A stretch of 64,000 nt of DNA from Kineosporiaceae bacterium SCSIO 59966 (GTDB lineage: Bacteria > Actinomycetota > Actinomycetes > Actinomycetales > SCSIO-59966), in the NCBI GenBank assembly GCA_020881835.1, contig CP052876.1, forward strand, positions 1,488,001 through 1,552,000, in the 5' to 3' direction. The notes under the pieces were generated by a model. The model saw only the letters and a list, made by a program, of their open reading frames with translations, had not been told where the DNA came from and did no database searches. The position numbers were made by a program, and so were the translations under genes. The first letter of the stretch is position 1, and each line of letters opens with the position of its first letter. Shown here in pieces: positions 1 to 64,000 of this stretch.

Positions 1-1
1 C

Positions 2-2389
2 ACCCGGCTGAAGGCTCTGCGCCTGTTCGACAAGAAGCCGATGCCGACGTGGGGCAGCGACCTCACCGGCATCGACTTCGACAACATCAAGTACTTCGTG
101 AAGTCCACCGAGAAGCAGGCCACCTCCTGGGAGGAGCTGCCGGAGGACATCCGGAACACCTACGACCGGCTCGGCATCCCGGAGGCCGAGAAGCAGCGGC
201 TCGTCGCCGGCGTCGCCGCGCAGTACGAGTGCCTGGACGGGGAGAGCCTCGTCTGGACGGCGAACCGCGGCCAGGTCCGGATCAAGGAGATCGAGCCCGG
301 GGACCGGGTCTTCGCCTACGACGAGCAGGCCGAGGGCTTCGTCGTAGCTCCGGTGCGCGCTGCGGCCCAGACGGACACCAGGCAGGTGTACGAGGTGCGC
401 GTCGGCGGACGGTCGATCAAGGCCACCGACAACCACCCCTTCCTCGCCCTGAGGGACGAGCGCAGGGAGGGGCGGCAGCGTGCCCGCTACCACCGCCGCT
501 GGGTGACCCTCGGTGAGCTGCGTCCCGGGGACCTCGTGGCCGTGCCGCGCTCCCTACCGGACTTCGGCTCGCCGTACGCGTTGCCGCCCGCCCACGGCAT
601 GACCGCTCCTGGGCAGACCACCGTCGACCTCATGTGGCTGCTCGGCTTCCTCGTCGGCGACGGCACCCTGCAGAGCTCCGGCCGGACCCACCGGGTGCAG
701 TTCGCCGTGCACGAGGACGACGCTGCGGTGCGGGCCGAGATCGCCCGCGTCGTCGCGGACCTGTTCGGTCTGCGCGCCGTGGAGGCCGACCCGTACCGGC
801 TCGTCGTCAACTCCCGGGCCCTGGTCGACTGGCTGTGGGCCCTCGGGATCTCCGGTGGCTCCCACACCAAGTCGGTGCCCGAGTGGGTGTTCGGACTGCC
901 TCGTGACCAGCGGCTCGCCTTCCTCGGCGGCTGGGTGGACGCGGACGGCTACGTCCGTCCCGGCGACGACGGCGGCGTGGTGCTGACGTCCGTCAGCGCT
1001 CCGCTGATCGAGCAGGCAAAGGCGCTCGCGGAGCTGAGCGGCCTGCGTGCCGGTGGACCGTGGGGCTTCACCCAGCCTCACCGGCACGACCCCAGTCGTC
1101 TCGGCGGGGCGTTCCGCCTCGGCATCACCGGCGGCTTCGAGGCGCTCGGCTGCCGCAACCCGAAGCGGCTCGAGCGGTTCGGCCGCCGCCGTTACGGCCA
1201 GTCGGCCACCTCGGCCCGCGGGACCTCCTTCCGGTCCCACGTGACCGAGCACCTGGGCTTCGCGAGGGTCGACTCCATCACGCCGGTGGACGTGGCGCCG
1301 GTCTACGACATCGAGGTGGATGGCCCGCACAACTTCATCGCCGAGGGCCTCGTCGTGCACAACTCGGAGGTGGTGTACCACCAGATCCGCGAGGACCTGG
1401 AGGCCAAGGGCGTCATCTTCGTCGACACCGACACCGGCCTGAAGGAGCACGAGGACCTCTTCAAGGAGTACTTCGGCTCGGTCATCCCGCCCGGTGACAA
1501 CAAGTTCGCGGCGCTCAACACCGCGGTGTGGTCCGGCGGGTCGTTCATCTACGTGCCGCCGGGGGTCCACGTCGACATCCCGCTGCAGGCCTACTTCCGG
1601 ATCAACACCGAGAACATGGGCCAGTTCGAGCGGACGCTGATCATCGCCGACGAGGGCTCGTACGTGCACTACGTCGAGGGCTGCACCGCGCCGATCTACA
1701 AGACCGACTCGCTGCACTCCGCGGTCGTCGAGATCGTCGTGAAGAAGAACGCCCGGGTGCGGTACACGACGATCCAGAACTGGTCGAACAACGTGTACAA
1801 CCTCGTCACGAAGCGGGCCACCGCCGCCGAGGGCGCCACGATGGAGTGGGTCGACGGCAACATCGGCTCCAAGGTGACGATGAAGTACCCGGCGGTCTTC
1901 CTGCTCGGCGAGCACGCCAAGGGGGAGACGCTGTCCATCGCCTTCGCCGGTGAGGGCCAGCACCAGGACGCCGGCGCCAAGATGGTCCACGCCGCGCCGC
2001 ACACCTCCTCGACGATCGTGTCGAAGTCGGTCGCCCGCGGTGGTGGCCGGACCTCCTACCGAGGCCTGGTGCAGGTGCTCGAGGGCGCCCACCACTCGGC
2101 GTCCACGGTCCGGTGCGACGCGCTGCTCGTCGACACGATCAGCCGGTCCGACACCTACCCCTACGTCGACGTCCGCGAGGACGACGTCTCGATGGGCCAC
2201 GAGGCGACGGTCTCCAAGGTCAGCGAGGACCAGCTCTTCTACCTGATGTCCCGCGGGATGAGCGAGGAGGAGGCGATGGCGATGATCGTCCGCGGCTTCG
2301 TCGAGCCCATCGCCCGCGAGCTGCCCATGGAGTACGCCCTCGAGCTGAACCGGCTCATCGAGCTGCAGATGGAAGGAGCCGTCGGCTGA
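2..2389 (+). CDS. sufB: Fe-S cluster assembly scaffold SufB with in-frame intein, 5' end outside window
   Basis: SufB forms the SufBC2D scaffold on which Fe-S clusters are assembled in the cytosol. The visible reading frame is open from the first full codon of the window, so the start lies upstream; about 13 residues precede the first internal Met. Extein sequence such as [19 protein letters not shown] and [19 protein letters not shown] is typical SufB. The two extein parts are separated by a 378-residue intein placed between AAQYE and SEVVYHQ. Splicing would restore an uninterrupted SufB. The gene ends 2 nt before sufD, whose AGGAG ribosome binding site lies in the sufB tail. It is the first visible gene of a sufBD-Rieske-CSUT operon. 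Identity is secure; the 5' end and any upstream sufR cannot be seen. Confidence 0.96.
230..1363 (+). other. SufB intein with LAGLIDADG (DOD) homing endonuclease domain
   Basis: This in-frame insertion encodes 378 residues. It starts with Cys1 (CLDGESLVW, block A), has a TDNH block B (Thr66, His69), and ends with His377-Asn378 (GLVVHN) followed by Ser as the +1 extein residue. All residues needed for a standard Cys1/Asn/Ser+1 splicing reaction are present. Two dodecapeptide motifs, LLGFLVGDG near residues 137-145 and [10 protein letters not shown] near 231-240, with acidic residues intact, indicate a LAGLIDADG endonuclease that is not obviously degenerate. The length fits a full-size intein and not a mini-intein. 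SufB is a known intein host in mycobacteria. Whether this is the same insertion site, and whether the endonuclease is active, is not decided here. Confidence 0.95.
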
Positions 2390-2391
2390 CG

Positions 2392-3720
2392 ATGGCGGAC
2401 ACCACGACCACCACCGAGACCACCGCACCCGACCAGGACGTGCCAGCCCAGGACCTGCGGCAGGAGCACGCCGTCGACCACGCCGCCGAGGCCCCCGCTC
2501 CGGTCACGCTGGACTCCTCGGCGACGCCGGGACCCGGCGGCGACGTCCAGCACGGCCTGGCCGCGCACTCCCACGGCGCCGGGGTGCCGGAGCAGTCCCG
2601 GGCCGAGCGGCGCACCTCGTTCTCCCCGGCGGACTTCCCGGAGGTCACCGGACGCGAGGAGGACTGGCGGTTCACGCCCGTGGACCGGATCGGGCCGCTG
2701 CTCACCGAGGGCCCCGCGGACGCCGACGCCGTGCGCGTCGAGGTCCAGGCACCGGACGGCGTCCGGCACCGGAGGGTGCCGCGCGAGGACGACGCGGTCG
2801 GCACGGCCTTCGTGCCCGGTGACCGGGCCGCCGCGGTGGCCTGGGCAGGCACCGCCGCGGCGGACGTCGTGGAGATCCCTGCCCAGGCCGAGGTCACCGA
2901 GCCGGTGCGGGTGCGGCTGCACGGCCAGGACGCCGGCCGCCGCGGCCACGGCCACCTCGTCGTCGACGCCGGCCCGTTGTCCGCGGCGACCGTCCTCATC
3001 GACCACGACGGCAGCGCCCGCTGGTCCGGCAACGTCGAGATCCGGGTCGGGGACGGGGCCCGGCTCACCGTCGTGACCGTGCAGCAGTGGGACGACGACG
3101 CCGTCCACCTCACCCAGCACGACGCGCTCGTCGGCCGCGACGCGCGGCTCACCCACGTCGCCGTCACCCTCGGGGGTGCCGTCGTCCGGATGAGCACGAC
3201 GGTGCGCTACGCCGGGCCCGGCGGGGAGGCAGACCTGCTCGGCGTGTACTTCGCCGACGCCGGTCAGCACCTCGAGCACCGCTCCTTCGTCGACCACGGG
3301 CCGGCGCACTGCCGCAGCAACGTGGTCTACAAGGGGGCCCTGCAGGGCGACACGGCGCACACGGTCTGGGTGGGTGACGTGCTGATCCGCGCCGAGGCGG
3401 AGGGCACGGACACCTACGAGCTCAACCGCAACCTCGTCCTCACCGACGGTGCCCGCGCCGACTCCGTGCCGAACCTGGAGATCGAGACCGGTGAGATCGT
3501 CGGAGCCGGGCACGCCAGCGCCACCGGCCGCTTCGACGACGAGCAGCTGTTCTACCTGCAGGCACGCGGCATCCCCGAGGACGAGGCGCGCCGGCTCGTC
3601 GTCCGCGGGTTCTTCGCCGACGTCGTCCAGCGGATCGGGGTCCCGGAGGTCGTCGACCGGCTGATGGCCGCCATCGACGACGAGCTCGCCGGCTCGGTGC
3701 AGTCCGGGAGCCGCCGGTGA
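2392..3720 (+). CDS. sufD: Fe-S cluster assembly protein SufD
   Basis: SufD is the SufB paralogue that completes the SufBC2D scaffold. The protein is 442 residues. The first 60-70 residues are Thr/Pro/Ala-rich and look disordered. The conserved part starts near FSPADFPEVTGREEDWRFTP and runs through the beta-helical core to EDEARRLVVRGFF. ATG was chosen because AGGAG sits 14 nt upstream and the frame opens 2 nt after the sufB stop; the longer upstream frame overlaps sufB and is a shadow. The 3' end overlaps the next start codon (GTGA). Its place between sufB and sufC supports the assignment. Confidence 0.95.
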   Translation: MADTTTTTETTAPDQDVPAQDLRQEHAVDHAAEAPAPVTLDSSATPGPGGDVQHGLAAHSHGAGVPEQSRAERRTSFSPADFPEVTGREEDWRFTPVDRIGPLLTEGPADADAVRVEVQAPDGVRHRRVPREDDAVGTAFVPGDRAAAVAWAGTAAADVVEIPAQAEVTEPVRVRLHGQDAGRRGHGHLVVDAGPLSAATVLIDHDGSARWSGNVEIRVGDGARLTVVTVQQWDDDAVHLTQHDALVGRDARLTHVAVTLGGAVVRMSTTVRYAGPGGEADLLGVYFADAGQHLEHRSFVDHGPAHCRSNVVYKGALQGDTAHTVWVGDVLIRAEAEGTDTYELNRNLVLTDGARADSVPNLEIETGEIVGAGHASATGRFDDEQLFYLQARGIPEDEARRLVVRGFFADVVQRIGVPEVVDRLMAAIDDELAGSVQSGSRR

Positions 3721-4091
3721 GCGCCCAGCGCGTCTGCTCGGTCACCGACGTGCCCGCGGACACCAACGTGCTGCGGGTGGAGGTCCCCGGACCGGCTGGC
3801 ACCGTGCCCGTCGCCGTCGTCCGGGACGAGCACGGCGACCTGCACGCCGTCTCCGACATCTGCTCCCACCAGGACGTGTCGCTGTCCGAGGGAGAGGTCG
3901 ACGACTGCACCATCGAGTGCTGGCTGCACGGGTCGCGGTTCGACCTGCGCACCGGGCGCCCCACCGCGCTGCCGGCCACCCGCCCGATCCCCGTCTACCG
4001 GCTCACCGTCGAGGGGGAGGACGTCCTCGTCGACGTCACCGCCCCCCTCGGCGCGGACGCCGCCGAGTCCGCCACCAGCAAGGAGCGCTGA
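3717..4091 (+). CDS. Rieske [2Fe-2S] ferredoxin of the SUF operon
   Basis: This is a 124-residue single-domain Rieske protein. The cluster ligands are visible as C49-S-H51 and C68-W-L-H71, the two-Cys two-His pattern of a Rieske centre. There is no signal peptide, so it is cytosolic. Similar small Rieske ferredoxins sit between sufD and sufC in many actinobacteria and are thought to supply electrons or stabilise SUF assembly; that role is inferred from context. The GTG start overlaps the sufD stop as GTGA, consistent with translational coupling. Confidence 0.93.
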   Translation: MSAQRVCSVTDVPADTNVLRVEVPGPAGTVPVAVVRDEHGDLHAVSDICSHQDVSLSEGEVDDCTIECWLHGSRFDLRTGRPTALPATRPIPVYRLTVEGEDVLVDVTAPLGADAAESATSKER

Positions 4092-4100
4092 GAAGCACCC

Positions 4101-4859
4101 ATGTCCACACTCGAGATCCGCGACCTGCACGTCAGCGTCGACGCCGACGGCGAGGCCAAGGAGATCCTCAAGGGGGTCGACCTCACCGTCCGGCAGGGCG
4201 AGACCCACGCGATCATGGGGCCCAACGGCTCCGGGAAGTCCACCCTCGCCTACGCCCTGGCCGGGCACCCGAAGTACACCGTCACCAGCGGCAGCGTGAC
4301 CCTCGACGGCCAGGACGTGCTCGAGATGAGCGTCGACGCGCGGGCCCGCGCCGGGATGTTCCTCGCCATGCAGTACCCGGTTGAGGTGCCCGGGGTCACC
4401 GTCTCGAACTTCCTGCGCACCGCGAAGACCGCCGTCGATGGCAAGGCGCCCGCCCTGCGGCACTGGGTCAAGGACGTCCGCACCGCGATGGAGAACCTCA
4501 GGATCGACCCGGCGTTCGCCGAGCGGAACGTCAACGAGGGCTTCTCCGGCGGTGAGAAGAAGCGGCACGAGATCCTCCAGCTCGAGCTCCTCAAGCCGCG
4601 GATCGCCATCCTCGACGAGACCGACTCCGGCCTGGACGTCGACGCCCTCAAGGTGGTCTCCGAGGGCGTCAACCGGGTCCGCGCCACCGGCGAGGTCGGT
4701 GTCCTGCTGATCACCCACTACACCCGGATCCTGCGGTACATCCAGCCGGACTTCGTGCACGTCTTCGTCGACGGCCGGATCGTCGAGGAGGGCGGCGCCG
4801 ACCTCGCCGAGCGGCTCGAGGCCGAGGGCTACGACCGCTTCACCACCCAGACGGTCTGA
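4101..4859 (+). CDS. sufC: Fe-S cluster assembly ATPase SufC
   Basis: SufC is the ABC-type ATPase that drives conformational change in the SufBCD scaffold. The 252-residue sequence has Walker A GPNGSGKST, a signature-like FSGGEKKRHEILQ and Walker B AILDETDSGLD, the usual SufC forms. There are no membrane segments; despite the ABC fold it is not a transporter. The ATG lies 9 nt after the Rieske stop. It is followed by sufS after 2 nt, so it is within the operon. Confidence 0.97.
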   Translation: MSTLEIRDLHVSVDADGEAKEILKGVDLTVRQGETHAIMGPNGSGKSTLAYALAGHPKYTVTSGSVTLDGQDVLEMSVDARARAGMFLAMQYPVEVPGVTVSNFLRTAKTAVDGKAPALRHWVKDVRTAMENLRIDPAFAERNVNEGFSGGEKKRHEILQLELLKPRIAILDETDSGLDVDALKVVSEGVNRVRATGEVGVLLITHYTRILRYIQPDFVHVFVDGRIVEEGGADLAERLEAEGYDRFTTQTV

Positions 4860-4861
4860 CG

Positions 4862-6154
4862 GTGGGGGACGTGGGCGACCGGCTGGACGTGCAGGCCGGG
4901 CTGGACGTCGAGGCGGTGCGCAAGGACTTCCCGATCCTCGCGCGTCGCCTCGACGGCGACCGCCCGCTGGTCTACCTGGACTCGGCCAACACCTCGCAGA
5001 AGCCCCAGGCGGTCATCGACGCGGTCGCCGAGCACGACGCGTGGCACAACGCCAACGTCGCCCGCGCCGTCCACCAGCTGGGCGGTGAGGCGACGGCCGC
5101 CTACGAGGGGGCCCGGCAGGACGTCGCCCGGTTCATCGGCGCCGGACGCGCCGAGGAGGTCGTCTTCACCAAGAACGCCTCCGAGGCGCTCAACCTCGCC
5201 GCCGCCGTCCTCGGCTGGGCCGACCCCCCGCTGCGGGTCGGTCCCGGCGACGAGGTGCTCGTCACCGAGATGGAGCACCACTCCAACCTCGTGCCCTGGC
5301 AGCTGCTGTGCCGGCGCACCGGCGCCACCCTGCGGTGGATCGGCGTCACCGACGACGGCCGGCTCGACCTCGACGGGCTGGACGACCTGCTGACCGAGCG
5401 CACCAAGGTGCTCGCCGTGACCTGGGTGTCCAACGTGCTGGGCACCGTCAACCCGGTCGCCGAGCTCGTCCGGCGGGCCCGCGAGGTGGGCGCGCTCACC
5501 GTCGTCGACGCCAGCCAGGCCGTCCCGCAGGTGCCGGTCGACCTCGCCGGCCTCGGTGACGGCCGCCCGGACCTGCTGGCCTTCACCGGGCACAAGATGC
5601 TCGGCCCGACCGGGATCGGCGTCCTGTGGGGTCGCTACGACCTGCTCGAGCAGCTGCCCCCCTTCCTCGGCGGCGGCGAGATGGTCGGCGTGGTCGAGAT
5701 GGCCGGGTCCACGTACGCGGCGCCCCCGCACCGGTTCGAGGCCGGCACCCCGCCGATCACCCAGGCCGTGGGTCTGGGCGCCGCGGTGCGCTACCTCGAG
5801 AGCCTCGGCATGGAGGCCGTCGCCGCGCACGAGCAGCACGTCACCGCGCGGCTGCTCGAGGGCCTCGCCGACGTGCCTGGTCTTCGGGTCCTCGGCCCGG
5901 CGGAGCCCGTCGACCGCGGCGGGGCAGTGAGCTTCACCCTCGACGGCGTCCACCCGCACGACGTCGCCCAGCTCCTCGACTCCTACGGCATCGCCGTGCG
6001 CGCCGGGCACCACTGCGCCCGCCCGCTGCACGTCCGGTTCGGCGTCCAGGCGTCGAACCGGGCCTCGTCGTACCTGTACACGACCGACGCCGAGGTCGAC
6101 GCCCTCGTCGACGCCCTGCACCGCACCCGCGCCTTCTTCGGAGCCGCCCGATGA
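4862..6154 (+). CDS. sufS: Cysteine desulfurase SufS
   Basis: This PLP-dependent group II cysteine desulfurase mobilises sulfur from cysteine as a persulfide. In 430 residues the PLP lysine is K245 in FTGHKMLGPTGIG and the catalytic cysteine is C385 in RAGHHCARPLH; the short Cys loop is typical of SufS, which needs the SufU partner encoded next. The GTG immediately after sufC was taken as start; a second in-frame GTG nine bases later is possible. The 3' end overlaps the sufU ATG. Confidence 0.96.
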   Translation: MGDVGDRLDVQAGLDVEAVRKDFPILARRLDGDRPLVYLDSANTSQKPQAVIDAVAEHDAWHNANVARAVHQLGGEATAAYEGARQDVARFIGAGRAEEVVFTKNASEALNLAAAVLGWADPPLRVGPGDEVLVTEMEHHSNLVPWQLLCRRTGATLRWIGVTDDGRLDLDGLDDLLTERTKVLAVTWVSNVLGTVNPVAELVRRAREVGALTVVDASQAVPQVPVDLAGLGDGRPDLLAFTGHKMLGPTGIGVLWGRYDLLEQLPPFLGGGEMVGVVEMAGSTYAAPPHRFEAGTPPITQAVGLGAAVRYLESLGMEAVAAHEQHVTARLLEGLADVPGLRVLGPAEPVDRGGAVSFTLDGVHPHDVAQLLDSYGIAVRAGHHCARPLHVRFGVQASNRASSYLYTTDAEVDALVDALHRTRAFFGAAR

Positions 6155-6639
6155 GCATGGACCAGCTGTACCAGGAGCTCATCCTCGACCACGCCCGCTC
6201 CCCGCACCGCGCCGGGCTGCGCGAGCCCTACGACGTCGAGGTCCACCACGTGAACCCGACCTGCGGCGACGAGATCACGCTGCGGGTCCGGCTGGCCGGG
6301 GACCGGGTGGAGGACGTGTCGTACGAGTCCGCCGGCTGCTCGATCAGTGTCGCCGGTGCCTCGGTGATGGCCGACGAGGTCACCGGCGCGACCGTGGACG
6401 GCGCGATGCAGCGGTACGCGAGCGTGCTCGACGTCCTGCAGGGCCGGGCCGACGCCGACCCCGAGCGGGACGGGGACGTCGCCGCGTTCGCCGGCGTCCG
6501 GCGGTTCCCGGCCCGGGTGAAGTGCGCCCTGCTCGGCTGGGCGGCGATGCGGGACGCGGTCTCGCAGGCCGTCGCCGCTGCGGGTGACAATGGCAGCAGG
6601 ACCGACGACAGTGCGACCGACGACAGGGAGAGGTCATGA
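6151..6639 (+). CDS. sufU: Zinc-dependent sulfurtransferase SufU
   Basis: SufU accepts persulfide sulfur from SufS and passes it to the SufB scaffold. The 162-residue protein keeps the three metal-binding cysteines in NPTCGDE (C38), SAGCSIS (C63) and RVKCALLGW (C125). This is the Gram-positive SufU pattern, distinct from IscU. The ATG overlaps the end of sufS and the stop overlaps the next ATG, so the three genes look translationally coupled. The longer in-frame upstream stretch lies inside sufS and was ignored. Confidence 0.95.
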   Translation: MSMDQLYQELILDHARSPHRAGLREPYDVEVHHVNPTCGDEITLRVRLAGDRVEDVSYESAGCSISVAGASVMADEVTGATVDGAMQRYASVLDVLQGRADADPERDGDVAAFAGVRRFPARVKCALLGWAAMRDAVSQAVAAAGDNGSRTDDSATDDRERS

Positions 6640-6968
6640 CGGACACCACCACCGCGAAGCAGACCGACGCGGCCGACGTGGAGGAGGCGCTGCGCGACGT
6701 CGTCGACCCAGAGCTCGGCATCAACGTCGTCGACCTGGGGCTCGTCTACGGCATCACCGTGGACCAGCACCATCACGCGGTCATCGACATGACCCTGACC
6801 TCGGCGGCCTGCCCGCTGACCGACGTCATCGAGGAACAGGTCACCCAGGTGCTCGACGGGCTCGTCGCAGGACACCGGATCAACTGGGTCTGGATGCCGC
6901 CGTGGGGACCGGACAAGATCACCGAAGAGGGCCGCGAGCAGCTGCGGGCACTGGGCTTCAACGTCTGA
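6636..6968 (+). CDS. sufT: SUF-associated MIP18/DUF59-family protein SufT
   Basis: This 110-residue protein has the MIP18/DUF59 fold. The segment EEALRDVVDPELGINVVDLGLVY is diagnostic, and TSAACPLTD carries the conserved cysteine. SufT-type proteins help with Fe-S cluster maturation or delivery. It begins with ATGA overlapping the sufU stop and closes the SUF operon. Length and position are normal for actinobacteria. Confidence 0.93.
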   Translation: MTDTTTAKQTDAADVEEALRDVVDPELGINVVDLGLVYGITVDQHHHAVIDMTLTSAACPLTDVIEEQVTQVLDGLVAGHRINWVWMPPWGPDKITEEGREQLRALGFNV

Positions 6969-6975
6969 ACCGGCC

Positions 6976-7674
6976 CTGGACACCGCCCCGGCCGGGACCC
7001 ACCGGCTCCTCGAGCTGCCACCTGAGCGGCTGGTCCGCTGGGTCAGCGGTTTCGGTGAACGGCACGGGACCGAGGAGCTGACGGTCGTCCGGGAGCCGGG
7101 CAGGCCCGACGTCGTCCGGGTGACCGGCGCCGACGGGGCCCGGGCGGACCTCGAGGTGCCGTGGTCGTCGCTGCCCGCCGGCGACGACCCGCTCGCGGCA
7201 CTGGTCGAGCACGCCGCCCGGCCGCGCACCGCGTTCCTCCTGCTGGTGCGGCGCGGGGGCTTCGCCGCGGGGCTCGCGCGGGGGGGTCGTCTGCTCGACC
7301 ACAGCGTCGGCACCCGGCACGTGCAGGGCCGCACCGCCGCCGGGGGCTGGTCGCAGCAGCGGTTCGCCCGTCGCCGCGCCGGTCAGGCGGCTGTCCTCGA
7401 GGACGCTGCCGCGCAGACCGCGCGCAAGCTGCTGGACCGGCTCGCCGCCGCCGACCGCCCGGAGGTGCTCGTCCGCGGCGGGGACCGCAGGCTCGTGGAC
7501 GCCGTGCTCGCCGACGCGCGGTTGCAGTCGCTGGCGGACCTGCCTCGCTCCCCGCTCCTCGACGTCCGGGACCCCCGGCTCGCCGTCCTCGAGGACACCG
7601 CCCAGCGCGCCCGCGCCGTCCGCGTCCGCCTCACCGACCCCTCGAACGCTCAGTCCCCACCCCCCACTCCGTGA
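6976..7674 (+). CDS. acVLRF1-family peptidyl-tRNA hydrolase/release-factor-like protein, unusual start
   Basis: The protein matches the actinobacterial VLRF1/eRF1-like family, presumed to release peptides from stalled ribosomes. The block HVQGRTAAGGWSQQRFARRR is the recognisable signature. The family-like N-terminus LELPPERLVRWVSGFGERHG lies upstream of the first GTG in frame (position 7120), and no ATG, GTG or TTG exists between sufT and that point. I therefore place the start at a CTG; an ACG at 6961 overlapping the sufT stop is the other option. A conservative call would begin at 7120. The stop codon TGA is part of the first intergenic repeat unit (GTGATCATG). Function is inferred from family only. 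Confidence 0.8.
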   Translation: MDTAPAGTHRLLELPPERLVRWVSGFGERHGTEELTVVREPGRPDVVRVTGADGARADLEVPWSSLPAGDDPLAALVEHAARPRTAFLLLVRRGGFAAGLARGGRLLDHSVGTRHVQGRTAAGGWSQQRFARRRAGQAAVLEDAAAQTARKLLDRLAAADRPEVLVRGGDRRLVDAVLADARLQSLADLPRSPLLDVRDPRLAVLEDTAQRARAVRVRLTDPSNAQSPPPTP

Positions 7675-7730
7675 TCATGCAATCCCGCCACCCCGCACCC
7701 CTTCTCGGTGATCATGCAATCCCGCCACCC
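7671..7730 (+). repeat. Two copies of 23-bp intergenic repeat unit, forward
   Basis: Two identical 23-bp units (7671-7693 and 7708-7730), core TGATCATGCAATCCCGCCAC. The first supplies the stop codon of the preceding plus-strand gene. The same unit occurs eleven times in the window, always reading in the sense of the gene whose 3' end it follows. Confidence 0.9.
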
Positions 7731-7736
7731 CGCACG

Positions 7737-7790
7737 ACCCAGCCGCGTCCGACGACACGCCGGCGAAGCTGTGACGGACACAGCATTCTG
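7737..7790 (-). repeat. Degenerate copy of ~59-bp palindromic core, reverse orientation
   Basis: Read on the minus strand this starts with CAGAATGCTG and contains GCCGGCGTGTCG like the other cores. The opposite arm has decayed, so the hairpin would be incomplete. Confidence 0.65.
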
Positions 7791-7834
7791 TGGGTGGTCC
7801 TGCGGCCAGGGGCGGATCCCACGGTCACCAACCG

Positions 7835-7866
7835 TTGTCACCTCACCGGGGTGGCTCGGCTAGGGT
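7835..7866 (+). promoter_or_regulatory. Putative promoter of the candidate intergenic RNA
   Basis: TTGTCA and TAGGGT separated by 20 nt (longer than the usual 17-18). The expected start point falls at or next to 7870, where the first hairpin of the candidate RNA begins. No coding sequence follows on this strand for over 2 kb. Confidence 0.4.
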
Positions 7867-7869
7867 CAT

Positions 7870-8111
7870 GAGACGTTCATGCAAGTCTCGCCATCAGGCG
7901 GGTTGAGGGGCGGAGCATGTGCACCACCGGGTAGCTCCCAACCAGTTCGTCCCGGACGACGAAGCGTCCCGCGTCTCTTCGAAGGCTGGGTCTGTCAGGC
8001 ATGTGCCCGGCGTCGGGTCACGGAGCCCGTGCCGCGTCATCGGCCCGCTTCGCAGAATGCTGGATCTGGGACAGTCTTGCCGGCGTGTCGCGCCAGCAAC
8101 CCAGCATTCTG
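7870..8111 (+). ncRNA. Candidate structured small RNA of unknown family
   Basis: This stretch between two converging genes has no convincing ORF but a run of short inverted repeats: GAGAC/GTCTC (7870-7889), CGCC/GGCG (7889-7900), a two-part stem GGTTG+GGAGC with GCTCC+CAACC (7901-7943), TTCGTC/GACGAA (7946-7963), CCCG/CGGG with a GCGT loop (8006-8017) and CACGG/CCGTG (8019-8031). It ends in the long palindrome at 8053-8111, which could stop transcription although no T-run follows. A promoter-like TAGGGT sits just upstream. It does not show hallmarks of SRP RNA, tmRNA or RNase P RNA. Covariation in relatives is needed; the boundaries are estimates. Confidence 0.45.
8053..8111 (+). repeat. 59-bp palindromic core of intergenic repeat, forward
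   Basis: CAGAATGCTGG at the left end is the exact reverse complement of CCAGCATTCTG at the right end. The stem can extend outward through GCCCGCT/AGCGGGC with a small mismatch. The inner sequence CCGGCGTGTCGCGCCAGCAA is shared with the other copies. Confidence 0.85.
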
Positions 8112-8131
8112 GGAGCGGGCGGTGGGTGCTG

Positions 8132-8191
8132 GGGTGGCGGGACTGCATGATCACGAGTGGGTCGTGCGGGGTGGCGGGACTGCATGATCAC
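8132..8191 (-). repeat. Two copies of 23-bp intergenic repeat unit, reverse
   Basis: Units at 8132-8154 and 8169-8191 read in the sense of the minus-strand ecfT gene that ends at 8229. Both carry the variant GCAGTCCC in place of GCAATCCC, so they are more like each other than like distant copies. Confidence 0.9.
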
Positions 8192-8228
8192 GAAGAGGGG
8201 GTTGTCACCGGGGAGGGGGGTGGGGGTG

Positions 8229-8825
8229 TCAGTCGTCGACGCCACGGGCGGCGAGGGCCTCACCGAGCCGGTCGGCGTGCCGGACGCCGCGCACCGCCAC
8301 CGGCACGAGCAGGGCCCGCAGCGAGTGCTCCAGGCCCCGGGACCGGCGTGCGTCGCGCACCTCCGCGAACAGGCCGGCCAGCACCGGCACCGAGCGGATC
8401 GTCAGGGCCAGAACCAGGCCGACCCGCTCCGGGTCGACGCCGGCCCGGCGCAGCGGCGCGAGCAGCCGGACCAGGACGTCGAGCAGGTCGGACACCCGGG
8501 TGGTGACGGTGACCAGGCCCGCAGCCGCCACTGCGACGAGCAGCGTGCCGACGACGGTCACGGCGGCGTGCCACCCGCCGGTCAGCACCTGGAAAACGAC
8601 GAGCAGGATCGCGACCCAGCGCAGCGGCCGCAGCGGAGCCACCACGGCGCCCGCGGGCACCCGGCCGACTACTGCTGCCGCTGCGACGACGAGCACACCG
8701 CCGGCCACGGCGAGCGGCGAGCGCAGCGCGACGAGCGCCGACGTCAGCAGGGCGAGGGCGAGCAGCTTCGCCCCCGGCGGGGCCCGGTGCAGCAGGCCGG
8801 ACCCCGGCAGGTAGAAGCCCGTCAT
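8229..8825 (-). CDS. bioN: Energy-coupling factor transporter transmembrane protein (EcfT/BioN-like)
   Basis: This 198-residue integral membrane protein couples the ATPase to the substrate-binding membrane subunit of an ECF importer. It has several hydrophobic segments in the first two thirds and the EcfT coupling region ARRSRGLEHSLRALLVPV near the C-terminus, including the Ala-Arg-x-x-x-Gly type motif. The ATG overlaps the stop of the upstream ATPase gene. With the neighbouring bioM-like ATPase and bioY it forms a complete biotin-type ECF system. The gene name rests on that context. Confidence 0.88.
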   Translation of the reverse strand: MTGFYLPGSGLLHRAPPGAKLLALALLTSALVALRSPLAVAGGVLVVAAAAVVGRVPAGAVVAPLRPLRWVAILLVVFQVLTGGWHAAVTVVGTLLVAVAAAGLVTVTTRVSDLLDVLVRLLAPLRRAGVDPERVGLVLALTIRSVPVLAGLFAEVRDARRSRGLEHSLRALLVPVAVRGVRHADRLGEALAARGVDD

Positions 8826-9499
8826 CCGAGGAGGGTCTGCTCGTAGGCGGGCACGGCACGCTCCGGAGGCCCGTCGGCCACCACCCGGCCCTCGTCGAGC
8901 ACGAGCACCCGGTCGAAGCCCTCCAGCAGGTCGAGGTGGTGGGTGACCAGGACGACCTGCTGCGGCAGCCCCGCGACCAGGTCCCGGATCCGGCGGGCGT
9001 TGCGCAGGTCGAGCAGGGTCGTCGGCTCGTCCAGGACGAGCACCTCGGGCTCGGTGACGAGCACAGCGGCGAGGGCCAGCAGCTGCTTCTGCCCACCGGA
9101 CAGCAGGTGGCACGGGTGGTCGGCGTGCCCGGCGAGACCGAACCTGTCCAGCACCGAGGCGACTCGCTCCGCCCGCTGCGCCGGGCTCAGGCCGCTGCGG
9201 CGCAGCGAGAAGCCGACGTCCTCGGCGACCGTCGGCATGACGATCTGCGCGTCGGGGTCGGTGAAGACGAACCCGACCCGCCGTCGCACCGCCGGCCCGT
9301 CCCGGCGGGTGTCGAGCCCGTCCACGGTCACCGTCCCGGCGTCCGGGACGACGAGCCCGTTGAGCGTGCGGACCAGGGTGGACTTGCCCGAGCCGTTGGC
9401 CCCGACGACACCGACCCGCCGCTCGGCGATATCGAGGTCGATGCCGTCCAGGACGGTGCGCTCCCCGAACCGGTGGCGCACCCCGCGCAGCCGGATCAC
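8822..9499 (-). CDS. bioM: ECF transporter ATPase (BioM/EcfA-like)
   Basis: This ABC ATPase energises the ECF biotin importer. It has Walker A GANGSGKST, signature LLSGGQKQLLALA and Walker B VLVLDEPTTLLD. I chose GTG at 9499 (IRLRGVRHRFG follows), giving 225 residues and 13 nt spacing from bioY; the longer frame to 9547 would overlap bioY and adds nonconserved residues. The 3' end overlaps the ecfT start. The order bioY-bioM-bioN on one strand fits a single transcript. Confidence 0.88.
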   Translation of the reverse strand: MIRLRGVRHRFGERTVLDGIDLDIAERRVGVVGANGSGKSTLVRTLNGLVVPDAGTVTVDGLDTRRDGPAVRRRVGFVFTDPDAQIVMPTVAEDVGFSLRRSGLSPAQRAERVASVLDRFGLAGHADHPCHLLSGGQKQLLALAAVLVTEPEVLVLDEPTTLLDLRNARRIRDLVAGLPQQVVLVTHHLDLLEGFDRVLVLDEGRVVADGPPERAVPAYEQTLLG

Positions 9500-9512
9500 G
9501 ACGCGGCGGACC

Positions 9513-10106
9513 TCAGCGTCGGGCGGCGAGCTCGCGGCGGGGCGCAACCGCCGGGTAGCCGCGGTGGATGCCCGCCGCCACCGTCGTCGCGACGAGCGCC
9601 TTGAGCAGGTCGCCGGGCAGGAACACCAGGGACGCGACCGCGATCGCGAGCAGGTTCGACGTGCCTGTCACCGCGGCCTGCACCGGCACCCCGACCGCGT
9701 AGACGACGGCCACCCCGCCGACGAGGTTGGCCACGAAGCCGGTGACGGGGGAGTACCGCGGCAGCCGGCGCTCCACCAGCCACCCGGTCACGGCGGCACC
9801 GAGCGGCCAGGCGAGCAGGTAGCCGACGGTCGGGCCGGCGAAGACGGAGAGCCCGCCGCGGCCCCCGGCCAGGACGGGCAGCCCGGCCGCGGCCAGCACG
9901 ATGACGACGAGGGTGGCCAGCGCGCCCCGGCGCCAGCCCAGCACCGACCCGGCGAGCATCACCCCGAGCGTCTGCAAGGTGATGGGGACGGCGTTGCCGA
10001 GGACGTACAGCTGCCCCGGGATCCCCAGGACGGCGATGAGCGCCGCGAAGGTGGCGACGAGGGCGAGGTCCCGGGCTGCCAGGCGACGGCGGGTGAGGTG
10101 GCTCAC
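9513..10106 (-). CDS. bioY: Biotin transporter substrate-binding subunit BioY
   Basis: BioY is the S-component that captures biotin in the membrane. The 197-residue sequence has about six hydrophobic segments and BioY features such as VPITLQTLGVMLAGSVLGWRRG and GLPVLAGGRGGLSVFAGPTVGYLLAWP. The GTG at 10106 was chosen; TACCAT lies 7 nt upstream and would serve as -10 of a leaderless transcript. It is the promoter-proximal gene of the ECF operon and is divergent from the ABC-F gene. Confidence 0.92.
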   Translation of the reverse strand: MSHLTRRRLAARDLALVATFAALIAVLGIPGQLYVLGNAVPITLQTLGVMLAGSVLGWRRGALATLVVIVLAAAGLPVLAGGRGGLSVFAGPTVGYLLAWPLGAAVTGWLVERRLPRYSPVTGFVANLVGGVAVVYAVGVPVQAAVTGTSNLLAIAVASLVFLPGDLLKALVATTVAAGIHRGYPAVAPRRELAARR

Positions 10107-10206
10107 CCGGGCGATGGTACTGCCGCCGTTCTCACCGGCCCTCCGTCGCACGTGGCGTGGACGCGCGACCGGCCCCGTCCAGCGGCGACCTAGACTGGTA
10201 CCTCTC

Positions 10207-11805
10207 ATGATCACTGCCACTGACGTCGAGCTGCGCGCTGGAGCCCGGCTGCTCCTGGAGCGAGCGAGCTTCCGGATCGGCCCGGGCGACCGGGTGGGCC
10301 TCGTCGGTCGTAACGGCGCCGGCAAGACGACGCTCACCCGGGTGCTGGCCGGGGAGGGGCAGCCCGCGGCCGGCACGGTCACCCGCTCCGGGGAGGTCGG
10401 CTACCTGCCGCAGGACCCGCGGACCGGCGACCTCGACGTGCTGGCCCGTGACCGGATCCTGTCCGCCCGGGACCTGGACGCCGTCCTGCGCCGGATGCGG
10501 GAGACGGAGGCTGCGATGGCCAGCGCCGACGAGGACACCCGCGACCGCGCGATGACCCGCTACGCGCGGCTGGACGCCGAGTTCGCCAGCGCCGGCGGGT
10601 ACGCCGCCGAGAGCGAGGCCGGTCGTATCGCCAGCAACCTCGGGCTCGACGAGCGGGTGCTCGACCAGCCGCTGCGCACCCTGTCCGGCGGTCAGCGACG
10701 CAGGGTCGAGCTGGCCCGGATCCTGTTCTCCGGCGCTCCCACACTGCTGCTCGACGAGCCGACGAACCACCTCGACGCCGACTCGGTCTCCTGGCTGCGG
10801 GACTTCCTGCGCGGGCACGACGGCGGACTGGTCGTCATCAGCCACGACGTCGGACTGCTCGAGGCGACGGTGACCAAGGTCTTCCACCTCGACGCGAACC
10901 GCGCCGTGCTCGACGTCTACAACGTCGGCTGGTCGGCGTACCTGCAGCAGCGGGAGACCGACGAGCGACGCCGGCACCGCGAGCGCGCCAACGCCGAGAA
11001 GAAGGCCGCTGCGCTGATGGCCCAGGCCGACAAGATGCGCGCCAAGGCCACCAAGGCGACGGCGGCGCAGAACATGGCCCGCCGCGCGGAGCGGCTGCTG
11101 TCCGGCCTGGAGGCGCAGCGCCAGCAGGACAAGGTGGCCAGGCTCCGCTTCCCCACGCCGGCTCCGTGCGGCCGGACGCCGCTGACCGCCAGCGCGCTGT
11201 CGAAGTCGTACGGCTCGCTGGAGGTGTTCACCGACGTCGACCTGGCCGTGGACCGTGGCAGCAGAGTCGTCGTCCTCGGCCTCAACGGCGCCGGCAAGAC
11301 GACCCTGCTGCGGATGCTGGCCGGTCTGGAGCAGCCGGACACGGGCGTCGTCCAGGCCGGGCACGGGCTGCGGCTCGGGTACTACGCCCAGGAGCACGAG
11401 ACGCTGGACGTGCAGCGGACCGTCCTGGAGAACATGCGCAGCGCCGCACCGGACCTGGCCGACACGCAGGTACGGTCCGTGCTGGGGTCGTTCCTGTTCA
11501 GCGGGGACGACGTCAGCAAGCCGGTGCGGGTGCTCTCCGGTGGGGAGAAGACCCGGCTCGCCCTGGCCACGCTCGTCGTGTCCGCGGCAAACGTCCTGCT
11601 GCTCGACGAGCCGACGAACAACCTCGACCCGGCGAGCCGGGAGGAGGTCCTTGGTGCCCTGCGGCGCTACGAGGGCGCCGTCGTCCTCGTCACCCACGAC
11701 GAGGGCGCCGTCGAGGCTCTCCAGCCGGAGCGGGTCGTGCTGCTGCCCGACGGGGACGAGGACCTGTGGAACCCCGGCTACCTCGAGCTCGTCTCGCTCG
11801 CCTGA
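10207..11805 (+). CDS. ABC-F family ATPase (ribosome-associated, EttA/Uup-like)
   Basis: This is a 532-residue protein with two ABC domains and no membrane segments. Walker A motifs are GRNGAGKTT and GLNGAGKTT, signatures are LSGGQRRRVELAR and LSGGEKTRLAL, and Walker B regions contain LLLDEPTNHLD and LLLDEPTNNLD. The linker between domains is charged and helical (about residues 245-315), as in ABC-F translation factors. Such proteins act at the ribosomal E site, in translational control or antibiotic protection; which applies here cannot be told. TAGACT lies 10 nt before the ATG. The much longer upstream frame has no coding support. Confidence 0.9.
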   Translation: MITATDVELRAGARLLLERASFRIGPGDRVGLVGRNGAGKTTLTRVLAGEGQPAAGTVTRSGEVGYLPQDPRTGDLDVLARDRILSARDLDAVLRRMRETEAAMASADEDTRDRAMTRYARLDAEFASAGGYAAESEAGRIASNLGLDERVLDQPLRTLSGGQRRRVELARILFSGAPTLLLDEPTNHLDADSVSWLRDFLRGHDGGLVVISHDVGLLEATVTKVFHLDANRAVLDVYNVGWSAYLQQRETDERRRHRERANAEKKAAALMAQADKMRAKATKATAAQNMARRAERLLSGLEAQRQQDKVARLRFPTPAPCGRTPLTASALSKSYGSLEVFTDVDLAVDRGSRVVVLGLNGAGKTTLLRMLAGLEQPDTGVVQAGHGLRLGYYAQEHETLDVQRTVLENMRSAAPDLADTQVRSVLGSFLFSGDDVSKPVRVLSGGEKTRLALATLVVSAANVLLLDEPTNNLDPASREEVLGALRRYEGAVVLVTHDEGAVEALQPERVVLLPDGDEDLWNPGYLELVSLA

Positions 11806-11819
11806 CCCAAGGAGCACGT

Positions 11820-12650
11820 GTGGACCTACTCGCCCCCGGTGGGCCTGTCGCCGAGCAGGCGGCCGCCGCCGGCATCCGGGTCGAGCGCGACGGGAGACGG
11901 CTGACCGTCACCCTGGCCCGCCCCGACCGGCGCAACGCCATGACCCCGGCGACGTGGCGGGCCCTGGCCGCCGTCGGCGACGCGGTGCCCGGCTCGGACG
12001 TCGCGGTGGTCGTGCTGCGGGCCGAGGGACCGTCGTTCTCCGCGGGTCTGGACCGCGGCATGTTCGGGGAGGGCACCGACGGCGAGCCCGGGCTGGCCCG
12101 GCTCGCCGCGCTGCCCCCCGCCGAGATCGACGCGGCGATCGCCGGGTTCCAGCGCGGCTTCTCGTGGTGGCGGGAGGTCGACGCGGTGAGCATCGCGGCC
12201 GTCGGCGGGCACGCCGTGGGCGGCGGGTTCCAGCTCGCGCTGGCCTGCGACCTGCGGGTGCTCGCGGACGACGCCGCCCTGGCCATGCGGGAGCCCTCGC
12301 TGGGCATCGTCCCGGACCTCGGCGGGACCTCCCCGCTGGTGCGGACCGTCGGCTACTCCAGGGCCCTGGAGATCTGCGCGACCGGACGCTGGGTGGGGGC
12401 CCAGGAGGCCGCGGCGCTCGGCCTGGCCGAGGTCGTCGTCGCGCGTGCCGAGCTCGACGCTGCGGTCGACGACCTGGCCGGCGCCCTGCTCGCGGCGCCG
12501 CAGGGAGCCCTGGCGGCGACCAAGCACCTGCTCGCCGGCGCCCTCGACCGCTCACCGGTCGACCAGCGCGCCGCCGAGCGGGCCGCCCAGGTGCCGCTGC
12601 TGCGGCGACAGCTGGGCGGGCACCTGGGCCGACACCCGGACGGGAGCTGA
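11820..12650 (+). CDS. Enoyl-CoA hydratase/isomerase family protein
   Basis: This is a crotonase-fold protein of 276 residues. Typical blocks are RPDRRNAMTPATWRAL near the N-terminus, an oxyanion-hole region AEGPSFSAGLDRGMF, and AVGGHAVGGGFQLALACDLRV followed by EPSLGIVPDLGGTSPL. The Glu of EPSLGI is the usual second catalytic acid; the first is less clear, so hydratase, isomerase or another crotonase activity is possible. GTG at 11820 has AAGGAG five bases upstream. It starts 15 nt after the ABC-F stop and precedes an ABC exporter gene by 5 nt. Confidence 0.85.
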   Translation: MDLLAPGGPVAEQAAAAGIRVERDGRRLTVTLARPDRRNAMTPATWRALAAVGDAVPGSDVAVVVLRAEGPSFSAGLDRGMFGEGTDGEPGLARLAALPPAEIDAAIAGFQRGFSWWREVDAVSIAAVGGHAVGGGFQLALACDLRVLADDAALAMREPSLGIVPDLGGTSPLVRTVGYSRALEICATGRWVGAQEAAALGLAEVVVARAELDAAVDDLAGALLAAPQGALAATKHLLAGALDRSPVDQRAAERAAQVPLLRRQLGGHLGRHPDGS

Positions 12651-12655
12651 GTCCG

Positions 12656-14557
12656 GTGTCCATGCCGATGTCCGGCTTCCACATGATGCGCTCCTACCGG
12701 CGCGACGAGAGCGTGGCGCAGCGCCGCCTCGCTCCGGGCACGGTGCGACGGGTGGCCGGGTTCGCCCATCCCTACCGGGGCCTGCTGGCCGCCTTTCTCG
12801 CCCTGGTCGTCGTCGACGCCCTCCTCGTCGTGGTCACCCCGTTGCTGCTCCGGCGGGTCATCGACGACGGCGTCATGCAGGGGGACCGGGGACTCGTCGT
12901 CGGTCTCGCGTCCCTGGTGGCCGTGGTGGCCGTCGGGGAGGCCGTGGTCATGCTCGGCCAGCGGTGGTTCTCCGCCCGGATCGGGGAGGGGCTGATCCTC
13001 GACCTGCGCACCCGGGTGTTCGAGCACGTCCAGCGCCAGCCGATCGCCTTCTTCACCCGCACCCAGACGGGGTCCCTCGTCACCCGGCTCAACAGCGACG
13101 TCATCGGCGCCCAGCAGGCGTTCACCTCCACCCTGTCCGGGGTGGTGTCCAACGTCATCACCCTCGCCGTCGTCCTCACCACTATGGCCCTGCTGTCGTG
13201 GCAGATCACCCTGCTGGCGCTGCTGTTCGTCCCGCTGTTCCTGCTGCCCGCCCGGCGGGTCGGGCGCCGGCTGGCCGGGCTGAGCCGGGAGGGCATGCAG
13301 CTCAACGCCGAGCTGGGCAACCGGATGACCGAGCGCTTCAACGTCGCCGGGGCCCTGCTCGTCAAGCTCTTCGGCAGCGCCGACCGGGAGGACACCGAGT
13401 TCCGGGAGCGGGCCGCGCGGGTCCGCGACATCGGCGTGCGGATCGCGATGAGCAACCGGTTGTTCTTCGCCTCGCTCACCGCGGTCGCCTCCCTGGCCAC
13501 CGCTGTCGTCTACGGGGTCGGCGGTGTGCTCGCCATCGAGGGAACCGTCACCGTGGGCACCCTCATCGCCCTGACCGCCCTGCTCGCCCGGCTCTACGGC
13601 CCGATCACCGCCCTGAGCAACGTCCAGGTCGACGTGATGACCGCGCTGGTGTCCTTCGAGCGGGTCTTCGAGGTCCTCGACCTGCCCCCGCTCGTCACCG
13701 ACCCGCCGTCGCCCCGCCCGCTGCCGGCCGGCCCCCTGTCGGTCGAGCTGGACGACGTCCGGTTCGGCTACCCGGCGGCCACGGACGTCTCGCTGGCGTC
13801 CCTGGAGGAGACCGAGTCCCTGGACCGCCGCAGCGGCGACGAGGTGCTGCGCGGAGTCGACATCCGCGTCGAGCCGGGCCGGATGGTCGCCCTCGTCGGC
13901 CCGAGCGGAGCGGGCAAGACGACGGTCACCGCGCTGGTCGCCCGGCTCTACGACGTGACGTCCGGGTCGGTGCGGGTCGGCGGGGTCGACGTCCGGGAAG
14001 TGGCGCAGGAGGAGCTGCACTCGCGGGTCGGGGTCGTCACCCAGGACGCGCACCTGTTCCACGACACCATCCGCGCCAACCTGCGGTACGCCCGGCCGGA
14101 CGCCTCGGACGCCGAGGTCGAGGCCGCGCTGCGGGCGGCGCAGGTGTGGCCGCTCGTGCAGCAGCTCCCGGAGGGGCTCGACACGGTGGTGGGGGACCGC
14201 GGTCACCGGCTCTCCGGCGGCGAGAAGCAGCGGATCGCCCTGGCCCGGCTGCTGCTCAAGGCCCCGGACGTCGTCATCCTCGACGAGGCGACGGCGCACC
14301 TGGACTCGGAGTCCGAGGCGGCGGTGCAACGGGCGCTCGACACCGCGCTGGAAGGCCGCACGTCCCTGGTCATCGCCCACCGGCTGTCGACCGTGCGGCA
14401 GGCCGACGAGATCGTCGTGCTCGAGTCCGGGCGGGTCGTCGAGCGGGGCAGGCACGCCGAGCTGCTCGCCCGCGGCGGGCTGTACTCGGAGCTCTACCGG
14501 ACCCAGTTCCTCGTATCCGGGCGTACAGACTCCACGAAGCCCGCGGCTACGGCGTGA
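12656..14557 (+). CDS. ABC transporter, fused permease and ATPase (type IV exporter half-transporter)
   Basis: The 633-residue protein has an N-terminal transmembrane domain (about residues 35-330, six hydrophobic segments) and a C-terminal nucleotide-binding domain with Walker A GPSGAGKTT, signature LSGGEKQRIALARLLL, Walker B VVILDEAT and H-loop VIAHRLSTV. It should work as a dimer exporting lipid, drug or peptide; the substrate is unknown. GTG was preferred to the in-frame ATG two codons later because GGGAG is better spaced. It probably shares a transcript with the preceding hydratase gene. Confidence 0.9.
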   Translation: MSMPMSGFHMMRSYRRDESVAQRRLAPGTVRRVAGFAHPYRGLLAAFLALVVVDALLVVVTPLLLRRVIDDGVMQGDRGLVVGLASLVAVVAVGEAVVMLGQRWFSARIGEGLILDLRTRVFEHVQRQPIAFFTRTQTGSLVTRLNSDVIGAQQAFTSTLSGVVSNVITLAVVLTTMALLSWQITLLALLFVPLFLLPARRVGRRLAGLSREGMQLNAELGNRMTERFNVAGALLVKLFGSADREDTEFRERAARVRDIGVRIAMSNRLFFASLTAVASLATAVVYGVGGVLAIEGTVTVGTLIALTALLARLYGPITALSNVQVDVMTALVSFERVFEVLDLPPLVTDPPSPRPLPAGPLSVELDDVRFGYPAATDVSLASLEETESLDRRSGDEVLRGVDIRVEPGRMVALVGPSGAGKTTVTALVARLYDVTSGSVRVGGVDVREVAQEELHSRVGVVTQDAHLFHDTIRANLRYARPDASDAEVEAALRAAQVWPLVQQLPEGLDTVVGDRGHRLSGGEKQRIALARLLLKAPDVVILDEATAHLDSESEAAVQRALDTALEGRTSLVIAHRLSTVRQADEIVVLESGRVVERGRHAELLARGGLYSELYRTQFLVSGRTDSTKPAATA

Positions 14558-14576
14558 CCGCTGGCACACTGGCCGC

Positions 14577-14729
14577 ATGACGAACGCCGAGACGCTCTGT
14601 TGGTGCGGTAGGCAGACGGTCCTCTACACGCCGCGCGAGCGGTCGATCACGCAGCAGGGACTCATCACCCTGCGGGTCTGTCCGGAGCACGGCGAAGGGT
14701 GGAGGAAGGCGCCGGAGAGCAAGGACTGA
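14577..14729 (+). CDS. Small Cys/His zinc-ribbon-like protein, 50 residues
   Basis: A short frame starting 19 nt after the ABC exporter gene. The product has a CWCG pair near the N-terminus (C8, C10) and a CPEH pair (C35, H38), a spacing compatible with one zinc site. The start ATGACGAAC has no clear Shine-Dalgarno sequence. I do not recognise a named family. Support is the metal-site pattern, lack of other coding signal in the gap and its own stop before the next gene. Confidence 0.5.
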   Translation: MTNAETLCWCGRQTVLYTPRERSITQQGLITLRVCPEHGEGWRKAPESKD

Positions 14730-14770
14730 CCCTGCCGCGCGGGGGCGTCTCCGTCTGGAGGCGACGCCCG

Positions 14771-14965
14771 CTAGCGGCGCACAGCGCGCGCGACAGCGCC
14801 GACGACGAGGAGGACGACCCCGACGACGACGAGGAGCGGTCCCACGAGCCCGACCGGGTTGTCTCCGAGGTTGCGAGACGCCTGAGCGACGATCCCGAAC
14901 AGAACGGTGAGCACGGCGCCCGCGCCGAGGGCGGCAACGCCCCACCAGATCAAACTGCGCTTCAT
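14771..14965 (-). CDS. Small two-segment membrane protein, possibly SOS-regulated
   Basis: The 64-residue product is almost wholly hydrophobic: one segment at about residues 7-27 and a second at about 40-60, with a basic N-terminus (MKRS) and basic C-terminus (ARAVRR). No family is recognised. On the minus strand it is the only gene downstream of a near-consensus LexA-type box at 15043-15058, about 80 nt from its ATG. Small membrane proteins induced by LexA often inhibit division or alter the membrane, but that is only an analogy. Confidence 0.6.
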   Translation of the reverse strand: MKRSLIWWGVAALGAGAVLTVLFGIVAQASRNLGDNPVGLVGPLLVVVGVVLLVVGAVARAVRR

Positions 14966-15042
14966 GCCCGTCAGTAGACCACCCAACACCGAGGGCCGAG
15001 GAGACGCCGGAGACGGACACGCCGCACCGCGTGAGACGTCCC

Positions 15043-15058
15043 ACGAACGCCCGTTCGA
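15043..15058. promoter_or_regulatory. LexA/SOS-box-like palindrome
   Basis: ACGAACGCCCGTTCGA matches the Gram-positive/actinobacterial SOS box pattern TCGAAC-N4-GTTCGA at 11 of 12 fixed positions. It lies in the 184-nt gap upstream of the minus-strand 64-residue membrane protein. No other gene start is close. Confidence 0.5.
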
Positions 15059-15149
15059 GTGGCGAGGCTTCCGAGTGGCACTGTTCACGTGCCAGGATGC
15101 CGTTCTCACAGTCGAGCGACCTGACCCGCCCGCAGCCGCACCCTCAGCC

Positions 15150-16007
15150 TCAGCCGCGCGAGCGGGCGTCGAGGATCTCGTCCTCCACGTCCTCGTCGCT
15201 GCGCCGCCGGGAGCGCGAGGGAGGCGCCGCCGGCACCGCCGCGGGCCGCTCGCCGCCGGCACCCGCTGCCCGCCGGTCGGCGGCCTCGCGCCGGGCCAGC
15301 ACCCCGTAACCCACGAACGCACCGGTGGCGAACACGAACCACTGCAACGCGTACGACAGGTGCGGGCCCTCGTCGACGGCCGGACGCCCGGCCCGCGCCG
15401 GTGCCTGCGCCGGCGCCGGGTCCTCGCCCGCGGCCACCAGGTAGACCCCCGGGAGCACGTCGAGACCGGTCAGCCCGGCGACGTCCGGGGGGTGGATGCT
15501 GTGCAGCTGGCCGGCGGGGGCGTCCCGCTCCAGGTGCGGCTCCGGGGTCTGCAGCCGGGCGGTCAGGGTGACCGGTCCCTGCGGAGGGGCCGGGACGTCG
15601 TCCGGGGCGCTGCCGGTCGCACCGATCGGCACCCACCCCCGGTCCACGACGACGACCGGTCCGTCGTCCACGGCGAAGGGCACGAGGACGACGTAGCCGG
15701 GCCGCCCGTTGAGCGACCGGTTGCGAACCAGCACCGTGTCCTCGGCGAGGTACTCGCCGTCCGCCGTCACCGGCGTCCAGCGGGCTGGGCGCGGCAGCTC
15801 GGCCCCGGCGGGCGGGAGCGCGTCGGGCAGGACCTCGGTGAGCGGCCGCGGCTCACGGTCGTAGTTCGCCAGCACGGGCTCGTTGCGCTCCCGGGCCTGC
15901 TCGCGCCGGTCCCACTGCCACATGCCGAGCAGGACGCAGACCACGGCCACCACGACGGTGACGGCGAGGCCGGCGAGCCAGCGCGGGGTCAGCAGGAACC
16001 GGTACAC
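15150..16007 (-). CDS. SURF1 family cytochrome oxidase assembly protein
   Basis: SURF1 proteins assist haem insertion into cytochrome c oxidase at the membrane. The 285-residue sequence has an N-terminal segment (about residues 12-32), a periplasmic/extracellular domain with NRSLNGRPGYVVLVPF and VVVVDRGWVP, and a second segment near LQWFVFATGAFVGYGVL. The C-terminal tail is charged and low-complexity (SRSRRRSDEDVEDEI). The GTG start has TACCGT 6 nt upstream, a leaderless arrangement. Confidence 0.93.
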   Translation of the reverse strand: MYRFLLTPRWLAGLAVTVVVAVVCVLLGMWQWDRREQARERNEPVLANYDREPRPLTEVLPDALPPAGAELPRPARWTPVTADGEYLAEDTVLVRNRSLNGRPGYVVLVPFAVDDGPVVVVDRGWVPIGATGSAPDDVPAPPQGPVTLTARLQTPEPHLERDAPAGQLHSIHPPDVAGLTGLDVLPGVYLVAAGEDPAPAQAPARAGRPAVDEGPHLSYALQWFVFATGAFVGYGVLARREAADRRAAGAGGERPAAVPAAPPSRSRRRSDEDVEDEILDARSRG

Positions 16008-16047
16008 GGCACGACGGTAACCGCCGCCCCGGACGCCGGCGCGGGCC

Positions 16048-16103
16048 GGTCAGGCGGTTCGGCGCCGGTCAGGCGGTTCGGTCGAGTCAGGCGGTTCGGT
16101 CGA
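16048..16103. repeat. Three tandem copies of a 18-19 bp repeat at a gene 3' end
   Basis: The sequence GTCAGGCGGTTCGG recurs three times with periods of 19 and 18 bp. The third copy contains the last codons and stop of the minus-strand 75-residue gene, so the duplications reproduce its tail and stop codon downstream. Confidence 0.85.
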
Positions 16104-16314
16104 GCTCGGCCACCGGGACGGTCTCGCGGAGGAACCCGCGGACGGCGAGGTGGTCGGCCAGCGTCGCGCGGTGCTCCTCGCAGGCGAGCCAGACCTTGCG
16201 ACGCTCCGGCGGGTGCAGCCGGGGGTTGTTCCACCGCAGCCCCCAGACCGCCGCAGAGCGGCAGCCCCGGGCGCTGCAGAGCAGTCCCGTGGTCGGGCTG
16301 CCGGAGAGGTTCAT
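16087..16314 (-). CDS. Conserved hypothetical protein, 75 residues, possible zinc site
   Basis: A short protein with GLLCSARGCRSAA near the N-terminus and WLACEEHRATLADHL further on; C13, C18, C48 and H51 could bind one zinc. The block WGLRWNNPRLHPPERRKVW looks conserved in type for actinobacterial small proteins, but I do not have a functional name for it. The longer upstream frame lacks such character, so ATG at 16314 is preferred. The stop lies in a triplicated repeat. Confidence 0.7.
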   Translation of the reverse strand: MNLSGSPTTGLLCSARGCRSAAVWGLRWNNPRLHPPERRKVWLACEEHRATLADHLAVRGFLRETVPVAELDRTA

Positions 16315-16507
16315 GCCCCCAGTGTGACCGGTCGGGATCGGCGCGGGAAGATCCTGCCGCGGGAGGCGGGTGGGCGGTGCGTGACGGTGCTCCCGCCGGA
16401 CCGGGAAGGCGGACGCCGGGCAGCCACGGGGGGGAGCCGCCCGGCGTCCTGGACGCGTTCCGACGGGGGATGCAGAACGCGTGGTCTCATCATGACACAC
16501 CGGGATG

Positions 16508-16846
16508 TCAGCGAGGTACCCCACGGTCATCTTCCGGTGGCGTGTCGCCGGACCCGAGCGCGGGCGGGTGGACACCCCAGGTGTCCGGGGGCTCCGGAGC
16601 CTGTTCCCGGCTGGCGTTGGCGATCAGCACCGCCACGTACGGCAGCACCACCGCGCCGGTGATGAACAGCCACTGCAGCGGCCCGCGGGTGACGAGGGCG
16701 AGCACGATGCACACCATCCGCACCGTCATCGAGACGGTGTACTTGATCATCCGGTCCCGCTGGTCCTCCGCGTGCGAACGGCGGGCGTCGGTGATCCGGT
16801 GGACCGGGGTGTCGCGGGGGGCGCGCGCCGGTCGGTGCAGCCTCAC
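16508..16846 (-). CDS. DUF3099 family membrane protein
   Basis: This 112-residue protein has the DUF3099 pattern: HRITDARRSHAEDQRDRMIK, then two hydrophobic segments (MTVRMVCIVLALV and WLFITGAVVLPYVAVLIANA) and a hydrophilic tail. Function is unknown. The GTG start has TACCGT 6 nt upstream (leaderless type). The gene lies close downstream of the minus-strand TldE/TldD pair but has its own promoter-like element. Confidence 0.88.
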   Translation of the reverse strand: MRLHRPARAPRDTPVHRITDARRSHAEDQRDRMIKYTVSMTVRMVCIVLALVTRGPLQWLFITGAVVLPYVAVLIANASREQAPEPPDTWGVHPPALGSGDTPPEDDRGVPR

Positions 16847-16889
16847 CGCCCCACGGTACGTCCCCGCCGGCCGCGCGGCAGCGCGGGCG

Positions 16890-18293
16890 TCAGCTGGCCT
16901 GGCTCGTGCTCGACATGTTGAGGTCGTGCACGAGCAGCGGCGGCATCGCCGTCCGGGGGAAGTAGTCCCCCCACTCGCGGGACAGGGCCGGTTCGGTGCG
17001 GCCCACCGCGCCGACCCGGCTCAGCATGCCCACCGGGCTCTCGTTGAACCGGAAGTTCGTCACCGCCCCGGTCACCTCCCCGCCCTCGACGAGGTAGACC
17101 CCGTCGCGGGTCAGCCCGGTCAGCAGCAGCGTCGTCGGGTCGACCTCGCGGATGTACCACAGGCAGGTGACGAGCAGGCCCCGGTCGACCCCGCGGACGA
17201 CGTCGGCCAGGTCGCCGGACGCGTCCCGCCCGGTCAGCACGAGGTTGTCGACCGCGGGCTGCACCGGCAGCCCGGTCAGGGCCGCGGTGTGCCGGGTGGT
17301 GGGCAGCGCGGCGAGGACGCCGTCCTCGATCCACGTCGAGCGTCCCACCGGCATGCCGTTGTCGAACACCGACGCGAACGGGCTGCTGGCCTCGGTGAGC
17401 ACGAACGGCTCGGTCTCCAGGCCGGGCTCGGCCGGGTCGCTGTAGAGCGTCAGCGGGACGTCGGTCAGCCGGTCACCGACGCGCGTGCCCCCGCCGCGGC
17501 GGGAGAACACCGAGCGGCCCTCGTGGGCGCTGCGGGCGTCGGAGGACCAGTAGGCGTAGACCATGAGGTCGGCGACCGCGGTGGGCGGCAGCACCGTGTC
17601 GTACCGGCCCGCCGGGACGTCGACGCGCCGGGCCTGCCACGCGAGGCGCTGCTCGATCTCGGCGTCCAGGGCCGCGGCGTCGACGTCGGTGAAGTCCCGA
17701 GTGGCGCGCCCGACGTAGGTCGAGCGGGCGCGGTCGTGGGACTTGCCGGTCAGCTCGACGGTGCCCTGGGGCTGGACGTGCCGGCGGCGGGTGCCCGCCG
17801 TGGTGCCGAGCCAGGTCGTGCGCACGCCGTGCTCGGCGAACCCGAACAGCTCGCGACCCTGCCCCCTGGCCCGGGCGAGCGCCTCGCCGAGCCCCTCTGC
17901 GAACCGGGCGAGCACGTCCGGTCCGGACACCGGAGCCGGCTCCGTCCAGTCGGGGCCCGTCTGCCCGGTGACCAGGTCGGCGGCGTCCTCGGCGGGCGGG
18001 GCGGTGGCGGCGGCCGCCTGGGCGTCCTCGACGAGGGCCGCGACGTCGTCCGCACCGACCCCGCGGCGGGTGAGCACCCCGACCGACACCCCCGCCGCCG
18101 TCCGGACCGCCGCGGCGACCGTGACCGACTGCCCGGAGGTCACGCCGTTCGTCGTCAGCGTGTTCGCGGCCCAGCGCAGGTTGACCCCGGACTCCTCCCG
18201 GACGACGACACAGGTGCCGGCGTGGGCGGGGGAGGCCTGGGCGGTCGCCAGGGCCTTCTCGACGACGTCGGGTGCGGTGCTCGGACGGCTCAC
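16890..18293 (-). CDS. tldE: TldE/PmbA-type metalloprotease subunit
   Basis: TldD and TldE form a heterodimeric zinc protease that trims peptides, known from microcin B17 maturation and CcdA degradation. This 467-residue protein is the TldE/PmbA partner, which lacks the HExxxH zinc motif. Typical parts are GVNLRWAANTLTTNGV near the N-terminus and the C-terminal NFRFNESPVGMLSRV. The GTG at 18293 overlaps the tldD stop (GTGA), indicating coupling. The long upstream frame lies within tldD. Confidence 0.88.
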   Translation of the reverse strand: MSRPSTAPDVVEKALATAQASPAHAGTCVVVREESGVNLRWAANTLTTNGVTSGQSVTVAAAVRTAAGVSVGVLTRRGVGADDVAALVEDAQAAAATAPPAEDAADLVTGQTGPDWTEPAPVSGPDVLARFAEGLGEALARARGQGRELFGFAEHGVRTTWLGTTAGTRRRHVQPQGTVELTGKSHDRARSTYVGRATRDFTDVDAAALDAEIEQRLAWQARRVDVPAGRYDTVLPPTAVADLMVYAYWSSDARSAHEGRSVFSRRGGGTRVGDRLTDVPLTLYSDPAEPGLETEPFVLTEASSPFASVFDNGMPVGRSTWIEDGVLAALPTTRHTAALTGLPVQPAVDNLVLTGRDASGDLADVVRGVDRGLLVTCLWYIREVDPTTLLLTGLTRDGVYLVEGGEVTGAVTNFRFNESPVGMLSRVGAVGRTEPALSREWGDYFPRTAMPPLLVHDLNMSSTSQAS

Positions 18294-19810
18294 TGACCGG
18301 CCTCCTGGACGGTGTTGAGGATGCGGACGTCGTCGAAGCGGGCGGCGGGGCACCCGTGGGAGACGGCGGCGACCTGGCCTGGTTGGCCCTTGCCGCAGTT
18401 GAAGGCACCGCCGAGGACGTACGTCGACGCGTCCCCGACCGCCGACATCGAGCGCCAGAAGTCCGTCGTCGTCGCCTGGTAGGCGACGTCCTTGACCTGC
18501 CCGGCCAGCCTGCCGCCGACGATCCGGTAGAAGCGCTGCCCGGTGAACTGGAAGTTGTAGCGCTGCATGTCGATGGACCAGGACCGGTCGCCGACGACGT
18601 AGATGCCGCGGTCGACGCCGGCGATCAGACCTGCCAGGTCCGGCCCGTCGGCCGCGGGCTGCAGGGACACGTTCGCCATCCGCTGCAGCGGTACGTGCTG
18701 GGGCGAGTCGGCGAACGCGCACCCGTTGGACCGGCCGGGCGGGTCACCGAGCCGGTGCATCGCGGCCATCCGGCGGTCGAGCTGGTAGCCGACGAGGACT
18801 CCGTCGCGGACGATGTCCCACGCCTGGGCCTGCACGCCCTCGTCGTCGTAGCCGACCGTGGCCAGGCCGTGCTCGACCGTGCGGTCCCCGGTGACGTGCA
18901 TGAGCTCCGAGCCGTACCGCAGGGAGCCGAGCTGGTCGAGGGTGGCGAAGCTGGTGCCCGCGTAGGCGGCCTCGTACCCGAGGGCCCGGTCCAGCTCGGT
19001 GGCGTGCCCCACGGACTCGTGGATCGTCAGCCACAGGTTGCTCGGGTCGATGACGAGGTCGTAGCGCCCCGGTTCCACGCTGGGGGCGGCGAGCTTCTCC
19101 CGGACGAGGTCGGGCAGCTCGGCGAGCTCGGCGGCCCAGTCCCAGGCCCCCTGCTCCGTGGTGCCGACGAGGAACTCCCAGCCCCGGCCCACCGGCGGGG
19201 CGAGGGTGCGCATCGTCTCCATCCCGTCGTCCCCGACGAGGACGACGGTCAGCTCGGGGTGCACCCGGACCCGCTGCTGCGTGGTGGAGGTGCCGGCCAG
19301 GTCCGCGTAGTACTTCTGCTCCTTCACCGCCCGGAAGGACGCGTCGACGTGACTGACCCCCGCGGCGAGCAGCTGCCGGGACCAGGCCTCCAGGAGAGCC
19401 GCCTTCTCGGCGTCCGGGACGGCGAACGGGTCGGTGACGTACTCGGACACCCACTCCCTGCCGGCGTGCACCGGCTCGTCGGCCAGCTCGACCCGCTCGG
19501 TGGACAGCGCCCGGGAGACCCGGGCCAGCTCGACGGCCTGCTCGGCCAGCGCGGCGGCCTGGTCCGTGGTCACAGCGGTCGCCGCAGCGAACCCCCACGT
19601 GCCGTCGACGACGACCCGGACGGCGAGGCCGGAGTCGACGTCGTCCCCGGAGGAGGTGAGCCGGCCGTCGCGCAGGTCGACCCCGCTGTCCCGCACCCGC
19701 TCCACCCGCAGGTCGGCGTGCTCGGCGCCGAGCTCACGCGCCCGGCTGAGAGCGGCGTCCGCCACGGTTGCCAGGGGCAGGGACCGGAAGTCCTCGTCGA
19801 CTCGTCGCAC
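18290..19810 (-). CDS. tldD: TldD metalloprotease subunit
   Basis: This 506-residue partner carries the zinc motif HESVGH (H264, E265, H269) and the C-terminal GKGQPGQVAAVSHGCPAARF region of TldD. N-terminal TldD/PmbA and C-terminal beta domains are both present. The GTG at 19810 follows TACGCT by 7 nt, so the transcript is probably leaderless. It is the first gene of the tldD-tldE unit and is divergent from fabG. Confidence 0.92.
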   Translation of the reverse strand: MRRVDEDFRSLPLATVADAALSRARELGAEHADLRVERVRDSGVDLRDGRLTSSGDDVDSGLAVRVVVDGTWGFAAATAVTTDQAAALAEQAVELARVSRALSTERVELADEPVHAGREWVSEYVTDPFAVPDAEKAALLEAWSRQLLAAGVSHVDASFRAVKEQKYYADLAGTSTTQQRVRVHPELTVVLVGDDGMETMRTLAPPVGRGWEFLVGTTEQGAWDWAAELAELPDLVREKLAAPSVEPGRYDLVIDPSNLWLTIHESVGHATELDRALGYEAAYAGTSFATLDQLGSLRYGSELMHVTGDRTVEHGLATVGYDDEGVQAQAWDIVRDGVLVGYQLDRRMAAMHRLGDPPGRSNGCAFADSPQHVPLQRMANVSLQPAADGPDLAGLIAGVDRGIYVVGDRSWSIDMQRYNFQFTGQRFYRIVGGRLAGQVKDVAYQATTTDFWRSMSAVGDASTYVLGGAFNCGKGQPGQVAAVSHGCPAARFDDVRILNTVQEAGQ

Positions 19811-19879
19811 GCGCAGGAGCGTATTACCCGTAGGTAGTCGGTAGCGTCCCCGGCGGACCGACGAGAGGAGTGGGCAAGG

Positions 19880-20590
19880 GTGAGCGAGCCGCGCAGCGTG
19901 CTGGTGACGGGCGGTAGCCGGGGGATCGGCCGGGCGATCGTCGAGGCGTTCGTCGCCGACGGCGACCGGGTCGCGGTGACGCACCGTTCCGGGACCGTGC
20001 CGGACGGCGCGCTGGGCCTGCACTGCGAGGTCACCGACTCGGCCAGCGTCGACGCCGCGTTCGCCCGGGCCGAGCAGGAGCACGGGCCGGTCGAGGTGGT
20101 CGTCGCCAACGCGGGGATCACCCGCGACCAGCTGCTGCTGCGGATGACCGACGACGACTTCGCCGCCGTCCTCGACACGAACCTCACCGGCGCCTTCCGC
20201 GTCGTCCGCCGGGCGACCAAGGGCATGGTGCGGATGCGGCGGGGACGGATCATCCTCATCTCCAGCGTCGTCGGGTTGTACGGCTCGCCCGGGCAGACCG
20301 GGTACGCGGCGAGCAAGTCCGGGATGATCGGCCTGGCCCGCTCGATCACCCGTGAGCTCGGCGGTCGCGGCGTCACCGCGAACGTCGTCGCCCCCGGGTA
20401 CATCGAGACCGAGATGACCGCGGCGCTTCCGGCTGACCGCCAGGAGACCTACCGGCAGGCCATCCCGGCCGGCAGGTTCGGCACCGTCGAGGAGGTCGCC
20501 CGCGTGGTGCGCTTCCTCGCCGGCCCGGACGCCGGGTACATCAGCGGCGCCGTCGTCCCGGTCGACGGCGGCCTGGGTATGGGCCACTGA
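19880..20590 (+). CDS. fabG: 3-oxoacyl-[acyl-carrier-protein] reductase FabG
   Basis: This SDR-family NADPH-dependent reductase acts in type II fatty acid synthesis. The 236-residue protein has the cofactor motif GGSRGIG, VANAGIT, and the active-site YAASK with upstream Ser in ISSVVG. It lies directly before a FabI/InhA-type reductase, the arrangement of the mycobacterial mabA-inhA locus. The GTG start has GAGAGGAG upstream. The C-terminal VPVDGGLGMGH is typical. Confidence 0.94.
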   Translation: MSEPRSVLVTGGSRGIGRAIVEAFVADGDRVAVTHRSGTVPDGALGLHCEVTDSASVDAAFARAEQEHGPVEVVVANAGITRDQLLLRMTDDDFAAVLDTNLTGAFRVVRRATKGMVRMRRGRIILISSVVGLYGSPGQTGYAASKSGMIGLARSITRELGGRGVTANVVAPGYIETEMTAALPADRQETYRQAIPAGRFGTVEEVARVVRFLAGPDAGYISGAVVPVDGGLGMGH

Positions 20591-20664
20591 CCGGTACCGA
20601 CGGACACCCTGCCCGGTACGGACCGGGTCGGCACAGCACTCACCGACGGAAGGACGACACCCGG

Positions 20665-21429
20665 ATGGCACTTCTCGACGGCAAGCGGCTGCTGGTCACC
20701 GGCGTGCTGACGGACAGCTCGATCGCGTTCCACGTGGCGCGGCTCGCCCAGCAGGAGGGCGCCCAGGTGGTGCTGACCTCCTTCGGCCGGCAGATGCGCA
20801 TCACACAGGTGATCGCCCGGCGGCTGCCGCGGGAGGCGCCTGTCGTGGAGCTCGACGTCACCGACGCCGGGCACCTCGACGCCCTCGCCGGCCGGCTCGG
20901 CGAGCACGTCGACGGCCTCGACGGGGTGCTGCACTCGATCGGGTTCGCGCCGCCGGGCGCCTTCGACTTCCTCGGCGCGTCGTGGGAGGACGTCGCCACC
21001 GCCCTGCACGTGTCGGCCTACTCGCTGAAGTCCCTCGCCGTGGCGGCTCGCCCCCTGCTGGCCCGTGGCGGCTCCGTCGTCGGCCTTACCTTTGACGCCC
21101 GCTACGCGTGGCCGGTCTACGACTGGATGGGCGTGGCGAAGGCGGCGTTCGAGTCCACGAACCGGTACCTGGCCCGCGACCTGGGCCCGGACGGCGTCCG
21201 GTGCAACCTCGTGGCGGCCGGCCCGATCCGGACGACGGCGGCCAAGTCGATCCCCGGGTTCGAGGTGTTCGAGGAGACCTGGCAGCAACGGGCCCCGCTG
21301 GGCTGGGACGTCACGAACGCCGAACCGGCGGCACGCGCCTGCGTGGCGCTGCTGTCCGACTGGTTCCCGGCCACCACCGGTGAGATCGTCCACGTCGACG
21401 GCGGCTTCCACGCGATGGGGGCGGGGTGA
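20665..21429 (+). CDS. fabI: Enoyl-[acyl-carrier-protein] reductase (FabI/InhA type)
   Basis: This NADH-dependent enoyl-ACP reductase performs the last reductive step of fatty acid elongation. The 254-residue protein has the FabI-type N-terminus LVTGVLTDSSIAFHVA, HSIGFAPPGA, and the active-site region with YDWMGVAKAAFES, where Tyr and Lys have FabI spacing. FabI/InhA enzymes are the isoniazid/triclosan target class. A GGAAGG-like site precedes ATG. The stop overlaps the sixA start (GTGA). Confidence 0.95.
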   Translation: MALLDGKRLLVTGVLTDSSIAFHVARLAQQEGAQVVLTSFGRQMRITQVIARRLPREAPVVELDVTDAGHLDALAGRLGEHVDGLDGVLHSIGFAPPGAFDFLGASWEDVATALHVSAYSLKSLAVAARPLLARGGSVVGLTFDARYAWPVYDWMGVAKAAFESTNRYLARDLGPDGVRCNLVAAGPIRTTAAKSIPGFEVFEETWQQRAPLGWDVTNAEPAARACVALLSDWFPATTGEIVHVDGGFHAMGAG

Positions 21430-21947
21430 GTGCCACTCGCCGGCTGGTGCTGCTGCGGCACGCCAAGGCCGAGCGGCCGCCGGCCGTCCGTGACCACGAC
21501 CGGTGGCTGACGACCCGTGGCCACCGGGACGCCGCGGCCACGGGGGAGTGGCTGGCCGGGGCAGGGCTGCGGCCGGACCTCGTGCTGTGCTCGAGCGCTC
21601 GACGGACCGTGCAGACGTGGGCGTCGCTGCGAGAGGGCCTCGGTGTCGTCGGGTCGCCCGAGCCCGAGCTCCGGGTGGAGCCGGACCTCTACGAGGCCTC
21701 GCCGGCTGCCGTGGTGAACCTCGTCGCCGAGGCCGCGGACGACGTCCGGACGGTCCTCGTCGTCGGCCACCAGCCGACCCTGTCCCAGGTGGCCGTCGCC
21801 CTGGCCGGACCGGGGTCGGACGAGCGCCTGCTGAGGCAGGTGCGCGCCGGTCTGCCGACGGCGGGTGCGGCGGTGCTGGAGGCCGAGGGCCCGTGGTCCG
21901 CCGTCGAAGCCGCCTCCCTACGTCTCACCGCCCTCCACATCCCCTGA
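21426..21947 (+). CDS. sixA: SixA-family phosphohistidine phosphatase
   Basis: This is a 173-residue histidine phosphatase superfamily protein with LLRHAKAER near the N-terminus (RHG-type catalytic His), a second catalytic His in VVGHQPTLSQV and conserved LCSSARRTVQTW. SixA removes phosphate from phosphohistidine; the substrate here is unknown. GTG overlaps the fabI stop, so it is probably translated from the fabG-fabI transcript. The gene is followed by the intergenic repeat locus. Confidence 0.85.
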   Translation: MSATRRLVLLRHAKAERPPAVRDHDRWLTTRGHRDAAATGEWLAGAGLRPDLVLCSSARRTVQTWASLREGLGVVGSPEPELRVEPDLYEASPAAVVNLVAEAADDVRTVLVVGHQPTLSQVAVALAGPGSDERLLRQVRAGLPTAGAAVLEAEGPWSAVEAASLRLTALHIP

Positions 21948-21993
21948 CCACACCCCCTACTCCTGACCACACCCCCTGACCACACCCCCCTTC

Positions 21994-22300
21994 GTGATCA
22001 TGCAATCCCGCCACCCTGCATGCCCCCGCCCCGGCCGCCCCCCAACGTCGTGATCATGCAATTCCGCCACCCTGGGTGCTGTGGCAGTCCGCCGCATCGT
22101 TCCCAGGAGTGCTCGCGGCACAGAACAGAATGCTGGCGTCGCCGCGGATTTTCCGGCGTGTTGCGCCACCAACCCAGCACTCTGGGGCCGGCGGTGGGTC
22201 GGGAGGGTGGCGGGATTGCATGATCACGAAGGGGGTCGGGAGGGTGGCGGGATTGCATGATCACGAAAGGGGGTCGGGGGTGGCGGGATTGCATGATCAC
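21994..22300. repeat. Intergenic repeat locus: five 23-bp units around a palindromic core
   Basis: Between the converging sixA and serB genes: two forward units (21994-22016, 22050-22072) after sixA and three reverse units (22205-22227, 22242-22264, 22278-22300) after serB. The last reverse unit contains the serB stop codon. This fills essentially the whole gap; no ORF or other gene is supported here. Confidence 0.9.
22126..22184 (+). repeat. 59-bp palindromic core of intergenic repeat, forward
   Basis: CAGAATGCTGG and CCAGCACTCTG form the arms, with one G-U-type mismatch. The inner part CCGGCGTGTTGCGCCACCAA matches the copy at 8053. Same length, 59 bp, as the copies at 8053 and 62110. Confidence 0.85.
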
Positions 22301-23481
22301 GAAAGGGGGTCGGGGTGGGGGTGGGGGGCGAAGTCGTCGCGGGGGATGCCCAGGAGGTGGAGGACCGTGTCGAGGTAGGGGTGGCTCAGCACCGCGTCGG
22401 CCTGCTCACGCACGAGCGGCTTGGCGCAGAACGCCACCCCGAGACCCGCGGCAGTGAGCATGTCCAGGTCGTTCGCTCCGTCACCGACAGCGACGGTGCT
22501 GCTCATCGGCACACCCTCCGCGGCGGCCATCTCCCGCAGCGCGGCGGCCTTGGCGGCCCGGTCGACGACCGGTCCGGTGACCCGTCCGGTCAGCCGGCCG
22601 CCGCGGACCTCGAGCCGGTTGGCCCGCACGTGCCGGACGCCGAGGTCGGCGGCCAGCGGCTCGACGACCTCGGCGAAGCCGCCGGAGACCAGTCCGACCG
22701 GGAACCCGAGACGGTGCAGGGTGTCGACGAGCGTGCGGGCCCCGGCGGTGAGGCGGACGGCGCGCCGGACGGCGTCCAGGACGGCGGCGTCGAGACCCGC
22801 CAGGCAGGCCACTCGCTGGTGCAGGCTGGCCGCGAAGTCGAGCTCGCCACGCATCGCCCGCTCGGTCACCGCGGCCACCTCGGCGGCGCGGCCGGCGTGG
22901 GCGGCCAGCAGCTCGACCACCTCCTCGCGGATCAGGGTCGAGTCGACGTCGAGGACCACCAGCCGACGGCCCCGGCGCTCGAGCCCCGCGGGGCTGACCG
23001 CGACGTCGATCCCGAGGGAGGCTGCCCGGACGGCGAGGTCGCGGCGGACGGTCAGCAGGTCCACCTCGCCGGAGACGTCGAGCTCGACGCACGTCACCGG
23101 CTCACTCGCGAGCCGGCGGACCCGCTGGACCGTGCCGCCGTGGTCGGCGAGACGGCGGACGACGTCCGCGAGCGCGCCGGCACCCAGCGGACTGCCGAGG
23201 ACGGCGACGTGCAGCCGGGTCAGCGGCTCCGGCACCTGCTCGCCGGTGGCGGCCTCGCAGGTCACGTGCAGTCCCAGCTCGCGGCCGAGAGCGGTCAGCG
23301 CCTCGGCGCTCGGCTGCCCGTCGGTCCCCGTTCTCAGTCGCACGGCGAGGCTGAGCCGGCCCCGGACGACGGCCTGCTCGACGTCCAGGATCTCTGCCCC
23401 GGGGCGGGCGGCGACCTCAAGCAGCCGGGCGACGGCTCCGGGCCGGTCGGGCCCCGTCACCGTGACGAGCAGGGTGCTCAC
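22297..23481 (-). CDS. serB: Phosphoserine phosphatase SerB with N-terminal ACT domains
   Basis: This enzyme catalyses the last step of L-serine synthesis. The 394-residue protein has about 180 N-terminal residues of ACT-like regulatory sequence ([19 protein letters not shown] and [12 protein letters not shown]), then the HAD domain with VLDVDSTLI (catalytic Asp), VSGGF and [16 protein letters not shown]-fused SerB is usual in actinobacteria. The GTG overlaps the glgC stop (GTGA), so translation may be coupled. The stop codon lies inside an intergenic repeat unit. Confidence 0.93.
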
Positions 23482-24746
23482 GTCGTCCGGGACGGCGTTC
23501 GCTCCGGCGCCGGGACAGTCTGCCCCTTGCCGACCACGGTGATCCCGCTGTCGGTGACGGTGAACCCGCGGGCACGGTCCTCCTCGGCGTCCATCCCGAT
23601 CCGGGCACCCTCGGGGACTCGCACGTTCTTGTCGATGACGCAGCGGCGCAGCACCGCGTGCCGCCCCACCTCGACGTTGTCGAACAGCACGCAGTCGCTG
23701 ACCGAGGACCACGAGCGGACCATGACGTTGGTGCCGAGCACCGAGCTCTCGACCAGGCCGCCCGACACCACCGATCCCGGGCCGACGATCGAGTTCACCG
23801 CGTGCCCGATCCGGCCGTGCCAGCCGTGGACGAACTTGGCCGGCGGCAGCGGCGGCTGCTGGGAGAAGATCCGCCACTCGGTGTTGTAGAGGTTGAAGAC
23901 GGGGTGCACGGAGATGAGGTCCATGTGGGCCTCGAAGAACGAGTCGATCGTGCCGACGTCCCGCCAGTAGTCCCGGTCGCGGTCCGTGGACCCGGGGACG
24001 TCGTTGTCCCGGAAGTCGTAGACGGCGGCCTGGTTGCGGGAGACGAACCACGGCACGATGTCGCCGCCCATGTCGTGCTGAGAGGCCTCGTCCTCAGCGT
24101 CCCGGGTGACCGCCTCGACGAGGGCGTCGGCGTCGAAGACGTAGTTGCCCATCGACGCCAGGACGTGGTCGGGGGCGTCGGGCAGACCCTGCGGGTCGGC
24201 CGGCTTCTCCCGGAACGCGTCGATCCTGCGCGGGTCGGCCGGATCGACCTCGATGACGCCGAACTGGTCGGCGAGGCTCACCGGCTGACGGATCGCGGCC
24301 ACCGTGCACGGCGCGCCGACGTCCTGGTGCGCGGCGACCATCTGGGAGAAGTCCATCCGGTAGACGTGGTCCGCCCCGACGACGACGACGATGTCGGGCC
24401 GTTCGTCGTGGATGAGGTTGAGGCTCTGGTAGATCGCGTCGGCGCTGCCGAGGTACCACTGCTTACCGAGCCGCTGCTGGGCCGGCACCGGGGTCACGTA
24501 GTTGCCGAGCATCGTCGACATCCGCCACGTCATCGTCACGTGCCGGTCGAGGCTGTGGGACTTGTACTGGGTGAGGACGACGACCTTGAGGTAGCCGGAG
24601 TTGATGACGTTGCTCAGCGCGAAGTCGATGAGCCGGTAGGTGCCGCCGAACGGGACGGCAGGCTTGGCCCGGTCCGCGGTGAGGGGCATGAGCCGTTTGC
24701 CCTCCCCGCCGGCGAGGACGATCGCAAGCACCCTGGGACCCGGCAT
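23478..24746 (-). CDS. glgC: Glucose-1-phosphate adenylyltransferase
   Basis: GlgC makes ADP-glucose for glycogen and alpha-glucan synthesis. The 422-residue protein has the pyrophosphorylase motif [23 protein letters not shown]-like N-terminus, and a C-terminal left-handed beta-helix region ([35 protein letters not shown]). ATG follows TACGCT by 6 nt, a leaderless arrangement. It is divergent from glgA, the next step of the pathway, with 101 nt between the starts, so the two can be co-regulated. Confidence 0.96.
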
Positions 24747-24847
24747 GCCCGCAGCGTAGGGCGCGACGCCGGTCCGCGCACGGGTCGACCGGCCCGACCC
24801 GCGCTAGCGTTCGGCACGTCGATCCCGGCGGCTGGTGGAGGTGGCGG

Positions 24848-26041
24848 ATGCGCGTGGACCTGCTGACCCGGGAGTACCCCCCGGAGGTCTACGGCGGCGC
24901 CGGCGTGCACGTCGCCGAGCTGTCTGCGGTGCTGCGCCGGCACGCCGACGTGCGGGTCCGCTGCTTCGGCTCCCCTCGCGGCGAGGACGGCGTCACCGCC
25001 TACCCGGAGCCGCAGGAGCTGTCCCGGGCGAACCCGGCGCTGCGCACACTCGGAGTAGACCTGGCCATGGCGGCCGACGTCGGCGGCGCCGACCTGGTGC
25101 ACTCGCACACCTGGTACGCCAACCTCGCCGGGCACCTGGGGGGACTCCTGCACGGCATTCCGCACGTGCTGACCGCGCACAGCCTCGAGCCGCTGCGCCC
25201 GTGGAAGGCCGAGCAGCTCGGCGGCGGGTACGCGGTGTCCTCGTGGGCGGAGCAGGCCGCCTACCGTGGCGCGGCGGGCGTCATCGCGGTGAGCGCCGGC
25301 ATGCGGGACGACATCCTCGCCGCCTACCCGGACGTCGACCCCGAGCGGGTCCAGGTCGTCCACAACGGCATCGACACCAGCGCGTGGACGCGGGACGAGG
25401 GCAGCGAGCACCTCGAGCGCCTCGGCATCGACCCCGGACGGCGCAGCGTCGTGTTCGTGGGCCGGATCACCCGGCAGAAGGGCCTGCCGCACCTGCTGCG
25501 GGCGGCGCGCAACCTGCCCGCCGACGTCCAGCTCGTCCTGTGCGCCGGAGCGCCGGACACCCCCGAGATCCTCGACGAGGTGAGCGGCCTGGTCCGCGAC
25601 CTGCAGAGCACCCGGGACGGCGTGCTGTGGATCGAGGAGATGCTGCCCCGCGAGCAGCTCGCGCAGGTACTGTCCGCCGCAACCGTCTTCGTCTGCCCGT
25701 CGCTGTACGAGCCGTTGGGCATCGTCAACCTCGAGGCGATGGCGTGCGGGGCGGCCGTCGTCGGCACCGCCACCGGCGGGATCCCCGAGGTCGTCGTGCC
25801 GGGGGAGACCGGCTGGTTGGTGCCGGTCGAGCAGGTCGGCGACGGCACCGGGACGCCGGTCGACCCGGCCCGGTTCGAAGCCGACCTGGCCGCCACCCTC
25901 ACCGAGGCCGTCGAGGACGTCGAGCGCGCCCGCCGGTACGGTGCGGCCGGCCGGCGCCGCGTCGAGACGGAGTTCTCCTGGGAGCAGGTCGGCGAGCGGA
26001 CCCTCGCCGTCTACCGCGAGGTGCTCGAGCGCTCCGGGTGA
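24848..26041 (+). CDS. glgA: Glycogen synthase/alpha-glucan glucosyltransferase (GlgA of the Corynebacterium type)
   Basis: This 397-residue GT-B glycosyltransferase uses ADP-glucose. Features are LTREYPPEVYGGAGVHV at the N-terminus, SHTWYANLAG, VFVGRITRQKG and the C-terminal PSLYEPLGIVNLEAMACG with the E-x7-E signature of GT4-like enzymes. In mycobacteria the orthologue (GlgM) makes maltose-1-phosphate or extends glucan, so product choice is open. GGAGG precedes ATG, and TAGCGT at 24805 may be the -10 box. The 3' end overlaps the converging next gene by 31 nt. Confidence 0.92.
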   Translation: MRVDLLTREYPPEVYGGAGVHVAELSAVLRRHADVRVRCFGSPRGEDGVTAYPEPQELSRANPALRTLGVDLAMAADVGGADLVHSHTWYANLAGHLGGLLHGIPHVLTAHSLEPLRPWKAEQLGGGYAVSSWAEQAAYRGAAGVIAVSAGMRDDILAAYPDVDPERVQVVHNGIDTSAWTRDEGSEHLERLGIDPGRRSVVFVGRITRQKGLPHLLRAARNLPADVQLVLCAGAPDTPEILDEVSGLVRDLQSTRDGVLWIEEMLPREQLAQVLSAATVFVCPSLYEPLGIVNLEAMACGAAVVGTATGGIPEVVVPGETGWLVPVEQVGDGTGTPVDPARFEADLAATLTEAVEDVERARRYGAAGRRRVETEFSWEQVGERTLAVYREVLERSG

Positions 26042-26799
26042 CCGGCCAGCGCGGCGTTCACCGCGTCGGCGGTGCTGCGCCGCGCCACCGCGTCGACGTC
26101 CCGCAGGGCCCGGGCCCGCCGGTCGGCCTCCCACCCGCTGACCGCCGCCCCGTCGTCCTCCAGGGCCAGCGAGACCACCGCGCGGACCCGGACCGCTGTG
26201 GCCAGCACTGCTGCCAGCCGCGCCGGGACCCCAGGGGGCAGGGCGTCCCGGGGCAGGCCGCCGCCGCGGACCGCCGCGATCCGCTCGGCCGCGTCCTGGC
26301 GCCAGCGGGACACGTCGAGGGACGCCAGCGTCTCGGTCGCCGTCCGCAGAGCCTGGCGCAGCACCCGGTCGGCGTCGGCCAGGGACGCCGCGAGCGGGCG
26401 CAGGGGGGAGCCGGGCAGGACCCGCCACTGCACGAGCGCCCCCGGCTCGAGCTCGGAGCCGAACTCGGTCACCTCCGGGACGAGGACCCGGACGCCGCCG
26501 GGCCCGGTCACCGCCACCGCCTCACCGGCGTCCGTCGCGGCGACCGAGGTGGCGGCCGGGCCGGTCAGGTCGTGCGGGTCGCCGGCGGCGGGCAGGACGA
26601 GCCGCCACGCCACCTCCCGCGGCAGGCCCCGGAGCCAGTCCCCCAGGGCTGCCGGTTCGACGTCCGAGCCGTCGATGGTGTGCGGCTCGTCGTCGCGCTG
26701 CACGGCACGCAGCACCCCAGGGACGTCGACACCGGCGGTGCCGGCGCTCAGCGCGGCGCCCCAGAGCGCCAGCCGGGCGGAGCGGGGCAGGTCGAGCAC
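26011..26799 (-). CDS. Conserved hypothetical protein, 262 residues
   Basis: I do not recognise a functional family. The protein starts VLDLPRSARLALWGAALSAG, has no signal peptide or clear membrane segment, and is rich in Ala, Arg and Val with several amphipathic helical stretches (DADRVLRQALRTATETLASL). GTG follows TACCCT by 6 nt, the leaderless arrangement common in this window, which supports the start. It converges on glgA with a 31-nt overlap and is divergent from an ABC ATPase gene. Confidence 0.75.
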   Translation of the reverse strand: MLDLPRSARLALWGAALSAGTAGVDVPGVLRAVQRDDEPHTIDGSDVEPAALGDWLRGLPREVAWRLVLPAAGDPHDLTGPAATSVAATDAGEAVAVTGPGGVRVLVPEVTEFGSELEPGALVQWRVLPGSPLRPLAASLADADRVLRQALRTATETLASLDVSRWRQDAAERIAAVRGGGLPRDALPPGVPARLAAVLATAVRVRAVVSLALEDDGAAVSGWEADRRARALRDVDAVARRSTADAVNAALAGHPERSSTSR

Positions 26800-26889
26800 G
26801 CCAGCAGGGTAGAGGCCGCCTCGGGCCGGCTCGTCCGGTCCGGTCACCGGCGGCGGATCGCCGCTACCTGCCCCGTTAGGGTCAGGAGC

Positions 26890-27675
26890 ATGAGCGACGT
26901 CCTGCAGATGGCCGGCGTGACCGTGCGCCGCGGTGACGCGGTCCTGCTCGACGAGGTGGACTGGGACGTCGCCGAGGGCGAGCGCTGGGTGGTCCTCGGC
27001 CCGAACGGCGCGGGCAAGACCACGCTGCTGCAGGTCGCCGCGGCGCGGATCCACCCCACGAGCGGGGTGGCGGCCGTGCTCGAGGAGGTGCTCGGCACCG
27101 TGGACGTGTTCGAGCTGCGTCCCCGGATCGGTCTGTCCAGCGCGGCGCTCGCCGAGCGGCTGCCGGGTGGGGAGCGGGTCGCGGACGTCGTCGTCACCGC
27201 CTCCTACGGGGTCGTCGGGCGCTGGCGCGAGGCGTACGACGCCCTGGACCACGCCCGGGCCGCCGAGCTGCTCGCCGCCATGGGCGTGGCACACCTCGCC
27301 GACCGGCTCTACGGCACGCTCAGCGAGGGCGAGCGCAAACGGGTGCAGATCGCGCGCGCGCTGATGACCGATCCCGAGCTGCTGCTCCTGGACGAGCCGG
27401 CCGCAGGCCTCGACCTCGGCGGACGGGAGGACCTCGTGCGACGCCTCGGCGACCTCGCCGCTGACGCCGGCGCACCGGCCATGGTGCTCGTCACCCACCA
27501 CGTGGAGGAGATCCCACCGGGCTTCACCCACCTGCTGCTGCTGCGGGCCGGCCGGGTGGTCGCCGCCGGGTCGCTGCCGGACACCCTGACCGCGGAGCAC
27601 CTGGCCGAGACCTTCGGGATGCCGCTCACCGTGGAACGGCACGGCGACCGGTGGACGGCGCGCGCCTTCGGCTGA
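26890..27675 (+). CDS. ABC transporter ATP-binding protein
   Basis: This is a stand-alone 261-residue ABC ATPase with Walker A GPNGAGKTT, signature TLSEGERKRVQIARAL, Walker B LLLDEPAAGLD and H-loop LVTHHVEEIP. The SEGERKR form resembles ModF/YjjK-like cytosolic ABC ATPases. No permease or binding protein lies beside it, so its partner is unknown. TAGGGT lies 7 nt before ATG and the intervening bases include AGGAG. The long upstream frame overlaps glgA and is a shadow. Confidence 0.88.
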   Translation: MSDVLQMAGVTVRRGDAVLLDEVDWDVAEGERWVVLGPNGAGKTTLLQVAAARIHPTSGVAAVLEEVLGTVDVFELRPRIGLSSAALAERLPGGERVADVVVTASYGVVGRWREAYDALDHARAAELLAAMGVAHLADRLYGTLSEGERKRVQIARALMTDPELLLLDEPAAGLDLGGREDLVRRLGDLAADAGAPAMVLVTHHVEEIPPGFTHLLLLRAGRVVAAGSLPDTLTAEHLAETFGMPLTVERHGDRWTARAFG

Positions 27676-27702
27676 TCGGGGCTGAGCGGCTCGGGCTGTG
27701 CC

Positions 27703-27736
27703 AGGATGACCGCGGCGCGAGGATGACCGCGGCGCC
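27703..27736. repeat. 17-bp tandem duplication upstream of nfeD
   Basis: AGGATGACCGCGGCGC occurs twice in direct succession (27703 and 27720) in the leader of the NfeD-like gene. The copies differ only at the last base. Confidence 0.8.
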
Positions 27737-27767
27737 AGGGCGCCCGCGAGACGAGGGGAGGGGGCCC

Positions 27768-28247
27768 GTGGACTGGCTGCGTGACACGCAGTGGCTGTGG
27801 TGGGTCGGGGCGGCGCTCCTGCTCGGCCTCATCGAGGTCGCCTCGCTCGACATGGTGTTCGCCATGCTCACCGTCGGCGCGCTGGCCGGCGCGGTCGTCG
27901 CGTTCGCGGGCGGGTCCCTGACCGCACAGGTCCTCGTCGCCACCGCGGTCGCCGGGCTGCTGCTCGTCCTGGTCCGGCCGATCGCCCTGCGCCGGCTGCG
28001 GCCCGCCGGGCCGGCGCAGCGGACGAACACCGCCGCCCAGATCGGCCGGCCCGCCGAGGTGCTGCGCCAGGTCACCGACCGCGGCGGCCTCGTCAAGCTC
28101 ACCGGCGAGGAGTGGTCGGCGCGCAGCGACGTCCCCGGCCGGGTCTTCGAGCCGGGCAGCATCGTCCGCGTCGTCCGGATCGACGGCGCCACCGCCGTCG
28201 TCGACGCCCCACCCACCGCAGGCCCCGAGGCCGAGGAGCCCCACTGA
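27768..28247 (+). CDS. NfeD-family membrane protein
   Basis: The 159-residue protein has an N-terminal membrane region (WWVGAALLLGLIEVASLDMVF and a second pair of segments to about residue 65) and a C-terminal OB-fold-like domain (GRPAEVLRQVTDRGGLVKLTGEEWSA...VRVVRIDGATAVV), the short NfeD1b layout. NfeD proteins partner with SPFH/stomatin proteins and may affect membrane domains. GTG preceded by GAGGGGAG was chosen. The stop overlaps the SPFH start (TGATG). Confidence 0.88.
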   Translation: MDWLRDTQWLWWVGAALLLGLIEVASLDMVFAMLTVGALAGAVVAFAGGSLTAQVLVATAVAGLLLVLVRPIALRRLRPAGPAQRTNTAAQIGRPAEVLRQVTDRGGLVKLTGEEWSARSDVPGRVFEPGSIVRVVRIDGATAVVDAPPTAGPEAEEPH

Positions 28248-29389
28248 TGGAGAACCTCCCGCTCTACATCGTCCTGCTGCTGCTCGTGGCGTTCACCGTC
28301 GTGACGCTCGTGCGGGCGGTCCGGATCGTGCCCCAGGCCACCGCCGTCATCGTCGAGCGGCTGGGCCGGTACAGCCGGACCCTCGACGCCGGGCTGCACT
28401 TCCTCATCCCGTTCGTCGACCGGATCCGCTCCCACGTCGACCTGCGCGAGCAGGTGGTGTCGTTCCCGCCGCAGCCGGTCATCACCTCCGACAACCTGGT
28501 CGTCAGCATCGACACCGTCATCTACTTCCAGCCGACGGACCCCAAGGCCGCGACCTACGAGATCGCCAACTACATCCAGGGCATCGAGCAGCTCACCGTC
28601 ACCACCCTGCGGAACGTCATCGGCTCCCTCGACCTGGAGCAGACGCTGACCAGCCGGGACAACATCAACGCCCAGCTGCGCGGCGTCCTGGACGACGCCA
28701 CCGGCCGGTGGGGCATCCGGGTGAACCGGGTCGAGCTCAAGGCCATCGACCCGCCGGCGAGCGTCCAGGACTCGATGGAGAAGCAGATGCGCGCCGAGCG
28801 GGACCGGCGGGCGGCGATCCTCAACGCCGAGGGCGTCAAGCAGTCCCAGATCCTCACCGCCGAGGGTGAGAAGCAGGCCGCGATCCTGCGGGCCGAGGGC
28901 GCCGCCCAGTCGGCGATCCTCGAGGCGCAGGGTGAGGCCCGCGCGATCCTCCAGGTGTTCGACGCCATCCACAAGGGCAACCCGGACTCGAAGCTGCTGG
29001 CCTACCAGTACCTGCAGATGCTGCCGCAGATCGCCCAGGGCGAGTCGAACAAGGTGTGGGTGGTGCCGACCGAGCTGACCCAGGCGCTGCGCGGGATCGG
29101 TGCCGCCCTCGGCGGCGAGCCCGGCGGGGCCGACCTGGACGGCGGACCCGGCGGCCTGCGTCCGGACGCCGGCGACCAGGGGGCCGGCGTCCGGCTCGAC
29201 GAGCCGGTCCTGCAGGACCCCGGGGAGGCGCTCGAGGCGGCCCGCAAGGAGGCGGCCGGCGCCACCGCCGAGGCGGAGCGGTCCACCCAGCGCACCCGCC
29301 GGACGGCGCCCGCCTCCGTCCCGGACCCCGCGCCGGCGGCGCCGGCGACCGGCGAGCAGCCACCCGAGGAGCCGACCGCCGGGTCGTGA
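28247..29389 (+). CDS. SPFH/stomatin-like membrane scaffold protein
   Basis: The 380-residue protein has one N-terminal membrane segment (LYIVLLLLVAFTVVTLVRAV), then the SPFH/band 7 domain (VPQATAVIVERLGRYSRTLDAG to about residue 190), a coiled-coil with repeated AEGEKQAAILRAEG, and a Pro/Ala/Gly-rich tail of roughly 90 residues. The region VWVVPTELTQALRGIG is typical of bacterial stomatins. It is translationally coupled to the NfeD-like gene, the known bacterial pair. Confidence 0.93.
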   Translation: MENLPLYIVLLLLVAFTVVTLVRAVRIVPQATAVIVERLGRYSRTLDAGLHFLIPFVDRIRSHVDLREQVVSFPPQPVITSDNLVVSIDTVIYFQPTDPKAATYEIANYIQGIEQLTVTTLRNVIGSLDLEQTLTSRDNINAQLRGVLDDATGRWGIRVNRVELKAIDPPASVQDSMEKQMRAERDRRAAILNAEGVKQSQILTAEGEKQAAILRAEGAAQSAILEAQGEARAILQVFDAIHKGNPDSKLLAYQYLQMLPQIAQGESNKVWVVPTELTQALRGIGAALGGEPGGADLDGGPGGLRPDAGDQGAGVRLDEPVLQDPGEALEAARKEAAGATAEAERSTQRTRRTAPASVPDPAPAAPATGEQPPEEPTAGS

Positions 29390-29405
29390 CCTAGGGTTGC
29401 CGCCC

Positions 29406-30182
29406 GTGGGCTGGGCGGAGGCGGTGGCGATCTTCCTCGCCGGGACGGCAGCCGGGACGATCAACACGATCGTCGGGTCGGGCACCCTGGTCACCTTCCC
29501 GACGCTCCTGGCGTTCGGCTACCCACCGGTGGTCGCGAACATCTCCAACAACATCGGTCTGGTCCCCGGGGGGGTTTCCGGTACCTGGGGCTACCGGCGC
29601 GAGCTCGCCGGCCAGGGACGGCGGCTGCGGCTGCTGGCGCCGATGTCGTTCCTCGGCTCGGTCACCGGGGCAGTGCTGCTGCTCACCCTGCCGGCGGAGG
29701 CGTTCGCCCGGATCGTGCCCGCCCTGCTGGCCGTCTCCCTCGTGCTCGTCGTCCTGCAGCCCCGGATCCAGGCGGCCCTGCAGGTGCGGCGGGCAGCGCT
29801 CGGCCGCACCCGCGAGAGCCGCAGCCACACCGCCCTGGCCGCCGGGGGCACCTACCTCGCCGGGATCTACGGGGGGTACTTCGGCGCCGCGCAGGGCGTC
29901 CTGCTCGTCGGCCTGCTCGGGTCGCTGCTGCCGGAGCCGCTGCAGCGGGTCAACGCGGCGAAGAACCTGCTCTCCCTCGTCGTCAACTCCGTAGCAGCGG
30001 TCGTCTTCGTCGTCGTGGCCTTCGACCGGGTGGACTGGGCCGTCGTCGGCCTCATCGCCGCCGGGTCGCTGCTCGGCGGCCTGATCGGCGCCGGCGTCGG
30101 CCGGCGACTGCCCGCCCGGGTGCTGCGTGCGGTCATCGTGGTCGTCGGCACCGTCGCGATCTGGCGCATCCTCGTCTCGTGA
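29406..30182 (+). CDS. TSUP/TauE-SafE family membrane transporter
   Basis: A 258-residue protein with about eight hydrophobic segments. The repeats GTINTIVGSGTLVTFPTLL and AAGGTYLAGIYGGYFGAAQGV are typical TSUP halves. Members move sulfite, sulfonates or other small anions; the substrate is not evident. GTG lies 8 nt after TAGGGT, so despite following the SPFH gene by only 16 nt it seems to have its own leaderless promoter. The stop overlaps the next start (GTGA). Confidence 0.88.
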   Translation: MGWAEAVAIFLAGTAAGTINTIVGSGTLVTFPTLLAFGYPPVVANISNNIGLVPGGVSGTWGYRRELAGQGRRLRLLAPMSFLGSVTGAVLLLTLPAEAFARIVPALLAVSLVLVVLQPRIQAALQVRRAALGRTRESRSHTALAAGGTYLAGIYGGYFGAAQGVLLVGLLGSLLPEPLQRVNAAKNLLSLVVNSVAAVVFVVVAFDRVDWAVVGLIAAGSLLGGLIGAGVGRRLPARVLRAVIVVVGTVAIWRILVS

Positions 30183-31030
30183 CCGCGCCGCTCGAGGGTC
30201 CCGCCGCCGGGGTCGTCCACGTCGACGACGCCGCCGACCCGCGGCTGGACGAGTACGCGCGGCTCACCGACGTCGCGCTGCGTCGGCGCCGCGAGCCCGC
30301 CGAGGGGCTCTACATCGCCGAGTCGCACACCGTGATCCGGCGGGCCCTGGCCGCCGGTCACCGGCCCCGGTCGCTGCTGATGGCCCCCCGCTGGCTCGAG
30401 CAGTCGGCCGACCTGCTGGCCGCGGCGGCCGCCGCGGGGGCACCGGTCTACGTCGCCCCGGAGCCGGTCCTGCGCGACCTCACCGGCTTCCACCTGCACC
30501 GGGGGGCGCTGGCGGCGATGCACCGCCCGGCGCTGCCGGCCCCGGCCGCGGTGGTTCGCGGCGCCCAGCGGCTCGCGGTGCTCGAGGACGTCGTCGACCA
30601 CACCAACGTCGGTGCGGTGTTCCGGGCCGCCGCCGGGCTGGGCGTCGACGCCGTCCTGGTCAGCCCGCGCTGCGCCGACCCGCTGTACCGGCGCAGCGTG
30701 CGGGTCAGCATGGGCACCGTCTTCCAGGTGCCCTGGACACGGCTGGACCCGTGGCCGGGGGGGCTGGAGGACCTGCGGCGAGCCGGGTTCACCGTGGCCG
30801 CCCTGACCCTCGGCGACGCCACCGTCACCCTCGATGAGCTGGCTGCGGACCTGACCGCTCACCCGGGTCGCCGGCTCGCCCTCGTCCTGGGCACCGAGGG
30901 TGACGGGCTCAGCCGACGCGCCGTCGCGGCCGCCGACATCGCGGTGCGCATCCCGATGGCCGGCGGGGTGGACTCCCTCAACGTGGCCTCGGCGGCGGCG
31001 GTCGCGTTCTGGGCGACCCGACCCGCCTGA
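30179..31030 (+). CDS. SpoU/TrmH family RNA 2'-O-methyltransferase
   Basis: This 283-residue protein has the SPOUT methyltransferase knot motifs: VVDHTNVGAVFRAAAGLGVDAV, LVLGTEGDGLS and IPMAGGVDSLNVASAAAV. The N-terminal about 100 residues form the TrmH substrate-binding-like domain (EGLYIAESHTVIRRAL). It should methylate a ribose in rRNA or tRNA; the target cannot be assigned. GTG overlaps the TSUP stop, so the two are coupled. Confidence 0.92.
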   Translation: MTAPLEGPAAGVVHVDDAADPRLDEYARLTDVALRRRREPAEGLYIAESHTVIRRALAAGHRPRSLLMAPRWLEQSADLLAAAAAAGAPVYVAPEPVLRDLTGFHLHRGALAAMHRPALPAPAAVVRGAQRLAVLEDVVDHTNVGAVFRAAAGLGVDAVLVSPRCADPLYRRSVRVSMGTVFQVPWTRLDPWPGGLEDLRRAGFTVAALTLGDATVTLDELAADLTAHPGRRLALVLGTEGDGLSRRAVAAADIAVRIPMAGGVDSLNVASAAAVAFWATRPA

Positions 31031-31046
31031 CCGCCGGTCCGCCCGG

Positions 31047-31577
31047 TCAGTCCTGCTGGTACGTCGGGGTGATCACGCCCCGGGCCAGGGTGTGCCCGAG
31101 CATCGTGAAGGACACGACCGTGGGGCTGGCGTCGGCGTCCACACCCAGGGACTCGCAGTCCAGGGCGTGGACGGCGAACACGTACCGGTGCGGCCGGTCC
31201 CCGGGGGGTGGGGCGGCGCCCCCGAACGCGCGGGTGCCGTAGTCGTTCCGGACGTGGAACGCCGGCCGGGGCAGGGCGTCGTCGCCGGCGCCGGCACCGG
31301 ACGGCAGCTCGGTGACCGAGGCCGGCAGGTCCACCACAGTCCAGTGCCAGAACCCCGACGGGGTCGGGGCGTCCGGGTCGAAGCAGGTGACGACGAAGCT
31401 GCGTGTCCCCTCCGGGTAACCGGTCCAGCGCAGGTGCGGTGACCTGTTCCCGCCGGCGGCGGAGTGCACGACGTCCATCGGCTCGCCGTCGCGGACGTCG
31501 TCGCTGGTCACCGAGAACGACGGGACCTGGGGGAGCAGCTCGTACGGGTCGGGTGCGACAGGTCGGTCGAGGTTCAT
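31047..31577 (-). CDS. YbhB/YbcL-family PEBP protein
   Basis: This 176-residue protein belongs to the phosphatidylethanolamine-binding/Raf kinase inhibitor-like family. Key blocks are [28 protein letters not shown] and [10 protein letters not shown], then [24 protein letters not shown]. There is no signal peptide. The biochemical role is unknown in bacteria. ATG follows TAAGTT by 6 nt. The gene is transcribed divergently from nothing close and ends 16 nt from the converging methyltransferase gene. Confidence 0.9.
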
Positions 31578-31586
31578 ACCCCGAAC

Positions 31587-32102
31587 TTACTCCGGCGGCG
31601 CGGACCCGGCTCCCCGGCCGCGGGTCCGAACCCTCACCGGCAGGACCGCCCAGAAGACCAGGAACCACACCCCGACCCCGGCGGTCAGCACAAAGGCGAC
31701 GGGCCGGTCGACCAGCGCGTCGACGGCGAGCAGACAGCCGCCCAGCATCGTCAGTCCGAGCAGGACGAGACCGCCTGCCGCCAGCCGCGAGCTGATCCGG
31801 ACCAGCTCCTCCTTGAGCCCCCGCCGGAACACCGTGCGGTGCAGCGCGACCGGGGCGATGAGGAGGGCCGTGGCCAGCGCCGCGCAGACGATCGTGGCGA
31901 CCAGGACCTGCCGGGTGAACGGGTCGGCGTCCTGCATGAGGGGGGTGAACGCGGCGGTCAGCAGGAACGCGAAGAGGATCTGCACACCCGTCTGGGCGAC
32001 CCGCAGCTCCTGGAGCAGCTCGTTGAGGTTGCGGTCCAGCCGCTCGTTCTCCGTCTCCCGCCGACCGGACACCGGGTTGATGCCGATCTGGTCGCTGGTC
32101 AC
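31587..32102 (-). CDS. DUF6328 family membrane protein
   Basis: The 171-residue protein has a hydrophilic N-terminus with RNLNELLQELRVAQTGVQILFAFLL, then four hydrophobic segments (FAFLLTAAF, VATIVCAALATALLIAP, LAAGGLVLLGLTMLGG, VAFVLTAGVGVWFLVFW). This fits the actinobacterial DUF6328 family, function unknown. GTG follows TACGGT by 7 nt (leaderless type). The gene is upstream of the PEBP gene by 9 nt and could also be its promoter-distal leader. Confidence 0.85.
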   Translation of the reverse strand: MTSDQIGINPVSGRRETENERLDRNLNELLQELRVAQTGVQILFAFLLTAAFTPLMQDADPFTRQVLVATIVCAALATALLIAPVALHRTVFRRGLKEELVRISSRLAAGGLVLLGLTMLGGCLLAVDALVDRPVAFVLTAGVGVWFLVFWAVLPVRVRTRGRGAGSAPPE

Positions 32103-32221
32103 CCCTGGGACCGTACCCGGTGGCGGGCGTCACAACCGGTCGGCCGGCGCACGCGGACGGTCATAGGATGTTTCGCGGTTCCCATCCCACAAGGACACCC
32201 CCCGAGCACCAAGGAGAACCT

Positions 32222-32638
32222 GTGAAGCGCGCACTGCTCGCCGCGTCCGCCGCCGCCGTCCTCGCCCTGACCGGGTGCGCCGCCGACGACGACACGACCA
32301 CCGCCGAGGAGACCACTGCGGCGGCGACGGAGACCACGCCGGCCGCCACCGAGACCACGGCGTCCTCGACCGACACCACCGACGCGACCGGTGGTCTCAC
32401 CGTCGTCGAGCTCAACCAGCAGGTCCGTGACGCCTGCCAGGCGGCGGTGACCGAGCGCCTCCCCGGCGCCGAGTTCACCACGCGCGGCAACCTGCGGGCC
32501 GCCAGCCAGGAGGGCGGGAAGATCTACACCGTCACCGGCACCGCCCAGGCCGACGGCACCGGTCACCCCTACACCTGCACGGTCTCCGTGCTCGGCGAGG
32601 AGACCACCGTGGACGAGGTGCTCGTCGACGGCGAGTGA
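32222..32638 (+). CDS. DUF4333 domain lipoprotein
   Basis: A secreted lipoprotein of 138 residues. The signal peptide ends in a lipobox ALTGC near residue 19. A Thr/Ala/Glu-rich spacer (about residues 20-58) leads to a DUF4333-like domain containing ACQAAVTERLPGAEF and the paired cysteines of YTCTVSVLG. Function is unknown. AAGGAGAACCT directly before GTG is a strong ribosome binding site, and TAGGAT at 32164 may be the -10 box. A strong terminator follows. Confidence 0.88.
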   Translation: MKRALLAASAAAVLALTGCAADDDTTTAEETTAAATETTPAATETTASSTDTTDATGGLTVVELNQQVRDACQAAVTERLPGAEFTTRGNLRAASQEGGKIYTVTGTAQADGTGHPYTCTVSVLGEETTVDEVLVDGE

Positions 32639-32672
32639 CCCCTTCGGGAGCCTCTGCCTCCCGGTCGGTGCA

Positions 32673-32706
32673 CGGCCCCGGACGCTACGGCGTCCGGGGC
32701 CGTTTG
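32673..32706 (+). terminator. Rho-independent terminator after the DUF4333 gene
   Basis: A perfect 13-bp stem (CGGCCCCGGACGC with its complement) with TACG loop, followed by TTTGACTT. It lies 34 nt after the lipoprotein stop. Confidence 0.85.
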
Positions 32707-32739
32707 ACTTCCGGTTCCGAACACGGTGATCTTCGTCTC

Positions 32740-34099
32740 GTGCAGACCTCGGTGCTCCCGAGCCGCTCCGAGCGGCTCGACCGGCTCCCGTTCACCTCCC
32801 GTCATCGGCGGCTCCTGCTCGGCTCCGGGATCGGCTGGGCGCTGGACGCCATGGACGTCGGCCTCGTCTCGTTCGTCATGGCCGCCCTCGCCGTCCAGTG
32901 GGGCCTCACCGACACCGAGCTGTCCTGGGTCGCCTCCCTGGGTTTCGTGGGCATGGCCGTGGGCGCGGCGCTGGGTGGCCTGCTCGCCGACCGGATCGGG
33001 CGCCGGTCGGTGTTCGCGCTGACCCTGCTCGTCTACGGGGTGGCCACCGGTGCCTCGGCGCTCGCCGGCACGCTCGCCGTGCTGCTCGTGCTCCGCTTCG
33101 TCGTCGGCCTGGGCCTCGGCGCCGAGCTGCCGGTCGCCTCGACGCTGGTCAGCGAGTACGCCCCGGCGCGCATCCGCGGCCGGGTCATCGTCGTCCTGGA
33201 GGCGTTCTGGGCCGTCGGCTGGTTCGCCGCCGCGCTCGTCGGCTACCTCGTGGTGCCGTCCGGGGACGACGGGTGGCGCTGGGCGCTGGCGCTGGGCGCT
33301 GGCGCTGGGCGCCGTGCCCGCGGTCTACGCCGTGATCGTCCGGCTCGGGCTGCCCGAGTCGGTGCGCTTCCTCGAGCGCGCCGGACGGACGCAGGAGGCG
33401 GAGGCTGCGGTCCGCTCGTTCGAGCGCTCAGCCGGCGTCGAGGCGCCGAAGGCGGTGGCTGACGCTCCGGCCGCACCCACGACCGAGGTCGCGGTCGAGG
33501 AGCAGCGGGGCATCGGGGCACTGTGGGGCGCCGCGTACCGGGTCCGGACCGCGGCCCTGTGGGCGGTGTGGTTCCTCGTCAACTTCGCCTACTACGGCGC
33601 CTTCATCTGGCTGCCGACGCTGCTCGTGGCCTCGGGCATGTCGATGGTGCGGTCCTTCGGGTACACCCTCGTGATCACCGCCGCCCAGCTGCCCGGCTAC
33701 GCAGTCGCCGCCGTCCTCATCGAGAAGTGGGGCCGGCGGCCCACGCTGGCGACCTTCCTCGTCGGTGCCGCCGGCGCTGCGGCGCTGTTCTCCGGGGCGG
33801 GGACCGAGACGTCCGTGCTCGTCGCGGGCATGCTGCTGTCGTTCTTCGTGCTCGGGGCCTGGGGCGCCCTGTACGCGGTGACCCCGGAGATGTACCCGAC
33901 CGCGGTGCGCGGCACCGGCGCGGGGTGGGCCGCCGGCTTCGGGCGGATCGCGTCCATCCTCGCGCCGCTGGCCGTCCCGGTGCTGCGGGAGGCGGGTGGC
34001 ACCGAGCTGGTGTTCCTCGTCTTCGCGGCCGCGTTCGTCCTCGCCGGCGCTGCCGCCCTCGCCCTGCCGGAGCGGCGGGGGCAGGCACTGGAGGACTGA
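32740..34099 (+). pseudogene. MFS transporter (sugar/aromatic-acid porter type), frameshifted by tandem duplication
   Basis: The first frame encodes the N-terminal half of an MFS protein (WALDAMDVGLVSFVMAALAV, DRIGRRSVF, RFVVGLGLGAELPVAST, about six membrane segments) and runs to a stop at 33462. The second half continues in another frame (WALALGAVPAVYAVIVRLGLPESVRFLERAG to the C-terminus at 34099), with six more segments. The shift sits at a perfect 13-bp tandem duplication (33286-33311); removing one copy restores a single frame of about 448 codons with family-like sequence across the join. GTG at 32740 is the best start but has no clear Shine-Dalgarno. Either an inactive or slippage-switchable gene, or an assembly error. 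Confidence 0.85.
33286..33311. repeat. 13-bp tandem duplication causing the MFS frameshift
   Basis: CTGGCGCTGGGCG is present twice in direct succession. The expected coding sequence needs one copy. Confidence 0.95.
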
Positions 34100-34179
34100 C
34101 CGGCTCGACCTGCTCCGCCAGCAGGGGGGCACGACCCGGCCCAGCAGGCCGACTCAGAGCCGGCCCGGCCAGGGCGAGC

Positions 34180-35229
34180 TCATGTCGGCCGTGCAGCCAG
34201 GACGCGCGCCGCCTCCCGCTCCGCCTCGGTGTTGGCGACACCGGCCCGCGAGCCGGCCAGCTTCGCCCGGATGTGCTCACCGACGGTGACGGGCGGGTAC
34301 GCCGACGTCCCGTCGGCGTCCAGGCAGGTCCGCAGCGTCTCGATGACGGCGTCGATGTTGCCGTCGTGGAAGAACGCGGCGGAGCGCCGGCGCTCGATGC
34401 GCCCGTCGACGACCGGTGGCTTCACCCGGTGCAGGGTCGACATCCACCGTTCGTTGGTCCACCGCGCCATGAGGTCGCCAAGGTTGATCAGCAATGCGCC
34501 GTCAGTGGGCATGACGTCGTGCCAGGCGCCCTCGTGGTCAAGGACCTGCAGGCCCTTCACCTGGTCGGCCCAGAGCACGGTGACGATGCCGTAGTCGGTG
34601 TGCTCGCTCATCCCGGTGAGGTCACCGTCGAGCGGCACCTCACCGGGCGGCAGGGCGTAGTTGTTCATCCGTAGCACGTCGAGGCTGTGGTCGGTGTACT
34701 GCTCGAAGAAGCCGCTCGGCAGGCCCAGCGCGTCGGCGAACATGGTCGTCAGGGTGCGCGCCACCCGGGTTGCCTCGCTGAAGTAGGCGGCCACCGCCTC
34801 ACGGAAGCCGTCGGCCTCGTCGGGCCAGACGTTCTCGGCGTACTCGACGACGGGCAGGTCGAGGCCTGGGTAGTCGCTGCGGGCGGCGCCGACGTTAAAG
34901 GCCTCGAAGAAGTCCTGCATCCGGCTGGAGGGCGCTAGCCCCAGGCTGAGGCTCAGCGACTCGGTCCTCGGCGGGGTGTACCCGCGGTTGATCTCCGGCC
35001 GGGTCCGATAGCTCTTCTTCACCTCCAGGGGCAGATCGAAGAAGGAGTCGAGTGCGTCGCCGAGGGCGTCGGTGACCGAGGTCGGGATGCCGTGGCCGAG
35101 CACCTGGACGAAGCCGACGGTGCGGGCGGCGTCGTCGAAGGCGCGGCAGACGGCGGCCCGGGCCTGCGCGGTGCCGGCAGGGTCGACGTACGCGGAGATG
35201 TCGACGACCGGCACGGTGAACTCGTTCAC
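34180..35229 (-). CDS. 2-oxoglutarate/Fe(II) oxygenase, isopenicillin N synthase-like
   Basis: This 349-residue non-haem iron oxygenase has the metal triad His-x-Asp in SEHTDYGIVTVLW and distal His in MSTLHRVKPP, with the 2-oxoglutarate-binding Arg-x-Ser in RRRSAAFF. The N-terminal DIOX_N part includes VPVVDISAYVDP and GFVQVLGHGIP. It is the last gene of an array encoding an ABC importer and an adenosine-deaminase-like protein in the purine island, and GTG overlaps the deaminase stop. The substrate is not known; a purine-related hydroxylation or N-demethylation is an inference from location. It is not of the TauD/XanA type. Confidence 0.88.
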   Translation of the reverse strand: MNEFTVPVVDISAYVDPAGTAQARAAVCRAFDDAARTVGFVQVLGHGIPTSVTDALGDALDSFFDLPLEVKKSYRTRPEINRGYTPPRTESLSLSLGLAPSSRMQDFFEAFNVGAARSDYPGLDLPVVEYAENVWPDEADGFREAVAAYFSEATRVARTLTTMFADALGLPSGFFEQYTDHSLDVLRMNNYALPPGEVPLDGDLTGMSEHTDYGIVTVLWADQVKGLQVLDHEGAWHDVMPTDGALLINLGDLMARWTNERWMSTLHRVKPPVVDGRIERRRSAAFFHDGNIDAVIETLRTCLDADGTSAYPPVTVGEHIRAKLAGSRAGVANTEAEREAARVLAARPT

Positions 35230-36346
35230 GGGGCCTCCTGGGGAGTGGGCGAGTGGTCCGGGCCAGGTGCGTCAGGGGCGGCGGCCACCATCGCAGCGGC
35301 CCGGCGGCGCAGGTCCGCCTTGCCGGCCTCGTCGAGCCAGCAGGCGTCGATGGCGTTGGCGGTGAAGGCAGCCAGCTGGTCGCGGCGGTAGCCGAGTGCG
35401 TGCGCGAGCACCCTGAAGTCGTGCGTGGGATCGGTGCCGAACATCGGCGGGTCGTCGGAGTCGATCGTTACGCACAGCCCGGCGTCGACCATCTGGCGGA
35501 TCCGGGTGTGCGTGCCGTCCCCGCTGCCGGAGTAGCGGCCGATGTCCGAGCTGACCGGCGTGCAGGTGAACGGGACCCGCTCGGCCGCGCACCGGGACGT
35601 GATCTCCGGGTCATCGACGACGTGGTAACCGTGGTCGATCCGGCTGCAGCCGAGCTCGTCCAGCAGGGTCAGCACGTGCCCAGGAGGACCGGACTCGGAA
35701 TGAGCCGTCCGGCCCAGACCGCGCGGCCGGCGAGCCGGTAGGCCTCGACGAACCGTCTGGGCGGGCCGTTGACCTCTGCGTAGTCCAGCCCGATGCCGAC
35801 CACCTCGTCGACGCGCTGCTCGATCACCTGCTGAACGAGCTCGACTGCCTCGGCGCCGCTGCGCTCCCGGTTGATGGCCACCACGAGGCGAGCGTCGATG
35901 CAGGTGTCGGTGCGGGCGTCGCGCACGCCGGCCACAACGCCCTCGAGAATCCGTGAGTACGGAACCTCGGGATGGCCTGGCGGGCTGAGGTGGATCTCGC
36001 GGTAGAGGACGTTGTGCGCTGCACCGCCCGCGGTCAGGGACTCATAGGTCACCCGGTGGAAGTCGTCGACGTCACGGATGACCGAGCCGACGACGTCGAG
36101 CACCCGGAGGAACTCGCCGAGGTCCTCGTAGCTGGCGTGGTCGTAGAGGTCCTCGGCATCACGTCCGAGCGGTACTCCGTGCTTGGTGGCAAGCTCGACG
36201 ACGGTCCTGGGCGCTGCCGTGCCGATGAGGTGGCAGTGCAGGCTCACCTTGGGCAGGGCCGCCACCATGGCGTCCACGACCGGGTCGGCCGGCACGGGAC
36301 GGGAGTGCCGTGGGCGTCCGGGCGGGCGGCGCGTGGACTCCGTCAT
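35226..36346 (-). pseudogene. Adenosine-deaminase-family amidohydrolase with a single-base frameshift
   Basis: The N-terminal part carries a zinc motif KVSLHCHLIGTAAPRTVVELA and continues to EAYRLAGRA; the C-terminal part in another frame has VLTLLDELGCSRIDHGYHVV and TIDSDDPPMFGTD, the usual ADA metal and substrate motifs. Between them, reading one frame over gives GLGRTAHSESGPPGHVLTLL, which fits the family HAGE-like segment. One missing base near 35719-35724, in a GC-rich run, explains the break. Repaired length would be about 373 residues. ATG at 36346 overlaps the upstream permease stop. The lesion may be real or a sequencing error. The substrate in this family can be adenosine or a related purine. 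Confidence 0.85.
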
Positions 36347-37182
36347 GCCCGGTCCGACTGTCCGAAGCGGCTGAGCACGGCTGCCTCGACGAGCTGGGCG
36401 AGGAGGTAGAGCAGCAGCGACACCAGCGTGACGACGACGACGAGCGCCCACACCTTGCTGATCTGCGACCGAGCCGCGGCGGAGACCACCGCGTACCCGA
36501 TGCCCTTGCCGGTGGCCAGCCACTCGGCCAGCAGTGCGCCGGTCATCGACCCGGGCACGGCGATGCGGACCGACGCGAACAACGCCGGTAGCGCGGACGG
36601 GAAGGCCACCTTCCTCAGCACCGTCATCGGGTTCCCGCCGTAGACGAGGACGAGATCGCGCATCTGCGGGCTGGCCGACCGCAGCCCGGCGACGATGTTG
36701 ACCAGCGCTGGGAAGAGCACCACCACCGCGCTCATGACGGCGACGATCACGTAACCGCGGCCCACGAGCAGGATGAGCATCGGCGCCAGCGCGATCAGTG
36801 GAACGGTCTGCAGGATGAGCGCGACCGGCATGACGGCGCTCTCCGCGGCACGGAACCGCACGACCGCGATCGCCAGCGTCACGGCGACCAGCATGCCGGC
36901 GGTGAAGCCGATGCCCGCGTCGAGCAGGGTGCGGCCGAGCAGCCCGGCGATCTCGGTCCGCAGCGCGGGGGCGTCCTCGTCAACGAACAGGATGTCGAGG
37001 ACGTCCAGCGGGCCCTTGCCGACGTAGGTCGAGACGTCGAAAGCCCACAGGGCCCCCACCCACAGGGCCACGACGACGGCCAGGACCAGCATCATCGTGC
37101 CGACCGTCCGCAGCGTGGACGACAGCAGCGGGTGTCGGGCCGGCTTCTCGGTCGGACGGGAGACCAGCAGGTCGGCGCTCAT
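36343..37182 (-). CDS. ABC transporter permease (NitT/TauT family)
   Basis: This 279-residue permease has about six hydrophobic segments and the EAA-loop region LPALFASVRIAVPGSMTGALLAEWLATGKGIGYAV of the SsuC/TauC family. The first about 30 residues are hydrophilic. It is the second of two permeases of one importer; its stop overlaps the start of the deaminase gene and its start overlaps the other permease's end. With SBP, ATPase and both permeases in order it is a complete system. The substrate is likely a purine or degradation intermediate, by context. Confidence 0.88.
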   Translation of the reverse strand: MSADLLVSRPTEKPARHPLLSSTLRTVGTMMLVLAVVVALWVGALWAFDVSTYVGKGPLDVLDILFVDEDAPALRTEIAGLLGRTLLDAGIGFTAGMLVAVTLAIAVVRFRAAESAVMPVALILQTVPLIALAPMLILLVGRGYVIVAVMSAVVVLFPALVNIVAGLRSASPQMRDLVLVYGGNPMTVLRKVAFPSALPALFASVRIAVPGSMTGALLAEWLATGKGIGYAVVSAAARSQISKVWALVVVVTLVSLLLYLLAQLVEAAVLSRFGQSDRA

Positions 37183-37970
37183 GCAGTGCCCTGGGACCAC
37201 GGGGTGACGACCCGTCCGAGCAGGGCGAACAGCCCGTAGAAGGCACCGGCTACCAGCGCGCAGCCCAGGCCGATCGCCCAGGCACCGTCGACGTCGACGT
37301 TCTGCTGCGCGATCTTGAGCGTCACGGCCACGCCGCGCTCCACGCCGCCGACGTACTCGCCGAGGATGGCGCCGAGAAAGGCGAGCGGCGCGGCCACACG
37401 GAGCGATGCCAGCACGGAGGGGAGCGCGGCCACCAGCCGCACCGTGGTCAGCTGCCGCACCGGCCCGCCGCCGAAGACCCGGACGACCTCCAGGCTGGCC
37501 ACGTCCGCCGACCGCAGGCCGAGCACGGTGCCGACAACGGTGGTGAAGAACACCGACAGCGCCGCCAGGGCGGTCGCGGTGCCCGCCCGCTGCCCCTCCT
37601 CGGGGTTGCCGATGACGATGAACAGCACCGGGGCGATCGCCACCAGCGGTACGCAGTAGGTGATCACGGCCAGCTGCATGACCAGCGGCTCCAGCGCCGG
37701 CACCAGCAGGGTCACGGCGGCAAGCGCGATCGCCGCCACGGTGCCGTAGCCGAAGCCGACCGCGGCCTCCTGCAGGGTGATCCCGAAGTGGGTGGCGTAG
37801 AAGTCCCACCCCCGGCCGACGGCCGCGCCCACGACCTCGGCCGGAGAGGGGATGCGGGCGTCCGCGAGCACGGTCAGCACCAGCAGCCACCACACGGCCA
37901 CCACGCTCAGCAGGCCCACCGCCCCGCGGGCGGCCGCGCGCACCGGCTCACGGGACGGCACGCCGTTCAC
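37179..37970 (-). CDS. ABC transporter permease (NitT/TauT family)
   Basis: A 263-residue permease with six hydrophobic segments. The EAA-type region is [39 protein letters not shown]. The GTG start overlaps the ATPase stop. Two different permeases suggest a heterodimeric channel. Identity as an importer permease is clear; the substrate is not. Confidence 0.88.
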
Positions 37971-38794
37971 CCCTCAACCGTCCCGCTGCCGAACAGCAGC
38001 TCGGAGGCGTGGTCGTGCAGGGCGTGGAACTCCGGTGTGCGCATGATCTCCGGGTTCCGGGGACGAGGCAGGTCCACGTCGATGACCTCCACGACCCGGC
38101 CCGGCCGTGCGCTCATCACCGCGACCTGGTCGGACAGGAAGACCGCCTCTGAGATCCCGTGGGTGACCATCAGCGTGGTGGCCGGCTTCTCGGTCCATAT
38201 CCGCAAGAGCTCCACGTTCAGCCGCTGCCGGGTCATGTCGTCGAGGGCGCCGAACGGCTCGTCGAGCAGCAGCACCGACGGCTTGACCACCAGGGCGCGC
38301 GCGATGGAGACCCGCTGGCGCATCCCTCCGGACAGCTGCGCGGGCTTGGCCTTCTCGAACCCGGACAGTCCCACGAGCTGGATCAGCTCGGCCACCAAGG
38401 CCGCGTCGGGACGGGTGCCGGCGACCTCGAAGGGCAGTCGGATGTTCGCCTCGACCGAACGCCACGGCAGCAGGGCAGAGTCCTGGAAGGCGATGCCCAG
38501 GGCGTGCGCTCGGCGCAGGTCCAGCGGGGTGGTGCCGTCGACGAGCGCGGTGCCGCCGGTCGGCTGCTCGAGCCCGGCGAGGATCCGCAGGATCGTGGAC
38601 TTACCGCAGCCTGAGGGGCCCAGCAGCGAGGAGAAGCTGCCCTGCGCGGTGTGCAGGGTGGCGTCCGCGAGCGCCGGTACCTGCTTGCGGCCGGATCCGA
38701 AGGTCTTGGTCAGGCCCTGGAGGTGGATGCCGGTGCCCCCCGTCTGCTGCGCCGCGGCAGACCGGGGGGCCTCGGCCTCGGAGATCGAGGTCAC
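37967..38794 (-). CDS. ABC transporter ATP-binding protein (NitT/TauT family)
   Basis: The 275-residue ATPase has Walker [11 protein letters not shown]-loop [16 protein letters not shown], signature [16 protein letters not shown] and Walker [13 protein letters not shown], the SsuB/TauB pattern. An N-terminal extension of about 20 residues precedes the domain. It follows the SBP gene by 27 nt and overlaps the first permease. Confidence 0.92.
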
Positions 38795-38821
38795 GATGAG
38801 CTCCTGTCCGGGTTGCGGCGG

Positions 38822-39877
38822 TCAGGCCGCGCTGGGTACCTCGACGAGCTCCGGCTTCTCCTCGAGCAGCTCCTCGAGGAGAGACAGGTCGAAGAGGTCG
38901 TCGGGGTCGGAGACGTCGATGCCGGCGGCGGCCAGGGTGGTCATGTTCTGGTCGATGAGCTCCTCGGAGATGGTCAGCAGCCCGTTCGACCTGACGTCGG
39001 GCGTGACGATCAGCGTGCTCTGCACCTCCGCCTGCTCGACCTCCTTCGCCATGTCGAGGTCCAGATCGGCCCCGTACTCCTCGACCGCGAGGCGAGCACC
39101 CTCCTGCGGGTCCCGCAGGTAGTCCTGCCAACCCAGGATCTCAGCCTCCAGGAACGCCTTCACCGTCCCAGGGTTCTCGGTGATCATCTCGTCGGTCGTG
39201 ATGATGCTCTCGGCGACGAAGGGAAGGCCGTTGTCCGCGAAGGGCAGGTTGGTCACCTCGTAGCCGGCGGCCTGCACGGTGATCGACTCGTTGGTCAGGT
39301 AGGCCAGGAAGCCGTCGACCTCGCCGTCGATGAGTGGCGCCGGGTCGTACTCGACCGGCACCTTCTCCACGGAGGCTGGGTCGATGCCGTTGACCTCGAG
39401 CAGCGCGTCGAACAGCGTCTCGTTGCCGCCGGCCTGGACCCCGATCCGCTTGCCCACCAGGTCCTGGGGGGTGGCGATGTTCCCGCCGTCGGCCAGGGAC
39501 AGGATGGTGAACGGGTTCTTCTGGAACTTCGTGCCGACGATCTTGAGTGGCGCGTCCTCCTCGGCGACCACCTGGGCGGTTGCCACAGCGTTGCTGAGGC
39601 CGAAGTCCGCCTCCCCACTGGCCACGAGCGTCTCGATCGGCCCCGGGCCGGGGTTCATGGTCACGTCCGAGAAGCCGACCGCGGTGTAGTGGCCGTTGCT
39701 GTCGGCGAAGTACTCGCCGGCGAACTCGGCGTTCTTGATCCAGGACAGCTGCAGCGTGAGCGGACCGAGGTCGCCGCCCCCGGCGGCGGCGTCGGTCTCG
39801 GCGGGGCCGCCGCACGCGGTGAGGGCGAGGGCGGCGCCAGTGATCACGGCGGCGGTGCGCAGGACGCGCTTGCTCAT
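38822..39877 (-). CDS. ABC substrate-binding lipoprotein (NMT1/THI5-like)
   Basis: The 351-residue lipoprotein has a signal peptide with lipobox ALTACGG and an NMT1/THI5-like body (LTLQLSWIKNAEFAGEYFADSNGHY, GIGVQAGGNETLF-like region). THI5-type binding proteins carry pyrimidine, riboflavin-precursor or related heterocycles, which suits a purine island. ATG is preceded by AGGAGAAG. TAGCGT at 39958-39963 (minus strand) could be its -10 box, and a 14-bp palindrome lies 155 nt upstream. It is the first gene of the second transcription unit of the island. Confidence 0.88.
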   Translation of the reverse strand: MSKRVLRTAAVITGAALALTACGGPAETDAAAGGGDLGPLTLQLSWIKNAEFAGEYFADSNGHYTAVGFSDVTMNPGPGPIETLVASGEADFGLSNAVATAQVVAEEDAPLKIVGTKFQKNPFTILSLADGGNIATPQDLVGKRIGVQAGGNETLFDALLEVNGIDPASVEKVPVEYDPAPLIDGEVDGFLAYLTNESITVQAAGYEVTNLPFADNGLPFVAESIITTDEMITENPGTVKAFLEAEILGWQDYLRDPQEGARLAVEEYGADLDLDMAKEVEQAEVQSTLIVTPDVRSNGLLTISEELIDQNMTTLAAAGIDVSDPDDLFDLSLLEELLEEKPELVEVPSAA

Positions 39878-40031
39878 GGGGCTTCTCCTGGTCGGGAAGG
39901 GGCGGGCTCTCCTCGACGGCGGAGCGGTTTCCCGGCCCCATCGTCGTCCGTGCCGGAACGCTAGGAGAGGCGGGTTTCGCCGCAGGTGGAGGAGAGTTTC
40001 CGCGGTGTTAAAGAAACTCCGATCCCGGCCT

Positions 40032-40045
40032 GGAACGGCCGTTCC
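40032..40045. promoter_or_regulatory. 14-bp perfect palindrome, candidate operator of the purine island
   Basis: GGAACGGCCGTTCC lies between guaD and the substrate-binding-protein gene. It matches the pattern GRAACG-NN-CGTTYC shared with two palindromes upstream of uraD and the formamidase gene. Confidence 0.5.
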
Positions 40046-40051
40046 ACCGGG

Positions 40052-40528
40052 TCAGTAGTCCACGCGCCGCGAGTTGTCCCGCCAGGCGGCGAACGGCGCC
40101 ACCGCGGTTCCGAGCCGCAGCTCCTGCACCAGGGTGGGCCAGGAGAGAGGTGCGGCGGTGAGCAGGTCGTAGAAGGCCCGGTCGTCGAAACCGCAGTCGG
40201 CCGCGTCATGGCGGTTGGCGGCGAAAACGACCCGGTCCAGCCGCGCCCACAGCGCCGAGGTGGCGCACATCGGGCACGGCTCGCACGAGGCGTACATCGT
40301 GCAGCCGGCCAGCGAGAAGACGCCGAGCTCCCGGCAGGCCGCACGGATCGCGCTGACCTCGGCGTGGGCGGTCGGGTCCAGATCACGGGTCACCCGGTTG
40401 ACGCCGGTCGCGAGGACCTCGTCGCCACGGACGACGACCGCCCCGAACGGCCCGCCGCCGGCGGCCACGTTCGCCGTGGCGAGGTCGACCGCCTGCTGCA
40501 ACCACCTCTCGTCGGCAACGGTCGTCAC
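40052..40528 (-). CDS. Guanine deaminase-type nucleoside/nucleobase deaminase
   Basis: This 158-residue cytidine-deaminase-fold protein has the zinc motif HAEVSAIRAA and CEPCPMCATSALWA. Similarity in layout to small bacterial guanine deaminases, and its place directly after the xanthine dehydrogenase genes, favour guanine to xanthine conversion. tRNA adenosine deaminase (TadA) is the main alternative but the context argues against it. GTG overlaps the xanthine dehydrogenase stop. Confidence 0.85.
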   Translation of the reverse strand: MTTVADERWLQQAVDLATANVAAGGGPFGAVVVRGDEVLATGVNRVTRDLDPTAHAEVSAIRAACRELGVFSLAGCTMYASCEPCPMCATSALWARLDRVVFAANRHDAADCGFDDRAFYDLLTAAPLSWPTLVQELRLGTAVAPFAAWRDNSRRVDY

Positions 40529-43167
40529 GGGTTCCCTCCTCGGGTCAGGCGCCAGATCCGGTCCCTGCTCATCGGCAGCTCGTGGGGGCGGATGCCGACG
40601 GCGTCACGCACGGCGTTGGCGATCGCGGGTGCGACCGGGTTGTACGGGGCCTCGCTCATCGACTTGGCGCCGTGCGGGCCCAAGGCGTCGACGGTGTCCG
40701 CGACCAGGACCCGCGTCGTGGGCACGTCGCCCAGCCTCGGGGTGCGGTACGTGCGGAAGCCGCGCGTGCGCACCTCGCCGTCCACGACGACGACCTCCTC
40801 CTGCAACGCGGATCCGACCGCTTGCGCCACTCCGCCATCCACCTGGCCGCGCAGCTGCTCGGGGTTGAGCACCACCCCCGCGTCCACGGCCTGCACCGAG
40901 TCCAGGACTCGTACCTCGCCGCTGGCTGGGTGCACTGCGACCCGGACTGCGTGCACGTTGAAGGCCACCGACCGCCGGTCGCCGTCGCAGGTACCGCTGG
41001 CCACGATCGGGCCCTCCGTCGCGGGCAGGGCGGCCAAACCTCCAAGGGCCTCCAGCCGCCGGCGCACCTCGGCCGCGGCACGTTGCACGGCCAGCCCCGC
41101 GACAACCGACCCGGTGGAACCGAAGGCGCCGGAGTCGTAGCCGGAGGTGGCGGTGTCAGAGGCGATCAGCCGGACCCGGTCGGGGTCGAGCCCGAGTGTC
41201 TCGGCGACCAGCTGGGTGTGCACGGTCGCCGTCCCGTTGCCGAACTCCGCCGTGCCCACCGTGACGGTGGCGGTGCCGTCGGGGAAGAGGGCGATCTGCG
41301 CGTGCGAGTGGTGCCCGCGCGGCGGGATGGTGGCGATCATGGCCAGCGCCATGCCCTCACCGACGGCCCAACCCTCGGCCGGAGGGCAGGCCGGACGGGT
41401 ACCGGCCAGCGCCGACTCGGCGAGGTCTAGGCACTGGTCGAGGCCGTAGCTGCCGAACTCCAGGTCGGGTGAGGGTGCTCCGTTGACGACGAGCGGGTCG
41501 CCGGGCACCACGACGTTGCGGCGGCGCAGCTCGAACGGCGTGATGCCGACCTCGCGAGCCAGCTCGTCCAACGCTGACTCGACACCGAAGACCACCTGAC
41601 CGAGCCCGTAGCCGCGGAAGGCACCGCTCGGCGGGTTGTTCGTGTACACGGCCTCGGCGTCGACCCGCTTGGCGGGGCAGCGGTACACGGCCACGGACTC
41701 GTGCACACCGTGGAGCATGACCCCAGGGCCGTGGTTGCCGTACGCCCCGGTGTCGCTGAGCACCTCGACCCGCATCGCGGTGAGCCGGCCCGCCGTGTCG
41801 GCCCCCAGCTCCACGGTCACCCGCATCGGGTGGCGGAGCGGGATCGCGGTGAACTGCTCCTCGCGGGTCATCTCCAGCTGCACCGGACGCCGGTCGCCCC
41901 GCTCGGCGAGCCGCAGTGCCGCCAGCGCCACGACGTCCTCGACCAGGAGCTCCTGCTTGCCGCCGAAGCCGCCCCCCACCCGGGCCGCGACCACCCGCAC
42001 CTGGTGCGGTGCACGGTCGAGGACCCGGGCCAGCTCGTCGCGGACCAGGAACGGCACCTGGGTGCTGGTGCGGACGACGAGCGTGCCGTCGTCGTCGACC
42101 CAGGCCCGGGCACCGTGCGCCTCCAGGGCGGCGTGGGCCACCCGGGCGGTGGTCCAGGTGCCTCGCACGGTGTGCGCGGCGGCGCTGAGCCCGGCGTCGA
42201 CGTCGCCGACCTCGCCGTGCGTAGCGGCCACGAGGTTGCGCAGGGGGTCGGCGATCCGGGAAGCCGCCGGATCCTTGTCGGCGTGCAGCAGCGGCGCGCC
42301 CGGGGAGCGCGCCGCCTCGGGATCGAACACTGCCGGGAGCGACGCGTAGACCACCTCGACCAGCGCTGCGGCGTGCTGGGCGACAGCGACCGACTCGGCC
42401 ACGACAGCCGCGACACGTTGGCCCCGGAACCGCACGACGTCATCCAGCAGCCTGGTGTCGTCCGGGTCGTCCAGCCGGTTCTCGTGCCGGGCGGTCGAGT
42501 ACAGGACGTCCGGGGAGTCGTCCGGCGTCAGCACCAGCACGACGCCGGGCACCGACTCCGCGGCGGCGCAGTCGACTGAGACCACGCGGGCGTGCGCGTG
42601 CGGCGAACGGACCAGGGCCACGTGCAGCACCCCGGCATCCGGCAGGTCGAGGGTGAAGGCCTCGCGACCGCTGACCACCCGCGGAGCGGCCGGCGGGGCG
42701 ACCGAGCAGCCGACGCCACCTCTGGTCGTCACATTCACCGTGCCCGCGAGCGCGTCGCGGATCGAGCGGTAGCCGGTGCACCGGCACAGGTTGCCCTTGA
42801 AGACCCGTTCCGGCTCGGCCACCTGCACGGTGCCGTCGTCGTCGGCGAGCGCGGTCGCGGTCACCACCCAGCCCGGTGTGCAGAACCCGCACTGGAACGC
42901 GCCGGCCTCGACGAATCGTCGTTGTACCGGCGAGAGCTCCTCGGGCGTCCCGAGCCCCGCCGCCGTCGTCACCTCCCGGCCGGCGGCGCGGGCAGCCGGC
43001 GTGATGCAGGAGGGCACCGGCACGCCGTCCAGCAGGACGGTGCACGCGCCGCAGTCGCCGGAGTCGCAGCCCTTCTTCACCGCTGTCCCGCCACAGGCGC
43101 GGATCCAGGTGCGCAGGCACTGCCCAGGTGCCGGCGCGCCGGGCACCTCCTCCCCATCAAGGATCAT
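40525..43167 (-). CDS. Xanthine dehydrogenase, fused [2Fe-2S] and molybdopterin-binding subunit
   Basis: The 880-residue protein joins two subunits that are often separate. Residues 1-150 bind two [2Fe-2S] clusters: C34, C39, C42, C54 (CDSGDCGAC) and C93, C96, C128, C130 (CGFC, CRC). The rest is the molybdenum domain with GGGFGGKQE, SGAFRGYG and the C-terminal GPHGAKSMSEAPYNP that supplies the catalytic Glu. It should oxidise hypoxanthine and xanthine to urate, with electrons passing to the adjacent FAD subunit. ATG at 43167 is chosen because the upstream frame extends into the FAD gene. No XdhC-type maturation gene is in view. Confidence 0.9.
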   Translation of the reverse strand: MILDGEEVPGAPAPGQCLRTWIRACGGTAVKKGCDSGDCGACTVLLDGVPVPSCITPAARAAGREVTTAAGLGTPEELSPVQRRFVEAGAFQCGFCTPGWVVTATALADDDGTVQVAEPERVFKGNLCRCTGYRSIRDALAGTVNVTTRGGVGCSVAPPAAPRVVSGREAFTLDLPDAGVLHVALVRSPHAHARVVSVDCAAAESVPGVVLVLTPDDSPDVLYSTARHENRLDDPDDTRLLDDVVRFRGQRVAAVVAESVAVAQHAAALVEVVYASLPAVFDPEAARSPGAPLLHADKDPAASRIADPLRNLVAATHGEVGDVDAGLSAAAHTVRGTWTTARVAHAALEAHGARAWVDDDGTLVVRTSTQVPFLVRDELARVLDRAPHQVRVVAARVGGGFGGKQELLVEDVVALAALRLAERGDRRPVQLEMTREEQFTAIPLRHPMRVTVELGADTAGRLTAMRVEVLSDTGAYGNHGPGVMLHGVHESVAVYRCPAKRVDAEAVYTNNPPSGAFRGYGLGQVVFGVESALDELAREVGITPFELRRRNVVVPGDPLVVNGAPSPDLEFGSYGLDQCLDLAESALAGTRPACPPAEGWAVGEGMALAMIATIPPRGHHSHAQIALFPDGTATVTVGTAEFGNGTATVHTQLVAETLGLDPDRVRLIASDTATSGYDSGAFGSTGSVVAGLAVQRAAAEVRRRLEALGGLAALPATEGPIVASGTCDGDRRSVAFNVHAVRVAVHPASGEVRVLDSVQAVDAGVVLNPEQLRGQVDGGVAQAVGSALQEEVVVVDGEVRTRGFRTYRTPRLGDVPTTRVLVADTVDALGPHGAKSMSEAPYNPVAPAIANAVRDAVGIRPHELPMSRDRIWRLTRGGNP

Positions 43168-43973
43168 GCGGCTCCCTCCGCCAGCTCGGCGTGCACCTCG
43201 GCCGCCAGACGCACGGTCTGTGCGGCCCGCCAGTCCGTGGCGCCGTGCAGATCGGCGAACCACCCCACCGAGCCGCAGGCGTCGGCCACCGCACGACGTA
43301 CCGCCGTCCCGGTCGCTGTGGTCGCGACCGCGAGCACGACTGGCCGCGGCACCGAAGCGGTCACGGTGAGCACGACGGACTCGGCGCTGCGTCGTCCGAT
43401 GACCAGTGCAGCGGAACGGCCGTAGGTGGTGAGCGCGGCCCGGCGCACGGCGCTGGCCTGACGCAGAGCGGGCCCGGGCAGCTCCACGCAGCGGAGGACC
43501 TCACCCGGTCGCAGGTCCACGGCCCCGGCACCCCGCACGAAGTCCGTCACCGCTGCGTGCCGCTCCCCGCCGTCGGGCGTCAGCAGGACGACCTCGCCGG
43601 CCAGCGCGGCGGTCAAAGCGATCATGGCGCCGGCCGGTAGACCAAGGCACAGGTTGCCGCCTACGGTCGCGGCCGACTGCACCGTGAACGGCATCAGCAG
43701 TGCGTCGGCGCACTGCTCCGCCAGCGCCGAGGAAGGCCACGGTGCCGAGCGAACCTGCTCCACCGTGCACGTGGCGGCCAGCCGCAGCCCGCCGCCCGGT
43801 AACGCCTCCCAGGGCTCCCAGCGCATCGTCGTGAGGTCGACCAGGCCGGTGACCTCAGGTTGCGGCTCGGAGAACAGCCACGTCCCGCCGGCGAGCAGCC
43901 GCTCTCCGGGACGCAGGCGCAGGTCCCCCCGGTCGTGCGCGTCGCGGTAGGTCTCGACGCGGGCCAGGTCCAT
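43164..43973 (-). CDS. Xanthine dehydrogenase FAD-binding subunit
   Basis: The 269-residue protein has the CO dehydrogenase flavoprotein fold: LLAGGTWLFSEPQPEVTGLVDL near the N-terminus and the FAD motif TVQSAATVGGNLCLGLPAG. It passes electrons from the FeS-molybdenum subunit encoded next. ATG lies just inside the regulator stop; the longer frame upstream overlaps the regulator and is a shadow. Cotranscription with the large subunit is shown by the 4-nt overlap. Confidence 0.9.
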   Translation of the reverse strand: MDLARVETYRDAHDRGDLRLRPGERLLAGGTWLFSEPQPEVTGLVDLTTMRWEPWEALPGGGLRLAATCTVEQVRSAPWPSSALAEQCADALLMPFTVQSAATVGGNLCLGLPAGAMIALTAALAGEVVLLTPDGGERHAAVTDFVRGAGAVDLRPGEVLRCVELPGPALRQASAVRRAALTTYGRSAALVIGRRSAESVVLTVTASVPRPVVLAVATTATGTAVRRAVADACGSVGWFADLHGATDWRAAQTVRLAAEVHAELAEGAA

Positions 43974-44788
43974 CACTCCACCTCGCCGAGGTGGGAGTAG
44001 ATGTCGCTGATCGCCGAGATCCGGTCGCGACCGGCGCGGCCCGCACGGGCCAGAACGCCGTCGGCGAGCACGGCCACCACGCTCATCGCGGCGGCGTACG
44101 AGTCGTAGGCGAGCCTCCCCTGCACCGGACAGGGCAGCCACACCTGCGCGACGCCTGAGTGGCCAGCGGCGGTGGGGTCGGCCAGGAGGACCACGTCGGC
44201 GCCAGTTGCCGCGGCGGCGGCGAGAAAACTGGCGAACCCGGCGGGCCGGCGGCGGAAGCCAACGGCCAGCACGGCGTCCCCGCGGCCCAGGTCGGCGAGC
44301 TCCTCGCCGAGCACCTGACCCGGCACGGGCGCCAGGTGAACCCGGGGCCGGGCCTGCACCAGCTGCTCGCGCAGGTGCAGGGCCACCGGGTGACTGTTGC
44401 GCCAGCCGACGACCAGTACCTGACGGGCGTCGGCGAGCACCGCCACGGCCTCGGCCACGGCCGGCTCCAGCACCGCGGTGGCGACGGCGGTGGCCTCGTC
44501 GGAGACGTGTGTGGCCAGGTCTGGGGGCCCACTCACCCGTCGCGGCTCGCCGGCGGTGCGCAGCGACCGGAGGTGGTCGCGGACCTCGTCGAAGTCCGCG
44601 AAGCCGAGCGAGCGGAACAGCCGGCTCATCGTCGCCTTGGAGACCCCGGCCAGGGCGGCCAGCTCGGCGGCCCGGTAGGTGCCCAGGTCGTCCAGGTGCT
44701 CGAGAAGGGTCTCGGCGGCCCGCCGCTCCTGGGAGGTCAGCGTCGGGTGGCAGCGGGCGATCCGCTCGTCGATCCGGAGGCCGTTCAC
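43973..44788 (-). CDS. MurR/RpiR family transcriptional regulator
   Basis: This 271-residue regulator has an N-terminal helix-turn-helix (TYRAAELAALAGVSKATMSRLFRSLGF) and a C-terminal SIS domain (QVLVVGWRNSHPVALHLREQL, AVGFRRRPAG). SIS domains in this family usually bind phosphosugars, but RpiR regulators in purine clusters may sense an intermediate such as allantoin or urate. It is the only regulator in the island, so it is the first candidate to bind the shared palindromes. GTG overlaps the allantoate amidohydrolase stop. Confidence 0.9.
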   Translation of the reverse strand: MNGLRIDERIARCHPTLTSQERRAAETLLEHLDDLGTYRAAELAALAGVSKATMSRLFRSLGFADFDEVRDHLRSLRTAGEPRRVSGPPDLATHVSDEATAVATAVLEPAVAEAVAVLADARQVLVVGWRNSHPVALHLREQLVQARPRVHLAPVPGQVLGEELADLGRGDAVLAVGFRRRPAGFASFLAAAAATGADVVLLADPTAAGHSGVAQVWLPCPVQGRLAYDSYAAAMSVVAVLADGVLARAGRAGRDRISAISDIYSHLGEVE

Positions 44789-46026
44789 GTCCGCTCCTCG
44801 ACCGTGGCAGCCACCCGGAGCACCGCCGCCTCGAGCGCGTCCAACCCCCGTGCGACGTCGATCTCACGGACGTCCTCGTCGGGGGCGTGGCTGATCCCGT
44901 CTGCGCAGCGGAGGAAGAGCATGCCGACGTCCGTGATCGCCGCCATCGCCATCGCGTCGTGCCCGGCCCGACTCCACAGTGCCATCGGCTGGTCCCTACC
45001 GTGGTCGTCGGTCGCGCCGATTCCCTCCACAACGGCCTGCTGCAGCCAGGGGGCGCAGGCCACCGCGGGGGCGCGATGGTTCTCCGCGACCTCCAACCGG
45101 AGCCCCCGGCGCGCGCAGATGCTCTCGATCTCGGTGCCCAGCACGTCCCACATGCCGTCGCGCTCGGCATCCGTCGCGGCGCGCAGGTCGAGGGTGAGGT
45201 CGGCCCGACCCGGGACGACGTTGACCGCGCCCGGGTGCACCTCCAGCCGGCCGACGGTGGCGATGCAGCCGTACGCCTGCGCCAGCCGCTCGACGGCGAG
45301 CACCGCCTCGCCCGCACCGGCCAGCGCGTCGCGGCGACGCTCGTACGGTGTGCTGCCGGCGTGCCGCGCCTCACCCAGCACCACGAGCCGGAACCGTCGC
45401 GCGCCCGCGATCGTGGTGACGTAGCCGAGCGACCGGTCGGCCGCCTCGAGACAGGTGCCCTGCTCGATGTGCGCCTCCAGGTAGCCGACGAGCTCGTCGG
45501 GCGTCCGGGTGGCCTCGCCGACCCGCGACGGGTCGAGCCCGAAGTCGACGAAGGCCCGGCGCAACGACACGCCCTCGGCGTCGCGCAGCTCCCACCACGC
45601 CGGGTCCCAGGTACCGGCCACGGCGCGGCTGCCGAGCAGTGCGGTGCCGAAACGAGTGCCCTCCTCGTCCCCGAACCCCACGACCTCCAGGGCAACCGGG
45701 AGGTCGGCGCCGCGGAGCCGTTCGGCCACGGCCACCGCCATGACGACACCCAGCATCCCGTCGTAGCTGCCGGCGTCGGGCACGGTGTCGAGGTGTGACC
45801 CGAGCACCAGGGCTGGCAGCCCCGGTGCCCGTCCTTCGCGGCGGCCCCACTGGTTGCCCGCCGGGTCCTGCCACGGGGTCAGCCCCGCCGCTGCCATCCA
45901 CGACGCGGTGAGCCGGTTGGCGGCTGCGTGCTGCGGGGTGAGGTGGAAGCGCTCGAGGCGGTGGGGCCGGGCGGAGATCCGGTCCAGCTCTGCACAGCGA
46001 GCCAGGACGGTGGCGGCAGTGGTCAT
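44785..46026 (-). CDS. Allantoate amidohydrolase (M20 family)
   Basis: The 413-residue binuclear metallohydrolase has VLGSHLDTVPDAGSYDGMLG, GFGDEEGTRFG, EAHIEQGTCLEA and SRAGHDAMAMA, the pattern of allantoate amidohydrolase and beta-ureidopropionase/carbamoylases. In this cluster the natural reaction is allantoate to ureidoglycine plus ammonia and CO2. It lies between the aminotransferase and regulator genes with overlaps at both ends. N-carbamoyl amino acid hydrolase is a family alternative, less likely here. Confidence 0.9.
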   Translation of the reverse strand: MTTAATVLARCAELDRISARPHRLERFHLTPQHAAANRLTASWMAAAGLTPWQDPAGNQWGRREGRAPGLPALVLGSHLDTVPDAGSYDGMLGVVMAVAVAERLRGADLPVALEVVGFGDEEGTRFGTALLGSRAVAGTWDPAWWELRDAEGVSLRRAFVDFGLDPSRVGEATRTPDELVGYLEAHIEQGTCLEAADRSLGYVTTIAGARRFRLVVLGEARHAGSTPYERRRDALAGAGEAVLAVERLAQAYGCIATVGRLEVHPGAVNVVPGRADLTLDLRAATDAERDGMWDVLGTEIESICARRGLRLEVAENHRAPAVACAPWLQQAVVEGIGATDDHGRDQPMALWSRAGHDAMAMAAITDVGMLFLRCADGISHAPDEDVREIDVARGLDALEAAVLRVAATVEERT

Positions 46027-47243
46027 GCCTCGTACACCTCGAGGGCGGCGCCGACGCCACCACCGGCTGGCACGGGCACGCCGCAGCCGCGCAGTACCTG
46101 CTCGAGCGCGGCCAGCGTGGTGAGGACGGCGTCCCGCCGGGCGTTGTAGCCCATGGTCCCGATCCGCCAGACCCGCCCGTGCAGGGGGCCGAACGAGGTG
46201 CCGATCTCGATGCCGAAGTCCTCCAGCAGCGCTGTGCGGACGGTGTCCGCAGCGACACCGTCGGGGACACGGACGGCGACGACGTTGCTCATCTTGTGGG
46301 CCGGGTCGCCGAACGGCTCCAGGCCAAGTCCGAGGATGCCGATGAGCATCGCTCGCCCGTGGAGCTCGTGGCGGGCGATCGTGGCGTCGAGACCCTCCTC
46401 GACCAGCAGCCGGGCGCACTCCCGCGCGGCGTAGAGCATCGAGCTGGCCTCGGTGTGGTGGTTGAGCCGGCGCGGGCCCCAGTACGCCATGACCTGGGCA
46501 AGGTCGAGGTAGTTGCTGGCGATGCGGGTGCCGTGGTCGGTGTCACCGTGGTCGCGGATGCCGGCCTCCACGTGCGTGCGGGCCTCGATCAGCCCCGCTG
46601 CGGCGGTGGACAGGGTGATCGGCGCACTGCCCGGCGGGCCGCCGAGGCACTTCTGCAGACCGGCGCTGGCGACGTCCACGCCCCAGGCGTCGGTCTCGAA
46701 GGCGTTGCCGCCGAGCGAGGCGGTGGCGTCGCAGTAGAGCAGGACGCCGTGCCGGCGGCAGATCTCCCCGATGTCGGCGAGCGGCTGGCACATCGTGGTG
46801 GAGGTGTCGCCGTGGACGACGGCGACGAGCTTCGGACGGACCCTCAGCACCGCCTCCTCCACCGACTCTGGCGGCACCACCTCGCCCCAGGGCACCTCGA
46901 CGGTGTGTACCGCCGCACCGCAGCGCTCGGCGATCTCCCGCAGCAGTGCGCCGAACCGCCCGAAGACCGGCACGAGCACTCGGTCCCCCGGTTCCAGCAG
47001 CGAGACGAGTGCTGCCTCGACGCCGGCGCGGGACGTGCCGTCGACGAGGAATGTCTGCTCGTTGTCGGTACGGAACACCTGGCGGTAGAGCGCCATCGCC
47101 TCGTCCATGGTCGCGGTCATGAACGGATCGAACTGTCCGACCAGCTGGGCCGACATCGCGCGCAGGACCCTGGGGTCGACGGTGACCGGTCCGGGACCCA
47201 TGAGCAGCCGTGGGGGGACGTCCAGACCACCGGTGGCGACCAT
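46023..47243 (-). CDS. pucG: (S)-ureidoglycine:glyoxylate aminotransferase (PucG-like)
   Basis: This PLP enzyme of the alanine-glyoxylate aminotransferase family has 406 residues; the PLP Lys lies in ASAGLQKCLGGPPGSAP. The N-terminal LLMGPGPVTVDPRVLRAMS and VDGTSRAGVEAALVSLLEPGDRV are typical of the PucG group. The expected reaction is ureidoglycine plus glyoxylate to oxalurate plus glycine, which explains the downstream amidase genes and the absence of ureidoglycolate lyase. ATG overlaps the allantoinase stop. Confidence 0.88.
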   Translation of the reverse strand: MVATGGLDVPPRLLMGPGPVTVDPRVLRAMSAQLVGQFDPFMTATMDEAMALYRQVFRTDNEQTFLVDGTSRAGVEAALVSLLEPGDRVLVPVFGRFGALLREIAERCGAAVHTVEVPWGEVVPPESVEEAVLRVRPKLVAVVHGDTSTTMCQPLADIGEICRRHGVLLYCDATASLGGNAFETDAWGVDVASAGLQKCLGGPPGSAPITLSTAAAGLIEARTHVEAGIRDHGDTDHGTRIASNYLDLAQVMAYWGPRRLNHHTEASSMLYAARECARLLVEEGLDATIARHELHGRAMLIGILGLGLEPFGDPAHKMSNVVAVRVPDGVAADTVRTALLEDFGIEIGTSFGPLHGRVWRIGTMGYNARRDAVLTTLAALEQVLRGCGVPVPAGGGVGAALEVYEA

Positions 47244-48583
47244 CAGGCGCTCCTCCTCAGCTGCTGGCCCCACCCGTGGTCGGGCACAACGGGGTCGATC
47301 ACGGAACCGCGCACGAGGGTGCGCGTGACCCTGCCGGCAAAGGTGAGCCCGTCGTAGGCCGAGATGGGGTTTCGGTGCGCCAGCCGGTCGGCGGCGACGA
47401 CTGTCTCCTGCGCGGTGTCGTAGACCACGAGGTCGGCATCGGAGCCCACCTCGATCCGGCCCTTGGAGCGAAGGCCGGCGAGGTCGGCGGTGTTCCGGGA
47501 CATCCACCGGCTGACCGTGGTCACGTCGATTCCGCGTCGAGCAGCCTCGGCGGCGACGGCGGTGAACCCGACCTGCAGCCCCGAGACGCCGCCCCAGGCC
47601 TGCTGGAGGTCGCCGCCGCCCCGGCTCTTCTCCTCGACCGTCGTGGGGGAGTGGTCGCTGACGACGCAGTCGATGACGCCCTCGACCAGCGCTGCCCACA
47701 GCTCGTTGCGGTTGCCGGCGTCGCGGATCGGCGGACAGCACTTGAACTCCGCCGCGGCGTCCGGGATCTGCTCGGCGCTGAGCACGAGGTAGTGCGGGCA
47801 GGTCTCGACGGTGACGGCCAGGCCCTCGTCGCGGGCGCCACGGAGCAGGGGGAGCGCCCGGGCGCTGGAAAGGTGCAGCACGTGCACCCGGGCGCCGGTC
47901 TCCCGGACGCCGTCGAGCACCTGCCGGATCGCCGCGGTCTCGGCCTCGTCCGGCCGGCTGAGCAGGAAGTCGGCATACGCCCGGCTCGCACGGGCGGGCG
48001 CGGCGTCCAGGACGGCGGGGTCCTCGGCGTGCACCACGACCAGCCCACCGAACCCCGCGACGGTGCGTAGCACGCGGCGGAAGCCGGCGGGGTCCAACGG
48101 TGGGAACTCGTCGACACCGCTGGGCGAGAGGAAGCACTTGAGGCCGACCACGCCGGCGTCCCAGAGCGGTTCGAGGTCGTGCTCGTTGCCCGGCACCGCG
48201 CCACCCCAGAACGCCACGTCGACCGCGAGCCGGTCCCGCGCTGCCTCCTGCTTCAGCCGGAGGTGCTCCACCGTGGTCGTCGGCGGGACGGAGTTCAGTG
48301 GCATGTCGACCAGGGTCGTGACGCCGCCGAGAGCGGCAGCCAGCGTGGCGGTGGCGAACCCCTCCCAGTGGGTCCGGCCCGGCTCGTTGACGTGGACGTG
48401 GGTGTCCACTGCGCCGGGCAGGAGGTAGGCGGTGTCCGGGACGTCGGGGACAAGGTTGGCGTCAAAGGGGTCGATCGCGGCGATCCGACCACCGGCGATG
48501 CGCACCGTGGCCGGCCGGACCGTGTCGCCGACCAGCACGCGCCGCGCGCGCAGCGTCGAGGTGGCCGCCAGGGCGGCGCTCAC
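47243..48583 (-). CDS. allB: Allantoinase
   Basis: This cyclic amidohydrolase of 446 residues opens the allantoin ring to allantoate. Metal motifs include GAVDTHVHVNEPGRTHWEGF, the lysine in GLKCFLSPSGV, and CSDHSPTTVEEK-type C-terminal region (VVSDHSPTT). Conserved ETCPHYLVLSAE is shared with allantoinases and dihydropyrimidinases. The flanking uricase and pucG genes settle the substrate. GTG overlaps the uricase stop. Confidence 0.93.
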   Translation of the reverse strand: MSAALAATSTLRARRVLVGDTVRPATVRIAGGRIAAIDPFDANLVPDVPDTAYLLPGAVDTHVHVNEPGRTHWEGFATATLAAALGGVTTLVDMPLNSVPPTTTVEHLRLKQEAARDRLAVDVAFWGGAVPGNEHDLEPLWDAGVVGLKCFLSPSGVDEFPPLDPAGFRRVLRTVAGFGGLVVVHAEDPAVLDAAPARASRAYADFLLSRPDEAETAAIRQVLDGVRETGARVHVLHLSSARALPLLRGARDEGLAVTVETCPHYLVLSAEQIPDAAAEFKCCPPIRDAGNRNELWAALVEGVIDCVVSDHSPTTVEEKSRGGGDLQQAWGGVSGLQVGFTAVAAEAARRGIDVTTVSRWMSRNTADLAGLRSKGRIEVGSDADLVVYDTAQETVVAADRLAHRNPISAYDGLTFAGRVTRTLVRGSVIDPVVPDHGWGQQLRRSA

Positions 48584-49476
48584 GCGAACGCCGGAACGGC
48601 GGTCCAGGCCCGCGGCTCCGCAGGGACGCCGGCGCGCTGGAGAGTGGCCTGGATCAGTCCGTAGGGCCGGTCGGCCGCGACGAACACCTCACCGCCGTTG
48701 GTCAGTCCGAAGGGGGCGAGGTCGACCTCGACATGGTGCTTGTTCGGGCAGCTGATCCGGATCTCCGCGACCTCCGGGACGGCGTCCATCGCGGCGGCCC
48801 CCATGGCGTGGACGGTCTGCTGCAGCGCCAGGCTGTGGGTGGCGGCGAAGGCCCCGACCAGTGCGCCGCGGACGGCGGTGTGAGCAGCGTCCCAGTCCGG
48901 TGGGTTCTCCACGTACCGCCACCAGGCGGTGACGCTGGTGGCGAGGATCCGGTCGCTCGTCTCGGGCAGCGTGGTGAACCGGTCGCGCGGGAAGCCGGAG
49001 AACTCGCTGCCGGTGCTCTTGAGGAGGGTCAGGCCGGTGAGCCCACCGAGCACGAACGTCTCGTCGCCGTCGGTCTGCACCATCGCGGTCCGTACCTCGC
49101 CGCCGTTGCGGGCGAAGGAGTGCCCTGCCCCCGGAGTGCCGGCACCGACGCGGTCCCATGTGTGCTGCCCGGCGGCCATCTGCGTACCAGCCACCCACGG
49201 CTGGGCGCGCCAGTGAGCGGCCAGCACGAGCAGGAACGCCTCGGGCGAGGTCACGCCGTGCTCCTTGGCGAGCGCGTAGACGGTGTTCTTCTGCGTGTCG
49301 GTGGCGTGCACGTGCGCGTTGTCGCCGTCGGTGTACGCGGCGTCGAAGTCGCCACGCAGCTGAGTGGTGACGGTGAGGTCGGCGATGTCGTGCTCCGGCG
49401 CTCCCCGCTCGAGGCGCACCAGGCGGACCTCCGCCTTGCCGTACTGGTGCGGGCCGAGCACGTACGAGCTGCTCAT
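48580..49476 (-). CDS. uox: Urate oxidase (uricase)
   Basis: Cofactor-free uricase converts urate to 5-hydroxyisourate. The 298-residue tunnel-fold protein has LGPHQYGKAEVRLVRL, the catalytic-region YTDGDNAHVHATDTQKNTVY (Thr and Asp of the active site), LTLLKSTGSEFSGF and the C-terminal SCPNKHHVEVDL. Length is standard. ATG directly follows the uraH stop with one shared base; the order uraD-uraH-uox matches pathway order reversed. Confidence 0.95.
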   Translation of the reverse strand: MSSSYVLGPHQYGKAEVRLVRLERGAPEHDIADLTVTTQLRGDFDAAYTDGDNAHVHATDTQKNTVYALAKEHGVTSPEAFLLVLAAHWRAQPWVAGTQMAAGQHTWDRVGAGTPGAGHSFARNGGEVRTAMVQTDGDETFVLGGLTGLTLLKSTGSEFSGFPRDRFTTLPETSDRILATSVTAWWRYVENPPDWDAAHTAVRGALVGAFAATHSLALQQTVHAMGAAAMDAVPEVAEIRISCPNKHHVEVDLAPFGLTNGGEVFVAADRPYGLIQATLQRAGVPAEPRAWTAVPAFA

Positions 49477-49790
49477 CAGGACCCCCGGTAGGTCGTGTAG
49501 GAGAACGGGCTGAGGAGCAGCGCGACGTGGTGGTGCTCGCCGTCGGTCATCGCGAAGGTCACCGTCACGGCGGGGTAGAAGGTGGTGCGTCCCTGGCCGG
49601 CGAACCAGGTGCCGGTCTCGAACCGCACGGTGTGCACGCCCGCCGGCAGGTCGGCGCCCACCCGGGCGCGCCCGTCGTCGTCCGTGCGGCCCGGCCGGGT
49701 CCTGCCGTCGGCCAGGCTGAGGAGCACCTCCATCCCGGCGGCCGGGCGGCCGAGCGCGGCGTCGAGGACGTGCGTGCTGAAGGAGCTCAC
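49476..49790 (-). CDS. uraH: 5-hydroxyisourate hydrolase (transthyretin-related)
   Basis: This 104-residue transthyretin-like enzyme hydrolyses 5-hydroxyisourate to OHCU. It starts SSFSTHVLDAALGRPAAGMEV (His of the active site in STHVLD), has the central RFETGTWFAG and ends in the signature tetrapeptide Y-R-G-S. It is adjacent to uricase and OHCU decarboxylase, and the GTG start overlaps the uraD stop. Confidence 0.95.
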   Translation of the reverse strand: MSSFSTHVLDAALGRPAAGMEVLLSLADGRTRPGRTDDDGRARVGADLPAGVHTVRFETGTWFAGQGRTTFYPAVTVTFAMTDGEHHHVALLLSPFSYTTYRGS

Positions 49791-50284
49791 GGGTGCACCA
49801 GCCCCTCCAAGCGGAGCAGGGCGATCTCCGCCAGCTGCGACCGGGTCACCGAGAGCTCTGTCGCGGGGTCGTGGGCCAGGCGCTGTTCGAGCAGGTCCAG
49901 CAGCTCCGGTCCGGTGCGCCCTGCGGCGCGGACGAGGTAGATCCGACCGAATCGCTCCTCGTACCGCCGGTTGCCCTCGGCCAGCCGCTGCCGCAGCGGC
50001 TCGTCTGCCGGGTCCACGCCGGCCTGCTCCCGACTGGCGATCGCTGCGGTCGGCCCGCTGCCGGCTGGTCGCTCGCCGATGCGAGGGTGGTCGGCGAGGG
50101 CCGCGTCGACCTCGGCCCCCGTCCAGCAGGTGGTCTGCTCCCGAACGGCGGCGAGGAGGTTGTCCACCGTGCCGTAGGGACGCCTCGCTGCGACAGCGAC
50201 CGCGAAAGACGGGATGTCGGCGCAGCGCAGCAGCAGGGAGGCAGCCTCTCCGGGCGCGAGGGCGTCGAACTCGGCGATGCGCAC
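49787..50284 (-). CDS. uraD: OHCU decarboxylase
   Basis: The enzyme converts 2-oxo-4-hydroxy-4-carboxy-5-ureidoimidazoline to S-allantoin. The 165-residue helical protein has DHPRIGERP, the catalytic-His region, and EQAGVDPADEPLRQRLAEGNRRYEERFG, the family signature. GTG lies 6 nt after TACGGT, and a perfect 14-bp palindrome adjoins that -10 box, so a new regulated leaderless transcript probably begins here within the larger array. Confidence 0.94.
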   Translation of the reverse strand: MRIAEFDALAPGEAASLLLRCADIPSFAVAVAARRPYGTVDNLLAAVREQTTCWTGAEVDAALADHPRIGERPAGSGPTAAIASREQAGVDPADEPLRQRLAEGNRRYEERFGRIYLVRAAGRTGPELLDLLEQRLAHDPATELSVTRSQLAEIALLRLEGLVHP

Positions 50285-50290
50285 CTGGCC

Positions 50291-50311
50291 ACCGTAGGAA
50301 ACGATCGTTTC
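50291..50311 (-). promoter_or_regulatory. Leaderless promoter and palindromic operator of uraD
   Basis: On the minus strand GAAACGATCGTTTC (50298-50311) is followed after 1 nt by -10 TACGGT (50291-50296), then 6 nt to the GTG. The same geometry occurs before the formamidase gene. The palindrome sits where the -10/-35 spacer would be, suggesting repression. Confidence 0.6.
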
Positions 50312-50329
50312 AAGCGCGTTGCAGTTGTT

Positions 50330-51772
50330 TCAGCGTTCTGTGTACTCGACGTACTCGACCACGAGGTCGAGGAGTTCGCGGTCGCGCCCGGCTCCGGCCA
50401 CCAGGCAGACGCCGGCCGGGAGCCCGTCAGCGGTGCGGACGGGGATGCTGACGGCGGGCAGTCCGGCGACCGCCGCCAGGCAGGTCAGCCGCATCGTGGC
50501 GTTGCGGTCCTGGAGGGTGGCGCCGACGGAGAGCGACGGCGCCACCGACGGCGCGCTCGGCAGGGCCAGCACACGGTCGGCGACGAGCTCCCGCAGCTGG
50601 GTTCGGGCAGCGTCCACCACCGCGCGCGCCCGCTCGGCTGCGGCGTCGTCGACGCGAGAGGCGGCCGCGAAACGCGACCGCACGTCCTCGCCGAGTGCGT
50701 CGAGGTTCTCGGACAGCCACGGGCCGTGGGTGCGCCAGGCCTGGAACGCCTGCCAGGTCTGGAACGCGGTGCGCCACTCGTCGAGCGAGTCGAGGGGTAC
50801 GTCGAGGGTTCTGGCGCCGGCCGCGGCCGTCCAGGCGCGGACGGCCGCGGCGACGTCGGAGTGTGCGCTCGCGACCAGCCGGTCGACGACAACCAGCTCG
50901 GTACCACCGCCGGGGGATCCCGGTGGCAGCAGCACGTCGCCGACCGTACGCAGGAGCTCCGGGGACCGGGTCAGCCAGCCCACGGCGTCGAACGCCGGGG
51001 CCAGCGGGAGCAGGCCGCCCCGGTCCACGGCGCCGTGAGTCGTCCGGATGCCGAAGAGTCCCTGGTAGGCGGCCGGCACGCGGATCGATCCGCCGGTGTC
51101 GGTACCCAACCCGATGGTGGCGTGACCGAGGGCGACCGCACTGGCGCTGCCGCTTGAGGAGCCCCCGGGGATGCGGTACGGGGCCTGGGGGTTCGGCGGA
51201 GCACCGTAGTGGGGGTTCGTGCCGGCCAGGGAGTAGGCAAGCTCGTCGGTGCGGGCGATCCCGCGGACGGCCGCACCGGCTGCCAGCAGCGCGGCGACCG
51301 TGGCCGCGTGGCGGGGTTCCGCGCGGGCCTCCGCCAGCCACTTCGGGTTGCCTGCACCGACGGGCTGGCCGGCCACCGCGTACAGGTCCTTGACCGCGAC
51401 GGTCTGACGGGTCAGCGGCCCCGCGCCCGTCGGGCGGACGAGTGGGTCGCCGACGACGCGCCAGATCCTGGTGTCCAGGGGGGACGGCTCCGCGGAGACG
51501 TGCGCGGCGGTGACCCGCCAGCCTCCGTGCTCCGGCACCTCGGAATGCCTGCGCCACAGCTGGGTCTGCAGGTCACGTCCACCGCCGGCCAGCTCGGTCA
51601 CCGCCACGACGAGGGCTGAGTCGGCGTCGATGACCTGCACGTGCGTCTCTGCGAGCGTGCGCCGGACTGCCCGGCCGTGGCGCGCCCGCAAGACGACGTC
51701 GTCGGCCGCGGCCGCGGCGTCGTAGGCGGCGACCGCCTCGAGAAGCCCGGGCGGGATGTTGTCGCCGGTCAC
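50330..51772 (-). CDS. AtzH/HpxZ-like domain fused to amidase-signature hydrolase, putative oxalurate/oxamate amidohydrolase
   Basis: This 480-residue protein has two parts. Residues about 10-105 resemble the AtzH/HpxZ (DUF3225) fold (LAETHVQVIDADSALVVAVTEL and GGWRVTAAHVS), though shorter than a full copy, with an apparent internal deletion. Residues about 110-480 are an amidase-signature domain with Lys128 (AVKDLYAV), Ser205 in PGGSSSGSA and nucleophile Ser229 in TDTGGSIRVPA. HpxZ and AtzE-like amidases occur together in oxalurate catabolism of other bacteria; here they are one polypeptide downstream of PucG chemistry. Oxalurate hydrolysis is therefore a good guess, unproven. GTG overlaps the formamidase stop. 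Confidence 0.8.
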   Translation of the reverse strand: MTGDNIPPGLLEAVAAYDAAAAADDVVLRARHGRAVRRTLAETHVQVIDADSALVVAVTELAGGGRDLQTQLWRRHSEVPEHGGWRVTAAHVSAEPSPLDTRIWRVVGDPLVRPTGAGPLTRQTVAVKDLYAVAGQPVGAGNPKWLAEARAEPRHAATVAALLAAGAAVRGIARTDELAYSLAGTNPHYGAPPNPQAPYRIPGGSSSGSASAVALGHATIGLGTDTGGSIRVPAAYQGLFGIRTTHGAVDRGGLLPLAPAFDAVGWLTRSPELLRTVGDVLLPPGSPGGGTELVVVDRLVASAHSDVAAAVRAWTAAAGARTLDVPLDSLDEWRTAFQTWQAFQAWRTHGPWLSENLDALGEDVRSRFAAASRVDDAAAERARAVVDAARTQLRELVADRVLALPSAPSVAPSLSVGATLQDRNATMRLTCLAAVAGLPAVSIPVRTADGLPAGVCLVAGAGRDRELLDLVVEYVEYTER

Positions 51773-52839
51773 GCGAAGTCGGCCTTTCGGATCGTGGCGT
51801 GGACCCCCTTGACGACGTCGACCACCTGGCTGATCCGAAAGTCGGTCGCTGCAGAGAGGTACGCGTAGGCGAGCCGCGGGTCCATCCCGAACCGTGCCTG
51901 CAGGAGCGCGATCGCGGCGCGCACGCAGTTCTGGACCGCGGTGTCGAGGTCCTCGTCGAGCCCGGTGGGCACGAGGAAGTCGCTGGTCTCGGCGAGCGGG
52001 CCGGCCAGGTCCCCGAAGCGCCGCACCGCATCCTCCCGAGCGAGGACGTCAAGCCGCAGCGTCGCGCGCAGGCTGCCTTCCAGGGCTGTCAGGCACACCT
52101 CCCCGTCGCCTTGGGCGAAGTGCGGGTCCCCGACGTAGACCAGGGCACCGTCGACCTGGACCGGCAGGTACAGCGTGCTACCGGCTGTCAGCAGGGCGAT
52201 GTCGAGGTTGCCGCCGTGCCGGCCAGGCGGTACCGAGTGCGGCCGCTCAGCTCCGGGCACCGCGAGGCCCATGATCCCGAGGAACGGGCGCAGCGGGAAC
52301 CGCGCCGTGCGCTCACTGTCCGGGGTCAACGGTACCGAGGCGTGCGTTCCGTCGTCGTCCACGCCGGCGAAGGCGCTGAAGACGGGCATGTCGCCGCCGG
52401 GGTACTCGCCGGGCAGGGCACCGCGGCCGTGCCGGTTGGAGATGATGCCGTAGGGCACCCGCGGCGTGGCGTCCAGCAGGGTGACGGCCAGCAGGTCGCC
52501 GACCCGGGCCCCTTCGACGGCGATCGGCCGGCTGACGACGTGCGGCCCGTCGATCCCGAACCGGTGCGGGTCGTCGCTCTTCGCCAGGGCGACGGCGTCC
52601 TGAAGCACCTCGGCGACCCCGTGCCGGCCGAAGTAGGCCAACGGGTCGCGACCCTGGTCCTCCAGGATCCCCTCGTGGCTCACGGTGTCGACGGTGATCT
52701 CGGCGCCGGCGGCAACGGTGATGACCGGGGGGTCCGCCGCGCACGGCAGCCGGCCCCAGAGCACGGCGTCCGGGCTGGCAGGAAGGTACGTACCGGCGTG
52801 GATCGGGCCGCTCCCCGGCTGGAGCACTGGTGTGAGCAC
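51769..52839 (-). CDS. Acetamidase/formamidase family protein
   Basis: The 356-residue protein belongs to the FmdA/AmdA family: GDLLAVTLLDATPRVPYGI, PGRHGGNLDIALL and LYLPVQVDGALVYVGDPHFAQGDGEVCLTALE are the core blocks, ending in DVVKGVHATIRKADF. It could hydrolyse formamide, or a small amide such as oxamate released from oxalurate. GTG at 52839 is favoured because -10 TATCTT lies 7 nt upstream; a GTG four codons further in is an alternative and the longer upstream frame has no support. It is the first gene of the minus-strand purine array. Confidence 0.85.
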   Translation of the reverse strand: MLTPVLQPGSGPIHAGTYLPASPDAVLWGRLPCAADPPVITVAAGAEITVDTVSHEGILEDQGRDPLAYFGRHGVAEVLQDAVALAKSDDPHRFGIDGPHVVSRPIAVEGARVGDLLAVTLLDATPRVPYGIISNRHGRGALPGEYPGGDMPVFSAFAGVDDDGTHASVPLTPDSERTARFPLRPFLGIMGLAVPGAERPHSVPPGRHGGNLDIALLTAGSTLYLPVQVDGALVYVGDPHFAQGDGEVCLTALEGSLRATLRLDVLAREDAVRRFGDLAGPLAETSDFLVPTGLDEDLDTAVQNCVRAAIALLQARFGMDPRLAYAYLSAATDFRISQVVDVVKGVHATIRKADFA

Positions 52840-52846
52840 CGGCGGG

Positions 52847-52867
52847 AAGATACGGAACGGACGTTTC
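52847..52867 (-). promoter_or_regulatory. Leaderless promoter and palindromic operator of the formamidase gene
   Basis: Minus strand: palindrome GAAACGTCCGTTCC (52854-52867), 1 nt, -10 TATCTT (52847-52852), 7 nt, GTG. It shares TTGAAACG and the CGTT half with the uraD operator at the same distance from the -10 box. Confidence 0.6.
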
Positions 52868-53032
52868 AATCGTGTTCCGCACCGGGGGGCACCGGGACGT
52901 CGGCACACGTCGCTCCCGGTGGGGCCCGTCGCCCCGTCGGCAAACGACAGGGGGCCTCCTGGCCGAGCAGGTGACGCCAGGGGGAAATGTCGGCGCTACG
53001 ACGCCGCAACACATGCCCACGAGCATCGGCGC

Positions 53033-54067
53033 ATGCCCACTGCGCCGCCGCCTCTGTCCGTTCCGCTGTCCATTCCGCGCGTGTCCCTCCTGCGCTCCTT
53101 CCTGCGTCGACCCGTCGGCGTCCTTGCGTCACTCGCCCTGGTGACGGCGATGGCCGGCTGCACCTCGACGGGGGCCAGCACGACTGAGAGCGGGGAAGCT
53201 GAGGTCGTCCAGGTCGGGACCCTGCGAGGTCAACCGCACTTCTATGCGCCGTACCTCTACGCTGAGCACGCCGAGGGCGATGTCGAGTTCGAGGTCGTCG
53301 CGCTCGAGACCGCGCCCGCACTCAACGACGCGCTCGCCAGCGGGTCCGTGGACTTCGCTGTCGGCAGCATCACGGCGACGATCGCCGGTGCCGCGGCCGG
53401 CCGCGACGTGCGTATCGTCGCCGCGGCTGCGGACGGCGGGAGCGGCATCGTCGGTACCCCGGAGATCCGGTCCGTGCGCGACCTGGTCGGCAAGCGGGTG
53501 GGCTACCTCGAGTCCAGCTCCCAGCTGGTCGCGCTGCGGCTCATCCTCGAGCGCGAGGGCGTGAACGTCGAGGACCTGGAACTGGTATCCCTCAGCGCCC
53601 CCGAGTTCTTCAACGCCTTCAACACCGGCCAGATCGATGCCTTCGCCGCACCCGAGATCGGCGTGTCCCTCGCGCTCAGTGCCGGCGGCCAGGCCATCGC
53701 CGACCCCTACTCGACCGAGATCGGCCGGCTCAACATTGCGCTGCTCACCACAAAGGCGCTGATCGAGGAGAACCCGGAGCTCGTACAGGCCGTGGTGGAC
53801 ACCCATGCCGCGACCACCGCCTACATGGCAGAGAACCAGGACGAGTGGCTCCCGGAGATGATCGAGGAGTACGGCGGCGACCAGGAGGTTCTCGAGAGCG
53901 CGCTGGACAACTTCTGGCTCCGCGCGGACCTCTCGCCGACCTACGAGGAGCAGATCGGAAACCTCGCCGTCCAGATGGCCCGCCTCGGAATGATCCAGGA
54001 GACTCCGGCGCTCGAGGACATCGTCGACTCGTCCTTCGCGTCACGCGACGAGCCTGCAGGGTCGTGA
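53033..54067 (+). CDS. ABC substrate-binding lipoprotein (NitT/TauT, NMT1/SsuA-like)
   Basis: This 344-residue lipoprotein has a long N-terminus (LLRSFLRRPVGVLASLALV) ending in a lipobox TAMAGC, then a NMT1/SsuA-like body (VQVGTLRGQPHFYAPYLYAEHA, GSVDFAVGSITATIAGAAAGRDV). ATG at 53033 was used; an internal GTG before SLLRSFLRRP would give a more usual signal length. It begins an importer operon divergent from the purine array, so it probably takes up a compound that the array degrades. It is not closely similar in sequence to the other binding protein at 39 kb. Confidence 0.85.
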   Translation: MPTAPPPLSVPLSIPRVSLLRSFLRRPVGVLASLALVTAMAGCTSTGASTTESGEAEVVQVGTLRGQPHFYAPYLYAEHAEGDVEFEVVALETAPALNDALASGSVDFAVGSITATIAGAAAGRDVRIVAAAADGGSGIVGTPEIRSVRDLVGKRVGYLESSSQLVALRLILEREGVNVEDLELVSLSAPEFFNAFNTGQIDAFAAPEIGVSLALSAGGQAIADPYSTEIGRLNIALLTTKALIEENPELVQAVVDTHAATTAYMAENQDEWLPEMIEEYGGDQEVLESALDNFWLRADLSPTYEEQIGNLAVQMARLGMIQETPALEDIVDSSFASRDEPAGS

Positions 54068-54894
54068 CCTCTTCGACGACCGGGCGGTTGGCCGCAGCGG
54101 GCCGGGCGGCACTCGGGCTCGGTGCTCTCGTCGCCATCGTCGTCCTGTGGCACCTCGGCGTCCGCGGGCAGTGGGTCCTCGTCTTCGACATCAAGATGGC
54201 ATTCCTGCCGGAGCCGGCCCAGGTCGCCCGCCTGCTGTGGGACTTCGCGTTCGGAGGGGTCTTCGACGATGCCTTCAGCGGCACCCTGTGGCAGCACCTG
54301 TGGGCCAGCACCGGCCGGGTCCTCGCCGGCTTCGGCCTGGCCGCGGCGCTGGCGATCCCGCTCGGCGTGCTGATGGGGCGCTTCCGTCTTGTGCACGCGG
54401 CGTTCGACCCTGCGGTGAACCTGTTTCGCCCCATCCCGGCGACTGCATGGGTGCCGCTCGTCCTGCTGATCATCGGGTTCGGCACCCAGGCGACGATCTT
54501 CCTTATCACGCTCTCGGCCTTCTTCCCGATCCTGCTCAACACCCTGTCCGCCGTGCGGGAGGTGCCGCCCAGACTGGTCGAGGCGGCGCAGATGCTGGGG
54601 ACCTCGGGCGCCAACGTGCTGCTCAAAGTGATCGTTCCAGCGTCGACCCCCGGCATCGTCAGCGGGTTGCGAATCGGGTTGGGCCTCGCCTGGGTCATCC
54701 TCGTGCTCGGCGAGAGCAACGGCATCGAGTGGGGCCTAGGCAGCATGATCACCCTGGCCCGCGAACAGGTCCGTACCGACCGCGTCATCGTCGGGATGAT
54801 CGTCATCGGCTTCGCCGGTTTCCTGTCCGACCGCATCCTGCTGCACGGCCTGCGCGGGATCTTCCGCCGACGTCCCCTGGTGAGGTCCACATGA
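54064..54894 (+). CDS. ABC transporter permease (NitT/TauT family)
   Basis: The 276-residue permease has six hydrophobic segments; the EAA-loop region is VPPRLVEAAQMLGTSGANVLLKVIVPASTPGIVSGLRIGLGLAW. GTG overlaps the SBP stop (GTGA). Only one permease is present in this system, so a homodimer is expected, in contrast to the two-permease importer at 36-38 kb. Confidence 0.9.
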   Translation: MTSSTTGRLAAAGRAALGLGALVAIVVLWHLGVRGQWVLVFDIKMAFLPEPAQVARLLWDFAFGGVFDDAFSGTLWQHLWASTGRVLAGFGLAAALAIPLGVLMGRFRLVHAAFDPAVNLFRPIPATAWVPLVLLIIGFGTQATIFLITLSAFFPILLNTLSAVREVPPRLVEAAQMLGTSGANVLLKVIVPASTPGIVSGLRIGLGLAWVILVLGESNGIEWGLGSMITLAREQVRTDRVIVGMIVIGFAGFLSDRILLHGLRGIFRRRPLVRST

Positions 54895-55691
54895 GCATGT
54901 CAGGCCTGTCCCGTCTGACCCGGCACACCCAGGCGGGGCGGGTGCTCGTCGACGACCTCGGCAAGCGCTACGGCAAGGAGCCGGCGATCGACGCTGTCGC
55001 AGGGATCTCCCTCGACATCGCGCCGGGGGAGTTCGTCGCCGTCGTCGGCGCCAGCGGTTGCGGGAAGAGCACCCTGCTGCGGGTCCTCGCCGGCTTCGAG
55101 GCGCCCACCCGGGGGAGGGTCGAGGTCGGCGGCCGCCCAGTCACGCGCCCCGGTCCGGACCGGGGAGTGGTGTTTCAGGACTACGGGCTCTTCCCGTGGC
55201 TCACCGTGGCGGAGAACGTCCGGTTCGGGCTGCGGCAGCGGGGGACGCCACGCCGCCGTGCGCGGGACGTCGCCGACGCCTTCATCGAGGTCGTCGGTCT
55301 GACCCGCTTCGCCGACCGTTTCCCCGGAGAGCTCTCGGGCGGGATGCAGCAGCGCGTGGCTATCGCGCGCGTGCTCGCGAACGATCCCGCTGTGTTGCTG
55401 ATGGACGAGCCGTTCGGTGCCCTCGACGCTCTCACCAGGGCGCAGATGCAGCACGAGCTGCGCCGCCTCTACCGCGAGGCGGGGACGACGGTCGTCTTCG
55501 TGACCCACTCCATCGAGGAGGCGGTGTACCTGGCTGACCGGGTCGTGGTGATGGCCGGCGGCGCCGCCAAAGGAGTGCCCGGGCACATCACCGAGGTGTT
55601 CCCGGTCCTGCTGGGCGATGACCGGGACGTGAACGCCGTCAACTTCAACGCTCTCGAGCGTGCGATCTCCGATCGGGTCCACGCCGGCTGA
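54891..55691 (+). CDS. ABC transporter ATP-binding protein (NitT/TauT family)
   Basis: The 266-residue ATPase has Walker [11 protein letters not shown]-loop [19 protein letters not shown], signature [16 protein letters not shown] and Walker [16 protein letters not shown] follows GTGAGGTCCAC and overlaps the permease end. It completes the second importer. The gene ends about 50 nt before the 3' end of tRNA-Leu on the other strand. Confidence 0.92.
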
Positions 55692-55743
55692 CGGTCCGCG
55701 CACGCTGGGCCGGGCCTGGAGGCGGGAAGGTCCCACGTCGACG

Positions 55744-55828
55744 TGTCCGAGGGGGGACTTGAACCCCCACCCCCTATACGGGGACTAGCACCTCAAGCTA
55801 GCGCGTCTGCCTATTCCGCCACCCGGAC
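55744..55828 (-). tRNA. tRNA-Leu (anticodon GAG)
   Basis: An 85-nt class II tRNA with no encoded CCA. The acceptor stem GTCCGGG pairs with CTCGGAC (one G-U), the anticodon stem-loop is CTAGC-TTGAGGT-GCTAG with anticodon GAG, there is a variable arm, and the T-arm has GGTTCAAGT. It decodes CTC/CTT leucine codons. Confidence 0.95.
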
Positions 55829-55926
55829 GTGGTGGCTCACCGACCGGTCCGGCCGTGAGCGGGGACAACCGTAACACGCTCCCGCGCAGCGGATGCACGA
55901 GGCGAGCGGGCCGCTACGGTCGCACC

Positions 55927-57255
55927 ATGACCCGCCGTGACGCCGTTGCCGCCGCCGCTCCCGCCGCCGAGGACGAGGTCGTCGACATCTGCCGCGACCT
56001 GCTGCGGATCGACACGTCGAACTACGGCGACGGGTCGGGTCCGGGGGAGCGGGCCGCCGCCGAGCACGTCATGGGGCTGCTCACCGAGGTCGGACTCGAG
56101 CCTGAGCTCATCGAGAGCGAACCGGGGCGGGCGAGCGTCGTCGTCCGGGTCGAGGGGACCGATCCCGGCCGGGAGGCCCTGCTCCTGCACGGCCACCTGG
56201 ACGTCGTCCCGGCCCACGCCCCGGACTGGCAAATCCACCCCTTCGCCGGGGAGGAGCGCGACGGTGCGCTGTGGGGTCGCGGCGCCGTCGACATGAAGGG
56301 CATGGACGCGATGATCCTCGCCGTCCTGAGGGAGCTGGCCCGCACGGGCCGACGCCCTGCCCGGGACGTCGTGTTCGCCTTCCTCGCCGACGAGGAGGCA
56401 GGTGGCCTCAAGGGCGCCAGGTACCTCGTCGACCACCGGCCGGAGCTGTTCGAGGGCGTCACCGAGGCGATCAGCGAGGTGGGCGGGTTCTCCGTGGACC
56501 TCGCCGGCCAGCGTTGCTACCTCCTGCAGACCGCCGAGAAGGGGATCACCTGGCTGCGCCTGCTCGCCCACGGACGAGCGGGCCACGGTTCGCAGGTCAA
56601 CGACGACAACGCCGTCACCCGGCTGTGCGAGGCGGTCGCCCGGATCGGCCGGCACGACTGGCCCTTGGAGATCACCCCGACCGTCCGGCAGTTCCTCGAC
56701 GGCGTCAGCGAGGTCACCGGCACCGAGCTCGACCCCACCGACACCCGTCAGCTCGTCGACACCCTCGGGACGACGGCCCGCTGGGTCGGCGCCACCCTGC
56801 GCAACACCGCCAACCCGACGGTCCTGGACGCCGGGTACAAGCACAACGTCATCCCCGGGACCGCCTCGGCCCTGCTGGACTGCCGCTACCTTCCCGGCCG
56901 GGACGGCGAGCTGCTCGACACGGTGCGCCGGCTCGCCGGCGACGGCGTCGACGTCGAGGTCCTGCACACCGACGTCGCCCTCGAGACGCCGTTCGAGGGT
57001 CCCCTCGTCGACGTCATGGTGGACGCGGTGCTCGCCGAGGACCCCGGCGCCCGGGTGCTGCCGTACTGCCTGTCCGGTGGCACCGACAACAAGTCCTTCG
57101 CCCGTCTCGGCATCCGCGGCTACGGGTTCGCGCCGCTCCGGCTGCCGGCCGACCTGGACTTCAGCGGCATGTTCCACGGCGTGGACGAGCGGGTCCCGGT
57201 GGACGCCCTGCGCTTCGGTACCCGCGTGCTGGACCGGGTGCTGCGGACGGCGTAG
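55927..57255 (+). CDS. M20/M25/M40 family metallopeptidase
   Basis: The 442-residue zinc hydrolase has LLLHGHLDVVPAHAPDWQIHPF, GRGAVDMKGMDAM, AFLADEEAGG and the lid/dimerisation region AHGRAGHGSQVNDDNAVTRL, then CLSGGTDNKSFARLGIRGYGF. This is the ArgE/DapE/dipeptidase-like pattern; substrate unknown, a dipeptidase is plausible. ATG at 55927 follows TACGGT by 6 nt (leaderless type), so the longer upstream frame is not used. Confidence 0.9.
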   Translation: MTRRDAVAAAAPAAEDEVVDICRDLLRIDTSNYGDGSGPGERAAAEHVMGLLTEVGLEPELIESEPGRASVVVRVEGTDPGREALLLHGHLDVVPAHAPDWQIHPFAGEERDGALWGRGAVDMKGMDAMILAVLRELARTGRRPARDVVFAFLADEEAGGLKGARYLVDHRPELFEGVTEAISEVGGFSVDLAGQRCYLLQTAEKGITWLRLLAHGRAGHGSQVNDDNAVTRLCEAVARIGRHDWPLEITPTVRQFLDGVSEVTGTELDPTDTRQLVDTLGTTARWVGATLRNTANPTVLDAGYKHNVIPGTASALLDCRYLPGRDGELLDTVRRLAGDGVDVEVLHTDVALETPFEGPLVDVMVDAVLAEDPGARVLPYCLSGGTDNKSFARLGIRGYGFAPLRLPADLDFSGMFHGVDERVPVDALRFGTRVLDRVLRTA

Positions 57256-57282
57256 CCGGCCGGTCGCCGGGCGGGCGCGGTC

Positions 57283-57552
57283 CTACCAGGGCCGCGGGCC
57301 GGTCGACGTGGCGGTCCCTCCGGCGGGGCGTGTCACCCGCAGGATGCGGCGCCTCAGCCACACCGTCCGGGCGCCGCCGAAGTGCAGCCGCACCCGGGCA
57401 AGCTCCCAGCGGCCGTACTCGGCATGCTCGGTGAGCAGCTGCCGCGCCTCCTGGCGCGACGTCCCGCGCGGCAGGCGCAGCACCTGGTACTCGTACTCCG
57501 GCACCCTGCCCGGCACCGCCGACGTGCGTCCCTCGTGGCTCATCGCTGCCAT
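57283..57552 (-). CDS. DUF5703 family protein
   Basis: An 89-residue conserved actinobacterial protein with EYEYQVLRLPRGTSRQEARQLLTEHAEYGRWELARVRLHFGG, the DUF5703 core. It has no signal peptide or membrane segment. ATG at 57552 or the third-codon ATG at 57543 are both possible. Function is unknown. The gene converges on the M20 peptidase gene and diverges from the acidic protein gene. Confidence 0.85.
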   Translation of the reverse strand: MAAMSHEGRTSAVPGRVPEYEYQVLRLPRGTSRQEARQLLTEHAEYGRWELARVRLHFGGARTVWLRRRILRVTRPAGGTATSTGPRPW

Positions 57553-57581
57553 TGTGGCCTGCTGCCGCTACCGTCGTCCGC

Positions 57582-58049
57582 ATGACCGTCGACCCACGTG
57601 CCGCACTTGACCGTCTGGTAGGTGCGCTGGAGGCCCACCTCGCCGCCGCGCAGCAGCGTCGTGGCGAGATGGATCCGCACGTCGAGCGCGCCTACCACGT
57701 CGTCGCGGAGGCGTTCACCGAGTACGACGAGGCGCTCTTCGACGCCTACTCCGAGGTCACCCCGCTCGTGCTCTACGACGACGTGGAGGACCAGCACGAG
57801 GACGACGACCTCGACGACCTGGACGAGGACGACGACGACGAGGACGACGACGAGGACGACGACGACCTGGACGAGGACGAGGACGACGTCGAGGAGGACG
57901 ACGTCCTCGACGATGACGAGCTGGACGACGAGCCCGACGACGATGACGAGCTGGCCGACGATGACGAGCTGGACGACGAGGACGGTTCCCGTGCCGACGT
58001 CCCCGGCGGTCGGCAGGATCAGGCGCCGGAGACGTCGTCCAGGGCCTGA
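57582..58049 (+). CDS. Conserved acidic protein with Asp/Glu-rich C-terminal tail
   Basis: The first about 65 residues form a normal, probably helical domain (DPRAALDRLVGALEAHLAAAQ, VERAYHVVAEAFTEYDEALFDAY). The remaining 90 residues are mostly Asp and Glu with Leu, without any repeats of fixed length. ATG follows TACCGT by 7 nt. I do not recognise a function; very acidic tails can mimic DNA or bind basic proteins and metal ions. The 3' end overlaps the converging aldo/keto reductase gene by 31 nt. Confidence 0.8.
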   Translation: MTVDPRAALDRLVGALEAHLAAAQQRRGEMDPHVERAYHVVAEAFTEYDEALFDAYSEVTPLVLYDDVEDQHEDDDLDDLDEDDDDEDDDEDDDDLDEDEDDVEEDDVLDDDELDDEPDDDDELADDDELDDEDGSRADVPGGRQDQAPETSSRA

Positions 58050-58954
58050 CGGATCTCCGCCGGCAGGGTGAGGTCATCGGCTGCCAGGGAGCCCCGCAGC
58101 TGCGCAGCGGTGCGGGCGCCGACCACCGCCGAGGCGATGCCGGGCGCGTCCCGCACCCACGCCAGCGCCACCTCCAGCGGCGCGCACCCGAGGCCGTCGG
58201 CGGCTGTCGCGACCGCCTCGACGACCCGCCGGGACGCGGCGTCCAGGTAGGGCTCGACGTAGCCGGCAAGGTGCGGTGAGGCCGCGCGGGAGTCGGCCGG
58301 CGTCCCGCCCCGGTACTTGCCGGTGAGCACCCCGCGCCCGAGCGGCGCCCAGGCCAGCACACCGGCCCCGACGTGGTCCGCGGCAGGCAGCACCTCCACC
58401 TCGGCCGAGCGCTCGAGCAGCGAGTACTCCACCTGCTCGGCGACGACCGGCACGCCCTGGGCCGCGCACAGGGTCGAGGCCCGGGCCAGCTGCCAGCCGG
58501 TGTAGTTCGACACCCCGACGTAACGGGCCCGCCCGGACGTCACCGCCGTCCGCAGCGCCGTGAGAGTCTCCTCCAGCGGCACGTCCGGGTCCCACGCGTG
58601 CACGAGCCACAGGTCGACGTGGTCGGTCCGCAGCCGGGTCAGGGACTCCTCGAGGGAGCGCAGCAGGGACCGGGCGGAGGCGTCGACGCGGCTGCTGCCC
58701 GGCCACAGTCCGGCCTTGGTGGCGAGGACGACGTCCGCCCGGTCGACGACGTGACCCAGGAGGCTGCCGAGCAGCTCCTCGGCGGCGCCGTCACCGTAGC
58801 CGGCGGCCGTGTCGACGAGGGTCCCGCCGGCGTCCACGAACGCCTGGAGCTGGTCGGCTGCCTCGTGCTCGTCGGTGTCCCGGCCCCAGGTGAGGGTGCC
58901 CAGACCGACCCGGGAGACGCGCAGCCCGGAGCGACCGAGGTGACGCTGCTCCAT
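58019..58954 (-). CDS. Aldo/keto reductase
   Basis: The 311-residue TIM-barrel NADPH-dependent oxidoreductase starts [24 protein letters not shown], has the catalytic Asp/Tyr region [17 protein letters not shown], Lys in VLATKAGLW, His in [11 protein letters not shown], and the cofactor region near [13 protein letters not shown]. It resembles the YajO/Tas branch; the substrate is unknown. ATG follows TAGCCT by 7 nt on the minus strand (leaderless type). It is divergent from the uppP leader. Confidence 0.9.
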
Positions 58955-58974
58955 GGCGGGCAGGCTAGCGTGGC

Positions 58975-59036
58975 TAGGCTGCGCCGCCATGCGCGACGGA
59001 CCGAGGACCCCGGCAGGCCCGGCAGGTACCCGGTGA
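58975..59036 (+). promoter_or_regulatory. Promoter and possible 15-codon leader ORF of uppP
   Basis: TAGGCT (58975-58980) lies 8 nt before an ATG (58989) that opens a 15-codon frame ending in TGA at 59034-59036. That stop overlaps the uppP GTG as GTGA. No Shine-Dalgarno precedes uppP, so coupling through the leader is plausible. Confidence 0.45.
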
Positions 59037-59872
59037 CCGGTGCGCCCGACCCCCTCGGCTGGTTCGAGGCGCTCGTCCTGGGCGTCGTCCAGGGCCTCAC
59101 CGAGTTCCTGCCGATCTCCTCCAGCGCCCACCTGCGGATCGTCGGCGACCTCATGGGGACCGGGGACCCCGGTGCTGCCTTCACCGCCATCAGCCAGCTG
59201 GGCACCGAGACGGCGGTGGTCATCTACTTCTGGCGGGACATCGTCCGGATCGTCCGGCAGTGGTCCCTGGCACTGGCCGGCCGGGTCCCCCGGGACGACC
59301 CGGACGCCCGGATGGGCTGGCTCGTCATCATCGGCTCGGTGCCGATCGTCGTCCTCGGGCTCGTCCTCGAGGACATGATCGAGGGGACGTTCCGGAACCT
59401 GTGGATCGTCGCGACGACGCTGTGGGCCTTCGCCCTCGTGCTCGGCTGGGCGGACCGCACCGCCCGATCCCGACGCACCCTGGACCAGCTGACCTGGCGG
59501 CACGGGATCATCTTCGGGTTCGCCCAGGCGATGGCGCTCATCCCGGGGGTGTCCCGCTCCGGCGGCACCATCACCGCCGGCCTGCTCATGGGGTACACCC
59601 GTGAGGCCGCGGCGCGCTACTCCTTCCTGCTGGCGATCCCGGCGGTCATGGGTTCGGGCTTCTACCAGCTCGCCACGGCGGGGGAGCAGAGCCAGCCGGT
59701 CGTGCCCACGGTCATCGCCACCGTGGTGGCCTTCGTCGTGGGGTACGCCGTCATCGCGTGGTTCATGCGGTTCATCTCCACCCGCAGCTTCCAGCCGTTC
59801 GTCGTCTACCGGGTGCTGCTCGGCCTCGGGGTGTACGGCCTGCTCGCCGCCGGGGTGCTCTCCCCGCTGTGA
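59033..59872 (+). CDS. uppP: Undecaprenyl-diphosphate phosphatase
   Basis: UppP (BacA) recycles the lipid carrier for peptidoglycan and confers bacitracin tolerance. The 279-residue membrane protein has both family motifs, [16 protein letters not shown] and [17 protein letters not shown], and about eight hydrophobic segments. The GTG start overlaps the stop of a short leader frame. It is followed by the mshC-linked conserved genes on the same strand. Confidence 0.95.
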
Positions 59873-59892
59873 CCAGCCCGTAGCCTGGACCG

Positions 59893-60618
59893 GTGCCTAC
59901 CGTCCTGCTCGTCCGTCACGGCCGGACCACCGCGAACGCCGACGGGACCCTCGCCGGCCGCACACCCGGGATCGGCCTCGACGACACCGGCCGGGACCAG
60001 GCTCGGGCGTTGGCCGACCGGATGGCGACCCTGCCGCTGCGAGAGGTGCTGAGCAGCCCGCTGGAGCGGTGCGTGCGCACCGCGGAGAGCATCGTGGCCA
60101 CCGGCGGCACCCGGGCGGTGCCACGCCCCGACCTGCGGGTCGACGAGCGGCTCGCCGAGTGCGACTACGGCGAGTGGACCGGGCGCTCACTGCGGGAGCT
60201 GGCGAAGGACCCCATGTGGCCCGTCGTCCAGGCCCACCCCAGCGCCGCCGTGTTCCCCGGCGGGGAGTCGATGCGAGCGATGCAGCACCGGGCCGTCGAC
60301 GCCGTCCGGGAGGCGGACGCAAGGGTCGAGGCCGAGTACGGCCCGGACGCGGTCTGGGTGGCGGTCTCGCACGGGGACGTGATCAAGGCGGTCCTCGCCG
60401 ACGCCCTCGGAGCCCATCTCGACGCCTTCCAGCGGGTCGCCGTCGACCCGTGCTCGGTCTCCGCCGTGCGCTACACCCCGCTGCGGCCGTTCGTGCTGCG
60501 GCTCAACGACACCGGTGACCTGGGCAGCCTCGTCCCGCCCCGCCGTCGCCGGCGCCGCAGCCGCCGCGAGTCGGAGGCCGCTGTCGGTGGCGGCGCGGGG
60601 GCGACCGTCCGTCGGTAG
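59893..60618 (+). CDS. Histidine phosphatase family protein (MSMEG_4193 type)
   Basis: This 241-residue phosphoglycerate-mutase-like protein has LLVRHGRTTANADGTLAGR and the second catalytic His in WVAVSHGDVIKAVLAD. It belongs to a subfamily found next to DUF3090 and SCO1664-family genes near mshC in actinobacteria; the reaction is unknown. The C-terminus is Arg-rich (PPRRRRRRSRRESE). GTG follows TAGCCT by 6 nt (leaderless type). Confidence 0.9.
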   Translation: MPTVLLVRHGRTTANADGTLAGRTPGIGLDDTGRDQARALADRMATLPLREVLSSPLERCVRTAESIVATGGTRAVPRPDLRVDERLAECDYGEWTGRSLRELAKDPMWPVVQAHPSAAVFPGGESMRAMQHRAVDAVREADARVEAEYGPDAVWVAVSHGDVIKAVLADALGAHLDAFQRVAVDPCSVSAVRYTPLRPFVLRLNDTGDLGSLVPPRRRRRRSRRESEAAVGGGAGATVRR

Positions 60619-60627
60619 GGTCGACGT

Positions 60628-61218
60628 ATGGCGCGCCAGCTCTTCGAGTACGACCGGCCTCAGCGGTTCGTCGCCGGCACCGTCGGCCAGCCTGGTCAGC
60701 GCGCGTTCTACCTCCAGGCCAGCGACGGGGCGGCCACCACGACCGTCGCCCTGGAGAAGCAGCAGGTAGCCGCCCTGGCCGAGCGCGTGGACGAGCTCCT
60801 CGACGAGGTGCTCCGGCGCAGCGGCGGCAGCGCCCCCGTCCCGGCCCTGGCCCCCACCCAGGCCGAGGACCTCGAGCCGCTCGAGATGCCGGTGGAGGAG
60901 GCCTTCCGGGTCGGCACGATGAGCCTGGCCTGGGACGCCGACCGTGACCTCGTCGTCATCGAGTGCTTCGAGGTCGGCGACGACCCCGAGGTGGTCGAGC
61001 TCGAGGAGCTCACCGGCCTGGAGGACCCGCAGGCCTCCACGGCGGGGGACGACGGCCCGAGCCTGCTGCGCGTCACCCTCACCGGCGCTGCGGCCCGGGC
61101 CTTCGCCCGCCGGGCCCTGGCTCTCGTCGCTGCCGGGCGCCCGCCCTGCCCGTTCTGCGGCAACCCCCTCGACCCCGACGGGCACGTCTGCCCCCGGGCC
61201 AACGGGTACCGGCGCTGA
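60628..61218 (+). CDS. DUF3090 family protein with C-terminal zinc ribbon
   Basis: A 196-residue conserved actinobacterial protein: ARQLFEYDRPQRFVAGTVGQPGQRAFYLQA at the N-terminus and PCPFCGNPLDPDGHVCP at the C-terminus, where C-x2-C and Cys/His could bind zinc. Function is unknown. ATG follows TAGGGT by 6 nt. Its stop overlaps the CTG proposed as start of the next gene. Confidence 0.93.
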   Translation: MARQLFEYDRPQRFVAGTVGQPGQRAFYLQASDGAATTTVALEKQQVAALAERVDELLDEVLRRSGGSAPVPALAPTQAEDLEPLEMPVEEAFRVGTMSLAWDADRDLVVIECFEVGDDPEVVELEELTGLEDPQASTAGDDGPSLLRVTLTGAAARAFARRALALVAAGRPPCPFCGNPLDPDGHVCPRANGYRR

Positions 61219-62027
61219 CCCGAGCGGACGACGCGGCGGACCTCGAGCTGCTGGCCGACGGCACGCTCGAGGTGGCCGGCCGCATCGTCGAGGCCTCCAA
61301 CGCCACGCTCCTGGCGACCGTCCGCCGTGGCGAGCGGTCGGCGGCCTGCGTCTACAAGCCCGTGGCCGGGGAGCGGCCGCTGTGGGACTTCCCCGACGGG
61401 ACGCTCGCCGCCCGGGAGGTCGCCGCCTACGAGGTCTCCGCTGCGGCCGGGTTCGACGTGGTCCCCCCGACGGTCCTGCGCGACGGACCTCTCGGGCCGG
61501 GCAGCGTCCAGCTGTGGGTGGACCACCCCGCCGACCGTGCGCCCGGCGCCGGACTCGTCGACGTCGTGGCCCCCGCCGACGTCCGGGCCGGCTGGATCCC
61601 GGTGCTGCAGGCCTACGACGCGGACGGCGACCCCGTCGTCCTCGTGCACGCGGACGACCCCCGGCTCGCCGTGGTCGCCGTCTTCGACGCCGTCGTCAAC
61701 AACGCCGACCGCAAGGCGGGGCACGTCCTCGTCGACGACGCCGGCCGGGTGCGCGGCGTCGACCACGGCCTCACCTTCCATGTCGAGGACAAGCTGCGCA
61801 CCGTGCTGTGGGGCTGGGCGGGACGCCCGCTGCCGGACGACGCCCGGGCGCGGCTGGAACGCCTTCGGACCGCGCTCGCGGACGGCGCCCTCGCCGGGCG
61901 CCTCGCGGCGCTGCTCGACCGGGACGAGCTCGTGGCCCTGACTCGCCGCACCGCGGACCTGCTCCACGCGGGGACCCTGCCACGGCCCGGCGCCGGCCGA
62001 CCGCTCATCCCCTGGCCCCCCTTCTAA
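61215..62027 (+). CDS. SCO1664 family protein, kinase-like fold, non-ATG start
   Basis: The 270-residue protein matches the SCO1664 family linked to DUF3090 and mshC. Blocks include GRIVEASNATLLATVRRG, CVYKPVAGERPLWDFPDGTLAAREVAAYEVS and AVFDAVVNNADRKAGHVLVD followed by GVDHGLTFH, which resemble phosphatidylinositol-kinase/HipA-like ATP sites. No ATG, GTG or TTG precedes the conserved start ELLADGTLEVAGR; CTG at 61215 overlapping the DUF3090 stop (CTGA) is proposed, GTG at 61269 is the conservative alternative. Repeat units follow its stop. Confidence 0.85.
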   Translation: MTRADDAADLELLADGTLEVAGRIVEASNATLLATVRRGERSAACVYKPVAGERPLWDFPDGTLAAREVAAYEVSAAAGFDVVPPTVLRDGPLGPGSVQLWVDHPADRAPGAGLVDVVAPADVRAGWIPVLQAYDADGDPVVLVHADDPRLAVVAVFDAVVNNADRKAGHVLVDDAGRVRGVDHGLTFHVEDKLRTVLWGWAGRPLPDDARARLERLRTALADGALAGRLAALLDRDELVALTRRTADLLHAGTLPRPGAGRPLIPWPPF

Positions 62028-62034
62028 CCCCTCG

Positions 62035-62089
62035 GTGATCATGCAATCCCGCCACCCGCGCCCTTGGTGATCATGCAATCCCGCCACCC
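62035..62089 (+). repeat. Two copies of 23-bp intergenic repeat unit, forward
   Basis: Units at 62035-62057 and 62067-62089, starting 8 nt after the SCO1664-family stop and reading in its sense. There are no reverse units here, and the next gene (mshC) is on the same strand. Confidence 0.9.
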
Positions 62090-62109
62090 CCTGGCCACCG
62101 TCCGGCTCG

Positions 62110-62168
62110 CAGAGTGCTGGGTTGCTGGCACGACACGCCGGCCAAGCTGTGCCGAGCGCAGCATTCTG
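62110..62168 (-). repeat. 59-bp palindromic core of intergenic repeat, reverse
   Basis: On the minus strand it reads CAGAATGCTGCG...GGCCGGCGTGTCGTGCCAGCAA...CAGCACTCTG, close to the copy at 8053 apart from the loop. It lies about 75 nt before the mshC start. Confidence 0.85.
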
Positions 62169-62243
62169 TGGTGGAGGCGCCCGACCCCGACCACACCCGC
62201 TGGACGACCCGGGCCTCAGCAGCCGGCAGTAGCCTTGCCCGTC

Positions 62244-63512
62244 GTGACCGCCTGGCCCGTCCCGCCCGTGCCGACCCTGCCCGGTGTGGGCCTGGCGGCG
62301 ATGCTGCACGACACGGCGACCGGGACGCTGCGGCCGAGCGCTGCCGGCCCCGACGCCCGCCTCTACGTCTGCGGGATCACTCCCTACGACGCCACCCACA
62401 TGGGGCACGCCGCCACCTACCTCGCGTTCGACCTGCTCGTGCGCACGTGGCGGGACGCCGGCCTGACCGTCCGGTACGTGCAGAACGTCACCGACGTCGA
62501 CGACCCGCTGCTGGAGCGCGCCGTCGCCACCGGTGAGGACTGGCGGGAGCTCGCCCGCCGCGAGACCGCGCTGTACGCCGAGGACATGGCGGCGCTGGGC
62601 GTGGTCCCGCCGGACGTCTACCTCGGAGCGGTCGAGACCATCCCGTGGGTGGTGGACGCCGTCACCCGGCTCATCGACCAGGGTGCGGCCTACCGGGTCG
62701 CAGGGCAGGGCGCCGGGCCGGACGGCGACGTCTACTTCGACGTGTCGGCCGACCCGCACTTCGGGTCGGTCGCCCACCTCGACCGGGAGCAGATGCTCGC
62801 GCTGTTCGGCGAGCGCGGAGGGGACCCGGACCGGCCGGGGAAGCGGGACCCGCTGGACCCGCTGCTGTGGCGGGTGGCCCGCGACGGTGAGCCCTACTGG
62901 GACGGCGGTCCGCTCGGGCACGGCCGCCCCGGCTGGCACATCGAGTGCGTCGCGATCGCCCTGCACCACCTCGGATCGCCCTTCGACGTGCAGGGCGGTG
63001 GTTCGGACCTGGCCTTCCCGCACCACGAGATGGGCGCCTCCCACGGGCACGTGCTGACCGGCCGGACGCCGTACGCCCGCACCTACGCCCACGCCGGGAT
63101 GGTCGGCTACGACGGCGAGAAGATGAGCAAGTCCCGCGGGAACCTCGTCCTGGTCTCCCGGTTGCGCGCGGACGGCGTGCCGCCGGACGCCATCCGCCTG
63201 GCCGTGCTCGCCCACCACTACCGCAGCGACTGGGAGTGGACCGACGCCGACCTCGTCGCCGCCCGGGAGCGGCTCGAGCGCTGGCAGGCGGCGGTCGCCC
63301 AGACCGCCGGGCCGGACGCCGGGCCCGTGCTCGCCGGGGTCCGTGACCGGCTGGCCGACGACCTCGACGCCCCGGGGGCCGTCGCGGTCGTCGACGAGTG
63401 GGTGGCAGCACAGCTCGGGGCCGCAGGCAGCGGGACAGACCCCGCCGCACCCGGTCTCGTCGCCGACACCGTCCAGGCGCTGCTCGGCGTCCGGCTGCGG
63501 GGTCCTTCCTGA
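62244..63512 (+). CDS. mshC: Cysteine:1D-myo-inosityl 2-amino-2-deoxy-alpha-D-glucopyranoside ligase MshC
   Basis: MshC joins cysteine to GlcN-Ins in mycothiol synthesis and derives from cysteinyl-tRNA synthetase. In 422 residues it has the HIGH-like [16 protein letters not shown], the zinc/cysteine site residues in [39 protein letters not shown] and KMSKSRGN. Lack of the long tRNA-binding C-terminus and the neighbours (DUF3090, SCO1664) separate it from CysS. GTG at 62244 follows TAGCCT by 8 nt; the longer frame runs into repeat sequence. Confidence 0.94.
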
Positions 63513-63567
63513 GGTACTGCGCGCGCTCCCCGCGGAGGCGGCCGGGCGCCGCCCGGCGACGTGGCGG

Positions 63568-64000
63568 TCAGCCGCGCGGGCCGTCCCCACGGCGGCGCAG
63601 GTAGCGCTCGAACTCGCGCGCGATCGCCTCACCGGTGGCCTCGGGCAGCTCGGCGGTGTCCTTGGCCTGCTCGAGCTGTCGGACGTACTCGGCGATCTCG
63701 GCGTCCTCGCCGGCGAGCTCGTCCACCCCCGTCTGCCAGGCGCGGGCCTCCTCCGGCAGGTCCCCCAGCGGCACCGGGACGGCGAGCAGCTCCTCGATCC
63801 GGGTCAGCAGCGCCAGCACCGCCTTGGGGGAGGGGCTGTGCCCCACGTAGTGCGGTACCGCCGCCCACAGCGACAGGGTCGGCACCCCCCGTCGTCCCGC
63901 GGCGTCCTGGAGCACGCCGAGGATCCCGGTCGGACCCTCGTACCGGGACGGCTCGAGCGCGAGCCGGTGCAGGAGCTCCTCGTCGTCCGCCGTGGACGTC
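63568..64000 (-). CDS. PAC2 family protein (proteasome-assembly-chaperone-like), start outside window
   Basis: The visible C-terminal 143 residues read EPSRYEGPTGILGVLQDAAGRRG, SLWAAVPHYVGHSPSPKAVLALLTRIEELL and a helical tail. This is the actinobacterial PAC2-family protein usually found beside mshC. The frame stays open to the window edge, so the start lies beyond 64000. The C-terminus RRRGDGPRG is basic. The role in actinobacteria is not established. Confidence 0.88.
   Translation of the reverse strand, partial: TSTADDEELLHRLALEPSRYEGPTGILGVLQDAAGRRGVPTLSLWAAVPHYVGHSPSPKAVLALLTRIEELLAVPVPLGDLPEEARAWQTGVDELAGEDAEIAEYVRQLEQAKDTAELPEATGEAIAREFERYLRRRGDGPRG

Follow-up and report, generated by a model that had tools for sequence, protein, structure and literature searches.

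A purine operon lies on the minus strand of the window, by which is meant the whole 64,000-nucleotide stretch of DNA analysed. Its order is FmdA-like gene, AtzH-like/amidase fusion gene (second), UraD, HIU hydrolase, uricase, AllB, PucG, AllC, RpiR and Xdh. The FmdA-like gene is directly upstream of the fusion ORF and overlaps it by 4 bp, and an ABC transporter gene set starts divergently beyond it. The features were located as follows.

51769..52839 (-), FmdA/AmdA-like gene, 356 aa, proposed oxamate amidohydrolase (Pfam)
50330..51772 (-), AtzH-like/amidase fusion gene (ORF, 480 aa, GTG start)
51482..51772 (-), eroded AtzH/HpxZ-like NTF2 domain, about residues 1-97 of the fusion
51689..51699, approximate (-), junction of an in-frame deletion of ~29 codons (around codons 25-28)
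50348..51463 (-), amidase-signature domain, about residues 104-475 of the fusion (Pfam)
51389-51391, 51158-51160 and 51086-51088 (-), triad codons Lys128, Ser205 and Ser229 respectively
49787..50284 (-), uraD, OHCU decarboxylase (profile matches)
49476..49790 (-), HIU hydrolase (PucM-like), 104 aa, named by eye from sequence and position
48580..49476 (-), uricase (profile matches)
47243..48583 (-), allantoinase AllB (profile match)
46023..47243, upper end approximate (-), PucG-type ureidoglycine-glyoxylate aminotransferase (class V)
44785..46035, upper end approximate (-), allantoate amidohydrolase, AllC-type
43973..44788 (-), RpiR regulator, 40% identical to Klebsiella HpxU
43260..43976 (-), xanthine dehydrogenase FAD subunit, named by eye
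40525..43170, upper end approximate (-), xanthine dehydrogenase [2Fe-2S]-binding and molybdopterin domains in one ORF
53087..54067 (+), NMT1/SsuA-like substrate-binding protein of an ABC transporter, divergent
~54061-54894, ABC permease, then ~54898-55691, ATPase, downstream of the SsuA-like gene, both named by eye

HIU-hydrolase-like genes occupy the same place in relatives. The PucG-type aminotransferase is closely similar (65% identity over 399 aa) to that of the Klebsiella hpx locus, which is annotated merely as alanine--glyoxylate aminotransferase family and which we take to be HpxJ, the ureidoglycine-glyoxylate aminotransferase of that locus. Aminotransferases of the PucG type are presumably oxalurate-forming. 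Because of this role, and of the likeness of the regulator to HpxU and of the aminotransferase to its Klebsiella counterpart, the operon should deliver oxalurate; the formation of oxalurate by a ureidoglycine aminotransferase is described in a part of PMC5270733. The fusion and the FmdA-like gene would be the operon members left over to use it.

The amidase domain and the FmdA-like neighbour

The preliminary description had placed a full amidase-signature domain with an intact Lys128-Ser205-Ser229 triad in the fusion, and both statements held: the Amidase signature (PF01425) scored 164.8 bits against a cut-off of 27, and K128, S205 and S229 were invariant in 31 aligned members of the family. 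The best NCBIfam model was the PRK08310 amidase (NF006169), which fell narrowly under its cut-off (371.3 versus 391); relatives from Azospirillum and Cohnella scored 536.6 and 486.4 with the same model. Judged by profiles and tree placement, the fusion amidase groups with the PRK08310 type and not with HpxY/AtzE. Orthology to HpxY/AtzE was ruled out, as AtzE profiles were far under cut-off on the fusion (TIGR02715, 157.1 versus 425.75; NF006631, 168.6 versus 461) and the three AtzE/HpxY rows formed a clade of their own apart from it (SH-aLRT 98, the tree being made by a quick method with SH-aLRT as its sole support and no bootstrap). A small GatC-like partner of the HpxX/AtzG type was not found beside the fusion, where the 4-bp overlap upstream and the 45 bp to the next gene leave no room for one.

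The neighbouring gene, earlier described as encoding a formamidase/acetamidase, did match FmdA_AmdA (PF03069) at 121.9 bits. Its product shares a superfamily with formamidase FmdA, yet lies outside the formamidase equivalog (NF045496, 78.7 versus a cut-off of 500). HpxW splits oxamate into oxalate and ammonium, as stated in a part of PMC5270733. The sole GGT-family match of the window genome was considered as a possible HpxW and rejected, being closest to another GGT, with 5hft absent from its matches at E <=1e-40. Structure 5hft, tabulated as gamma-glutamyltranspeptidase, is presumably Klebsiella HpxW. No match over the cut-off was found in the window genome for oxalyl-CoA decarboxylase.

The N-terminal AtzH/HpxZ-like domain

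The AtzH-like Pfam profile (PF11533) gave 20.6 bits over residues 29-94 of the window protein, under the 27-bit cut-off, and phmmer with the first 118 residues returned nothing significant (best E 0.6). In relatives the domain was plainer: PF11533 scored 73.9, above cut-off, on relative L005 and was matched in 13 of 13 chosen relatives, and a profile of the relatives' domains matched the solved AtzH structure (6bjt) at E 9e-22. NF033625 (HpxZ/AtzH) on relative L021 stayed under its cut-off (65.9 versus 135). Because of the 13 Pfam matches and the match to 6bjt, the AtzH-like domain ahead of the amidase, proposed from the window alone, is by sequence likeness not a product of chance.

The suspicion that this part is internally shortened was borne out by a gap of ~29 residues, seen in the window copy only among 33 fusion proteins compared. 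AtzH pocket residues for scoring were taken from PMC6219798. Tyr22, Arg46, Arg63, Arg66, Arg73 and Gln108 were kept in 32 of the 32 other fusions (these were chosen by the Tyr-Glu motif of the AtzH domain and are by choice members having the domain, so the count for Tyr22 is partly selection), Gln106 in 28 of 32, and Phe94 and Arg96 in none. Two matches (L007 and L008) were dropped from the residue counts, as was L020, a copy of L019. In L007 the motif was missed by the script and the domain is nevertheless readable, with its Tyr and Arg; L008 is without the domain. In the window protein the equivalents of Tyr22, Arg63, Arg73 and both Gln remain, Arg66 is replaced by His and the Glu after Tyr22 by Asp, and the segment of Arg46 is missing, so that of the Tyr22-Arg46 pair present in all 32 other fusions this protein retains Tyr22.

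Structure prediction, proposed earlier as a check, agreed with the residue comparison. The AlphaFold model of L005 has a whole NTF2 domain of three helices and six strands (mean pLDDT 91.9), whereas that of the window protein has one long helix and four strands, short of a complete NTF2 fold, with residues 25-35 at pLDDT < 50. Whole-chain fold searches listed amidase structures and have no bearing on the NTF2 part. In intact relatives, which keep the pocket, the AtzH part looks catalytic, beyond a structural role. The decarboxylase function of the window copy is probably lost because ~29 residues including Arg46 are missing. The earlier suggestion that the domain may be structural only does not appear to suit the relatives. 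A frameshift hidden in the shortened domain was rejected, as the other two frames of codons 13-60, read by eye, show no AtzH-like sequence.

That the deletion is an assembly error in an otherwise normal fusion has a slim chance of being correct. Its confinement to the window copy among the 33 fusions would fit an error, but the gap preserves the reading frame, the genome was assembled as one 3.1 Mb contig, what is left of the domain has also diverged (Glu to Asp after Tyr22, Arg66 to His), and the relatives L050, L156 and L163 are without the domain altogether.

Loss of the domain was also seen among 40 gene neighbourhoods selected by us (36 of the 74 other matches of the order, spread over genera, and four from the phylum sample). 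An AtzH-like profile match was present in 37 of the 40 and absent in L150, L156 and L163; PucG-linked relatives without the domain are L156, L163 and the Nesterenkonia relative L050. The fusion phylogeny called for in the preliminary description gathered all fusions into a single 36-row group (support 92) that stands apart from AtzE/HpxY and also takes in the domain-less L050 and L053; one row, Beta_GGT2_L059, is a wrongly chosen ORF with a branch length of 10 and is disregarded. Erosion of the domain probably happened at least twice, since L050 and the window protein are in different sub-branches. The decarboxylation step would appear to be useful yet dispensable, which is what one would expect of an N-carboxy intermediate that can also lose CO2 spontaneously.

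Occurrence of the fusion alongside PucG

The fusion type is widespread in the order: 75 of the 396 genomes searched carry such an amidase (E <=1e-70), a count that rests on similarity and in which two rows start after residue 90; G523, with a row from residue 23, was checked and is without the AtzH domain. PucG was found in 63 of the 396 (E <=1e-90). Both genes were present in 61 genomes, the fusion type alone in 14 and PucG alone in two, these two being drafts with at least 700 contigs. The genomes are related, which makes species-level statistics overstate independence. By genus, the fusion type was present in 14 of 14 PucG genera versus five of 95 others. FmdA-like matches (E <=1e-70) occurred in 86 of the 396 genomes, including 72 of the 75 fusion-type genomes and 62 of the 63 PucG genomes; 14 of the 86 have no fusion type. 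The first look scored four or five candidates per genome.

Across 396 genomes of the phylum, the fusion type together with looser kin, unfused amidases included, was found in 15 (E <=1e-40). All four genomes with PucG at >=69% identity, the window's own included, have the fusion type. Four further PucG matches, at 43-45% identity and in genomes without a fusion match at E <=1e-40, were taken as putative other aminotransferases. Named fusion hosts among the matches listed include Rhodococcus and Amycolatopsis. A contig scan for relatives kept 80 of at least 596, few of them fusions.

PucG was present in 28 of the 40 neighbourhoods and absent in 12, and in 19 of the 40 a fusion-type gene and PucG shared a strand and lay no more than 700 bp apart. 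An FmdA-like gene was present in 31, within 400 bp of the fusion and on the same strand in 29, and no FmdA-like match passed the threshold in the other nine. Nearly the whole window operon is retained in L129, L130, L131, L156 and L168, of which L168 has no FmdA-like match beside the fusion and L156 is without the AtzH part. The genes, their domains, the residue conservation, the operon and the co-occurrence were all observed directly.

The two domains also occur unfused. Plasmids of Azospirillum and Roseomonas mucosa carry a PRK08310-type amidase immediately followed by a separate gene annotated hpxZ, the Azospirillum amidase being 47% identical to the window amidase domain over 372 aa; unlike the window operon, these stretches have no aminotransferase and no acetamidase/formamidase product annotated. 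L070 and L072 apparently have the same pair, by similarity. In Cohnella L054 and Paenibacillus L068, AllB, AllC, PucG and the amidase stand in a row, and no FmdA-like match was found in the fetched stretches; the L068 stretch also contains a GGT-like match, at its far end. Profile searching (all ORFs >=80 aa, E <=1e-4) for an AtzH-like gene standing separately near these two amidases found none. An Enterobacterales MAG has the amidase, a GGT-like gene, an unassigned gene, PucG and AllC in order, and the closest solved structure to its GGT-like protein is 5hft. L071 also has a GGT-like protein beside such an amidase, but there the closest structure is 2nlz and not 5hft.

A candidate route from oxalurate to oxalate

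The closest known systems, besides the unfused amidase-hpxZ pairs and formamidase FmdA treated above, are two. The Klebsiella HpxWXYZ route resembles the window operon in its aminotransferase type (65%), its RpiR type (HpxU, 40%), an HpxZ-type domain and an amidase; the window amidase, however, is of another clade and is fused to HpxZ, the operon has no HpxX gene, and an FmdA-like gene stands at the place of HpxW. AtzE-AtzG-AtzH of Pseudomonas sp. ADP (PMC6219798) has the AtzH fold and most pocket residues in common with the intact relatives, but AtzE is of a different amidase clade and the components are separate proteins of a cyanuric acid operon. No such fusion appeared in the titles or abstract openings of the papers listed for oxalurate, and the one paper found on AtzH-like domains with amidases was PMC6219798, subscription papers being outside the coverage.

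The scheme that we favour, and consider probable, is a fused, non-orthologous variant of HpxWXYZ running from oxalurate through N-carboxyoxamate and oxamate to oxalate; the substrates and products of the fusion and the FmdA-like protein are all predicted. The operon would degrade purines to ureidoglycine, from which PucG, with glyoxylate, would form oxalurate and glycine. The amidase domain, with its Lys-Ser-Ser triad, most likely releases ammonia from the terminal ureido group of oxalurate and so leaves N-carboxyoxamate. Decarboxylation to oxamate would follow, catalysed in intact relatives by the fused HpxZ domain in the way that AtzH acts on dicarboxyurea; the amidase-HpxZ mechanism is drawn by analogy from AtzE-AtzH. 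In the window strain, where the HpxZ domain appears broken, the carbamate probably loses CO2 spontaneously. Oxamate is then most likely hydrolysed to oxalate and ammonia by the FmdA-like neighbour, which would replace HpxW. The unfused pairs, the Cohnella and Paenibacillus arrangements and the HpxW-like pairing in the MAG suggest that the amidase accounts for oxalurate to oxamate and that the FmdA-like protein replaces HpxW. The PucG operon and the co-occurrence likewise favour oxalurate as the likely substrate and oxamate as the likely intermediate, as the preliminary description had proposed. Counting against the scheme are the absence of AtzH residues Phe94 and Arg96 from all 32 fusions, the fusion-type genomes and neighbourhoods that have no PucG, the FmdA-like matches in genomes without the fusion type, the neighbourhoods where no FmdA-like match passed, the likeness of the L071 protein to 2nlz, and the lack of an oxalyl-CoA decarboxylase match over the cut-off.

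We put forward more tentatively, as something that may or may not prove right, the stronger reading that HpxWXYZ is completely replaced: by a fused HpxZ-amidase without a GatC-like partner and by an FmdA-family oxamate amidohydrolase, with the HpxZ step a mere accelerator that is repeatedly being lost (in the window copy, in Nesterenkonia and in two more PucG-linked genomes).

The amidase might instead be a broader ureido-acid amidohydrolase, acting on allophanate-like or other carbamoyl acids, with the PucG link one of several uses and oxalurate perhaps not a substrate. Several PucG-free contexts speak for this, among them a creatininase family context. Rhodococcus plasmids carry the fusion and FmdA-like pair in a stretch without PucG that holds a luciferase-like monooxygenase and an amidohydrolase (best models cytosine deaminases, under cut-offs), and the family overall is for this reason probably not limited to oxalurate. 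In Amycolatopsis the fusion occurs with isochorismatase- and cupin-like matches and PucG is absent, and in Paraburkholderia a PRK08310-like amidase shares one operon with AtzE and hpxZ, so the two kinds of amidase need not share a job. The substrates of the wider family may include several ureido acids. As an account of the window operon, however, this reading is unlikely given the fusion type in every PucG genus of the order, the short same-strand spacing in nearly half of the neighbourhoods, and the amidases that adjoin PucG in Cohnella and Paenibacillus.

A direct cut of oxalurate at the oxalyl amide, to oxalate and urea, with FmdA acting on another substrate, is improbable. Amidases could attack either amide bond, and such a cut would make the loss of the AtzH part understandable, but urea is unlikely as a product and probably a dead end, because the window genome has no match to urease alpha and no urea carboxylase over the cut-off; moreover, the HpxZ domain of intact relatives would be left without a clear role, and the HpxW-like pairing in the one MAG points to oxamate. 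Also improbable is a swapped order, the FmdA-like protein acting on oxalurate and the fusion on oxamate: context alone gives no order to two genes found together in nearly all fusion-type genomes, but the Cohnella and Paenibacillus amidases stand beside PucG with no FmdA-like match in the fetched stretch, and the MAG amidase pairs with a protein like HpxW, which we take to be the oxamate enzyme.

Overall, the genomic data lend good support to the prediction that the HPX oxalurate route has a fused, non-orthologous variant, of which the window copy is a member whose HpxZ part appears decayed. For bacteria in which purine breakdown takes the PucG branch, this prediction assigns genes, in a form open to testing, to what becomes of oxalurate, and it gives an FmdA-type family a candidate oxamate-hydrolysing role. 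Comparing naturally occurring members that have the HpxZ domain with others that lack it could show what the decarboxylase is for. The fusion and the FmdA-like protein probably finish the recovery of nitrogen from purines.

Transporters and neighbouring genes in the window

An NMT1/SsuA-like ABC transporter is encoded divergently from the purine-degradation operon, and the genes on either side were placed as follows.

53087-55691 (+), ABC transporter of NMT1/SsuA-like type, transcribed away from the operon
55743-55828 (-), tRNA-Leu (gag), adjoining the transporter genes
40525-43170 (-), xanthine dehydrogenase ORF, [2Fe-2S]-binding and molybdopterin domains together
38822-39877 (-), second NMT1-type substrate-binding protein
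34180-35229, 2OG-Fe oxygenase, near the second NMT1-type transporter region

Transporter genes resembling those of the divergent system were found near the AtzH/HpxZ-amidase fusion in four loci from other genomes (L132, L143, L150 and L165), and the window transporter may therefore import a purine breakdown product. The xanthine dehydrogenase ORF combines in a single reading frame two domains that are often separate subunits.

A second NMT1-type transporter region was located at 36343-39877 (-), where the substrate-binding protein is accompanied, as judged by eye, by an apparent ATPase and two permeases; an adenosine-deaminase-like ORF, also recognized by eye, lies close by.

Amidase contexts in other genomes

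In Paraburkholderia (L173, 7248-10378) one operon comprises genes for a PRK08310-like amidase, a short gene where AtzG would stand, and the genes for AtzE and hpxZ; it is adjoined by a gene annotated rutB. A second recurrent context, seen in L071, L062, L049 and L171, places amidases of this family with an isochorismatase-type (cysteine) hydrolase and a small cupin, some of these loci also carrying FAH, GGT-like or creatininase genes.

The Rhodococcus plasmid cluster

On Rhodococcus plasmids L019 and L020 (∼3500-16900) the FmdA-like and fusion genes are clustered with a flavin reductase, a luciferase-like monooxygenase and an amidohydrolase, the likeness of which to cytosine deaminase is weak. 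This cluster possibly represents an unknown N-heterocycle pathway, with the FmdA-like and fusion module as its end.
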